Source: Apostichopus japonicus
Lineage: Eukaryota > Echinodermata > Holothuroidea > Aspidochirotida > Stichopodidae
Assembly (NCBI RefSeq): GCF_037975245.1
Contig: NC_092562.1
Location: 2,265,001-2,329,000 of the forward strand
Length of the DNA stretch: 64,000 bases
Direction of reading: 5' to 3'
Positions 1 to 64,000 of this stretch are shown piece by piece. Each line of letters begins with the position of its first letter. Positions within the stretch are counted from its first letter, which is position 1. Below the pieces are notes generated by a model that had not been told where the DNA came from, searched no databases, and saw nothing but the letters and a program-made list of their open reading frames with translations. The position numbers and the translations under genes are program-made.

Positions 1-818
1 TCATTTACAGATAAATGCTCATCCAAAATACACTCTAAAAGACAAAGGGAAAAGTCAGTAATTTGTTTTCTTTTGATTATGTACGTTATAAAAAGTTAAA
101 GGGTCTGACGTTTCGATTCTAGGGAGGAGGTTTTCAGGGGAAGTCCGAGGAAATTGAAAGCCCGCCCCCCCCCCAACAAAAATTGAGAAAACAAGTTGAT
201 AAGCAGATAGGACGGACGCAATTTTATTATTGCCATATAATAAGATAGACCTCTATTTCTAATTTCATATTTAGTTGCATGTGCATGTATCGAAAAGGGG
301 ACAGAGGAGGGGCAGCGAAATGCTTCGTTGTTTGTAGAACTGGGTAGGTGGTTACATCAGATACACACAGTTCACTGTTTAGAAGCGGTGTAATTGTGGC
401 TAACCGTAAAACAAACACGCAAATGTTAATCAGGGAGGTATAAGAACTTTGCTATAATGTTTCATCAGGCTTCATAATTTAATGGTGAAGTGTTCTGAAT
501 AGACCTATTTGTATATTTACTCTTCTAAAATAACCATCAAACAGTGCGCGTGTCTTCAATTAAATCATTTACAAGCGTTGTCTGTTGTCCTTAAACAAGA
601 CCGTAACCAAGCCAGAATTGGAAGGGTTGGGTTTTTTTTTTTATTTATTTTTTTTTTGGGGGGGGGGGGGACTTCCACCAGGCTGTCTATGCCACAATTA
701 TGTGTAGAACAGCTTTTACAGGTTGGAGGGTACAACAAATATTTTGCCCTAGCTAAATTGTTGGTACCCCTAAAAACTCAGAATCCCTGGCTACGGGCCT
801 AGCCCTAATGGGAATCAT

Positions 819-884
<66 letters not shown>

Positions 885-966
885 AGTAACTTACTTTCGT
901 GTCCCAAATGGTGGTTGGAATGATACGTTATGCAACGTTATAATTTTCTTTCAAAATTCGTAACAG
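1..966. other. Left-edge intronic sequence
   Basis: Apart from the tentative small exon at 11-53, this is intronic. It has a G-run near 660-670, a fragment at about 760-800 ending in transposon-like CCCTGGCTACGGG, and a TA microsatellite. No other coding exon is visible. Confidence 0.5.
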
Positions 967-3900
967 GATTATTACTCAGACTCCAATTCCCATGGAAGCC
1001 CTACCAACGGCAAATCATGAAGTTGCGAACTCTAGTAAGTAAAACCGGCTTATAAAGGTGAAGTTGTACAACAGTATATATTATTACGACAGTAGCTATA
1101 TAAGTTCCTAACTGTTTTTGCCAGTTCCCGATTAGGGCGTTATATACTTTTTACTCCAAAATGTGAAACAATTCCTGACGATTTTTCATTTATTCTACAC
1201 GGTGATCTGAAGGAGTGAATTAAAGTGGATATTATAAGCTCAATCTTTAGTAGTAATTTGCAGCTCGTCAACCAAAACTTTAGGAGTCTAATCCATATAT
1301 CCACTAGCGACAAAGACCTCATTCCAACGCTGCATGCATATTCCAGCATTTATAGGCCTATACCTGTTAACATGAAGCTGCTGGTTTTTATATATTGTCT
1401 CATATATTGTCTCATTTATATTGTCTACTTGTATATATTGTCCATATGTATACATATTGTCTCATGTATATTATCACCACGAATTCGCTTTAAACTTTGA
1501 ATGAAAATAAAAACGGAAGAAAGATTGTTAACGTTCATTCCAACTATAAGCACTTTGTTGGTCCTGACCTGCTGTTATACGTAACAACTGGGTCTATTGT
1601 TGTTTTTGTCGTTATAACTGCTGGGTCACTTAGACAAGAGGGAAAATGTCATAGAAGCTATAAAACCCAATTATAGTGTTATATATGCTATACCCAGTGA
1701 AGCTTGCGAGAAATTAAAATTGATAAAGTATCACGTGACACTAGCTGTATATGATATTGCAAATGCAATTGAACTTTCTTTGTGACTGCTATTTCATCAC
1801 TATGCACCTTCAAGAGATTTCTGCTGGAAAAAAAAAAACGATTCCTTTTCTTGATTCCTCAGGAAATAATTATGATGATTATGACATGAATGATGAATCC
1901 AGAAATAATGATGAAGATGAAGAGATTAGTACGGGAGATAAACTTACTCTGTTTAAGAGAACAAGTCGTCGTGGAAAACGACGTGAAAGATGGATTGGAC
2001 AATTTAAGAAGGGAACCAAAGACGAAAAAATTGTTCATACATTCACATGTGGAGGTATGACAGTATATCGCGCATACCACATACTGCGCATACCGCATAC
2101 CGCGCAGACCGCATACTGCGCAGACAGCATACCGCGCAGACCGCAGACCGCGCAGACAGCATACCGCGGAGACCGCGCAGACCGCAGACCGCGCAGACAG
2201 CATACCGCGCAGACAGCATACCGCGCAGACAGCATACTGCGCAGACCGTATACCGTTACCGTAGACCGTTATAGCTCTTATCCTTTATATTTCTGACTCT
2301 CTTTCTGTCCGACCCTCTCCCTCTCTAATTGTGTATCATCATGCAAAATATTTACATATATGTATATTATTATTACTAATATTTTAACTAACTTGTACCG
2401 ATTATCATAATCATATGTCATTATTCATTTCCAGCGGCAGCGTCGTTGGTAGACAATAGAGTATGGTGGTCTTATTGCTCCAGAATTCTTACACTGCCTG
2501 CTCATTCTAATATCATTAGGACAATAGACGTTTGTAAAATCCAAGGTAAGCAATAGTAATGGAAGAAACTAGTATTACGGCCATATCGACTTGAGCAGAA
2601 GCTTAGACACGAAGCTTAGGATTAGCCTGACCGAGACAAAACCTTAAGTGTGATGTTCTATTTATGGCGCCTTCTGTTTACTTCTTTGCTTTGCACGACA
2701 GTCAATAATCTGTAATTGTTTGCAGCGTATTGGTAAGGACACGTCCAAACGTTTTATAAAAAAATAATTATTCCAAATTTTACATGGCACTTGACAGAGA
2801 GTAACCTTTCGTAGCCCGCTAGTCTATCTTTCTAATCTCAAATAATCATTTAAGGAATAATGTGCCTGTGTTTGTTGGTAATTATTCGTATTTGTTTGTA
2901 TTCCATCGTAATTGTTTTTATTTGTCTGAATTATATTTGTCAATCCCGTCCTCTTGTTACATGTATTCATTTATGGAAACTCGAAAGAACTCTGAGCAAG
3001 CATATCGTGCATATATTTTTGCTTTATGTTTATCATTTAAATTTGTTTGTTTTCATTAAAGACAACATCTTGTAATCGTCTTCACATATTGTTATAGGTG
3101 TGACTTATTGCATTCAAGAAAAGTTGACTTTCGGTTCGTTGCGCAAACGTCTTGAAGCTAGCCGTCAAAATCCCCTTGTATCAACGGAGTTGGCCTCTTA
3201 TGCACTGAACGTTATTTCTGGTGTAAATTTCTTACATTCAAATGGCGTGAGTATTAAATTTAGTGTAAAAATCGTTAAAGAAAGGCAAACCCAACCCTCT
3301 GATATAAAACATATCCCAATCGATGTAGATTAAATTAGTTATGGAGTTCATATGCTTTTCCATCTGTAGAGCGTTTATATTTTTAAGGGGATTTCAGTGG
3401 TTACACTTTTTTATTATCTTTTGTATTTACCCATTCAAACATTGAACCTCGAATAAGGACGTGGCAAAAATACATCATTTACACGATACGTTTGCTGATG
3501 ATGAAACCCATTATGAAAACAACACAACAAGTTTAATATAAAAATGGGAGCCTTGAAGGTATTGAAATGCTATTGATAAAGTATGAGTCTATTGCGCTGA
3601 GAACAACTATAAGTATTGGAATGCATGATGCTAGACAATATATCTACACTTCTGATACGCCATTATTCTTCTAAACATGTAGTTGAAACTTGTGTATATA
3701 TTTCTCTGACGGCTTCCCCTTCCCCCCCCAAAAAAAAATTATAATCATAAAAATAAATATATAACAAATAAATAAATAAAAAATATTAAATAAAAAAATA
3801 TTAAAAAACATAAAAAATATTCTATGGATCAAAAGGTTATATTGTGGTAAGTAAACTTGAAGCAGACTGATTGTTCATCATAACACATTTGGAAGAGCCC

Positions 3901-6734
3901 TACCATGTCAAAGTGTCCATATGTGTTTCCTATACCTACACATTTTGCAGTGGCTGCATCCAGGACTAAGCGCGGGAAAGATTTTGCTAACGAATAGCGG
4001 CAAATCGTGCAAGCTATACGACTTTTGCCTGGCAACCGATGCTAAAGCAGTGATGTCAAGCATTGTAAAGGTATGTGTGTCTCTGACATGTGAAAACGAT
4101 GAAAAAGTGCAGGGCCAGTCAATCGTTCTCGATAACGTCGAGTCATCGAAACAAGTTGCAGATACCGAGGAAATTAAGGGCGGGGCTTACGATTGTGACA
4201 TGTATTAGAATATGTACCGCTAGAAGTCACGTGTGTCTTTATCATGTTCTAAAAACAACATCCCTCTCACAAGTTCAGTTCAGTTAATATATTTCGCATA
4301 TACATAGACAAAGAGTCACAATCCTGTTCGTTTGAGAATGAGAACACCTCTTATTATAATGTTGCTCAAGCTAACTAAAGCAGTGGCAATCCCAAGGGAG
4401 GGGGACATGTCACCCACCTCCTATCGTCGGTGGATATTTTGAATTCAGCAAGGTCATAATTAGACCACTACTGCGAGGGGTACAATTAACCACCCTCTTT
4501 TCAGCCACCCTCTTTTCAGCTTATCGCAAAGTATAGCAGAGCGTTTTGCTTAGCCTTACTAGTCTTAATACGCCACAGAAAGCACCATTTGACGATTACA
4601 ATTTGCTTTGTTTGTGGGGGAGGACACTATGACCCACCCCCACCCGGAAGTAGTCTTCAATAAGCCCAGGGCAGTGTCTCTTACTCTATAAAACCCTTGA
4701 TTATTTCCTAAAAGTTTCATGTCCCTATACCTGAAATTGATACTGATTAACAGCATTTTGTTGCGCAGAACCTTTTCATTAAAGTGTTCTTTTATTTAGC
4801 TCATTTGACAAACGAAACTTGAACAGTGATGTTAATGAATTTTTGTTCCGGGTATTGTAGCATTAATAAATATTGAGAAGCAATTAAAAAATCTATTTCA
4901 AGCTTGCTATAAATCAACGAAACTTTTGCAGGCTGTTTTTACAAATAAATGGTGTATATACTACCGGGGTCGATGGTGATGGTAAGTAGTTTATTAATTA
5001 CTTTTTAAATATTATTTCGACAGGGGAAAAACATCCTACCAGTGAGTTTTGCTACTGAAGCCATTTTTAGAAAACAGTACAATGAAGAAAGTGACACGTG
5101 GGCTGTTGGAGTTCTGCTTTGGGAATTATTTTCTTCTGGTAGGTCAATTCATAAACTGAGTTTGAGAAAATTCACTTGATTTGGAAAACTTTGGTATCTT
5201 TTATAAATATATGCTATTCGTAAAAAAAAGCATTTAAGTTAATTGCAAACAAATAAAAACAAAACCCATATTTTTGATGTCATTACAGGCTGTATCAAGC
5301 ATGAGAAAATTGATTGAAGCCTTAAAGTGATAATAGGTAAACATGTAAATGTAGGTTATTGCTTCAATATTGCAGCTTGCCATTTTATTTTTTTAAGTAT
5401 TAAAATTCTTTACTTTATTTGATACAATTTACACAGGAGCCAAGGTACCTGTTTACAAGACAAAACAACAAAAACCTACATATGAGGATATCCTTGAAAT
5501 GCTCCCATGTCCTGATGACTGTCCAAATAATATGTAAGTGTTCCAGCTGATTCCGTTTCGAGCATAATATGTCTCTACATAATATGCAATTAAAACAGAG
5601 ACGACCATTTAAGTTTGCTGTATTAATTAGGTACCATGGTATGCAGGCGCGTATCCAGGGGGGCGTTGGGGCGCGTGCCCCCCCCCCCCCGCGCGGGTAA
5701 GAAAAAGATGAAAGAAAAAGAAGAGAAAGAAAGAAATGGAAAAAAGAGGGGAAAAAAGAGGAGTAGAAGAGGAAGGAAGGGGGAAAAATGAAGAAAGAGA
5801 GAAAAATGAGAAAAGGAGGGAGTGAAAAACGATAAGATACCGGGAAGAGAAAGAGGAACAGTGACATCATTACAGCGCTGATCCCTATTATATACACAGG
5901 GTAGCCAGTGACGGATCGAGGATTTCGGAAGGGGCGTGCGCCTCACCCTACCCTTACACCGACAACTCCATTTTTGACGTTTCCATTTTTCCTCTCTCAC
6001 TTTTTTTTTTGACTCTTTCATTGACTCATTTGACATTTATACAAATAAACATGATAATTTTGTGAGTTCTTTAATATTACAATACAGCTCAATAATTGCC
6101 TAACAATTTAATATTTTCTTATTTTTAGTTTTAATAGTACATATTAACAATATCAATACATACAGTGCAGCCGCAGAGACAAAACGTACAATAATACTAT
6201 TCAACTATAACGATCGCGACTTGCACAACAACATTGAGAAGCAAAACATTACGAAGAAGAAATACTAAACAGGAAACCAAACAAGCAATGAGACCCTATA
6301 AAAAGAGCGCTAACTGCAAATGAAATCCTCCTTACTAAATGCAGTTTTAAATTCTTGAAGGGAGATCGGAGGATTAGGCTTATTCTTACAAAGATATTAT
6401 TCAATTTGTAAATTAAACTTAAATTTAGATAGGAAATCTATACCCTTGGGAATACTACCCAGAGTTTTCTGTTGAAATATGAAAAATTTCGCATGAAAAA
6501 TTAGAAAGTTGTAGGGATGTTTGAGAGTAAGTTTATAACCAAACAAAAGTCTTGTTTTGAAAACCAAACTGTCTACCAAGTAGTGCCTGCTCAACATCAA
6601 GAATGGAATTAGATTCCCCGGAGACAAAACGTTCTAGCCTTCATCTTTTTCTCTACAAAATGTACACCTAGGATTTTCCTCCTTCCCCGTGCGATATAAA
6701 AGATAATTAGTGCAAGGATTTTTCCTCTCTCACT

Positions 6735-6816
<82 letters not shown>

Positions 6817-7107
6817 AATGATTTTCGATACAAATGATTTTCGAGTTGGATAGCATCATGTTTGATCTCTAGAGTAGGGCAAAATATGTCACCAAAAACA
6901 GAACTAGTATTGTTCGATATAGGTGACAAACGCCTACAGTGGAATTACGATCTTCCTTACCGGTTTCGAACCTCTGGACATACAATCAGCGTCCATAGCC
7001 TAGTGGTTAGGGTGTCCGCGTACAGAGCGGGAGGCCCGTGGTTCGAATCCCGGTGGAGGCTGAAAGTTTTTTCACTGTTCTTGATTTTCCAACTCATTAC
7101 GATTTTC

Positions 7108-7144
<37 letters not shown>

Positions 7145-7177
7145 ATTTAAACCAAAACGTGGCCAATGCACTCATGC

Positions 7178-7271
<94 letters not shown>

Positions 7272-7304
7272 ATTTAAACCAAAACGTGGCCAATGCACTC
7301 ATGC

Positions 7305-7342
<38 letters not shown>

Positions 7343-8820
7343 ATTACTGTACGAGCCTTGAGTATCCTGTGTTTGTCATGATAACACTATACAGGGCACC
7401 CTCTGTAATCAGCTTCTAGTAATAAGGAAGAACTTAACCAGTCAAAATAGATTCACTCAAAAATTCACTCAAACACATCTCATTCAACAGTATGCTATCT
7501 CAAGAATCTAAATTAAAATAGCTGAACCATGATACTTATGAAATCTTGAAGAGGACAACACTTACAATGTAACAGCAACAGTTTCAACTGTGACGTAAAT
7601 CACAAGAAACGTAATTACGTGGATTGATTTAATTTGTGATCAAAGTGTGAGTCATTGGCGAAGGGGCATGGAATTACACATTCGGGTTTCGAACTTGTGT
7701 AATGTAATATTTAACACTCATGCTTAATTTTATTGTTTTTTTTCAACTTAGCCTGCTGTTTATTTCATAGTTGTCCTCAAGCATCATACCAACATTGTCA
7801 AATCCTTCGTTCCAAAATCATCCTCTTTCAACTCTTTTTGTTTTCCTGGACACTTTAATGATCCGGTCTCACTGTATACAGTACTTGTCTTTTCTGTTTT
7901 TTCTTTTAAACAAATAGATACAGCGAGATAACAGAGTGTTGGCAGTTAGACTATGCGGCTCGCCCATCACTAGAACACATTGAACGCAGGTTGAGGACAA
8001 CATCTACAGCGTATGCAATTGTTCTGCTGAAGGTATAACACGTGTAGATGCACCAATTACACAGAATAACAACGATGTCGTGTTTTAGAATGTCCTTGCG
8101 AGAAATAAATGCACCAGTAAATAAATAACAATACGCGGGTTACGGATTCCTGTACGCTCAAAAGACACTGAGGCCAAAAAAAAACCCCAGATGGGTTCAT
8201 ATGTCAGCAATTGCTACAGCTTAAACATAAGTTTGCACGCTCTGTTTTCCTATTACGTTATGAAACTGTAAATACAGTATTGCCTCGAGGCTAGATCCCC
8301 TCACCCCCCCCCCCTCCAGTCAGAACTGGTGTTATACATGGAAGGCATGAAACTCGTGGGTTAGCAAGGTGGGATGAAACAGTGAATTCCTTTCAAAACT
8401 ACGCTCTATTATGTATACTATATACTTACACTCAAAAAGTGGTTTCTGTGTGTGTGCGTATGCGCGTGTGCGTTTGTTTTTCTATCTCACCGAGGACTTG
8501 AACAAAAGAATTCCAGGTCCTCGGTTGTGATTTCTAAAGAATCACCACGTCCTCGGAAGAATTCTATTGTATGGGGTATTGTTAAGGTTAGGGTACGTGG
8601 ATTTGAACAATGGAAAATACAATGGGGTCCTTGGTTGGAATGTAATACAAACATGTGTGTGTGTGTGATGGGTGTGGATCCGGATGAAATAACGTTCAAA
8701 CGGGTTATGTTCTTTTCCTTGCAGGACGTTTCACAGACATATACGGTTTGTAGTTCTGGACATTTTAAACCCAGCTTGGAATCAACACAAGAGTACCAAA
8801 CGGAAATCTTCAGTGATTGA
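11..8820 (+). CDS. Receptor-tyrosine-kinase-like pseudokinase, 3' part (9 spliced exons; 5' end outside window)
   Basis: Exons, all joined in matching phase: 11-53 (weak), 967-1034, 1863-2054, 2435-2545, 3098-3246, 3951-4070, 5024-5138, 5437-5533, 7918-8032, 8725-8820 (TGA). About 367 residues are visible. In order they give a basic stretch ([14 protein letters not shown]) as expected just inside a membrane, an acidic tyrosine-containing juxtamembrane segment (YDDYDMNDE), and a full-length tyrosine-kinase fold: [11 protein letters not shown] (αC-β4), [19 protein letters not shown] (αE), [17 protein letters not shown] (αF), [18 protein letters not shown] (αH-αI), then a short tail. The catalytic elements are lost. 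There is no GxGxxG loop, no VAVK lysine and no αC glutamate; HRDLAARN reads HPGLSAGK and DFG reads DFC. Family knowledge says such a protein cannot transfer phosphate normally and probably acts as a scaffold or allosteric partner. Intact frames and good splice sites argue against a dead gene. The closest family is unclear; STYK1-like or another orphan receptor is possible. Transmembrane and ectodomain exons would lie to the left. Confidence 0.82.
822..882. repeat. (TA)n microsatellite
   Basis: About 30 uninterrupted TA dinucleotides inside an intron of the pseudokinase gene. Confidence 0.95.
1388..1472. repeat. Degenerate TATATTGTCTCA tandem repeat
   Basis: Variants of TATATTGTCTCAT and TATATTGTCTACT follow one another six or so times in an intron of the pseudokinase gene. 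Confidence 0.7.
2064..2268. repeat. GC-rich short tandem repeat (CGCAGAC / AGCATACCG units)
   Basis: About 200 bp of interleaved units such as CGCATACC, CGCAGACCG and CAGACAGCATACCGCG. It begins about 10 bp after the splice donor at 2055. It contrasts sharply with the AT-rich surroundings and is open in several frames on both strands, giving long artefactual reading frames. Confidence 0.9.
3722..3822. repeat. A-rich low-complexity tract (AAATAAAT)
   Basis: A poly-C/poly-A run is followed by AAATAAATAAAT-like and AAATATTAAATAA-like units. It sits in the intron just before the exon at 3951. No coding content. Confidence 0.8.
3951..4070 (+). CDS. Pseudokinase exon with the degenerate catalytic and Mg loops
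   Basis: This 120-nt phase-0 exon lies between TTTTGCAG and GTATGT. It encodes 40 residues starting [17 protein letters not shown] and continuing [12 protein letters not shown]. Against the tyrosine-kinase pattern HRDLAARNxLL...xxDFGLA, the HRD arginine is Pro, the catalytic aspartate is Gly, the Mg-binding asparagine is Lys and the DFG glycine is Cys. Only the DFG aspartate remains. Surrounding hydrophobic positions are kept, so the fold is probably maintained. Confidence 0.82.
5644..6013 (+). mobile_element. Dispersed repeat, copy 1 (CAGGCGCGTATCCAGG head)
   Basis: It begins CAGGCGCGTATCCAGG, followed by a C-rich run, about 150 bp of purine-rich AGAAAAAGAAG sequence, then CAGTGACGGATCGAGGATTT and a GACGTTTCCATTTTT-like tail. 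The same blocks in the same order occur at 12761-13092, so this is a real family. A CAGG start is typical of non-autonomous hAT-type elements, but no matching right terminus or target duplication was found here. Confidence 0.6.
6739..6814. repeat. (TA)n microsatellite
   Basis: About 38 TA dinucleotides in the intron between pseudokinase exons 5437-5533 and 7918-8032. Confidence 0.95.
6989..7072 (+). repeat. tRNA-like sequence, probable SINE head
   Basis: 72 bases can be laid out as a tRNA. An A-box-like TAGCCTAGTGGTTAGGG is followed by a stem with a seven-base loop GTACAGA, then a B box GGTTCGAATCC. The ends GCGTCCA and TGGAGGC pair at six of seven positions. A T6 run (7067-7072) follows as a Pol III terminator. 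The T stem is poorly paired, there is no sign of a working isotype, and TA microsatellites lie on both sides. It is best read as a tRNA-derived retroposon head, not a functional tRNA gene. Confidence 0.65.
7111..7338. repeat. Compound array: (TA)n blocks separated by a duplicated 41-bp unit
   Basis: Three TA blocks are separated by two near-identical copies (about 7142-7182 and 7268-7308) of a segment containing AACCAAAACGTGGCCAATGC and ACTCATGCTTAA. The repeat unit is therefore the segment plus a TA block, about 126 bp. Confidence 0.85.
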
Positions 8821-9093
8821 GTATACCGTTCCTGAAAATTGGGGAGCTTCATATATTTATTAGATTGAAATCAAGAATTCAATTTGATTATTGCAATGTG
8901 TGCAAATCCAAAATCAGTTAATGTTTGACCTTACGATCTCTTCTCGTTTCTCATTTTGCATAATTCATTCACCAACTGTTCCACAATGTACCATTTAGTG
9001 TTAAATTCATCTTACAAATGTTGTAAAATGTCCATAGTTCCAGAACTTGACGTTACAAATGGTGCTCGTAGCGTGTGCTTTCTAGTTAGTAAG

Positions 9094-9387
<294 letters not shown>

Positions 9388-11768
9388 AATGAGTACGTTA
9401 ACTATGTCAAACTAATTGCATGCTGAATGATTGCTACGATATCAACAGTGGGATGTAGTTCAGAAAAACAATAGGACAGTAATCTAAGTTGCTTTTGGCA
9501 GTATTCTGATTCATTGCGTTGTAAATCCTTATCTATATTTTTCACACAGACAACTAACTTCAAGACATGCTGGTAGTTAAATTTTTAATAGAGATGTTAA
9601 TCCTTATCAACATTTCTCTTCACGAATATATAAAAAGGCACAATAGGCTTCGTGGCTAGGGACAGGAGTAACGGCGATAATAAAAATCACAGTTATCGTG
9701 GTGACAGGAGAGTAGAACACGGGTGTGAAAGCATCACCATCCATTCAGAAACAGAAGCATGAATCAGCTAAAAGATTGGTGTTGAGTTTATATTGTTTAT
9801 TGAAATATAGCTGAATACTTAAGGTAGTAGATAGCCTATAGATCTTTACATTTTCCCATCACTTTATAATTAATCAATACATATAACTATATATAAATAT
9901 ATATAACTATAAATATATAACTACATATATATATAACTATATATATAACTATATGTAGAACTTTTATATATAAATATATATATATATATAACTATATATA
10001 TATATTCTAAAATAGACACATAGTAAATCTATGAATGATAAAATGAGGTCATAGTATACATTGATGAGATCAATATCAAACCAAATAAATCATTATTAGA
10101 ATATACTTTCAATTATAATTGATTTTGAAGAAACAGGAGGCGTAGGCTTTTCTTCAAAAGAGATCGAAAAATCAAGGTGATATTTTTTTACATGTAATAA
10201 AATAATGCACTGCTGTCGCAAATAGATACTTTAAATTTCACAAATAAGAATTTACTGTTAAGAATTTACGAGCGAAAATGTTGATAACTGGGTGTCACTT
10301 TTCGACAAAGTTATGAAGGCCTGGCCACACTGTGCAAATATATCAGTATTAAGCACGTCATCACCACACGCAACCAATATTTGCAGAAACGAGATTTATT
10401 TGTCTTCAAGAAATCCGGGTAACTTTGTTTAGTACAAAGGAGGATCTTATAGCATAAATAAAAGACAAAACCACAATACGAGAACAAAACAAAACAAAAA
10501 AGGTCTTGGAACATAACAGAATTGGCAGAAACTAGAAGACAATGTCATCTTTGCAGGTGATAATATAATTATACAAATAATAATAAATAATATTTCATTA
10601 CTCTATAGCGAGCATGCAACGGGCAGTGGCCGTAACGCTTTGTATTGATTGGTTGTCTTTCTGCTTGAGCAGGTAGTTAATACCAGAAATGTTGTAGTCG
10701 CAAATATGTCGCAATGTCACTTTCAACACATTTTGCAGCAGTGGCAAACAATTGCTAAGGCTAGAAAAATCACGTAATCATTTAGTTATCATCTTATTAT
10801 GTACACAGGATCTATATAAAAAATATTTAAAAAAACATTGAACAGCACTAAATTAAAAATACTTGATACTCATACTTTATCTTTCTCAAACTTTTCTTTT
10901 TGTCATATTTTATACGCATCTTCCTACGTAAATCTTTGTTCTCTTCTTTCTTTTAATTCTTAGTGAATAATACAGGATGTAACAGTAAAAATAACCTCAA
11001 TATTGTTAATTTTAGTATACTATGAATGATATCTTAGGGTACAATAAACTCAATAAATGACATCAACTTTGTTCATAATATCTCTTTTTCTTTGTGGTGG
11101 GTCGTATTATGATTTTATTATCCCAGGCCTATATTTATCCATTTATCCTCTAATATCCATGCATTTGACGATGACAAACTGTTTAACATTGTCGGTAAGA
11201 ATTAAACTGATTTCATAATTAGTTCTTTCCTTGGCATCTAAATTCATACATCCATCATTCAAACTTATTTGTAATAGTTTGAGATAGTGGTTCACAGCTA
11301 GGAAATTTCGTTGCCACTATAGAAACTATCTGCCAAATAAATGATGTCATTTTGTTTATTGTTGGCATGGTCCTAGCTCCAATTGACAAACGAACTAATT
11401 TGCATAATCATGGTATATATTATGAGAGAAGTCAATAATGTTATAGGCTTAACCTTTGGTTTCATTAGCAACATATATGTCATCGTATTTGACCTATATA
11501 TACTGACACGGCAAATGTATTAGGGAAAAAAAGATTCAATTAGGTTAAAGCGTCACAACGTTATTAGTCACATAGTGATTTTGAGGCATAACATACTAAC
11601 GTGATTCAATGACATACTGATATAGAAGTGTAATATAAAAATATCGATCGTGTTATGCTGCAGACGTCAATATGTCATGAATAGGATTTTTGTTTTTCTT
11701 CAGTGATGTTAGTTTTGGATAAAACTTTCTCAACTTTTGAACCGAACAGAACACCATGCGGTATAGTC

Positions 11769-12044
11769 AGTATTGCGAAGTTCGCCATACTGCGAAGTTC
11801 GGGCACCCTAAGAAATACACGATTTTCACCATGAAAACCTACAGGAAGAGCCAAATTTCACCAAAAAGTACGAAGCTACAGTTATTTTCTCTCCAAAATG
11901 ACCCGTGTGCAAGAAATTACTTACATATTTGTCAATAAAATGACGAAGATCTATGAAGTCTGTTATAATTACTGAAAGAGCAACAGCGCCACCAATTTTT
12001 ACCAGCGCCACACTGTGGGTTGCGTGGCCGAACTTCGCAATACT
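11769..12044. mobile_element. Possible MITE with inverted AGTATTGCGAAGTTCG ends
   Basis: AGTATTGCGAAGTTCG at 11769-11784 recurs exactly in inverted orientation at 12029-12044. Two further partial copies of GCGAAGTTCGG lie at about 11790 and, inverted, at 12227. The spacing and orientation fit a small inverted-repeat element with a decayed flank. No clear target duplication was found. Confidence 0.45.
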
Positions 12045-12760
12045 CTAGCAAGAAATACCAGTTCCACAATCACGAAGAATCTTCTTGGAAAACAACGTGA
12101 AAACAGTTTGCAGGAAAGAAAGTTTGGCCGTGTATCGTACTATAACAAAATTCTCCCACCATATGAAGTATATTTTCAAATGATTTATACCAGAAGATTT
12201 AGTTTTGGGGTGTTTTAAGTCTTAAGTGGCCGAACTTCGAAGTCACCATCCTAATACAGATATAGAGATTTGAAACCGAACACCAAACCGTCAGGGGTGT
12301 TATCCAGGTAGACTTAACCAGTGCGTTACTAACAACTCACTGATTAAAACCTTCTGATATTATTCTTGACATGCAGATTTCTCGAGTTGGGACGTATTAA
12401 TTCTAATAACATATTGATGTTTATATACATCGATAAACTTTCTGATGTGTTTATCTTTCTGACATACTGGTGTTTTGTTCATGTTGTGAAGCAGATGGCG
12501 TTCCATAACATTATGAACACAAGAAAAACAGGCTGTTAATCGCAGGTGGTGGACAGTGAAGTCAAATTTAAAAAATAACTAAATAAAAAGAAGAACAGGG
12601 CTAACTAAACGTCTATTTACTAGCTATGGGATGCGATAACTATTAGCAGGCCCTGAATGCATGAGATTAACGTGTATATACTAGTGGGGGGGGGGGGGGT
12701 GGGGTTATATCTAATATTATGATTTACAACTGTTTACTCGTGTCATTAATTATCTGTACT

Positions 12761-13092
12761 CAGGCGCGTATCCAGGGGGCGTTGTGGGCGCGCCCCCCGT
12801 GTAAGAAAATAAAAATAGAGAAGAAGAAAGGGAAAAAAAGGGGATGGGGAAAAGAAGAAAGGCGAAGAAGGAAGGGAAAAGAAGAAAGAGAGAAAAAGGA
12901 GGGAGCAAAAGACTTGAAAAACGCCAAGACACCGGGGAGAGAAAAAGACACAGTGACATAATTACAGCGCTGATCCATATCATATACACAGGGTAGCCAG
13001 TGACTGATCGAGGATTTCAAAAGGGGTGTGCGCCTCACCTTACCCCTTACACCGACAAGTCCATTTTTGACGTTCCATTTTCCCTTTTTTAC
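12761..13092 (+). mobile_element. Dispersed repeat, copy 2 (CAGGCGCGTATCCAGG head)
   Basis: It has the same block order as the copy at 5644-6013: CAGGCGCGTATCCAGG, C-rich run, purine-rich middle, CAGTGACTGATCGAGGATTT, then a GACGTTCCATTTTCCC-like tail. It ends beside a TA array at 13098. Confidence 0.6.
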
Positions 13093-13094
13093 TA

Positions 13095-13097
<3 letters not shown>

Positions 13098-13145
<48 letters not shown>

Positions 13146-13181
13146 TATATATATATAGGCCTATTTATATATATATATATA
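13098..13181. repeat. (TA)n microsatellite, interrupted
   Basis: TA array with GCATAT and GGCCTATT interruptions, directly after the dispersed repeat. Confidence 0.9.
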
Positions 13182-14164
13182 CAAAAATATGACACCCCCT
13201 CCCCTTAGACCCCTCCCCCATATCAATCGCAAAATGTATTCCCCCCTGCAAATTCCTGGTTATACGTCGCTATACATGTGCAATTGTGACCGGTCTGTTA
13301 GGGGTTGAAGGAGGTTTCTGTATATTGTTTGTCCATGGATGAAAGTTTGTGCAACATTATGGTTATGTTTTGAAGTGAATTTATTCACTAGAAATGTGAA
13401 TTTTCAAATTTGGAACAAATAATGGGCTTAAAACATTGAAAAGTGGGGCTGACGGGTATTGTGGGCCGCGACGTAGAATCACCCACAAAAGCAATGAACC
13501 ACAGGAGATTCGATGAGGTCGAACATGATGGTTATGGATGAAAAAAAAACTATTGGGAGATACTTGGTTCTCAGGCAAAAATGTACATATAGTTCGTTAT
13601 TTTCAAACCCGAGAAGTGCCATTTCCGGTGATCTCGGGTTGTATCAAAACCAGAAAGTTTCGGCTACGCTGCGCGCCAACTGATGGTGGCGCTCCGCTTA
13701 GATAGTAAATCGCGCCCCGGGTAACAAAAATCCTGAATATGCACCTGGTACTGTGGTACAAAAAAAAATTGCTCGTTGTTAAAGGCTACTTTCTACTGAG
13801 TGAAATTTGATGGATTGATAACACTTCAATATAATACAAAACATTGCTGCCAAATCCATATACCGTGATGATATGACGGTATATATATCATAAAGGTTGT
13901 AATTGCAATGAAGCTGGTCTGCTGAAGATAGGCGCTTACTTTTGCTGGTACAAAGCATTGGTTTGACAAGGTTGGGAGTGCCAGTACTGTAGTAATAGAA
14001 GCTCACGATAGACTTCAATCGCTATCATTGTTGTCATTTCGGCGTTTTTCCTGCCTGCCAGTCCTGAATCTGATTGGTTAGATACTTGTCTCTCGCTGTT
14101 CAATCCATCACACGTTCATAGTTTATTGCAACACGTTGTGTTTTCGACGAGCAGGCACACTAGT

Positions 14165-14348
14165 CTATAAAACAGAACCGGGAGCTACGCTTTAAAAGCG
14201 CAATCACATGAACGTTGGATCAATTGTTTTCCTGTTCAGTGTAGGAGGAGGTAGATCCCTGAACGATCAGCTCATCTACTTACAACCATACTGGGATCCT
14301 GCTACAGAGAACTCGGAGTAGTAGAAGTACGAATCACGAAGTACATAG
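14165..14348 (+). promoter_or_regulatory. Candidate promoter and 5' UTR exon of the dehydrogenase gene
   Basis: TATAAAA lies at 14165-14171. About 180 bp downstream, CATAG|GTAAAT at 14349 is a plausible donor that could join the acceptor TTTTCAG at 14666, 10 bp before the start codon. This would give a short non-coding first exon. The inference rests on motif position only. Confidence 0.35.
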
Positions 14349-14676
14349 GTAAATATATCCCCATTGTCAAACTGAATTTATGTTTGAACGAGGCTTTCCT
14401 ATAACCTATGTTCGATGAATGAATAGAGGCTGAGAGATTAGTGCAATATATTTCAGACGTCAGAGTTATGTCAACCTGCATTATTTGACATGGGAGTCCA
14501 AATGGTCTTGTCCTAGCATGTTCAGTCTATGAATAGGCCCATCGGAATCCATTGATCCAGGTTCATTTGAGCAATAACATGAAAGCGACTTTATGCGTAA
14601 ATTCCAAAAGATATTTACAATGATGGTGATCCGATTTCAAATATTTTGGTCACTTTTGCTTTTCAGGGTTAATAGA

Positions 14677-17600
14677 ATGACTTCAGATACGAGAAGAGTT
14701 GGTCTTGCCATCTTTGGTGTTGGACGAATGGGCCAGGTTCATCTTGGAAGCATCCTTAGAATGACCACGGCCCATCTCAAATACATTGTAGAAGATAATC
14801 TCCAACTTGGGCAAGAAATTGCCAGGAAGAACCTGGTTAATGATGAAGTCAAGGTGATAAGGTCACAAGATGATGATCAAGTGTTTCAGGACGCAAGGTA
14901 AGCGCAATAAAACAATGTAGCACCTCAGATAGAGCTGGGATCTCGGGGTAACATCCTGTGCAAAAAATAGTGCGATTTCGTTTACTTAATGTTTGAAAGC
15001 TTAATTACATAGAATAAAATCCGAATCTAAGTACTTAATTAAGTTGCATGGGGGAATCCTCCGATTCATCCGTGTCCAATGCGATATATTCCCTAGTGGC
15101 TTTAATATACACTGCTACGTAGTCAGATACAAAGTTGTAGTTTGTTCAAAAGGTTTTGTTGGCAACGTCAGGTAGGGAAAGGAATCGGTAGACGACTGAA
15201 ATAAGACGAAAGGGCAGTTCAATGGAGAATGAAATATGATAGAACTTTCCTTGCAGTTACATAAAAATATACAAGAACACAACGTACCTGTATTTACAAA
15301 CTTAGGGCTTAAGCTAAGCGTGGAGTTACCTCCTTTTAGTGTAGGGTCCAGTGTGTAGGAGTTGCACCGGCCGCTAATTACGAGACGGGATGGTGACTGG
15401 TGCTGTTTTGCCGTTTTCCACAGGTTAAGAGTTGTCAGTGGCGTAGGAAGGTACTTTTGAGTGGGGGGGGGGGGCTGAAGACTAATGGCTGGCCTGGGGG
15501 AGGGGTCTAAGGGGAGGGGGTGTCCCCTCCCCTTTGGATTTTTTTTGCATTTCCAGGTGGGCCCAGATGTAATTTGGTGCAATATAGCACACTCTAACCC
15601 ACCTATCCATTTTGTGTATAATTTTGCATTTTCACCTGGCCTTAGATGCAATTTGGTGCTCCAAATGAGATTTTTTTCTCATTTGGAAATGAAAAAGGGG
15701 TTTTCTGACTTGCGAAGTGGAGGGGGGAATGATACTTCCGCCCCTCCATATGTTTCACTTGGGGGATGGCGCCACAGCCACCAGGTTCCTACGCCCTTGA
15801 GAGTTGTGAGAGTTCAGTTAAGCAGATTAAAGACTTCCTCCTGAATTACGATAGAGATGCCGGTGCTGGGCAGAGTTACCGGAAACGGAATAGCGTTGTG
15901 ACAAGACAAAAATGCAGACAGGTTCACAGTGTTAAGGCAAGAAGGAATGTTTGAGACAGCAGCAGCAGCCGAGGATCAGAGAGGCCGCGTCACAGGACAG
16001 AGAAACTAGAGCCACGTGGAACTCTCCGTTATATAGGGGTGACTTGAGTTCAGCCGGCCGTCACCGCACCTTGGTAATCAGCATGGCGTAGCTTGACAAT
16101 CTGCAGGAATCCAGACCAGCCAATAACTTACCATGGTAAACACGGTAAAACAGACAAACGGAAATTGACTCTTTTCACAACGACATCTTGTCACTCACAG
16201 GGTACTTATGATATTTTACGGGCACGTGAGACAGGGACGTCGAGGGTCAGTTCGTGCCCCGTTGATAATTATGTCCCCGTGTCCCTTTTTAGGGTTTCAT
16301 GTTGCCTTAAGCATATTACGAGTATAATTATAATTATTCCGCATTTCACGGTTCCCCTTACTCCCCCTCCGACCAGACCTCTGGTCAGGCCTGTATGTGA
16401 CTGAAGTGCTCATTATGTCTGGAAAGACATAAAATACATGTAATTTGTAAAATATTTTATAAAACATGTAAAATGCTTGTCAACTCCGTTGCGTATATAT
16501 ACCAACACAGTAATCAACCGGACATTTTTTTTTTCATTTTCTTTGGCAGCATTGAAGGGATCATCATTTGCACCCCTACACATTTACATGAAGGCCTTGT
16601 GCGGCGGGGGCTTAAATCAGGTAAGTAGCTTGAAAACAATTGGTGAAAGGTACCGTCGGTAGTATCTTAAATCAAACTGATCAGCAACCAAGATCTCCCC
16701 AACTGACTGAAGACTGTTTGATTGAAGGTATGCGATAGCTTCTATACAATTTATACTCGGTCTCCAACCTGGTTGCTGACGGCAAACATTAACTTACGTA
16801 ATAGAAAACAATTCTACTCAGTGAACCCTTTTGAGTAATGACATTGATTTTATTCTCAACTCTGCGTCACTGAAATCTCTTTTTTTTCTTTTTCTGGTCA
16901 CGAAATCCAGTATGTAGAAGCATAAGAACAATCATATGAAAGTGAAATGTTGAGTCATTTGAATCAATATGGTTTTGGTTTGATATTTACCAGCCAAAGC
17001 AGTCTTCTGTGAGAAGCCGTTAGCTGGTAGCACTGAAATTATCGAGGCATGTTACAAGGATGCTGAAAAGTATGACAAACCTCTACTATGTGCTTTCAAC
17101 AGGTAAGCTAATGTAATGATTTTATTTGGTACGAACGATTTGAACCTTTCTGCGTAATGTTGTTAAGCCAGTTATCCTAGTCATCATAATTCGAAAATTC
17201 AGTTATACACTTTATCCTTATTAAGCTTAATGCGAGCAAACCGATATACCCTGGTTTACATGTATATACCAAAAAAAAAGGAAGGTCAGTTTTAGGCCAT
17301 GATTTGATAAAAGCTAGCTCAGTGAGACTTGATAGGGTTGCATTCTTCAATTGAGATGAATAGTAGTATCGGATAGAGCCTAACACAATGAACGTTATAA
17401 CCAAAGATTAGCAAATTCCTGCGCGCAAATACAAATCTTTCCTCAGGAAATAAAGTCCACCAGAAAACTGAAAAGTATTGATTCTTTTCCTCAATCAGAC
17501 GATTTGACCCAGGGCTGTGCTTGATGAAACAGCGTTTGGTTCAAGGTGAAGTGGGTGAAGTTCAGTGCATCAAAAGATGTAATCGCGATAATCCACCACC

Positions 17601-19700
17601 TACCGTGGAGTTTCTGAAGATGTCAGGTAATGTTTGAAAATATTTTTAACGAGTACAGTAATTCAGGTAAACAAATTGATTTATTGTAAGATATATACTT
17701 CTAAAACCATTTGCCTAAAGAATTATTTCAACAAATCGCTCTCAGCACTGGACCTTTACCTTTCGCTGTATTTACCACAACCGTGTTAGCAAAGCGGTAT
17801 AGTCTTCTTTTCAACAATTTTCTTATCGAAAAGCTTCATTTATCCTTATTCTTCTACATTGAGTGTCGAAGAACCTTATAGCGTAAGTCTCTTATATATG
17901 ACAAAAGGATATCTTACTTATATTGAATGCTAGCATTCAATGACATCATCCAAAAAGTTAAAGTTGAAGGTATAGCCTACAGTCTTGTTCAAGGCCAAAG
18001 TCGTCTCACACGACTTGACAACTTAACCCTGGTCATTGGTAACTTGTCACACCCACACACCAAATAGTGCACAATTCATTCAATCTATCTTGGGGCACTA
18101 CAGTGCATCCCCCGGGGACTTCCCATTGGGTGCAGCCACAAACCGGCACTCGCAACTATATTTACAAGTTACCTCGCATAGTCCCCACTTATACACCTGG
18201 GTGAAGAGAGGCAATGGACTTAAAGTGCCTTGCCCGGGGACACAATGCAATGATCTGGCCTGGAATCGAACCTGCATATCCTTAGGTTACAAGTCCACTG
18301 CCTTATACACTTGACCACACGCCCCCCCCCCCCCCTCCGATAAAGAGTATTCTGACGTGAGCGTTGGTCCGCTCTTTACACTCAGGAGGAATCTTCCAGG
18401 ACCAAGGTATCCACGATATAGATGCAGTTTGTTGGACCATCGGGGAATACCCAGTATCAGTATTCACCCAAGCTCACGCCTTCCGCAAGGAAATAGCGGA
18501 CTGCGATGACGTAGATCAAGTTATTATTGTGATGAAGTTTCCAAGTGGCTGCATCGCCAGTATAGATCTTAGCAGACATGCAGTGTACGGCTATGATCAG
18601 CGAATGGAGGTAGGGTTTATTCACTTATAGTAGTTGGTTCTTTTCAACCCCAATAAGGTGAAATCTTGTCTATGTCATAATTGTCCCATATTTTCATTCC
18701 ATTTAATTTGCAAAACGTGGAGGTTAATGCTTAATTTCCTTCTTTCTGACGTGATTGTGGTAAAAGGCTAAATTAACATACAACATTTTCAGGACGAAAT
18801 ATTTCCTGCACGATTAAGTGTAAAGTAAGGTAATAGCCATTCGACGTTAGCAAAATATAACTGTTAGTAGCTTAAAAAAATATATATGTTCATTAAATCA
18901 CTTACAGGCAAGTACTTGAAACAGAAAATGGGCCGTGCTTTAACCATTTAAAATTTCTGTTGTTATTGTCTTAATTTATTTCTTGTTATGGTTATTACAT
19001 CATATCAAATTTCACCATACTGCCATAACATAGAGGTAACTTTCTTATTTATTTATAGATCTTTGGCTCCAAGGGTATGCTTGAACAGCAAAACAAGGCT
19101 CCTACATCCATCGTCCATCACAATGAATCAGGTGCTTGCAAGAACCCAATAGAAGCATCTTTCCTACAAAGATACGGGGAAGCATATGAATTGGAGCTTC
19201 AACACTTTATCAATGTCGTATTAGGTAAGTAATGTATTTAATATACGATTGCTCTTGCGATTATCTCTGCTTAAGTGTAGCTAAATCAATGATCAGTTTG
19301 CATGCTACTTCAGATAATATACATAAATTAAAATATGAAATAAATATAGAATAAAATTAAAGTCGCACCTTTTGTGCAATTGTACGTAACATTAAATCTT
19401 CTCGTGTAAAACGTGAAATAGATTAGAAACGCTTGTTGGCTTTCTAATTGCCACATTGTACGAAAACATAAAATATTGACTTATAACTTAACTTACTGTA
19501 TTAAAAGCGACAGTGAAAATTTTTAATTAACAATTTTAAATTAACACTGTTTACTTCGTTTGAATTTAGGTATCGAGAAAGAGATTCTCGTAAAGAAAGA
19601 AGAAGTCATCCAAATATGTCAGATCACTTCTGCGTGTGAGGAATCCTACCGAACAGGCAAACCAATTTTCATGAGTTCCTTCCAAACTGGTGCTATATAG
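14677..19700 (+). CDS. Gfo/Idh/MocA-family oxidoreductase, myo-inositol 2-dehydrogenase-like
   Basis: Seven coding exons join in exact phase: 14677-14897, 16550-16620, 16994-17102, 17499-17626, 18386-18609, 19059-19224, 19570-19700 (TAG). This makes 349 residues, the usual length for the family. The N-terminal Rossmann fold carries FGVGRMG (13-19) for NAD(P), then IICTPTHLHEG (79-89) and CEKPLAG (103-109), with the conserved EKP lysine at 105. The C-terminal domain has FQDQGIHDIDAVCW, supplying the D182/H186 pair that matches the catalytic Asp-x3-His of bacterial inositol dehydrogenase (IolG). The family oxidises a hydroxyl of inositol or a related sugar alcohol using NAD(P); the exact substrate is unproven. 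No targeting signal is seen, so cytosol is likely. The start is the first ATG after the acceptor at 14666. Introns carry a hAT MITE and a SINE. Scyllo-inositol or other sugar specificity is an alternative. Confidence 0.9.
15436..15799. mobile_element. hAT-type MITE, copy 1, with 8-bp target duplication
   Basis: The ends are CAGTGGCGTAGGAA and its imperfect inverse TTCCTACGCCCTTG. The element is flanked on both sides by the same octamer AGAGTTGT (15428-15435 and 15800-15807). An 8-bp duplication with CA(G/A) ends is the signature of hAT transposition. The 364-bp interior has no transposase and is closely related to 45341-45713. It lies in the first coding-region intron of the dehydrogenase gene. 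Confidence 0.88.
17960..18325 (-). repeat. tRNA-derived SINE, reverse orientation
   Basis: Read on the - strand from 18325, it starts with a tRNA-like head: GGTCAAGTGTATAAGGCAG (A-box region), a loop CTTGTAA with TGT at the anticodon position, and a B box GGTTCGATTCC. A body follows with TTGTGTCCCCGGGCAAGGC, resembling the conserved central domain of Deu-type SINEs, then CTTCACCCAGGTGTATAAG. It ends 60 bp before dehydrogenase exon 18386-18609. The left limit is approximate. Confidence 0.75.
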
Positions 19701-20913
19701 CTTGAATAGTATGTTTATATTGCTAAATTTGTGAAGTTTTACTAAGAATTTACTTTTCCGGATCTTATACTATACAACACTAACGTCATTCCCGGTATAA
19801 AACCTCGCCATACCACATATTTCTTTCACACTTAAGATTACTGTATTTATCTGGACTAGTAAGCAGTTCTTGAATAGCTCCTCACTATCTTACATAGAAT
19901 AGTGTGACTATTGCTGGTATCAATGAGTCAGGGTCATAACCAAGAAGTGATTGGGGGGGGGGGGGGTTTGAGGGAGGGAGGTTGGTGACAGTATATATAT
20001 TCTAGCTGATGTTCTGAGGAATTTATTTTGGTGCAGAACCAATCCAGGCTCAAATTAATGGCAAATCCCGAAGCAAACCTGGATAGACTCGGTAAAAGTG
20101 AATGCATGCAAACATAATAAGCAACTCTTCGCTGGATTTGCTTTTGAAGTCTGAGGAGATTGTGTGCATGAATTACTGTATTTCGCCAATGTAGCGGTTG
20201 ATGGTTATAGCAATATATTACCTTAACGGATAATTTCACGCTTTCTCTTTCTCGTATTCTTTCTCTCTTCCGTATCCAATAATACGTTTCTAATTAATAC
20301 CTCCCTTAATCCCTGGACATATCTTGACCAATTTTGATTTCCAAACATAGGAATGTGACACGAAATTTAACTGATATCTGCAGTCAATCTGAAAATGTTT
20401 ATTGGTAATCGTACAAAGTATTGATCATTACGATGATTAACATCACAAAAGTACGATGATTGGTTACTAATTATCGTCGAAACGACAGAATACCTAGCCG
20501 GTAATAATTAATATGGACAGATTTTAATATTGTTTGATTGTGTGAAGTTACGATAAAGTACCTAAGAGACCAACCAATATAACATTTTAAAGTTATATAG
20601 CCTTTCCAGCCGCACCAAGGAAGATAACGCATTTTAACAAACAAATTAAGTTTGGGTAATCCTTAGTCCTATAACTGCAAAGAAGGAAAGAAAGAAAAGT
20701 AGATGATATCCAAGTGCGCTAAAGCTTAAAATCATATCGCTGTTTCCTTAATTATATCCTGAAATAAGGGTGGAAATAACAAATGACATTACTGTAGTAA
20801 CTATATATGTTGACTTTGAACAATGTTTATGATTGTGGCTATTTAACAAGCAGTGTATGACCCATGTAATGCATTATTAAAGAAATTAGGGAAGTCTAGA
20901 ATGGTCGACAAAG

Positions 20914-20915
<2 letters not shown>

Positions 20916-20961
<46 letters not shown>

Positions 20962-20965
20962 TATG

Positions 20966-21049
<84 letters not shown>
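20916..21049. repeat. (TA)n microsatellite, interrupted
   Basis: Long TA array with ACATATATATGTCTATTT interruptions, downstream of the dehydrogenase gene. Confidence 0.95.
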
Positions 21050-21052
<3 letters not shown>

Positions 21053-22780
21053 GAAAATTTTAATATATATTTTTTTGGGGGGGGAGGGCATGTAAGTAGG
21101 AGACGCAGCCTACGTGCACATGAGGCCGAACAAATTTCTTCGAGTTACGAAAGAAGGCACGTAATGATAGCTAAAATGTTATTATTGATACCATTCTTTA
21201 CTGCGACATGTCCTGGCTGTGTTGACTTTTTCCAGCAAAAGGAGCCAAATGGCGATTCAATACATAAGTAAACTATAAGAAATTACAACAACAAACAGGC
21301 TGCATTTAGGTCTTCAGATATATGTAAAGATTGTACTCGCCTGAACTCCTGACTTGGAAAGATGAAATATTTGATAGTTACAAAGTTAAACAGGAGCAGG
21401 GAGAGAAAGAATGAGAGAGGGAGAGGAGATGATGTTGTCAAATTTGGCAAGATGTGAGAGCGGGCATCATGCTGTGTATGAAGTGATACTTTGGAAAGAG
21501 GGGGTAACAGGGGGTAGGAGGGGGTAGGAAGGGGGAAAGGTTGCAAAACTTAACAAAAGCTAACATCACATCGGTGACTATAAGATGTGATAAAAGACAC
21601 TGATAATTATGATCTTTAATGAAAAGTTAAAAAAATGTCAAAACCCTGACTCCCAACTTCAAGATTTGAAATCATAGTGCTCAGATGTAGCAACTGAAAA
21701 ATGTTATATATGCTGTACGTGAAGTATATTTATTCTCGTTTACCGTTAACAGAATACATTGATTTTTTTCCTGTCTCATACTATATGACCAACTAACCAA
21801 CTGTGTGTAATAACTAGTGGACACTCCAGGAAAGATACATATTACAGGTATTAGGATAACTGTTCAGAAGTAACTGGTAGTGACTTCTCCAAGTTTTTAG
21901 AATCTATTTTACATTACGATTTCATTTTTGCAAACTGTGTTTACTCTTTAACATTGTGAAACTGGTCGCTGTATTATCATCTAAGGAAGGTGCAAGCGTC
22001 AATGCATGGTTGAAGTTTACAACAAGATCAACTTATATATGGAACATTGCACATTATACCTCGTTTACTGTGAAACAGGTTATGTGAAGAAGCTGTTAGT
22101 AACATATGACTTACAGCCTTATCACGTAATGCTGACAATGCAAGTCATGTGACACTAATTTCTATCAGGCCATCACTAATTGTCTACAGAGAAGGGGCAT
22201 CTCTCCTAAAAGACAAAGGGATCACTGGCCCTCCAATGATTAAAACTGGGGGCAAGAGTATGGTGTTGCTCATCCCCCCACCTGCCCCCCACCCCACCAC
22301 CACCCCATCCACAGCAACCACTGCTCAGAGATGCATTAACAAAACAATAAATACAATAGTTTAATAGTTCTGTTTTCAAATTATCTAAAGCAGTACATAA
22401 TTAAAACAACTTCATGGAATAAATTGTTTACAAACACCTTGTTCAAAACGTGCCCCTTTTATTGAGTTACTCTATTATTACATCATTGTAATATATGACA
22501 CTATAATGAATACAAATAAAACTTGTTTCTTAAAAACATTACCAAGCACTTCTGATTCAGTGCATTTTGCATTCATGGAGGGCCTGGTATGGGTAAGTTT
22601 GGCCCCATACAATCCTAGAATTGGATTAACATCCTTGCTACAAGTGTGGGTAACCATAAAGATGGTGTTGAAACCCCACATGACCTTCCTCCTAAGGCAG
22701 GGGTAATACCATTACACATCAGGCCTTGATAATAACATTTGCTCCAGCTATAATTAAAGCAAACTCCACATCGAGACATA

Positions 22781-22786
22781 TTTATT
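22781..22786 (-). terminator. Candidate HECTD3 polyadenylation signal (AATAAA)
   Basis: TTTATT on the + strand reads AATAAA on the - strand, about 270 nt after the HECTD3 stop codon. It is the first such hexamer found downstream. Motif evidence only. Confidence 0.45.
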
Positions 22787-23054
22787 ACCAGTAATTGTTA
22801 CAAAAGAAGACCAATTCAATAACAATAATGGTTCAAAAGAATTACAAATTCATTGCCAATGGTTCCATCATAAACGAACATCTCTTTTTTTAATTCCCTC
22901 TTGTTGTTACATGACACTCTGCTTCAGTGAAACTGGCTTGCTTCGTTGCTTAATATTTGATGTGAGGTTCTTGCAAAGATTGATGGAAATGTTCTGGTCG
23001 GGTAGTCATTCTTTTTTCTTGAGTAAAAACAAACCAGCCGATTCAGGATGCACC

Positions 23055-26000
23055 TCATTCGTCCCAAGGACTCATATCTGCATCAATAGCTACGCAGTTA
23101 TAGGCGGCATATCGAAGTTTCTCCTCTGCGATTTTCACACTGCGGGATTTGAAAAGGATTAAACGTTTCAAACCGTAAGTCATGAATTGAGCGAGAGGAT
23201 ATCGAATTTGGTAAGAGTAAATAATAATTTCTAAGGGGATGAAATTTACAGTGAGATGGATTAATCGTGATCATTATATAATGCATGAATACCACAGGTG
23301 TTACTGTGATGTTGGAAAAATATCAGAAATCATACTTTTTCTGTTGTAGTAATTCAAATCTTTCTTTCATAACGTTTTTTTGTTTTGTTTTTTTTGTACA
23401 TCAGATGGGCAGTCAGATTTAGAAGTTAACAGAGTGCCTATACTTCTTGGAAGGATGCATGCCAGGGGTGAGATGGGTGCAAATCAGGGGTAAGCTGGGA
23501 AGGTCCTAAACCCTGATTACATAGTGGTCTAGTTTATATCATGAACCTACCGTTAATATTTCGTTTTCATTATTTTCGGCCTGGCAATGAAAAACTAGTC
23601 GAAGAATTGGGTTGGATTGGAACTATGTGGCGATACTACAGTGCCAAGGAAACACAAATATTAATTTAAACAAGGAATGGTCAGAGGTCATTCCAGAAAG
23701 TACTTACTCTGAGTAGCTTGGGAGGAAAAGAGTATTGGTGCAAGTCGAAGATTCTGGCAAAATGTCTGTCTTGCCTCTGAGAATGAAACGAAATAAAATG
23801 GCACAATGAGAGCAAATTTAATAACAAATACAAATATGCAATGAATATGCAAATAAGATAATTTTAGTAGCCTTAAAAGGACTTATCCAGCAGATGTATA
23901 CTGGGATGTTCAGGTGTTTACAAGTCTCCAATGAATATGGAAATCAATCCCGACTTTACAATTTAAGATTTCTTCCCAAAGTTGGACAGAATATGTCTGA
24001 ATTTCACAATCTCATCATAAGTAATTCTCTAACTTGGTCAAGCTGTTGATACAACCAAACCTAATAAAGTCATCAATCAAGACTTACAGACATTTTCTAG
24101 AACTGTTCTATTCTTCCTATTAAACTCTTCCACAGCAAGCTTCAAAGTGTTTAACTGTTTTGTCTATCTTGAAATACATGACTTTGCAAGATTCTTTACC
24201 ATCTGTCCGATCATAGCATGACCAACCTAATATCCACAAAAATCATGTTCATTTATCATTTTGGATAAGGAGCTTATCGGTAACATTGTCTCCCAGAATT
24301 TTAAGAGTACAACATTGACCTTCAGATAAGACTTGTTTTGGTTAAAGGTATAGGATACGCATTACAACCAAATATAGTTGAAAACACTTAGAGAATCCTG
24401 GAAAGAATCATGGACTTGGACAAAGACTGCTTCTAACATTGTGTCAGGAGGTTTAAAATCCAGTCTCTGATTGGCTAAAGCCGTATCGACTGAAACCTAT
24501 CAAGGGTGTTTTTTTTTCTTCCGAGAATGGAAAGATTTCAACAATAATCTTACTCTTTATCGGCACAGATGTACAGGGGTGTCGGTAGACGTCTTCTACC
24601 GGTGACAAACCTCAGAAACCTACTCCTATCCTCTGGAAAATCAAATTAAAAGATGAATAGGTTTTGCATATTTCTGCTTAGCATTATATTATATTAAATA
24701 GGCAACGGTCATTGAACTATTGGCTATTCACACATTTAAAGTATGTCAGCATGTTACAAAAATTTTTTTGCTCCATTTAAATTCTGAAGTTTCCCACACA
24801 GCTCTAAACTTATTCCAAGACTTTTTGAAGAGTTAAAAAACAAATATTTGACAAGAGGACATTCTCGTCAATTTGCTTTAAAATATGATTGTACATGATA
24901 TAGTGGCAGTTGATGTGTAGACTATAAAGTAATACATGTTGCAAGTTGAAAACTCCATTCAAAATCATCTTTCTCAATCTTCATAGACTTAATTGCATAA
25001 AGATGACTCTATTTTACCACATAAATTTGCCATAATGACAACTGGCAGTAATCTGTGATGTTATCACAATAAATTTTACAAACATTGTTTTACAAGCATT
25101 GTCAAACATTTACAAACATGTACATACATTTACAGACATTTTACAAACATTGGCAAATTTTACAAACATTGTTTTACAAGCATTGGCTAACATTTACAAA
25201 CATTTTACAAACATTGGCAAATTTTACAAACATTGGCAAATTTTACAAACATTGTTTTACAAGCATTGGCTAACATTTACAAACATTTTACAAACATTGG
25301 CAAATTTTACAAACATTGTTGTGAAGTTTTCATTTAATGTGTGATACATTTGCTTTAATAGCTGACATACGAATGTATCTCAAGAACAAACAATTCGTCA
25401 ATAAATACTTTTTTTTATATTTATGAAGTATTTTATTGTGAATGGATGCTCTCTAACCATTCATGATACTTCAAAGAGAATTTATACCTTAAATTTAATA
25501 CATGCCACCAGGATACAAACTGTCACATTTTGATGTTCTATATTTAGTTTTAGTTATACAGTCAATTTTTTAACACAAAATTATCCAATTCAGATATCAC
25601 AAAGAGGAACAATAGGCTGAATATCGGTAAAAGAAACTACAGGCTAGAGCTAATTTACTTTTTTGTTTTTAAAGCACATTTGGCTATGATAACAATGAAT
25701 TGTTAGCTCCCACATAATTTAATATAATACCTTCTGATAGACAGGACTGTATAACAACTTCAACTCTAGAAAGGTGAGTTTATTTGGCAGTATGAATTGT
25801 AAAGTTGTCAGGGTAGCAGGTACATCGAATATGGCCATGCATGTAGCTGATATAAATGAAAAGTCTCACCGTTGGTAAAATTACCGAGGGCTTCCCAAAA
25901 CATCTTGACTCTGGTACTGGACTGTTCTAGATCTTCTAAAATAGCTACAGAAAAATAACCAAGAAAGAAGAAATATTTTTTTAATTTTGTGTAATATTGC

Positions 26001-29000
26001 AAATCGTGCTTGTCATTCAACTTGTAAATAATTCTTTTGCAATAAACTGAGTGGTTAATGGGTTGTACAGCATAGTACAGTAGATTGCTTAAATAATGGG
26101 TTGGAATCAATCGATTAACTAAGGTGAATTTTACCATTGCAAATAATTATTCAAACTGATTCAACCCACTTTATTCCCTTATTAAAAGGAGTAACATCAA
26201 AGAACACAGAATACCCAAACAGAGAAGTGACAATGGAAAATGTAAACGTACAAGCGTGTTTGCATCATTCTGCAGTAATAAATTACCATAGTTACAAGCT
26301 TTCTGGATAAAAATGGAGGTCTTGACAAGACAGTGTTCACTTCCTTTGACAGTGAACTTGAGGAAAGTGGCATCAACTAACAACCAGAAGGTAATCGTTA
26401 CCTATAATGAAGTATAAAAGAAACTGACTCTCTGGACAGACGACATCTTTCGAAAAAAAAAACAAAAAAAAAACAGACTTACTTGTCTTCAGTAAAGCTT
26501 CCACACTGACGTCAGGATCGCCACAGATTTTGGTCTCTAACTCCTGCCAGGTCAAGAGGTCAAGAACAGCCTGTGGCACGACCTTGAGCAGTCCTTTCCT
26601 CAAGGCTTCGATCTGCACAGATGAGAGAGAATCAACTAGAATATTAAACTGAATGCAGATGGTACCTATAGCTGTCGGCTGACGAGTGGAATATTTCATA
26701 TACGTTAAGTGTCGTGTCACACAAACAACTTTGTGCTAACATAATGTTTTCTTCACGATTTCAATCCGTCCCACGGACATTCTGCAGAGTGACTAATCTC
26801 GATATTACAGACATTCTCACAGAATACGATTATCGATGGTGACAAGATCCTTCCTGGGAAAAACTCAACAATTATGACATTCATTAATCGTGGGTAAATA
26901 TTTGCCAACTACACGTCTCAGGGATGTAAGTGCAGCCAAAAAAAAAAAATCCGGAAAACTATTCGGAGAAACCGGGGGAATGCCGTTCTAACACATCCTA
27001 CTCCTAGCTCTGAATACTTACGCACTATCGTTATGTTAGGCTAGCTCAAAAGTATTAGCGCTAACACATCCTACCACTAGTTCTGACTACTTACACACTA
27101 TCGTTATGTTAGGCTAGCTCCAATGATGTACAGTGCAATGCGATGTGTAACAGGAAATGGTATTTTGGTTGATCGGTGAGTGAAAATTGAAGTTAGCTTG
27201 CTGCAACGGGCCAGGCATTTTTGCCGCGTTGTGTCTTTGATATTTGTACAATTTTGTGGAACTTTATTGGAATTAAAAAAAAAACGGATTTCCGTAAAAA
27301 TACGGAAGACTTACATCCCTCAAAAAAAAACCCGGATTTCCATAAAAATACGGAAGACTTATCATCCCTGACGTCTTATATCAAATGTAGCGGTTTTCCA
27401 ACTATAGATCCTTCATGAACCTACGGGTGGAATTTCATATTTTTTTTCAAAGTGAGGATCACACTTGAGATTGGATATGCTCGTAAACTAGACTATTACA
27501 ACAGAAGTAGCTTCTGTCCCAAAGGCTATAAAATCAGTTTCAGTTAATTTAAATTCTAAAATGTTTTTGGAAGAGACAATATATACAAATCATATCAAGA
27601 AACGAAAGAACAAGTGAAAAGACATTATGAATGAAAGAAAATTAAGTTCATATGTACAGATGGGAAAGTAAAACAAAACAATATTTAATCAACCAGGTAC
27701 GAAAGTATGTTTAACATCTGAAACTTTCACTATTTCTCTCAGTGTTGATGTTTTCAGATGTACATGACGAGAATAAGTCCATTAACCAAAGGTTGCATTT
27801 TTCAGCTCTCTTGACCTCAACTTACTGAAACTTTATCTCTCCTGCAAACAGACTGGTGAGTTTGGAAGAGTTGTTCACACCTTGCCATGTCTGCCTTGAT
27901 CCGATATTGATTTGGCTACTAGCTGTGTGAAGAGTTGCATAATAGACGAATAGGCATCTCAACTAAGATGCGAAAAGATGGGACTGATCATTCAGCTAAC
28001 CAACTGGGAAATATCTGCCATTCAGTACAAACGGCAGATTTTTGGATGCAACCTATAGCCAATGGACACTTTCGCGGCATGTCCAACACATATATATCAC
28101 CTTTACCAAATGAAACACCTTATATTTTTCCTTGTCCAAAGGTGGGCCACCCATGTTATAACCATTAAGCATAAAAATCTAACATAAACAGGCCAAATAA
28201 CAATATAAAAAACAGATCAACAAATCATTTCTTGCTAATGTCTTTCTTAATACCTGTTTCTTGCTTTCACTCATTCTTGTAGTTTCCACCATCTTACAAT
28301 ATTCGATTCTCTCATCAAAGTTCACTTCCACCGGCGCTCCAGTTTCTACCAGTTCGACCAGACTGTCACCGCTGAGGGCCGTCACGTAGGTCAGTTGTCC
28401 GGCAAAATTGGCCTGAAAGGTCTCTTCGTCCACAACGCGAAGGTTGTTCACCAGCTTCACCTGATGACCAAAACAAAATGAAACTATTTTCATTAAACAA
28501 GCATTAATACACTGAATCGATTCAGGCATCTTTAACGAGATGAAATTGATTCAACAAATCTGAACATAAGAAAAGGATTATTGTAGATCATTTTAGCTGA
28601 TTTCAATAGCCCATCAAAATGTTTCCTAACAAATTTAGTAAACAAACGAATAAATGGCAAATACATATTTTATTTGTAATGTTCAGAATATAGATAATCA
28701 TCAAATATGGCTAATATACATTTCATAGGTTTGCAACGTTTATAGGTTAACATAGAAGTAACATATCACAACATAAATGAAAGCCTCCTTCTCTTTTCTT
28801 GGAGGTGGGGGGGGGTGGGGAGCTGTAACTGTCAATTGTAAACCAAATTCAAAGTTTATATTGAAATGATAAAGAAGACTCTGAGGGTGGGAGGGGAGAG
28901 TAGGGAGGGGCAGGTATAGAGGAGGGGGTAATTGTAGGGAGGGTAGCAGAAACCTTCAGTCTATCACTACACAGCGAATTTAAACTTCACCATTCATCAT

Positions 29001-32000
29001 CATGTTTGCAAAGATTTAAACCCACCGCTGTGGCATCCACAGATATAAAGTCTCTAGTCCAGGTGACTTTCTCTCCGACCAGTTGCTTCCATATAAACGG
29101 CGGCAGAGACAGAACCTGTGATGAGATATGATAAAAGTCTTCGATTGGAACAGAAATATAAAACTATGTATTTAATCAATTAGCAAAGATGCAGTATCTT
29201 CATATTTCATCATAATCTCTCTTCACCCGGGTGTATAAATGGGGAGATTTAATCATGAGCTAACTATAGTTGATTGTGCAGGATAATGACTGCGCCGTAT
29301 GAGAAGTCCGCCAGGGCATCTGTGGATAAGGCACGCTGCATTACCCCTGAAGGGACAGCTTGACTTGTGCACACACAGGTGTGCGGTATGACAAATAAAG
29401 TCATGTGAGAAGGTCTTGATACAGGACTAACTACTGTTTTCAGATTTCTTACATTTTTTTTTTTTTGTGTGCATATCTTCCCATATTTCTTACATTTTTA
29501 TATCCATACACATTTTTTTATATATCTTTACATATTTTGATAAATTTCTTACTCATATTTATGACGGAGCAGGAGGAAAGTTCTAACTTTAGATGTGTAA
29601 TATTTCTATACATTGGCTGAATAAAAAAATTAATGGAAATTGATTGATTGATTGATATATATATATATATGCTATATATCAATCAATCAATTAATATCCA
29701 TTCATATTTTTAGTCACAGGTTCAATCAATCCATGAACCGTGACAGTTCAAAGTTTGAGCTTTGACCCAAACTGGAAATACCTCATACCCAATCGGAATT
29801 GTTAATCATGATATTTAGGAAGAAAGCTTACCAAATGCTCCTTGCCCCGGAGACAACCTCCCATTAGCTGGCCGATCCATTCAAACTTCACAAACTGCTG
29901 ACACAGTGGATTGGGCACGTAGACGTCACGGTTCACGTTAGTGTCTCTGTTACTCTGGGAGATGAGATGTATCGACAACATATGATAATCAGAAGACATA
30001 TAATCACATAGTCCACACTCAGATAAAGAGTGATACTATAAACATGGTACTTCTCTGCATTACTTCATAAGGTCTGATTAAATAATAATTATTATAATCG
30101 GTATCTTTTCACTTTATATACATCACAGGTCTCATCTGGAAGAAACTTTAGAATTATAACTAAACTGACAATTTCAAACTACACAAATGTAAGTTAGTAA
30201 ATTAGTGTGAAGTCTTGCATGGAGTTTTCTTGCTGCTTATTTCTGTTAAACTTTCCATCATTCAAATTTGGATTTTGCTCTTAGTTTATTCGTGTCAGAG
30301 TGCACGTCTATCGACGTGATTCTTGAAGATAATGTCTACATTTTGACTTTCCTCGAATAATGAAGCACACTTCTGGTGAGAACGTATGCAATGGAATCGG
30401 TAACTTTCACAAGTATAAAATGTTCTTACAAGGGCAGAGATCAAAACTAGGATTCATCTAAAAGTTATTGGAAAATCATAAATACCTGGTTAGGAGATCT
30501 GACGAAGAATGGAAGAGGTATCAGAACATCTCCTTCTGTGGGACACAACTCCTCGGCCATGTCCGCTAAACTGTCTCGAAAGCCACCACCTGTGGGTGAT
30601 GATTATTCATGGAAAGGATTTCGAATTAACGCAATGATCTCGAAAAATTAACAGATGGGAAAAGAAAAAGTCCTGCCTGGCAAATAATATAGTATACCAT
30701 GATGACAACTTATTATGAATCTACCATGTTGCCTAGCTCACACTACAATGTGTAGCCTTGTTTTTTGGGCAGAAAGTTTCATTTTTTTTTCCAGGTATAA
30801 ACCCAAGTGGGGGCTAACCAGGGTTGATCTCATAATGATGTACCCATGGTAACCGTGAGTGAAAAATTTGTGATGAAATATATACCCATCTATATGCTTT
30901 TTGTCAATTCCACTATCAAACATACAGTATGTCAAAGAGAGGATGAAATAGAAGGAAAGAAAAAGAGAAAAAACTGTGGCTTAATGATCGGCAAAGAGAT
31001 AATTTACCTTGATCAATGATTCCTTCTGATAGAAACTTGCACTCCCACCATTGGTCAAACTGTTTAGGCCATCTGAAGTCCAGCTGTTTAGCATATTTTT
31101 CCTTTGGCTGGAGACCATCATAGACCTGTAGTATAAAGGATATATATGTATCTGTTGGACTGGTAGTGCGAGCTAGCGCAGTAGAATGAGTATGCAGAAC
31201 AGATAGAATTCCCACTAGATATGAATACTAATACCAGGCACTAGACGTGAGTATGAGTGTGCACTACCTTGCTCTATCATCCTATGTTAAACAGATCTCC
31301 AAACTGCCCTGACTACGAGTACAAGAACAACTCCACGAGGGGGAGACTGTCAGTACAGAAAGCTATGCAAGATCGACACACTACAATTAGAGTCTGTGCC
31401 GTGACTTACAACTACTATCAATCATTTGTATAAAGCAAACAAGAAAGAGAAAATCTTCATACCAATTTCTATTCCAAACAATTCGAACGAGAGAAGAAGT
31501 CTTCGTAAGTTTATGGCAACATTGGACTAATAAAACTACTTGATGAACACTGTACCGAACCAACAGAAATATAACAGGAGCGCTTAGTAGCAGAATAATG
31601 CTCGATTGCTCGGTTTATTATATGGTATGGTATGGCAGAGCACAGCATATTAATAGTGTAGCCATAGTACAGCATAGTATAGTACAGGATAGCACAGTAT
31701 AACCTGGTTAAAACACTGGCTAAAACAGGACTTTGACCCTACTCTTCACAACACTGACTATAGTCAGTGTTGTGAAGAGTAGGGTCATAGAACACTATTA
31801 CTACCCTATTACCCTACTCTTCAAAACACTGACTTGAACACTAATATGACCCTACTCTTCAAAACACTGATTAAAACATCACCATTATCCTAATCTTCAA
31901 AACACTGACTAAAACACTCCTACTACCCTACTCTTCAAAACACTGACTGGAGATGACTAATTGCCTTCAGATCTGCTTTCCTTTACCTGTGTGAAGATAG

Positions 32001-35000
32001 TGTTCTTTCCTGTGGGATCTTTGTTCGGTTCTTACCTGTGTGAAGATAGTGTTCTTTCCTGTGGGAACATTGTTCGGTTCTTACCTGTGTGAAGATTGTG
32101 TTCTTTCCTGTGGGATCTTTGTTCGGTTCTTACCTGTGTGAAGATAGCGTTCTTTCCTGTGGGATCTTTGTTCGGTTCTTACCTGTGTGAAGATAGTGTT
32201 CTTTCCTGTGGGATCTTTGTTCGGTTCTTACCTGTGTGAAGATACTGTTCTTTCCTGTGGGATCTTTGTTCGGTTCTTACCTGTGTGAAGATACTGTTCT
32301 TTCCTGTGGGATCTTTGTTTGGTTCTTACCTGTGTGAAGATAGCGTTCTTTCCTGTGGGAACATTGTTCGGTTCTTACCTGTGTGAAGATAGTGTTCTTT
32401 CCTGTGGGATCTTTGTTCGGTTCTTACCTGTGTGAAGATTGTGTTCTTTCCTGTGGGATCTTTGTTCGGTTCTTACCTGTGTGAAGATACTGTTCTTTCC
32501 TGTGGGATCTTTGTTCGGTTCTTACCTGTGTGAAGATAGCGTTCTTTCCTGTGGGATCTTTGTTCGGTTCTTACCTGTGTGAAGATAGCCTTCTTTCCTG
32601 TGGGATCTTTGTTCGGTTCTTACCTGTGTGAAGATTGTGTTCTTTCCTGTGGGATCTTTGTTCGGTTCTTACCTGTGTGAAGATAGTGTTCTTTCCTGTG
32701 GGATCTTTGTTCGGTTCTTACCTGTGTGAAGATAGTGTTCTTTCCTGTGGGATCTTTGTTCGGTTCTTACCTGTGTGAAGATACTGTTCTTTCCTGTGGG
32801 ATCTTTGTTCGGTTCTTACCTGTGTGAAGATAGCGTTCTTTCCTGTGGGATCTTTGTTCGGTTCTTACCTGTGTGAAGATAGTGTTCTTTCCTGTGGGAT
32901 CTTTGTTCGGTTCTTACCTGTGTGAAGATAGCGTTCTTTCCTGTGGGATCTTTGTTCGGTTCTTACCTGTGTGAAGATTGTGTTCTTTCCTGTGGGATCT
33001 TTGTTCGGTTCTTACCTGTGTGAAGATACTGTTCTTTCCTGTTGGATCTTTGTTCGGTTCTTACCTGTGTGAAGATACTGTTCTTTCCTGTGGGATCTTT
33101 GTTCGGTTCTTACCTGTGTGAAGATTGTGTTCTTTCCTGTGGGATCTTTGTTCGGTTCTTACCTGTGTGAAGATACTGTTCTTTCCTGTGGGATCTTTGT
33201 TCGGTTCTTACCTGTGTGAAGATAGTGTTCTTTCCTGTGGGATCTTTGTTCGGTTCTTACCTGTGTGAAGATAGCGTTCTTTCCTGTGGGATCTTTGTTC
33301 GGTTCTTACCTGTGTGAAGATAGCGTTCTTTCCTGTGGGATCTTTGTTCGGTTCTTACCTGTGTGAAGATAGTGTTCTTTCCTGTGGGATCTTTGTTCGG
33401 TTCTTACCTGTGTGAAGATACTGTTCTTTCCTGTGGGATCTTTGTTCGGTTCTTACCTGTGTGAAGATAGTGTTCTTTCCTGTGGGAACATTGTTCGGTT
33501 CTTACCTGTGTGAAGATACTGTTCCTCCCCTTTGGGATCTTTGTTCGGTTCTTACCTGTGTGAAGATAGTGTTCTTTCCTGTGGGATCTTTGTTCGGTTC
33601 TTACCTGTGTGAAGATTGTGTTCTTTCCTGTGGGATCTTTGTTCGGTTCTTACCTGTGTGAAGATACTGTTCTTTCCTGTGGGATCTTTGTTCGGTTCTT
33701 ACCTGTGTGAAGATAGTGTTCTTTCCTGTGGGATCTTTGTTCGGTTTTTACCTGTGTGAAGATAGTGTTCTTTCCTGTGGGATCTTTGTTCGGTTCTTAC
33801 CTGTGTGAAGATAGCGTTCTTTCCTGTGGGATCTTTGTTCGGTTCTTACCTGTGTGAAGATAGTGTTCTTTCCTGTGGGATCTTTGTTCGGTTCTTACCT
33901 GTGTGAAGATAGTGTTCTTTCCTGTGGGATCTTTGTTCGGTTCTTACCTGTGTGAAGATAGTGTTCTTTCCTGTGGGATCTTTGTTCGGTTCTTACCTGT
34001 GTGAAGATAGCGTTCTTTCCTGTGGGATCTTTGTTCGGTTCTTACCTGTGTGAAGATTGTGTTCTTTCCTGTGGGATCTTTGTTCGGTTCTTACCTGTGT
34101 GAAGATAGTGTTCTTTCCTGTGGGATCTTTGTTCGGTTCTTACCTGTGTGAAGATTGTGTTCTTTCCTGTGGGATCTTTGTTCGGTTCTTACCTGTGTGA
34201 AGATAGTGTTCTTTCCTGTGGGAACATTGTTCGGTTCTTACCTGTGTGAAGATAGTGTTCTTTCCTGTGGGATCTTTATTGGGTTCTTGTCTATGTTCTG
34301 ATGCAGCTCTTCTATTGATAAATAACTTTGGTAAATGGTCTGGTTTCCTATGAAAGCAAGGGAGTGAAAACAATCACCTACAATATGAACAAGACCCAGT
34401 TTAATAGTTATTGATTTTGCTAATTTCATATGATACCTCACAATTTGTCCTTGACAAGGAAAGCTGCTACAACCTGTACCTGTTATCACAGGTAAAACAC
34501 AAGAAAAAACACACATAAACACACAACTGTCAATTTTGGAATCGATTTCAAACATAAAAAGGCAAGTTTTCACATGCATTCATCTATCAATCGGAAAATA
34601 ATGTATCTATTTCAGTATTGCAAAATGCTATGACTTTTTTACTTTCTAATCTTGAAATCTTTCAGAACAACTGCACAAGATATAAAGCATAAAACCCAGG
34701 CTTTTTGAAAATGTCCGGCTTACCCTGCCTCCGACTGGGTCAAGAAATGCTGGATCAGGCTAATTCTCTTCTTGGATAGTGGAAGAAACTGCCGTACCAT
34801 ATCGAGACAAGATCGGAAGGAGCCGAGGGAATACTCCCAGACTGGAACTATAAAATGGATCACACTGTCCAGGAGTTTAGAAAATCTATAATTAAAAATA
34901 ATTAAAACAAATTTTAAGCAAGATTTGAGGATGTGTATATGGTGTCATAGAGGTGTAAAACCAGGGTACCAATAATATGAGATAGACCCCCCGCTTTAGT

Positions 35001-38000
35001 TAAAAGTTTCATCTCAGTCAGTAAATATGACAGAATTTTCATTATTTTGCAAACTATAAATTCAGTATTTGGACACCTGGTACGGTGTCATACTTGGCAT
35101 GTACTGACATTGTAATGACATTACTGACTCCCTTCTTTGCTGTGAGCAAAGTTGGGAAGAAATTTTGCATGAAATTATGACACTGTTGATCTAGCATGCC
35201 TCAACCGATTTTGAAAAAACAAATTGTGACTGACCTTCTTATGACTAAAATAGTCATAGGGTTATATTTGTTTGCACACAAATAATGTCTGAATTTTGTT
35301 TAAGAATATATGCGCTTTTCAATTTCTTCTTTATCAAATTTTCATGCTTTACCTGAAATTTCCGTACATTAATACAAATCTGTGATATTATTTAAAAGCT
35401 CAATGCATCTGTCTTTCAGGCATATTACCATGTGACTTATGAAAGATTCCGTGTTATGGAGCGGTAAAGCCCCCACACAGATTGATGTATTTGACCACGG
35501 TATACCTGTGGTTTGAAGACAAACATGCATCTACAGACTAAAACATAATGCCTTTAACCTTTGTGTTGTAAACTACCATTAGCTACTACGGTGAATCTGA
35601 TACAGATAAGCGGAACATGGCAATATCAATAATTACAAATATTAAAAAAATAGAAACTGCTCACCCCAGATGAATCAAAGATAATCAACAGAAAACACAG
35701 CCAACGGTAAAATTATAGATTTTCTCACATCTAAGCAAGATTACTGAATACTAACAGTTCTAATTAAGTGCATTCTTTGTTTCCCGGCTGGCGGGGGATT
35801 GTAAGTTGCAAAACCTCAAAAGTCGTGGTTTTTCAAACAGAAGCATATTGCACAGAAACATATTCCCAGACAAAGCTTTTCCATACACTACCTTAGCAAC
35901 ACAAGAGCTCTGTGGTATAGTTGATCCTGATTAAAGGCTTCCAGTCTGGGATACCTGAAGGAAATATCAGAAATAAAGATTAGACGGTGAAAACAGTTAA
36001 TGACTAATTAAAGCTGTGCTTTGTTCTTGTAATTAACAAAAGTGTTCGACTATTGGTCGGCATAGCACTGATGTAGTACATGGCAGCTAGTGCTGATCCA
36101 ATTCTGAAAGAATTACATTTGAATAATTACAAATCAGGACTTGCAAGCAGCTTAAAATAAAAATGAGAGATGGTTTTGAGATTTTTTCTGTGGTTTTTCA
36201 ATAGTTTATTTCTTTGGAGTGGTTTGATCCCGATTAAAATCTTCCAGTCTGGAGAATCTGAAGGAAATGTGGTAACAATTAGAGCAAACTGTTTATGAAA
36301 AATTAATAGCTAGTGTCTTGTTTCTTGCAATTTACAAATGAGACTTTGCCAAGATGTAAATGATGTATCAACTTCTGAAGCAAATCGAATTACAAATACA
36401 ACTTGCAGTGAGGTTAAAAAAAAAAATTTAAAACTTGGTCCAATATTTTTGGAAAGGATTTTTTTCCCTGTTATCTTTGGGAGCGGATATGAGGTCGGTT
36501 GAAAAGGTATTTTTGGTGTGAAATATGGCCAGGATTTCTCATTGCTGTCGCTAAATATTTATCCAGTCCACCTACGAAAGAGTATTCAGACCAAATCTTA
36601 AAACTTAGAGCATTATCAAACATGGCAATATTGTTTAACTCACTGACCTGACAAGTTCTTCCTTACAGAATGTATCTTTCAGTAGCCCAAGTTCTCTTTC
36701 TTTCAAAGATTTGATTTTAATACCGTGTATCCTGGTATCAACACCATCATCTGTAAATTAAAAATAAACTTCTCCAATTAATGGTCGTTATAAGGTCTTT
36801 TAATCAGCAATACTTACAAAACCAACAATTGGCTTTTAAATAAACAAACACAAAAATGTAAAACATATTTTATAATTAGATGCAAAATTTAAAAAAAAAC
36901 CGGAAAATATGTATGATAATGCTAATGAAAACCATTATGGAAATTTTGTATGGCATATAAATTGCTGCATAAAATTACATTGACTTTTAAAAAAGTGATC
37001 AGGAGAAAACACAACCAGTAACAATGAAACATGTTAAAGTAAAAGAACATGTATGTATTTGTATGTATTTTAGATCCTCCTGCAAGCAGGAACTCGCGAA
37101 GAAGCCATCATTGGCTTATCAAAGCCGCAAGCTGACCAAAGTCAGTCTCTTACATTAAACGTCCATGATTATGAATTGTCAATTGTCAAGAACTCTGTAA
37201 CTGGACAACATACATTAATCTTGTAGTGACTCAAACTCTGGACCTTATGATTGGAAGGCACCAGCGTCATCCACTGAGCTGGAACATGGACCAATGTGGA
37301 ACATGGACATGAAACATGGACCAATGGAACATGGAACCAATTTAAAGGGGCTTTCACACACCTATATATACAGTATAGGTACTATATGGGTGAAGTTAAC
37401 ACGTTTGGTCACATTTCACCACTAAAATTACATATTAAAACATATCCTACCAGAGTCACACCCAGTCTATAGTAGTTGGTACTCATAACTGGCATGACTT
37501 GAAAGGTGGAATAATTGTATCTAGTCCAGGTTTTCCCTAACTTTATCTCCCCACGAACCCCCTGTGGATGTCAGAGTTGTCCATGAACCCCCAACTTTTC
37601 GAGACACGATCTGAGTCATTATTATACTATAATACTCCCAACAGTGCTTCGTAAAGGTCAAGATCATAGTGTAATATTGTTCTGTCATGCGTACACTAAC
37701 TTCACCAACGTCATGCGGCCTGTGTCTGTTTCATAATTCAGTCATTTATCACATGCACGGTACGGTACTACTATGGCAACATATGCGTATGGAACGCAAA
37801 AAGAGTTTGTTGATAGGTACAACTTTTGTACATTACTAAATTATATGATATATCGGACTTTAACTAGTACAACACAAAATACTCTAGTTTTGATTTTCAG
37901 AAACATCTCATGCACCTCATGGGGGTTCTAGTCCATTGTCTGCCCATACTCCAAGCTAGGCCAGCCAACAGTATTCTTGGGACAATATCAGAATGCCAGG

Positions 38001-41000
38001 TACAGACACTGATACTGAACACTATTAAAGACTAACAGTACAATGTGTTAGGCAGATCACACAGTATTTTTTGTGTGAATTAATGTAATTAAGTAGACTT
38101 TGAGAAAAGCTGCACTAGAAGCAGGAACCGTTTTTATCGTGCGACTTTACAATGACGAAAAACATTTCTTAACATAGGCTTCATAATATAGAGCATATTT
38201 ACTGTAATTAAACAAATGTCTAAACTTTGCATCAATCTCATGGCTACAATGTTTTTCTTTATTCATAGAGTAAAAAAGTCAAACCCATTTTTACCTTCAC
38301 AGGATTTGATTTGAATTTCGATATAAGCATAAAACTTTTTCACATCTTCGAGAACACAGTAATCACCGGTAAATGACCTAGAAGTAAAGAGAAAACAGCA
38401 TAACAAACTGAGTATCATTTTGATGACTTTATTCCTAGTCCCAGATATCACCAGTCACAGATATGACTAGTCAAAATAAAATAAAACTGTTAGTAAACTG
38501 CTTATCCACTAGAGAGCCTGTGTAATAGAATGTGTAAAAGTAAGTTGGCCTGACGTTATGACTAGACACAGATATGACTATTACAGATATATCCACAAAT
38601 TCTGGTCTGTCAACAATTACTGGGTAAAACCTGGCAAACTTACTGCTCGATGTGGACATCATTCAGCTTCACCATGACATCCAATTCCCCGCCCATCACG
38701 ATAACATGGATCGGCATGTAGTTGTCATCATGGCAGTCTACTCCAATGTAGAGTTTCCTGTTGAGATGGCAAGTAACATTGAGAAGTATTTATCAACATT
38801 TTGGTGCGTGGGAATTGTTAAGACTCTTTTTCTATTTCCTACTTTTATCTCTTAGGTACTTTGTATTAAAGACATCATAAATCATATAATATGTAATTAA
38901 GACATACGGTATGGCTTATATACAGCATAAAGGTATACAGTATAAATTTAAGCATACTGTGTGATATGTAACTGCAGTGGTACGCACTTGCAGTTTTTTT
39001 TGTGCAAAAGTTTCTCAAACACAAGTTTAAATCTACACAGAGTTGCAGGATCTGTCAAGAACAAAGTCACATACCACACCTATCAAAAGTGGTGAATAGT
39101 TACTAAACAAATTGGATCATACTTCTTAGACCACATATTAACTTTGAGAGATTAGTGTTAATTTGCAGGTTTAATCTATCCTTTAAAGTTGAGTGCCTCC
39201 ATGTATTTGCTTGCAAATGGAATTTTTGTATTTATAAATGAGAAAGATCCTGCTTGCATCAAAATGTCAGATCCACTATTTAAACTGACCAAGTGGACAT
39301 TTTTGGTTTTGAATAGAAGAGGCCCCTCAGGAGGTGAGGGGAGGGGGGTGGGGGTGGGGGTTGTGGGTAGAGTTGTCCATAAGAAAGACAATCTTCTTTG
39401 ACAACAGTATCTGTAATGTTAGTTGAACAACGGATTTGATTTTAGAGACATTCGTTTCTCATTAACCAATTGATGGATTTCCACTTACTTTACAATGACA
39501 CCTTTCCTCATGGTCAAACGGATCCAGTGTTGTCCCTGCCTCCCATCACTCTCCCAGTACGTGCTTGGGTCGCTGTCAGTGAGGCATGCTGCACTTTCTT
39601 CATCCTACAGCGAATAGGGATGCATAAAAGCAATAGTTTTGCAAAGAAATATCCCAGTGCTAATAATAGCTTAATATAGCTAAAATATTAAGAGATCTGT
39701 TTCTAGTTCGGAATGAACTTAAAAATAAAAAAACCCTGAAGTTATTATTGTGTATCCATGGAGGTAAGGCCACATGACTCACTATGACAAGTTTGTACTG
39801 CTGGACTGTAACTTAGCTTTGTATATTAGTGTAAGATTCAGTTCCTGTTGGAGTCTCAATGGAGCTTGGGAGGCCATTCTCTTTTTGTTCAAGATTGTTA
39901 CAAATTTTACATCTTTTTGTCAAAATCTAACATTTCATCAATTGGCAATTTTCTGCATTTTGAGAGCTTTCATAAATTAGGCAAACATATCTTCTAAGTC
40001 AACATATTTAAGAAACTAAGTAACACATTAAATGTGAAGAAAGCAACAATTTCATGGAAAAAAAATTCTCAATTTTTTCACGACTAATGTAAGCACAGAC
40101 CCACATTCCACTGACTAGGTTCACTTGAGTTTAGAGACCTGTGCAACATTTGATAGAAAAGCTACAACAGTAAGTTACGGCATAAATGTCTCTGTTCTCA
40201 AACTGAGTAACAAGCTGGATGTTATAGCCATGGTTATGTGAGGTGTTTATACAGTATCTCATATGAGAGTGTTGCAAGGCCACGGACGAGTAATGTAGGC
40301 CATATGTATTTAAGTTTTGTTCTACGCTACTGTGTAACGCAACAGGATAACAATATGTCCTATTGCTGGATGGATGGTGGATGATGCTTAACACATAATG
40401 GAAACAACGCCAAGCAACGCTTTTTAACCAGTGCCCGAAAATATATTTTCACAGAGGACAGGAACTTACCCAGCTGGATGAAACTGCCACTGCTTCCACG
40501 TACTGCTTAACGTTGCCTAGTTTCTCGTTCTCTTGTACCACGTGTTCGCTGAGAAATTTGACCATCTCTTCATCGCATTCGATATCCCAGTTTCCGGGGA
40601 CTTCCCGTAGATCCTTAACAGCTTCATCATCGGTCGGCTGAATCTTTACTGGGTCACCTAAGGTCAAACTGTACTTCACTTCGATAACTTGGTCCCAACT
40701 TTTGAAGAAAGGAAGGATATATGATGGGTCATAAAGATAGGTCATCTGACACATTGCTCTGTGAATACTGTAGGTCACAAAGACCACAACCATCACTGGA
40801 TTGTGCCATTAAAACCCCTTGTTCCTTTGCATAATTCCTAAATAGCATCTTTAATACCAGAACACCAGTTTGCGACACTTAATTCAGGGCTTTTCTTTTT
40901 TCTTTCTTCAACATCTGGGAACAATTTCTTTGCTCCACACTCTTCAAACTTTAATGTTACTTGAGACTTAGCTTAAAAATGAGTCCCCTGTTTATCTTTT

Positions 41001-42947
41001 TACACATACAACAGATCATACTGCTAAATACTGTTATTCTTCTTAGAAGTAAGCTGGGTCATGCACTTTTCCTGTAAAATATGTGTAAAGCATTATACGT
41101 CAATAGCTAATATTACTGTAGCTATGAGTGTTTGAACAGTACATCAATACTTTTTGGAGTGGCATTATGGGAGAAGGGAATTCAGTTCCTCTCAGATGCC
41201 CCCCCCCTACCCCTAATATTCCCAACTACAGGCAAGTCATCTTAATAGATGTTTGCACCAATTGCAAACAAGTAATATGCATTCAACAATGTACCACTAG
41301 TCTTTTGTCCCCTGGAAATTGTTCATAGTATGTATGCCTGAAAACTCTATTTATTGTTTCTTCAATTTAAACTATTTGAAATTTGAAATCCATTTGTCAG
41401 TTTGATATATCTGCTGATATCTGACATATATGCTATACTTTCATGATATTTTTAGTATATGAAATGGTATTGAAAATATTGATTAATTCACAAACTCAAC
41501 CAGCTGCTTGAACTTTGTTGCAAGCTCCGACAGGGTTTTGGTAAATAAGAAAGACTCTACAGTATATATGTATTTAATATGCTCATGTCTGTTACAATTA
41601 CCGATCTAAATGTTTCTGACTTCTGCCATACAAATATTCATGAGCTGGTGTTACTTTATCAGGAACTATGCGGTGAAATTTGGGGGGATCATCTGCACTC
41701 GTCCTGCTATCAAAAAGAATGATCCAGCCGTCCGTGGTAATCGTCTTATTAGGAAACAGTTTCTGCAGGAAAGTCTGAAAAATATATAGATAAATGAAAT
41801 ATGGGATTAAGTATTACCTGAAAACATTATAAAGAGGTGATAAGCCTCATAGCCCAGGATTGTTATTAGGCCATTCATTATAAGGATTGTCACTGTTTAA
41901 CATCTCACCCAAAGTGGACTTGCTTGGTTATTGGATTTCTTCTAGTGTACGTGAAGAAGCATTGAATTAGAGGATCAAGTGTGGAGACCCTATGCAATTT
42001 GTATGCCATTTGGCAATTACAGTGAGTTCACTGGTCTTTATTCGAAAAAGACTTTCATTAAGGGCATTTAAGACTCGCCCCAAATCGCGTGCGGCCATCT
42101 GAAAAAGTTAACTTTCCGTTGCCTTCAAGTGAAGTTTTTATCTTGTTGCTATAAAATGCAGTCAGTACTTAATGAAATGTGATACCTTGTTATCTTTTAT
42201 GTGGACCTGAGATGCCCATCGCTGTATGTAGACTGTGTTGTGGCTATTGACCAAAACTTCATGCATTGACAGTACACTAGTGTCTAATTATTGACGTTAG
42301 CAAGCTGTGTGTGTATTTTCTGGGATCGATGGTGGTGTCTAACACTTCTGTTACACCGAATGAAATGTTTCTTTGTGCGCGAGTCTTCAATGCCTTTAAG
42401 GTACAGAAGTATTGAAACAAGCAATAAGCTAAAATACTCCATTTGAGCAGCACCAAACGGCTACAACACTCCCCCAATCTGAATAACGTTAGTAGAGTAA
42501 CAGGAATCTGCTCCCCTATATTCCCACACCCCCCACCTACCTTCTGACCCCATACAAATAAAAAATACAGAACAAAACCCAAACTCATCATCAAGTTTAA
42601 TTACAACATATGTGTTTATAACTGACCTGTTTAATTTTCATCCACTGTCCAGCACTTGTGTAAACTTCTTCACCACTTCCTTCAATTACTGTATCTTTCG
42701 TAGAATGAAATGACCCTATAACATGTCTTGACTTCTTCCCACTCACTTCATGTTGGTTTATGTTAACAGGCTGTGAATAGACCACAATCTTCTCCCCGAG
42801 TTTTGTAACTTTGTACTGCAACTGTCCGGGTACGTAGCAAAATGCCTCGGGTAAGGGTAATGCAGCATGAAACTTTTGTATACATTCTTGTAAGCAGCGG
42901 ATCTTTGCTAAAGTTACTCTACTTTGAGGGCAGACAGGTGAAATCAT
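23055..42947 (-). CDS. HECTD3: HECTD3-type E3 ubiquitin-protein ligase
   Basis: Twenty coding exons join in exact phase. In transcript order: 42627-42947, 41602-41774, 40470-40698, 39489-39604, 38644-38757, 38295-38377, 36648-36750, 35892-35954, 34724-34885, 34242-34347, 31008-31125, 30486-30589, 29832-29954, 29026-29115, 28254-28460, 26483-26612, 25870-25944, 24554-24632, 23708-23776, 23055-23139. They encode 849 residues; vertebrate HECTD3 has about 860. The start ATG (42945-42947) has an in-frame TAA just upstream. Landmarks are a DOC/APC10 substrate-recognition domain (about 220-355) with [19 protein letters not shown], then [38 protein letters not shown] and a C-terminal HECT domain with [16 protein letters not shown]. 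Its Cys811 is the thioester cysteine, and the end [11 protein letters not shown] is typical. HECT ligases take ubiquitin from an E2 onto this cysteine and pass it to substrate; mammalian HECTD3 substrates include caspases and MALT1. Intron 10 carries a 46-copy splice-donor satellite. Confidence 0.96.
23708..23776 (-). CDS. HECTD3: HECTD3 exon 19, active-site cysteine exon
   Basis: A 69-nt exon with acceptor CTCAG and donor GTAAGT encodes [20 protein letters not shown] plus YS. The cysteine in SSTC is the HECT catalytic residue (Cys811 in this model). Family context and position near the C terminus make this a confident call. Confidence 0.93.
25072..25321. repeat. Tandem repeat of TTTACAAACATTGGCAAA units
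   Basis: About 250 bp built from ACAAACATT-based units (ATTTTACAAACATTG, TTTTACAAGCATTGGCTAAC), with a higher-order period of roughly 80 bp. It lies in HECTD3 intron 17. Long reading frames over it are repeat artefacts. Confidence 0.88.
26919..27370. mobile_element. Small inverted-repeat element with ACGTCT flanks
   Basis: The left end is CAGGGATGTAAGTGC. The right end, read inversely, is CAGGGATGATAAGTC. The hexamer ACGTCT directly abuts both ends (26913-26918, 27371-27376). Inside are poly-A/CCGGATTTCC motifs and a duplicated segment of about 74 bp (26987-27121). No transposase. It lies in HECTD3 intron 15. Confidence 0.55.
29218..29400 (+). repeat. SINE 3'-tail-like fragment
   Basis: It begins CTCTTCACCCGGGTGTATAA, matching the tail portion of the SINE at 17960-18325 read on its own sense strand. 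The rest is diverged. HECTD3 intron 13. Confidence 0.45.
29618..29712. repeat. Imperfect palindrome around a TA run
   Basis: TTGATTGATTGATTGATATA is mirrored by TATATCAATCAATCAATTAA across a short TA core. Weaker pairing extends to AAAAATTAATGG / CCATTCATATTTTT. It could extrude as a hairpin. HECTD3 intron 13. Confidence 0.7.
31711..31950. repeat. 38-bp tandem repeat (CCTACTCTTCAAAACACTGA)
   Basis: About six units of roughly 38 bp share CCTACTCTTCAAAACACTGA. One unit is inverted, creating the perfect palindrome at 31734-31787. The array sits directly beside the splice-donor satellite in HECTD3 intron 10. Confidence 0.85.
31734..31787. repeat. Perfect 54-bp palindrome
   Basis: The left arm starts TGACCCTACTCTTCACAACA and the right arm ends TGTTGTGAAGAGTAGGGTCA, with GACTATAGTC at the centre and no loop. 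All 27 base pairs match. It arises from an inverted unit of the 38-bp array. Confidence 0.95.
31985..34284 (-). repeat. 49-bp satellite made of the HECTD3 exon 10 end plus its 5' splice site (47 copies)
   Basis: The unit on the coding (-) strand contains AAAGATCCCACAGGAAAGAA then CTTCACACAGGTAAGAACC: the last ~40 bases of exon 10, the exon boundary CACACAG|GTAAG, and a short link. Copies run head to tail with a 49-bp period from the authentic boundary at 34241/34242 to 31985, a distance of 2255 bp. That is 46 periods plus one base, explained by a 50-bp unit near 33520. So there are 46 intronic copies plus the genuine one. Variation is confined to a few positions (CACTATC, CGCTATC, CAGTATC, CACAATC; GATCCC or TGTTCC), indicating recent expansion or homogenisation. 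Every copy appears to keep CAG|GTAAG. Confidence 0.95.
36207..36264 (-). pseudogene. Decayed duplicate of HECTD3 exon 8
   Basis: On the - strand, CCTTCAG|ATTCTCCAGACTGG and then AAGATTTTAATCGGGATCAA mirror the real exon 8 (35892-35954; CCTTCAG|GTATCCCAGACTGG and AAGCCTTTAATCAGGATCAA). The acceptor survives, but the donor and the exon's 3' half are gone. Flanking intron sequence is also similar, so a block of about 300 bp (roughly 35880-36180 and 36180-36480) was tandemly duplicated. Confidence 0.75.
37068..37283 (-). repeat. tRNA-derived SINE-like sequence, reverse orientation
   Basis: On the - strand from about 37283, CCAGCTCAGTGGATGACG resembles a tRNA A box, and GGTCCAGAGTTTGAGTC, about 45 bp on, resembles a B box. 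An unrelated body with AAGAGACTGACTTTGGTCAG follows. HECTD3 intron 6. Confidence 0.55.
37280..37340. repeat. GGAACATGGACCAATG short tandem repeat
   Basis: Four imperfect repeats of GGAACATGGACCAATG and GGACATGAAACATGG, beside the SINE head. Confidence 0.75.
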
Positions 42948-43629
42948 CTTGGCTGATGCTTAACGGCAAACTCTGCGATAAATATCATGTAACTATTCCT
43001 TCATTTAGTCAATAGTATTACTAAAACTTAGGTCTTAATTTGACTGGGCTTTCTCGACGGTAGGCTACAGAGCCTATAGCATTACACATTACAGACAAGC
43101 CTAACGTTATGACTTCGTTCAGTCCTGCAACTTAGTAATGTCTCCAAATTTCCTAGTCCTACACCATTGCTAGAGTCCATTTAACATAATAATTTCACGT
43201 ATAACTAGATAGAGTACTTGACAAAAGTATTCATCATTAACAGAATTAAAGATTTTTTTTACCGAATTCCATTTGATACGTGTGCTACATCAAGCTCAAG
43301 GTGTTTACGGACAGAATGGCTTGACGGAATTGTGTATGTACAGCGATCTAGGAAAAGCTAGCTAAAATCACTTTGGGGAAAATCCCGTTAAACGTACAGT
43401 ATCCCCACACGTCGTGTTATGGAACGCAAAACGTGACATTACGCTAAGAACACGCACTGGTGTGACAAATGAAACACTCTTACATACTTACACATACACG
43501 CTACTTTCTTTTATTGCCACAAGAATCACACCGTTATGCAGAAAGACAAAATATCACCTCTGGTGGTATTTCATTAACTTAGCTCGACTAGATTCGAACG
43601 ATACAAAGAATGAATATTGACATATTTCA

Positions 43630-44860
43630 CAACCTTTCACGGTAAAATTTGTTTCTTCATAACGCCTCATTGAATACTTTTGTAAAGCAATGACCTGCTC
43701 TACCACTAATAATAATTCGAAAAACTTCCTCATGAACTGATATTTTTTTCAGATAAAATAGTGAGTATCGTTTGTTATGAAAGATATTAAATTGTAATAG
43801 AAGTACATCTTACGATTAATCATTTATAAAAGTTGTTTTCTCTTTACCATGAATTAAATGTTCGAAAGTTACAATTAATCAGATAAATTATCATTATCAT
43901 GTGTTATAAAAGATATTAAATGTTAGATTCTCATCAAACAAATGTTAGAAAGTAACAACACAGTTAAATAACCTAACTTTCAAAAGATAATACCAAAAAA
44001 ATTTCATGATATTTTTTAAACACCATACTTAATCCGTGCTTGCTTTCTCTTGACTCACTTTATCATGTTTGTATAAAATACGCACATCGTCCAATCTGCC
44101 CAGAACACTTTCTGTTATCTGGGTGTGTTCATTCGAATGTATGATTTGAATTGTATTCGAATTTCGTTTCATTAGTGAACTTGAAAAAAAAAATAATGAA
44201 TCAAATATCATTGTGAGGATAATATGTTACGTAGGATGTCAAATTATAATATAATTACATCTTAATTTAACTTATTTATACAAATTGTATTTGCTACCAT
44301 TATATAAATGTTGGAAAGTAATAAGAAACTAAAATAACATAATTGCAAGAAAATAATACCACGTACATAGTTTCCAAATACTTCTCATCATTCTAAAACA
44401 ATGTATTTACTCTATGTCTTTCTTACTCTGTTAGCTCAAATGTATCTCATTGTTTTGTTTATAACAAGCCCGTTCTCAAATCTGCCAATGTGCTCTCATA
44501 TCTCGAAATCTTCTTATCTGTATCTTCTTTCGAATCATGATTTGAATTCCATTCGAATCTCGTTTCGTTAGCATTCAAATTAATAAACGCAATTCATTCA
44601 ATAAATTATTAGTATCATTTGTGGTATGAAGTAAGTAAATATTAGATTCATATCTAACAGATGCTTGAAATTGTCAAACATAGTACTAAAAATGTATTTT
44701 ACAACTTACATAATCTGTATTTGATTTTTGCTCACATTTATCAGTTTTGTATATTATAAGCTCAATCTGCAATATATGCCATACCGAAATCTTCTCACTT
44801 GAGCCTTCTTTCTAATGTACGATTTAATCTTCTAATAAAAAAACTTAAAGGATTACGAGT
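43630..44860. repeat. Diverged ~390-bp tandem duplication, three or more units
   Basis: GATTTGAATTGTATTCGAAT with TTTCGTTTCATTAG (about 44142-44175) recurs as GATTTGAATTCCATTCGAAT with CTCGTTTCGTTAG (about 44538-44571). Weaker matches occur at about 44818, and the TTATGAAAGATATTAAAT motif near 43780 and 43910 shows the same pattern. The copies are old and AT-rich. Confidence 0.55.
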
Positions 44861-45340
44861 ATAATTATGATAAATCATTTTGTAACTGTTTTTCCCCCCA
44901 ATCATCAAGTTATTGTTCGAAAGATTCAACTGAGTTATTAAAGTCATACTTCGATGACAAATACATTTTAAACTGAAAAACAATATTAGCCTTTCTTTCT
45001 TGCTCCTTACGCTGTTGTCTATAGGTACGAATATAATATTGTATTACTTGTGATGTCGCATAAATGTAAATGCAGAATGTTATGTAAATATTTCTCCTAT
45101 AAGTACAGTACCGCGATCAACTCTGATGGAAACTAATTTACGCGCTTACGGCAATCCACCGGATATGCCTATAATTATGGTAGCTATACTATAAAAAGGG
45201 GAATGCCCATGTTTGTGACATACAAGCTAGGTCACTTGTCTTAAGGAACTCGATCGTCATATTTTTTTGAGCTCTTTAGCTCATTACCATTTCTATAAAA
45301 TGATAATTACATCAACATACCCTTTTGTCTTATCTACATA

Positions 45341-45713
45341 CAGTGGCGTAGGAAGGTACTTTTGAGTGGGGGGGGGGGCTGAAGACTGATGGCCGGCCTG
45401 GGGGAGGGGTCTAAGGAGAGGGGGTGTCCCCCTCCCCTTTGGATTTTTTTTGCATTTCCAGGTGGCCTCAGATGCAATTTGGTGCAATATAGCACACTTC
45501 AACACCCACTCCATTTTGTAAAGAATTTTGCATTTTCACCTGGCCTTAGATGCAATTTGGTGCTTCAAATGAGATTTTTTTTCTCATTTGGAAATGAAAA
45601 AGGGGTTTTCTGACTTGCGGAGCGGGGGGCGGAACGATACTTCCGCCCCCCATATTTTTCACTGGGGGGGGGGGGCTGGCGCCCCCCAGCCCCCCCCGGT
45701 TCCTACGCCCTTG
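45341..45713. mobile_element. hAT-type MITE, copy 2, with 8-bp target duplication
   Basis: Starts CAGTGGCGTAGGAAGG and ends TTCCTACGCCCTTG. The octamer TCTACATA flanks both sides exactly (45333-45340, 45714-45721). The 373-bp interior closely follows the copy at 15436-15799, including ATGCAATTTGGTGC direct repeats and a hairpin CAAATGAGATTTTTTTTCTC. Confidence 0.9.
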
Positions 45714-47581
45714 TCTACATACTTTCCAGGAAATTGTAGGTTGGAGATGCATATCCATGGCGCATAACTGCGGTCTTACCAATATAATTATGTTAGCCTT
45801 CTCCACGTGTGATTAAAAGTTATCAGTGTGTAGAATGCCACATGTAATGGTACGTTGATTGTTCTTAGTCTACAACACAACCTCTGTGATGCAATAACTT
45901 ATTTAGTATCATGCTCACAAGCGAAACTCGTCTTTATATTGAGTTGTGTACTGCGAACAGAACGACGCGCGCGCTCTGAAAGTCACCTTGCCAAGGACTC
46001 CTCACAACGTCAAGTAGTAGTATATATAGTTGAGTCTCGTCTATCCGACATGATCAGTGATTAACCTCCGCTACGTATCACGATCTTGCGCAAGGTTAAT
46101 GCTTCCTCGAAATTATTGCTTTCAGCGTCAAACGTCTGAGTAGGTATCTGGCTCTACCAGATATTAACTTCTTGGGACATACCCGGCCGTATTCGTACTT
46201 GCACGCATTTCATTTGTCCTATATATTTTTGGAAATTGATGTTAATATGAATTTATAACTTGCACAGTTGTAACAATTTTAGCCAACTTAACCGATAACG
46301 GTCGGCATAGTTAAAGGTTTTAAACTGTTCATAGTTTTCGACTTTTTGAGAAGGGTACGTCATATAAACGAATAAAGTAGTATATTACGTGTAGCCTATA
46401 AAGGTATCTACAGCCAACAGCGTATCAAAATTCCAAAGGAATTTTAATATCTGACTTCAAATATTACTAGTATACGAATATGATGCTCCTCGTTACAACC
46501 TGGCCTGTGAATCTGGACGAATCGTGAACATTTTGTGGCAATATACCGAATTGAATCAGATTCATTGCCTGGCCAATGATCATGTTCTTAGAATTTTACT
46601 CTGTTTCGGGAGATTCAAAAGCGTTAGCTGGGTTTTATCGTGTAAGTTTTTTTTTTTGCTTTATATTATGCGGACAATTTAGATATGAAACGAAGAGAGG
46701 TACTTATCCTTGATATCTTATGATCTGCTTTTTGTAATAGCGTCCGTATAAGAGCGACTCTGTTTGACTGTTTCCAATGCAAGTATAATTCTCTGTGAAG
46801 TAGCTTACACGGGAGATCTCTGATCAGTTACGTCATCAAATCGGCGCTACAGTACATACATGTTGACGTTGGAGAAAACTTTTTGGCGTCCCATAAGTAC
46901 TGCCATCGGGTAAAAGTAGTAAACAACTTTGTTTCTCACACCTGTGTATGTAACTTATGCAAACGTCAGTACGGGTTGTTTACTAGTAGTATTAACAATT
47001 CTACGCCTACACGACTCGTCCAATAACATTCTGACTACGTACAACACTGCAATTAGTCGCTAAACTTTTTAGCTTGTAAACAATAATTCCTGTAACACTC
47101 AAAAAGAAGAGGTATGTTACTTGTTATTCTTCGCCATCACACCATTCCTTTCTAAGTTCGGGAACAAATCATATAACTGTGCTCGTAGTCGTAGGACCTA
47201 CCCAGTGACAGACATCGGCGGATAGGATACTGTAACAGAAACTAGAATAGGCTAGGCTATACATTATACATGTTACTTGTTACTAAGTTATATTGTTAGT
47301 ATTAGCTGGCAAGGGCTCATAAGCTTAGGCCTCTGTATTTACATCAGGCCCCTAGGTTACCATTGGCCGCAAGCGTTAGGTGGTAAATTGTTTGATGTAT
47401 ACATTGACATAAACCTGAATTCTAGCAAGTAACCTTACAAAAATGGGTGGCTTATGAATATGAGTATGACTTTGGCCTACTTGTTAACTTGCCTTTCAAT
47501 CTGTTGCTCCAGCCTTCAAGTAAACCATCAGGGGATGTAGTGCCATTCTGCCATTGTTACATACCGCCATACCTTTCTACA

Positions 47582-47652
47582 CCTTTCCACCATAGGTTTC
47601 GGTCGTTTCCGCCATGGCGGAAAGGCTCGAAACCTACTGTATGGTCGAAAGG
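47582..47652. promoter_or_regulatory. 71-bp hairpin centred on CCGCCATGGCGG, upstream of the MuSK-like gene
   Basis: The arms CCTTTCCACCATA ... GGTTTCGGTCGTTTCCGCC and their near-exact inverse meet at TTTCCGCCATGGCGGAAA, a perfect 18-bp palindrome. The right arm carries about five extra bases (CAGTA). The core is two opposed ATGGCGG motifs, the YY1-type core. It lies about 450 bp before the coding start. A regulatory role is inference. Confidence 0.5.
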
Positions 47653-48111
47653 TACGTTTTAGGAATGGATTTTACCCTGGTGTACAGGAATGTATCAGTG
47701 ATACTTTCTTTGAATCGTGTGGAAGAATAGGTACACTGTTTCAAATATAATGGTTCACTTGATAGACTTGAGTTGTGGTTTAGAAAAGATTGGGGAATTG
47801 ATACACAGTCGTTAATGTACAGGTTGATGAATAGTATTGATTGTAAGTTCGTAAGAGTTGATACACTGTCTTCTGTTTAAATTAGATTGATTGTTTATTA
47901 AGCTACATACTGTTTATTACACCTCTGCTGTAAGTTTCTGACAGTGACATTGTGGTTTTTAACCGCAAGTGAACAAATTCACAGATTTGTGAACAGGAAT
48001 AGTACTATTTTATGTAAAATAACAGCAATTGCAGTTTTATGTATCCTCTTGAATTTCTGTTCAGATTCTTGTTTTGTATTTTTCCATTTCCTCTCATCTT
48101 TAGATAATACG

Positions 48112-48144
48112 ATGCGGTACAAGAAAAACTTTCAAAATGGGTAA
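48112..48144 (+). promoter_or_regulatory. Upstream ORF overlapping the MuSK-like start codon
   Basis: ATG at 48112 opens a 10-codon frame (MRYKKNFQNG) that ends at TAA 48142-48144, overlapping the main ATG at 48137 by 8 bases in another frame. If this exon begins at the acceptor 48103, ribosomes scanning the mRNA meet this ATG first, which should lower translation of the main protein. Confidence 0.6.
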
Positions 48145-51100
48145 AACTTGGAAGATTTTATCGAGACAAAAGAGTCATATAGAAAAGTGCAGATCAAAAC
48201 GCTCAACACCCTTTCTTCACTGGAACTTTTTATGGGTGTTAACATTTCTTAGCCTTCATCTTTTTCTTTGTGTGAATGCTGAAGAGCAGGTGGGAGAAGG
48301 TAGGACAGTATACAGTACATATATAGTATATGCCATTCTGCTCTAGCTCAATAGAAGCTATTTTAGTTAGCATAATGGCAGCATTTAACCTCTGTCAAAG
48401 TTATCAACTCTTTATTGTTTTTTTTCTGTCTTGTATGTCGCTTGCATAGTTTCATTTAAAGGAAAGTCTCAGAGAAATGTAGAGTAATGGTGGTTGAGGT
48501 TATCTGAGGTTAAGTTAAGTTAGAGAACAAAAATTGTGTCACAAGAACCATTTCTCTGAGTTTGACAGTTGAATTCTTACTTGGTTTATGTGGCCTTTCA
48601 AACATTATGATGGCGGGCCTTGACATACTTGAACGCTAATTACTTGTTTAACTGTCTGATCTATTTGTAATGTTTTTGCTGTTTGTTTAGACTTGATCAA
48701 GTCTGTTGATGACTTCAGCTTGTGTATATTTGAATTGAGCCAATCAGTATCGTGATGTAAACATTATACTGTGTGCCTACGCTCATTAAAGCTGAGTAAA
48801 TCAAATTGGATGGAAAAGGAATATTTTCACTAGAGCTTTTAATTTTTGACAAGTTCCTCTCAGTACAGTAGCTAAGTTATATCATTTTGAATTACTTAGA
48901 TAAGTTGCCTTTTACTTCTTCCTTTGTTTTCAATGTTTCTATATCAAATGCTCACTAATTTGCATTTCGTATTTGGGCAATTTACGTACATACAGCAACT
49001 CAAGAAACAATTAACACAATTGTGATCGACTTTGCTGGATTAAGGGGAAACTTTGCAACGACAGATTTGCCACAAGAGGCAGTGTCACCCCAAAAGCCGA
49101 AAGTACCAGAGTCACAGCAAGAACCAATATTACCACAAGTTTTACCAGAAGAAACATCAACCACCTCTCCTGCAGTGTATCAAGGTATGTTAACTCAGAA
49201 TTAAGGGAAATCCATTCTTTTGTTTAAAACAGCTACTGTAGTCACTGTATGCAAATTACAAATGTATGTCTGACTTTTGCACTGAACTGTTAATGTGGCT
49301 CCAAGGAACCTCAACAGAAGGCATTCTCACATCATATCCTATCTAGTTCTGCGATACCGACAAGTAGCAATCGTTGAGTCTAGATCCTATAAACGAGACC
49401 AGGAATGATCACTACTAGCAGATGAAATTTGGTGAGAAGGTATTGAAGAGATTTCTGGAAACGTATTTTCGCAGCGATCGTTTATAAGCTCACCAAAACT
49501 TGTGTTTCTGAAGTACTGTTTATCGTTCTGCTAAATTGAAGAAGTGGAACCTTGAACTTAGTCAATCACCCAGCAATCATTTTGATTATCCTAATCTGAG
49601 AGAAATATGTGATTTCACTACACAAATTTCTCATGCAACAAATTTAAGGTGATGATTTGTTGTTTCATTTTTAAAGTTTGTGCCTGTATCTTCACCGTTT
49701 CTGGTTCCATTTTGAAGAACTCACTGTAATTGAAATGGTGAAGATTAACAGTACCTTGTCTTTCTTTTAACGTCCACAACTGGTATCACCCAACCGCCAA
49801 GTAGCAATCGTGACCAAGTTAAACAAACAAAATTGCAGCGGTAACGATGACTCCTGGCAGCATTTTGGTCACAATACTGCTTGTCATAGTCCAAGAGAAA
49901 GCATTTGCTGGAAGGTATTAGAAAAAGAAAGATGGGTATTTGGATGTTCTGAGAATTCAGATTATAACCAACTTAAGGCCTGAACAACTAGAACATCTGA
50001 ACAAATCATTTTTACTGCCATGATGGTGTGTGTGCATTTGGACAACTCATCAATTAATGTACCAGAATTGGTCTTGTCATTTTTGTGTTTTAAATTGCAG
50101 CACTGCCCGAAATCATCCGCTCACCAGAAAACCTGACCGTGTCGATCGGAAGCCGTGTAACACTGCGATGCATGGCTACGGATTCTGATCAGGAGATACT
50201 CATCACCTGGTATAAGGGGGATGTAGAACTCCACCAAAATTCGTCTTCACGTATAAGCCTCAAAGGGCAAAGGTTGCAGGTCACGGACATTCGGTGGGAG
50301 GATAGGGGAATCTATTCATGTGAAGCAAGCAACAAGGACGGCCTCTCCGTCAGGTCTTTCCCCGGACGTCTGAACGTGGAAAAGTCTGTCGTCATCTTGA
50401 AGGGCATTCAGAACCAAACCGTGACCAGAGAGACGGTGGTCAATTCCACGTGCCAGATTGAAGGTTATCCGGAACCAGACATATTCTGGGAGGTGAACAA
50501 GATCCCTTACCAAGATCCAGTCACCAACAAACTGTATAACAGACAGTACTTTCTGTATCGTGCGCAGCGCACCATCAAACTGACCTGTAAGGCCTTCAAC
50601 AATGTGTCGACCGTCGGTGTGAGGCGACGGCAGAGCAGCGGGGTCATCTACGTGACGAACCCTCTGAGCTACTGCAAGGACTACAACGGCTACAACTGTC
50701 AGTCTTACGGCTTTGGTCAGGTCTTCATCAACGGTAGCTTGGACAACCCTACAGGTAGCTTGGAGAGGATGGTTACAAGCTTTCTGGCAGACATGGACAA
50801 GTTGAAGATACCGTCGCACTGTAAGACGGCCTTCAGATCTCTCCTGTGTCATTCGGTCTTCCCTGCGTGCGACCGAAGAGATCCCGAGAACCTCAAGCCC
50901 ACGACCGTCTGCAAGTATGTTCATTTGTAGATCTGTCATTACAAGAAAGATCTAGTCTTCACATGTATGTTTCCTCAGGTCAGAGGTTAGCTCTAGGTTA
51001 TAAAATCACCTGAAGTACCAAAGTACTAATAACTGTTTGATAACAGGGAGAGAAACTTGGTCATACCATGATTACATCAACCTACTGTAGTTGAAAAGTC

Positions 51101-53661
51101 AACTTTGATGCTCACTATGCAACAGTTTACTGCAGGCTTAAAATGACAATTTTACTTTAAGATTATCCACTATAAGGGCTAAATTTGAGGTAAGGTTCGC
51201 AAATGTTTGAAGTTGATGCAACAAGTTTGGTATGTCAGGAGTGACCAGCAAAGACAGCAAATTTGCAGCTATAGTTAAAGGTCAAAAACTTGTCCAAACA
51301 GTGATGTACCCTCATATAACTGTTGCCATCAAATCTGTCGGGCCTACATCTTTAATACGTAAGATTTGTAAAATTGCTGTATGATATGGCATTTACAAAA
51401 CAATACACTGCTTCTAGTTTCATTAATATCCTATATGAAAGAATCGTTCAGTTATCGTTCTTCGACAAAGCGACCACCTCATGAGATCTTGGGTCTTGGT
51501 AAGAGATCACCAGGTCAGAAAATGTGTCGTTAATAATTGGGGTAAATCGTCTGTAGCTTGCTAGTAAGAATTATCCAATTAGTTTTTGCTTTACACACAA
51601 TGTACAGTAGTTACATTCAGACTCTACCATCCAATTAAAGTGCTAATATTACATAGCATGCCTAGCAGTTACATCTCCGGGAAAGATTGAACTGCAAGGG
51701 CCCAAGGTCATTTTTAAGGACATTGGGCTGACAAACAACACAAATTATGAGCCGTAAGTGGCTTTCTGCTATCGTTCTTTTGATTGCCAAACCTGTTCCC
51801 TTCTGTTTTCTCTTTGTTCAGTGAGGATTGTTTAGCAACACAGCACCTTGTGTGTCTGGACCATTGGAAAGAGATCCAGGCTATCAAAAGTCCCCTCCTG
51901 GAACTGTATCGTTCTTTCCCTAATTGCTCAGCCGATCCTTTCACGATCCAGGACACATTCTGTACGAGGACCGGATACTTTGATGGTAAGTCAGACGGGG
52001 TTGATTTGTCAGAGACGTCACATTTCTTTTTACGGTTATATACCTCAGAAATGGGGAACTTTCAGTATGTAATTAGCAGGTCTTCACGTGAAAAAAAATA
52101 TTAAAGAAAATATTAAAAAATAAAATAAATAATTAAATAAATAATTAAATAAAAAATAAAAGGTCTTCACGTGATTACACTTTATGCTACATTTTTGGTT
52201 GAAATAGCTGCATACATTTGGTACCATACTTTGACAGAAGATTAAATCTGTGATTGTAATTGACTAAAACCCTGAACTATGAAGTTAATCCTCTCTTTGT
52301 CCCTCCACTGTTTATCCACCTCCTCTCCTCTTCCCCTGTTGGTTTCTTTCTTTCTTCTCTCCATCCCTTGTCTACTAATCCCCTTACATCTGTCTCTTTG
52401 TGTTCACCATGCTCATTAACCTGTCTGTATTATGTGTGTGTTTTTGTCCCTACTGTTACTTGTCATTTAGCCTTTGAAGAAGATCCTGCTAGGATTGAAA
52501 CGTCAGGCCAACTTACTTTTACACAACTACGAAGTTAATAATTAACATTAAAGGAACACAATTATTCAGAAATTTTAGTTTGAAGAGTCATAGTTCAATA
52601 AAAAAAGAGAAAAATATGAGTGCTGGTAATATTTCTATTAAAACTATCCTGTTTTTCAAGATATTCCTTAATAGTACATGTAATCTGGAAGGATCATTCC
52701 TCTAGGGCTAAATTTATGAAGAGGATACCTTGTTTTGGAACCGTTCAGATTTCTTTATTGTCCTCCTCTCGCCCCCACCCTTCCCCTACCCTCCTAACCC
52801 ATCAGCATACTCATGTTTCCTTCCTTTTTTTTTAAACGTGTCTTATGTTTCTGTTACTCCACAGATATGACATTACATCCAAGGACTGGTAAGTTTTTTG
52901 TTTTTAGTGTCTTCTTGATTTGCAGCTTTTTTTCTCCAGGTCTTAAAAACTTTTGAGGAAACCTTAATGATGCCATATGGAGTGCTCAAGCCGGCCCCAA
53001 ACTGCCCTGACCGAGCAAGGCCCGACTCAACTCGGCCGTCATAACCTTTCTTTCGATAGCTACGAAGACCCTCATTCTTAATCCTGACCACACACAATGA
53101 CTCTTTTTCTGTTAATAAATATCCCAGTGCTGAAATTTAGCTCAAATTTTCATTTCCCTGAGATTGGTTACGGACGTTAAAACTGTCCATATTCAGTCGT
53201 GAACCACTGCCAGAAATGAACTGCTGCACACTACTACTGACCGCGAGTTGTGAAGACACTACACGTAGTAGAGAATTTTCCAAATGAATGCGGACACGTC
53301 TTCATAACGGGCAAAATCTGGATCAGTGGTGGTAGACTCACTCAAATACACACTGCACGACTATAAATATTTTCTAAGTTAGGACCGTCGAGTTTAGCCA
53401 GGTCCCTTTCGGCAGGGCTGCATGGCGCTGAACCACAGTAAGAATTTTGTTGTTTTCCAATATGAGGGTGGACAGTTAGTTTATCTGGGTAGCATTTAAT
53501 GAACTTCATTTGATCATGATAAAAGTTTGTGAGAGCCTTTGAAGACCACCATTATGATAAAAGTATTTTTGCAGATTTTTTTCCGACTGTGCGAAATGTG
53601 ATGTAGTGAATGAAGAAGCGTATATTGATTCCTTACAGATCCTTTCACTGTTAAGTTTTCA

Positions 53662-53746
<85 letters not shown>

Positions 53747-56744
53747 AAGCCCAAGCATTGAATTTAACCCTCTCTCTTCAGTTAACTGCATGACCGGTAA
53801 TGGCCACACTTACGAAGGACAACAAAATATCACAGAAAATGGAAGCTATTGCCAAAACTGGAATCAAGAGGTAAGATTTTTTATGATAACAATTTTTGGC
53901 AATTTGCCTCAAAACATTTAATTCAGGTAGCAACATGTTTCTTATTGCACTTCATTACTTTGTTTACTTCTTGGTAACCACTTGAACTTGCCATGCATTT
54001 CAATGACAATACGGGCATGTTTATGTGGAGTAAATTAGGCACACGATACTCTGTATATGAGCTCTGTGTGAGTAGTGGTAGTTGCGATAAATGTCAATAC
54101 GAGGGACACTTTTACAAAGTTTCTCCTATAATGAAAGTATGCCATAATGGTTCGATTTTGCTGGCATCTAAAATGATATTGGCAGGTTTTATATTTCATT
54201 GGGGTAGTAAGATGGATGGGGTCATAGTATTGTTCGTGCTGGCTGTGAGGGTTTTTACGTAACTGGAGGGTAGTGATGATTTTAACCGAGATGTTGTATC
54301 CTCCGATTCCTATAAGTGGGTTGGACACTGGATTGACACTTATGTATGACCTAAGCTACATGTGGGTGTAGCATGGACCACCAATCCTGACCTGACATTA
54401 CAGGGTTGAAAATGAATGTATGGCTTGTTATGCGATACATCTTGCAATATTATAAAAACTATGATGTATATGGACATTTTTACATGGTTACAACTCACCC
54501 TGCATAGTGCGAAGAAATCAGCTTTTCTAAAAATGAATACAATGTTATTGATGTTTTATGCGCTTACAACATGTATATCTGTGGTATACTTTCCATGAAA
54601 ACATCATATTCAATAGTTGTCAAAGTTAGTCTTGGATAATTCACTTGTGTGATTGCACTGACACAACCTTTTCTCTCTTTTAAATCTTTTGTTTTTGATC
54701 TAATTCTCTTTGTTTTAAAGTTGTATCAGAAAGTCGGATACACACAGACGGTCTTCCTCGAGTTACAAAGCTCTCGAAATCACTGCAGGAATCCTGGTGG
54801 CCTAGAGAGTAGACCGTGGTGCTTTGTGCGGAAAGGGACGATGGAGAAACAGTACTGTGACATACCTACATGCGGTAATGAAATCCAGAGAGGTTGCCAG
54901 TATCAGGCAATGGCAAGAAGGGGAGGGGGATATGGTGGGGGTGGGAAGAGGGAAATTTAGTTATACTTTATTTGTCTTCTCAGAAAGGAAAGGAGGGGTG
55001 TGGGATGGGAAGATACTGTTACAGGGTGACAATTTTGATCACCTATGTCTGTCCCTATGCTGCAAATTGATGTCACACTAGAAATATGAGAGAAGATATG
55101 TTTTGGCAAACTTATGATGTTTGTACGGTCTACAAATTTAATACCTAGTTACCTAGTATTAATATTGGAAATTTTTAACCCTATCACCCCCCCCCCCCCC
55201 ATGCTAGCACTTGTCTGTGTGATACCCTTGCATACACTTGTAAGGTATGTATCATTTTGATGGGGAAAAAATTAAGTTTTTCTATCTTTTTCAAAAATCT
55301 CTACAGTAATAGACTTTAATAATGGCTTATTTTATGTTTAATTATCATGAGATAACAAATCTAGCCCTATACTGTTTCACTTCTACACCCTCCGATACCC
55401 TATTTGACAACAGACAGCAAGCGTACAAAACGTTTATGTCTCTGAAAATAGATCACTTCCTCTATTCTGTATGAAGGGAAATATCATCCTTCTATTGATG
55501 TATTCACAGGTCCTGTTCCAGTTGTCACAACGACAAACTCCAGAGCCCCACCCATGGTCAGCTGGAGAGCTTTAGATGGAAATGGATTCACAAATAACAG
55601 GCCTGAATCACCAAATGAAGTCGCACCAGTGAACAGTTTGGAAATCAGTGGATATTTATTCATCATCTTTGCCGCTCTGCTTGTGCTACTGGTGATGGTG
55701 GCCGCGGCTCCCATCGCGATCCGCAAGTACAGGTCTCTGACCAGGTACCCACCCTATTCCTTTCCGAAGAGCTTTGACTTCCGAAAAGTTCCGCACAATC
55801 CGATGTTCGGCAAGAATTTCAACCGAAGTTTCAATCCCCTCTTGGAGAGTCTGGAATATCCTCGGAATGACATTGTATTCGTAGCGGACATCGGGGAGGG
55901 TGCATTCGGTAGGGTCTTCAAAGCCACGGCTGCAGACCCATCCACCGCCGATCAGAGGATGGTAGTGGCCGTGAAGATGTTGAAGACCAGCGCGTCCAGC
56001 GGAGTAGCCGAGAACTTTAATCGTGAGGCTGTCCTGATGTCCCAGTTCAACAACATCAACGTGATCAAGCTGTGGGGGGTGTGTTTCGTCGGAAGACCTC
56101 TCTGCCTACTGCTAGAGTTCATGGAGAAGGGCGATCTCCAGGAGTTCTTGCAAATGAAGAATCCTCGAAATCCGGAATATTTCGACAAGGAAGAATCGGA
56201 GACAGGCCTGCCTCGCAAGCTCCACATCAGTTTTGCTCGGCAAGTAGCCAATGGAATGGTCTACCTGTCGGACAAGCGTCTGGTGCATCGCGATGTGGCC
56301 ACGAGGAACTGTCTGGTCAACGCGCTGATGCAAGTCAAAATTTCCGATTTTGGAATGGCCAGGTATCTCGAGGACGAGGATTATTTCATAGGCAGCAAAG
56401 ATGAGAGACTGCCGGTCAGGTGGACTGCCCCTGAGTCCCTGTGGTACTACAAATTCACCGTCCTGTCCGATGTCTGGTCCTTCGGGGTTCTCATCTGGGA
56501 GCTTTTTAGCTATGCAGAACAGCCGTACGTCGGGATGAATCTGGAGCAAGTATTCTTGCAGACACAGCAGGGTCACCAGCTTCCCTGCCCAGAGGAGACC
56601 CCAGCCCCTATATATAATATCATGAAATCATGCTGGCAGTTGGACGAAACTCAGAGGCCTTCTTTCCAAACACTGAACAGTCAACTCACCCTGTTAGAGA
56701 CGGGTCTCCACAGAGTAACAAGACTCTCTTCTAGCAGCGCTTAA
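48137..56744 (+). CDS. MuSK-like receptor tyrosine kinase (Ig-Ig-Frizzled-kringle-TM-kinase)
   Basis: Eight coding exons join in exact phase: 48137-48299, 48996-49184, 50101-50914, 51822-51985, 52865-52888, 53782-53870, 54721-54874, 55510-56744 (TAA). They encode 943 residues. A long basic N-region leads into a signal core (FLWVLTFLSLHLFLCVNA, ends ~50). A Pro-rich linker follows. Ig1 has Cys141/191 and Ig2 Cys235/280. The Frizzled CRD (309-437) keeps ten cysteines, and the kringle (454-532) keeps six. The TM is at about 581-603. The kinase (~654-930) has GEGAFG (661-666), VAVK Lys688, HRDVATRN (Asp794), DFG (Asp812) and CWQLDETQRPS, so it should be active. LEYPRNDIVFVADIGEGAFG closely resembles the MuSK kinase start. 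Ig-Frizzled-kringle order is also that of ROR, so an ancestral MuSK/ROR-type receptor is possible. Frizzled and kringle suggest Wnt-type ligands. The juxtamembrane NPxY is NPMF, and the activation loop has DYF where MuSK has DYY. Confidence 0.93.
52865..52888 (+). CDS. 24-nt microexon in the Frizzled-kringle linker
   Basis: CCACAG | 24 nt | GTAAGT. It encodes DMTLHPRT (first and last codons split) between the Frizzled CRD and the kringle. Phases match on both sides (+1 in, +1 out), so skipping it would keep the frame and remove eight residues. Confidence 0.7.
53664..53744. repeat. (TA)n microsatellite
   Basis: About 40 TA dinucleotides ending 37 bp before the acceptor of the kringle exon at 53782. 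Confidence 0.95.
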
Positions 56745-57089
56745 CTTCTTCCAGTTTTTGGCAAGTATTTCGGTTCTTTTCGCTTTCTTTTTTTTAATTC
56801 TGTACACCTCTTTCAAATATTTTGTTTATCTTAGAAATATATTTTTGTGTCTTGGTTTAAAGACGTTTTTGTTCACTTTTGATACGCTTTTGCAAAGGTT
56901 GAAGGCAATTTTTTATAATAATATTGTTCTTTTCATTTTTATCGTCATATCATTGCATTATCAAATCAAGTGCTTTTGCAAGGGTAAGAATAGATTAGGT
57001 TGTGAGCTCATGACGAGTTTTCTGTCATGTCTCGGAAGGGCCTGGAAAAGTTTCCCTTCACCTTTTGGTTTGTTTAATAACTTATTCTG

Positions 57090-57095
57090 AATAAA
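57090..57095 (+). terminator. Candidate polyadenylation signal of the MuSK-like gene (AATAAA)
   Basis: AATAAA lies about 346 nt after the stop codon. A second candidate cluster (CAATAAAAAATAAATG) lies at about 57468. Confidence 0.45.
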
Positions 57096-59724
57096 ACAGA
57101 GCAAATTTAAGCATCATCTCCCTGGAGACAGAAGTTGATCAGTCTCCATAAAGAAAGGGATGATAAATTCGGATTCTAAAACAGAGACAAAATAGGGAAG
57201 TTTGGAAAGAACAAAGAATAGCAGTTTAATATTCTCTTAATTTTTGGAGGGTAATTAACCGCAATAATATGTGTTTGACAAACATGAACTACTGTACAGT
57301 AACTTTTCATTTAATCTGAAAATTTTGCATAAAACATTTGGAAAATAATTCAGCCGTGTGGTGACATGTCAATTCAGGCTTGTGTGGTATGATCAAGTTC
57401 ATAAATTGTCTACTTTAGACAGTGATTTCAATTCTGTAAACAGCTTCTTATAACAGCAATAGAAAACAATAAAAAATAAATGTTGTACAGTTCTTTGTTG
57501 TTTTGTCCATGTTTGACATCACAAATATTATATGGTATAATTTATATGAAATTCCAAAGTTTGTTTGTCAACAGCAGAGATTGTCAAGCTGTTGCACTTG
57601 CTCTACATTCAGTATGGATTGTTTTTTTGGGGGGGGGGATAAATACTGTGCTGTTTTTACCTTTAGTTGATAAACTTTAATAAACATTAGTTAAAAATAC
57701 ACCATTAGTTAAGTGCCAAAGGATATTTCGTTCGTATGCATACATTATTCTTTGTGGGGACCGGGGGGTCGGTAGGGGCAGGGGGGATGAAATGCACTCA
57801 CTATTTCAGCATGAGTGTACAGTAGATTTATTTACAGTTATTCCTTTGATAGCTTTTTTCAATTTGAATATTTACTTACAGGCCATCCAGAGGAATGGTG
57901 CTTTTATCTCTGTGTCCATTAATATTGTATTGTTTGATACCACAAGTAAATTCGTGTACATGTTGCAGTTGACCAATTTGGCATCAAAATCTCTCTTAAC
58001 TAAACACAGTATATTCTTATATTACCACAAAAAAAAACAGTTATTTTCCTTTTTGTTTTCAAAACTGGAGTTTTAAAACTGGAGGCATTAAAATTAAGAG
58101 TTAAAAACAGTACAGAAAAAAATTCTGTTCTGTGATAAATATGTTTTTGTTGAAATTTTCAAATCTATAAAGACATTAAAAAGTGTTCACTCATCAGTTG
58201 AAAGACTGTCAGAAATGCTACTGTTACCTTCCAATGTGAACCCACAATCTCCTGCCAAAAACAATTTTAAGAAAAATCAATTAATTTAATTTGATTTAAT
58301 TAATTAAGGAGGAAATCTTAAAGTCTTCCCAACATAACTCTTTGCCTTCACTGCAGCTGTTCATTCCAGCAACTCAATTCTTTGCACATCGTCGTTTGTA
58401 TCACATAATTAATTTACCTCAAAATGCTTCAACTTTGATGACCTACAGTAACCTCCCAGGGTGCTTCCAACTTGGTAGTCTTTCATTCAATTCAGTCAGT
58501 GTCCGTCAGAAAACGTTTTCTTACATATTTTTGTACTATTTGTTTAGCATCATTTGCATTCTTTTGTTTCATAAATTTGGTATTCATTGTTTTATACACA
58601 GTATGTGGTAGACATGCCGATTGAAACCTTTCACTGTATTCAGTATTGAAGTATTCCCACCCCTTCCCTCTCTCTTTTGGTTATTGGTTCATAATCACTT
58701 CAGGTAATACTTAAATTGATTATATTGTTTCTGTATGTGATATGTTCATCATACTTAAAAAAAAGTTTGAGCTATTTTCTTCAGTTTTGGACAAGTTTTG
58801 ATATTTATCGAAAAGAGTTTGAAGTCTTATAAAGCACTACTAATCACCTTAGGTTACATATCAAATTGTTGAGATTGTTTTTTTGTTTTTTTCGTTTTAT
58901 TTTTAAATATCATATTATAGAAATTGTTGGAGCTAAAAGGTTATTGGGATCAAATGGAAATGGAATGATTATTTACCCACCTGCTACTGGTAAAATAACC
59001 ATTACTGTTAGGGATATTTTGACTTGATGAACGTTGTAAACTTTTTTTTATTTTTTATTAATCACACTCGTTAGATTTTGTGAAATGCCTACAGATTAGT
59101 TACAAAACTCCAAAATCTGCATAAAAAGGTGATTACAGTCATACTTACAATATATTAACCTAGTTATTTCCTAAACTCTTTTTTATTCTTCATTTTGTTT
59201 TTTTAATGCTATTGAGTGTCAAGAAACGAATCTTCCAGATTTTAATTTATTCCACTTCTCCATAAGTTGACAGACACCAGAACAGTGACTAAGCTCGGCC
59301 ATTAATCTTACAATTAAGATACCAGTACTTAGGTTTCTACTCATTGATGTTAACAATATGCACAGTATTCACTTGTCATATTCTCTCTTTGTTTTTTTTT
59401 GGGGGGGGGAGGGGGATATGCGGTGTAACGTCGAACTTTCTTGTGCACATGCCGCACTGATATTAGGTGATGTATAAATAATTTTAAAAAGTTCTGTATA
59501 GGAGATGTGTGGTTGTTTGCCTTTGTGTGCACACACACTGATGCAGCATAATTACACTTAACGGAGCGCCATGATATATAAAGAAAAGTTTGGCCTGAAA
59601 TGTCTCCCATGTTGCAGGAAATGAACAGAAATTAGTAGCAAACAATCTTTAAGGGGAAAGATTGAGAACCTGAAAAGAGGGCTTTAAAGATATGGCCTGC
59701 TTTTAGTTTAACTTTATTTATCGG

Positions 59725-59785
59725 GGTACTCAAGGGGGGGGCGATCGCTCCCATTGCCCCCCCCCTCCCGGGCTACGTCCCTGCA
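59725..59785. mobile_element. hAT-like terminus fragment
   Basis: A C-rich run is followed by CTCCCGGGCTACGTCCCTG, the inverse of CAGGGACGTAGCCCGGGAG, which resembles the CAGGGATGTAGCC ends of the elements at 61953 and 26919. No left partner was found, so it is probably truncated. Confidence 0.4.
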
Positions 59786-61952
59786 CTATATGTGATGTTT
59801 AAAGCATTAAATAACTGTACACGAGGAAAGTGTGCGTTTACTGTGTAAAGTTGTCAAACTTTCTTGTGCACACGCACTGATGGTTTGTAATGAAGAAAGT
59901 GTTAAAGTCAGTCTTTACATTGTAAAGCTGTAGATCTTTCTTTGATGGTATGTAATGCAGAAAGGATACGTAAACAGTACTCTATACGTGAGGAATGATA
60001 GTCATTCCAGTGAAAAGTTGTCATACTTTTTTCGTGCACATTTACTAACAGTAAATTCCTGTATATGGAAACTGGTGATTACAGTTGCTCTACAAGCTTA
60101 AGTTTTTTTAAGTAAGGGAATCCTTGTTTGTAATATAAGAGGAAAAATGAGGCTGTTCTAAATGATGATGCTGACAATGCCAAAAATATATTGAAAAGTA
60201 CATTTCTAGGTTGTCTTATTTCCAGACATTTAATAAAACAATGAAATGTCTCAGCGAAGGAAAGAGCTCTGAACAGTTAACATTAACTTACTGGGTTGGT
60301 GTAACATTGACCTGTTATTGGAAAGAATATTTAATTATTAAAATGTATTTATTGATAAATCCCAATACTGATGACCTCTCTAGTTAATACCAAAGGTACA
60401 ATTATCAGCGTTAATGTGTAATACCACAGTACTACTACCTGAGAATGGTACGTACATAATAGAGAATGCCCTATTATGTTGATAGCCATATAGATACTGT
60501 ATATTGACTTCTGGCTTTGAACTTTGGCATAAAACAAATATGCACGCTTACCGGTGTCCATTAAACATTGCAGTGTGGCATTAGACGAGAATGCATCAAA
60601 CTGTTGTTGAAACTGTAACTAACTTTGGTCTTTGCAGTGAATACGCATATGAGCACATGTGTGTCTGTTCAAATTACAACAAGAATGTAGTAAACATGCA
60701 TTTGGATAAGTACTCAGAAGACTGCCAGTTTGTTAAGTTTAACAACTAGAAGTTATTAAGGTTAGTAGTTTATCAGTTACTTACGATGTTCAGAAGTGCT
60801 CAACCAGTTTTCCACTGTCATTTAATATCCATTTTTTTTATACCTTATTTGTTTATATGGCTTTCTTTGGTGCAAAAATGACAGACATATTGATCCCTGT
60901 AAATAAGCAAAAGTAGTTCCTTTTGTATTCTAGTTTTCAAACAGCTTGAAGCCATATTTTGTATTTCAGATATAGTTTATTCATTTACCCATGGCAAACC
61001 GGTTTTGTTGTTTTCTTCTTTGTATATGTATATTGGCTCCATGTATATTTGGATTTGTTTTAGTGTTTCTATTTTCTTTTTTATTGTATTTTTCGTTATT
61101 TCTAAATTAAGAACTCGTACATTCATCGTTGGACTGTATACCATTCACTAACTCATGTATTCATGCAAACTTGCGTAAATAGCTGCATTATCAAACCAAT
61201 TTAATTTTTAAAAAAAAGTTCTCATTTTACTTTTTGAGATGGAAATACATGCAAGGCTTGTCGTATTGCCAATTGTGAATAGAAAACAACCTTTTTTATT
61301 CAATAGTTGTAATCTGATGGAAGGCTGATATTTTTTTCTCACTTACTGTTTTTGCCAAAATGTGTATCCAGGTTAATTAATCAATAATGAATATAGCCAT
61401 GCGACAAAGAATGTATGTTTCTTTGTTATTAAAGTAATTTTCTGCGTTGTAACATTGTGCTGTTGCTATCACATGTATGTTGTTGTATGTGTTAACCCTG
61501 TAAACCCTTTGCTGACAACATGCCGAAATCTCGGACCATGTGATATCGATACATTATTCCCTCTAATAATTTTCTTCAAATTTCTTCGTGAAGTACAGTC
61601 ACTTTTCGTAGCATCATTACAGGGTCAGATTTTTTACACAACTCTTATTCATAATAAAGAATTTGCCTTAATAAAAAAATCCTTTTGAGTTTCATGTTTG
61701 GTGTTCACGGTGTCACTTTTAATAAAATATGATATTTTTTATTAGTATTTCCACCCTTAAATTTTATTGATATTGTTTTGTTTTACATTCCTTTATGAAT
61801 GATTAACAGATTTTTATTCTGAATATGATATATATTATAGCAGATGTGATATTACATATGATATTATATATGAAAACCAGAAACTTGAAAAGATATGGCG
61901 GAGAAATAACCGAAATTTGGGAGTATTGCCCAAGAATACCCCCTTTGTTGCT

Positions 61953-62204
61953 CAGGGATGTAGCCAGGGGTGAGCAGCCCCCCCCCCCCTTCGAGTTCCC
62001 CGAAAAATAAAATTTAACTAAAAGCAGGAATACGATTTGTCCTCTTTCAGGTTGAAGGAAGTTAAGCGACCCTTCTCAATCTTTCTCATGAAAGTTCGTC
62101 TGCGACGTAAGGCAATACCTTTATAATTATTTATTTCCTGCAACGTGGGAGGCATTTTGGGCCAAAAGTTTCCCCACTCTGTCAAATGTCTGGCTACATC
62201 CCTG
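61953..62204. mobile_element. Small inverted-repeat element (CAGGGATGTAGCCAG ends)
   Basis: Left end CAGGGATGTAGCCAGGGG; right end CTGGCTACATCCCTG. The 15-bp termini are perfect inverses. The flanking octamers TTGTTGCT and GCGTGGCT match at five of eight positions, consistent with a decayed hAT duplication but not proof. No coding capacity. Confidence 0.65.
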
Positions 62205-62796
62205 GCGTGGCTACGGCACCCGGCTGCGAAAGTGCAAAGCTACGAGCCATTCGACCACCTACATACATATGACTGTTTGTCCTATGTGTTGAGCCTCCCT
62301 TCCGACATGCTTAAAAACTGCACGAGTCAAAGGTAGATCAGAAAATAGACCTAGTGCAATGAATGCTATTCAAATTGTGTGTGTGGTATATGATAATTAG
62401 ATAAAGCACGCAAAATGTAACATACATGTGAATAGAAAGCATATACCTTAGCGAATAGAATAATATAATACATCGTTCATATCCATGTTTAAATGTCAAA
62501 TTCATTGGGGGAGGGTCAGAGCTGGGGGAAGAGTAGGGAAGTAAGTAGAAATGACCGATTATAGCATTATTGTATAGGTTTAATGTTTAATGTCACGTTT
62601 CATGTGAGTCATCCCGAAAGGCTAGAACTGCCATAGCTAGTACTATCATAGAATATATGGGGGTGGGGGCAGAGAGGGGGCGGAAGGTGGTAGCATCATT
62701 ACCTTGTATGTGTTACGGCCACACGACCGGTTCAGACCACTAGTACGCGATGCGTACCAAAAACCAAACCTCTAAACAGTATACAATTCTAATGCT

Positions 62797-63894
62797 GGCG
62801 TCACACTGTCCCGAAGTTGACATCAGATGGACACACGATAAAGACAATGTTCAAATTCGGCTCTGATCGTAAAAACATCGGGCCATTCGTGAGGGCATCT
62901 TAAGCCATCGTATGACCTCCGGTGGAGTTTTTCAGGCTCCGGCAGCAACTTCGTGAGTGGTGGCAAAATCTTTGGCATGCCAAAAAATTGCCCGAAGACC
63001 TTGCGAAGGTTCATTTTCGTGTTGAATTCGTGTGTCCATTTTGCCCTTCGTAAGGCCATCGTGAGGGCATCTTATCAAATCGTGTCATCTTCTTTTTTAC
63101 TTCGTGTGATCATCGGTGCCATCGGGCATTTTCGCATCACGAAGACAATACGAAGGAAACAAGAAGCTGCCCGATTGTCTTATGAAGGTAACACGAATAC
63201 GTGAAGCCCTCGCAATGCCGTCGAGTAACCATCGTAGTATAGTACGATGACATCGAGATGGGACCACGGTGTCGGCGAAGACAGCCGAATTTGTGAACCT
63301 CAAGCGTTTCCCAGGTGTCATGGTAACGTGGACATATAAAGGCCAGCCTCAAAGAATCTTCCTCAGTCAGCCCTAAGCAACTTTACAGAGTAGAGGCGTG
63401 TGTAACTCCCAAAGTTACAATCACAATCACAACTAACCACAATTCAGTTCCTGCAGAATGGCATACTTTGGTGATGAGACAACCAGGAAAAAGAAAGCAG
63501 CAGCATTGCTTCTTTTGATGTACCTCAGAGAACATGATGAGCACTTCTTACAGGCCCAGCACCTCCTCTTACAATAACAAAGCATTATTTTATTTCACTT
63601 TGTCATTTCTTGCTATTTGCCTTTCTAGCATTCGACAATGTACTTATCAATACGTCGTCGTGTAGCCATCGTGTGGCCTTCGTGTGTCCTGCGGGTAAAC
63701 TACTTAAATAGAAATGCACATCTTCGTGTTGCCTTCGTGTGTGGTTCGGGTGCCATCGTGTGACCTTCTGTAGGCATCGTACTTGCTTCGGCTGTTGATT
63801 GGCTGTTGACCAAGTTCGGGGCCATCTTCGTGCGAAATTCAAAATTCCATATTCGTATGGCCATCTGGTGTCAATTTCGCGACAGTGTGACGCC
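62797..63894. mobile_element. 1.1-kb terminal-inverted-repeat transposon, possibly Harbinger-like
   Basis: The left end GGCGTCACACTGTCCCGAAG then TTGACATCAGATGG is mirrored at the right end, read inversely, by GGCGTCACACTGTCGCGAAA then TTGACACCAGATGG (about 30 of 34 match). Subterminal regions are packed with CATCGTG/CTTCGTG-type motifs, like transposase binding sites. Between them lie TATAAA (63335) and a 39-codon ORF with a basic Arg/Lys-Leu start. No DDE domain remains, so it is non-autonomous. No clear target duplication. Assignment to PIF/Harbinger is tentative. Confidence 0.65.
63458..63577 (+). CDS. 39-residue ORF inside the inverted-repeat transposon
   Basis: It starts MAYFGDETTRKKKAAALLLL and ends QAQHLLLQ-stop. 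It lies 118 bp after a TATAAA with a TATA-proximal leader, in the centre of the transposon. It looks like the N-terminal remnant of a transposon protein whose remainder was deleted. Function unknown. It could be untranslated. Confidence 0.35.
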   Translation: MAYFGDETTRKKKAAALLLLMYLREHDEHFLQAQHLLLQ

Positions 63895-64000
63895 TGCATA
63901 ACGAACATTTTCATCGCTCATACTACGGAGTATACATTGTACAATAGTCTAGATCATTTGAGTCCAACTAAACCAAGTTCTCTGTTTATCGCGTATTTTG

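Follow-up and report, generated by a model that had tools for sequence, protein, structure and literature searches.

The window analysed here, a 64,000-nt stretch of the Apostichopus japonicus genome, carries a HECTD3 gene on the reverse strand, and the end of its coding exon 10, together with the adjoining 5' splice site, is tandemly repeated at the start of intron 10. The features are as follows, with a slash marking splice boundaries:

23055..42947, reverse strand: coding region of HECTD3 (849 aa in 20 coding exons)
34242..34347, reverse strand: HECTD3 coding exon 10, 106 nt, ending in phase 0, its last 45 nt being the source of the repeat unit (spliced model against P0001; PDB 9r85)
31126..34241, reverse strand: intron 10, 3116 nt
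31008..31125, reverse strand: exon 11, 118 nt, acceptor CTACAG/GTC
31983..34241, reverse strand: the 46 additional repeats of the 49-bp unit, which consists of 45 nt from the exon end plus GTAA, filling intron 10 over its initial 2.26 kb
34236..34244, reverse strand: genuine 5' splice site of intron 10, CAG/GTAAGA, donor boundary between 34242 and 34241
31981..31989, reverse strand: last array donor, CAG/GTAAAG, the presumed ancestral intron start as suggested by the geometry of the duplication
33746..33754, reverse strand: weakened decoy donor, CAG/GTAAAA
33506..33555, reverse strand: divergent 50-nt copy, with CCCAAAGGGGAGG replacing CCCACAGGAAAG
31735..31948, reverse strand: further intron 10 repeats, namely a palindrome of 52 bp, perfect throughout (31735-31786), and 3.8 tandem copies of a 38-bp unit (31806-31948)

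Of the 849 residues of the spliced HECTD3 model, 3 differed from P0001, a database protein of A. japonicus. P0001, which may itself be a computed gene model, reads FTQ/VYDGL with no insertion at the exon 10/11 junction, and the alignment with HECTD3 in the PDB (9r85) was likewise gapless across this junction. The gene, the exon number (10) and the exon end (34242) given in the initial annotation agreed with this comparison. Intron 10 is the longest of the 19 HECTD3 introns, the others ranging from 266 to 1641 nt. About 860 nt of it would remain without the array, suggesting that the intron is probably older than the array.

In the TRF analysis of the 64-kb window, the array formed one row (31983-34288, period 49, 47.0 copies, 96% matches), and its score of 4288 was the top among the window's 49 rows. 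Cutting the array at TTCACACAG gave 47 donors, with first intron bases running from 34241 (the genuine donor) to 31986 (the last); 45 of the 46 spacings were 49 nt and one was 50 nt. Each of the 47 copies closes with CACACAG and then GT. CAG/GTAAGAACC was found in 45 of the 47 donors, the exceptions being GTAAAAACC at 33751 and GTAAAGGAA in the last copy at 31986, and 44 of the 46 decoy donors are identical to the genuine one over twelve bases. The TRF row and the donor count thus confirmed what had first been described, namely an exon 10 end and donor followed by 46 downstream copies at 49-bp spacing, with nearly identical donors. No higher-order repeat was detected within the array (the best lag was 10, with p 0.21 for the maximum), and at Rfam gathering thresholds the single match in the window was a tRNA, the array having none.

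An assembly artefact or a wrong copy number is very improbable, since the units differ from one another, their spacing is regular, the flanking exons are in order, the assembly comprises 35 contigs for 671.6 Mb, and similar structures are present in other genes. A 101-base probe gave at least 20 matches in the 671.6-Mb genome, and those counted all fell within the HECTD3 array. However, with units typed by four base types, no 4-mer of unit types recurred, where shuffles averaged 4.2 pairs (P 0.028), as a collapsed repeat might show; with full unit types there was again no recurring 4-mer, compared with 1.7 pairs (P 0.23). The copy number could still be off.

The exon differs from the array copies at two sites. 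At the CCC site of the exon the copies read CCG and once CCA, and at the AAT site they read AAC; no copy has the exon's base at either site, and all of these changes are synonymous. The array donor, with a PWM score of 10.58 and a U1 pairing energy of -11.0 kcal/mol, outscored all 18 other HECTD3 donors (PWM 2.4-9.4, leave-one-out; U1 pairing -5.3 to -10.3 kcal/mol). The donor of the last copy, which is presumed to be ancestral and weaker, reached 6.59 and -8.3 kcal/mol. We suggest that the boundary segment, consisting of the last 45 nt of exon 10 and the four bases that open intron 10, was duplicated in tandem and then expanded to 47 copies. As reconstructed from this one genome, with GTAAAG as the ancestral donor, the initial duplication would have joined GTAA to GAACC, and the donor, mediocre until then, would have become very strong (GTAAGA). 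As this fusion would strengthen the donor, the exon-side copy would have been no worse than the original.

Among the 47 donors, only the first is able to yield HECTD3 protein in one step. The frame reading of the initial annotation was correct: the first two decoys add 49 and 98 nt, and TAA lies inside the third added unit. Its view that any decoy would be disruptive also held, as all 46 downstream donors lead to a premature stop, which lies over 55 nt ahead of the final junction. Such stops would suit a functional rheostat, in which some transcripts are spliced from decoys, gain a stop and are degraded, so that the copy number of the array would set HECTD3 output by unproductive splicing. The 44 decoys that share the genuine donor's twelve bases and score above the gene's 18 others would also suit it. 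However, the decoys bear no sign of selection, because variability in the donor columns was not significantly lower than in the remaining columns when HECTD3 was pooled with KRI1, a gene with a similar array (Fisher p 0.29). The variable columns were 1 of 9 in the donor and 8 of 40 elsewhere for HECTD3 (44 of 47 copies, omitting copies 0, 15 and 46), and 0 of 9 and 8 of 45 for KRI1 (26 of 27 copies, omitting copy 16). The same structure is carried by unrelated genes as well, and we regard the rheostat as unlikely.

Since each step of the array has the form GTAAG...CACACAG, a unit might be lost, either as a mini-intron or through re-splicing, and the choice of a decoy would then be corrected to the normal mRNA, in a manner comparable to recursive splicing. 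The CACACAG and GT closing all 47 copies would permit this, and the unit acceptor exceeds 3 of 18 real HECTD3 acceptors. However, its best score was 2.89, whereas these 18 acceptors had a median of 6.94, and it was matched or beaten by 12.6% of 707 background intronic AGs. A length of 49 nt is also very short for an intron. Re-splicing at regenerated, very weak sites has been demonstrated in Drosophila for cDNA constructs lacking the exon junction complex, a complex by which it is normally blocked (PMC8184009). Such self-correction appears quite improbable, somewhat more so than the rheostat.

The array might also act as a U1-binding platform that shields the transcript from early polyadenylation or keeps it in the nucleus. 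The U1 footprint is 35 nt (23 + 12) (PMC6002489); as the 49-nt spacing is larger, all sites could be filled simultaneously, and the nine sites that were folded were fairly open. However, the intron is short (3.1 kb) and no feature of the data calls for protection, so the chance that this platform accounts for the array is very slight. Folding these 9 of the 47 donors revealed no structure hiding the decoys, the mean unpaired probability being 0.64 for donor 0 versus 0.65-0.66 for donors 1-8. The first donor is not marked by local structure among donors 0-8, an observation that counts against the explanation favoured here.

In addition to the observed anatomy, gene, frame consequences and recurrence in other genes of this genome, we consider it probable that the HECTD3 array is a mirage, that is, a minisatellite that arose at a splice junction, is close to neutral and is tolerated since the exon-side copy is the one chosen by exon definition. 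Most splicing would start from the first donor, next to the exon: under exon definition, U1 would be paired with the acceptor on the other side of the 106-nt exon, and each decoy would lengthen this exon by 49 nt. Decoy-using transcripts would carry a stop codon and be degraded, and the array is assumed to be selectively close to neutral. On the other side, the intron-proximal one of two comparable donors is reported to be favoured, although how is not known (PMC6002489), and in the HECTD3 array this preference would point to the wrong end.

Similar arrays were found in other genes of the same genome. The KRI1 array has a 54-bp unit and 27 donors (Kri1_C match 7.9e-29), and the VPS39 array has a 56-bp unit in 12.6 copies, with a Vps39_1 match (3.2e-19) spanning the junction. 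In MON1, a 32-bp unit is present in 19.1 copies and the start of the next exon is likewise tandemly copied (7 copies), the coding copy being the last, i.e., the exon-side one. Thus, both ends of one MON1 intron bear arrays. A C17 gene probably has one too, which gives 5 splice-junction arrays (HECTD3, KRI1, MON1, VPS39 and the probable one of the C17 gene) among 11 donor-bearing arrays examined, a share without a matched control. Motif matches compared with the built-in reversed control were 459 to 198 and 61 to 48, counting overlapping matches rather than arrays. The word CAGGTAAG occurs at 1 of the 19 HECTD3 donors. By rough arithmetic from this proportion, base composition and gene and intron numbers, about one third of all CAGGTAAG words in a genome of this kind may be genuine donors; it is therefore unnecessary to suppose that splice sites are specially targeted.

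The choice of one 5' splice site among equal neighbours is an open question (PMC6002489), and the 45 HECTD3 donors that agree over twelve bases and follow one another at almost constant intervals of 49 nt provide a natural test of donor choice. The proposal in the initial annotation that the locus is a natural splice-site competition test is sound. KRI1, VPS39 and MON1 of the same animal add to these natural arrays, with MON1 having them at both ends of an intron. It is improbable that splice-junction minisatellites are a class that is young and recurs in the genomes of sea cucumbers, and that the HECTD3 array is a copy-number rheostat whose 46 U1 sites divert transcripts into degraded decoy junctions. 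If this were true, such diversion would make HECTD3 output differ among individuals with array length, and with the exon-side copy correct at both ends, these genes would be natural counter-examples to the intron-proximal-donor rule.

Several known systems resemble the HECTD3 array in part. In the minisatellite of the human interferon-induced transcript 6-16 (IFI6), donor-like units are reportedly also arrayed after the real exon end and the first few donors are used; its unit is said to be 12 bp and frame-preserving, whereas that of HECTD3 is 49 bp and frame-shifting. Recursive splice sites, or ratchet points, share the juxtaposed AG/GT, but they combine a strong acceptor with a strong donor, whereas the strong donor of HECTD3 is joined to a weak acceptor (at most 2.89 versus the median of 6.94) and the copies are many. 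Tandem duplication of an AGGT segment creates new pairs of splice sites in the Rogers model, ATP2A1 and the fission-yeast 24-bp repeats (PMC4974935, PMC3443670). An exon piece with AG/GT is duplicated in HECTD3 as well, but at an intron that probably existed already, so that intron 10 is enlarged.

The closest counterparts are the lancelet mirages, minisatellites of exon/intron boundaries described for Adh3, the globins BflGb6 and BflGb9, TnC and PGBD5, with splicing reported to be undisturbed in the tested cases (PMC3087553, PMC3902484). Mirages are further characterised by length polymorphism and somatic instability. The initial claim that no described satellite has a splice junction as its unit was therefore mistaken, and KRI1, MON1 and VPS39 show that the array is not the only one in its genome either. 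Lancelet and HECTD3 arrays share a boundary-spanning unit, a protein-coding host gene and a similar unit size (Adh3 10-72 bp, globins 150-160 bp), and in lancelets as in the sea cucumber either intron boundary can be copied. The host HECTD3 gene is otherwise intact, with an 849-aa model showing three differences from P0001, and its regular splicing would be undisturbed by the array, for which P0001 offers indirect support. At the few sites available, the array also shows concerted evolution inside with the edge copies left out, the exon copy differing at two sites and the last copy keeping another intron start. In contrast to the lancelet cases, among which BflGb6 has 6 and 3 copies in two haplotypes, the HECTD3 array has 47 copies and resides in an echinoderm, and an identical donor, stronger than the presumed ancestral one, is kept in 45 of the 47. 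Because mirages were already known from lancelets, the HECTD3 array is a striking case of an established type, and it extends the phenomenon from lancelets to an echinoderm.

The exon translations of HECTD3, joined by hand (374 aa), matched HECTD3 in the PDB (9r85_A, E 6.8e-149) without a gap across the FTQ|VY junction, and contained a Pfam HECT domain (7.9e-34). The top database protein was the Apostichopus japonicus HECTD3, P0001, and the model guided by it has 20 coding exons, 19 introns and 849 aa, with 3/849 differences from P0001. The repeat lies at the following two features of this model:

34347-34242, minus strand, HECTD3 exon 10
34241-31126, minus strand, HECTD3 intron 10

Intron 10 is the longest of the 19 (3116 nt; others 266-1641 nt), with about 860 nt remaining when the array is subtracted. 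TRF found a single outstanding array in the window, at 31983-34288 (period 49, 47.0 copies, 96% matches), and its unit on the minus strand consists of GAACCGAACAAAGATCCCACAGGAAAGAACACTATCTTCACACAG and then GTAA. Cut at each exon-end motif, the array yields 47 donors, spaced by 49 nt in 45 of the 46 steps and by 50 nt in one; 45 of them read CAG|GTAAGAACC, and of the two exceptions one reads GTAAAAACC and the other, in the last copy, GTAAAGGAA. The array is real and was correctly described in the initial annotation. Across the 671.6-Mb genome of 35 contigs, a 101-base probe from the array had at least 20 matches, every one within the HECTD3 array. The same intron also contains a perfect 52-bp palindrome (31735-31786), which resembles in sequence a 38-bp tandem repeat at 31806-31948. 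Elsewhere in the window, plus-strand open frames at 50094-56741 carry Ig-, frizzled- and kringle-like segments and a tyrosine kinase, which we take to be the domain set of ROR receptors, and an Rfam tRNA match (47.2 bits) at 6989-7061 is flanked by long TA repeats.

The donor matrix was built from the 18 other HECTD3 donors, which were themselves scored leave-one-out. The array donor scored 10.58, exceeding all 18 (2.4-9.4), and its pairing with U1 reached -11.0 kcal/mol, compared with -5.3 to -10.3 for the others. The last-copy donor, CAG|GTAAAG, scored 6.59, higher than 6 of the 18, with a U1 pairing of -8.3 kcal/mol. In the simplest reading, the last copy would retain the original start of the intron, and a duplication that took in 45 nt of the exon plus GTAA would have fused GTAA to GAACC and so created the G at +5. 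At two sites, CCC and AAT, the exon's base was found in no array copy: at the CCC site 44 of the 45 copies counted have G and the remaining one has A, and at the AAT site 45/45 have C (the 50-nt copy 15, numbered from the exon copy as 0, was excluded from this count but likewise has CCG and AAC). Read in frame, all of these changes are synonymous. Array and exon seem to have diverged at these two sites, which are few, as if purifying selection were holding the exon.

Unit variation was counted in 45 copies, without the exon copy and copy 15. The variable columns of the 49-nt unit comprise a linked pair changed in 4 copies, three neighbours changed in 8-10 copies each with at most one change per unit among them, and four further changes in one copy each. 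No higher-order period was found along the array (p of the maximum 0.21). Triplet pairs of unit types were scarcer than in shuffles by base type (8 observed, 16.9 in shuffles, P 0.007), and with full types the values were 6 and 8.6 (P 0.27). The donor columns had no significant protection in the form of lower variability than the rest of the unit. Over 31983-34241, four unit types differing at three adjacent columns are intermixed without repeated blocks, which is unusual under growth by block duplication. The HECTD3 array is probably near neutral.

The array is precisely absent from P0001, the sequence of a database protein that is perhaps computed. In simulated splicing of all 46 downstream (decoy) donors to exon 11, the premature stop fell in exon 11 for the first decoy, in exon 12 for the second and within the extended exon 10 for the remaining 44, and it lay >55 nt ahead of the last junction in 46/46 cases. 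These simulations agree with the frameshifts and added stop codons proposed in the initial annotation, and the first donor is the only one-step route to the HECTD3 protein. Every unit finishes in CACACAG, and a GTAAG...CACACAG unit could in principle be removed as a mini-intron, repairing a wrong decoy choice. Re-splicing of very weak regenerated sites can occur in Drosophila, according to PMC8184009. However, the same paper reports that re-splicing is blocked by the exon junction complex, the unit acceptor scores at most 2.89 against a median of 6.94 for the 18 real HECTD3 acceptors (three of which lie below it), and its score is reached by 12.6% of 707 background intronic AGs. Such repair is possible but unlikely.

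Further donor-bearing arrays were sought in the same 671.6 Mb and 35 contigs with two patterns, and the array counts are valid for these two motifs and spacings only. The looser pattern (three CAGGTAAG, gaps 28-56) gave 290 + 169 matches against 104 + 94 for the reversed control, with 6 arrays among the matches listed (C1, and C2 to about 28.05 Mb). The stricter pattern (three CAGGTAAGT, gaps 22-52) gave 59 + 2 matches against 21 + 27, and all 61 matches fall in 6 arrays. Because KRI1 was found by both patterns, 11 distinct arrays were examined, of which four, at HECTD3, KRI1, MON1 and VPS39, sit on coding exon/donor boundaries by homology. The arrays beyond HECTD3 that were placed at exons, including one probable case on C17, are:

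L043 (G000:C2:28044501-28054000), 4410-5881: KRI1 array, 54 bp, 27 copies; exon peptide matches Kri1_C (7.9e-29)
L039 (G000:C1:13104001-13113500), 4202-4827: MON1 donor array at the intron's 5' end, 32 bp, 19.1 copies (TRF)
L039, 5097-6188: MON1 acceptor array at the same intron's 3' end, next-exon start repeated upstream, 7 copies of about 157 bp, 153-159 bp apart
L075 and L079 (G000:C8:23172301-23177500): VPS39 array, 56 bp, 12.6 copies (TRF); Vps39_1 match across the junction (3.2e-19)
L078 (G000:C17:903901-906300), 1446-1952: C17 array, 56 bp x 9; 51-codon open frame between acceptor and donor

All 27 KRI1 donors read CAGGTAAGT, and the exon's frame meets an immediate stop past the donor. 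The MON1 donor array retains CAG|GTAAG at 11 of 19 GTAAG sites, and MON1 in the PDB matches across its junction (1.8e-17); the exon alone gave 4.6e-07 in the PDB and only 0.0009 in Pfam, where it failed the cut-off. The coding copy of the MON1 acceptor array is the last of the 7, and the acceptor AG is present in 5 and lost in 2. CAGGTAAGT is retained in 8 VPS39 copies, and the VPS39 exon alone had no Pfam or PDB match. In VPS39, U1 pairing is marginally weaker at the exon-side donor, GTAGGT (-13.4), than at the decoys, GTAAGT (-13.7), which are closer to consensus. The 51-codon frame on C17 had no Pfam or PDB match; this array is a probable fifth mirage, that is, a minisatellite over an exon/intron boundary.

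The arrays of L040, L041, L042, L074, L076 and L077 were rejected by eye as exon-boundary arrays from their upstream bases (for L041, a stretch of 140 bases only). Those of L040 and L042 have one unit in common. Those of L074 and L077 seem to adjoin exons on the opposite strand, presumably TRNT1- and RanBP1-like. The donor-bearing array of L076 (G000:C9:2046001-2048200) has a 45-bp unit and runs to about C9:2049917 (~2.4 kb), with no coding exon among the 400 bases upstream.

In the genes with arrays at exon boundaries, the conserved protein comes from the exon-side copy, namely the first donor, and at MON1 the last acceptor too. From this conservation we infer that the first donor is used in splicing. 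Exon definition would favour the exon-side copy, because each decoy makes the exon longer. Of two comparable donors, the intron-proximal one is preferred according to PMC6002489, and the exon-side choice in these genes is the reverse. The U1 footprint given in that paper, 23 + 12 nt, is smaller than the 49-nt array step. Local folding of HECTD3 donors 0-8 did not set the first donor apart. The array is useful as a natural experiment in choosing splice sites.

The minisatellite of the interferon-induced gene 6-16/IFI6 reportedly bears several splice donors. Duplication of AGGT segments is an established model of intron origin (PMC4974935, PMC3443670). Exon/intron-boundary arrays were not mentioned in the titles and abstract openings of the papers that a search of open-licence literature on echinoderms and sea cucumbers retrieved. 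The initial annotation had regarded the satellite as of an undescribed kind; however, tandem repeats across exon/intron boundaries are already known in lancelets, where they are called mirages (PMC3087553, PMC3902484). As described in PMC3087553, lancelet mirages are present at both boundaries, are of variable length and show somatic instability at Adh3, and splicing is apparently undisturbed in the tested cases. The sea cucumber genome holds several mirages, and the HECTD3 array is a long mirage minisatellite, not new in kind.
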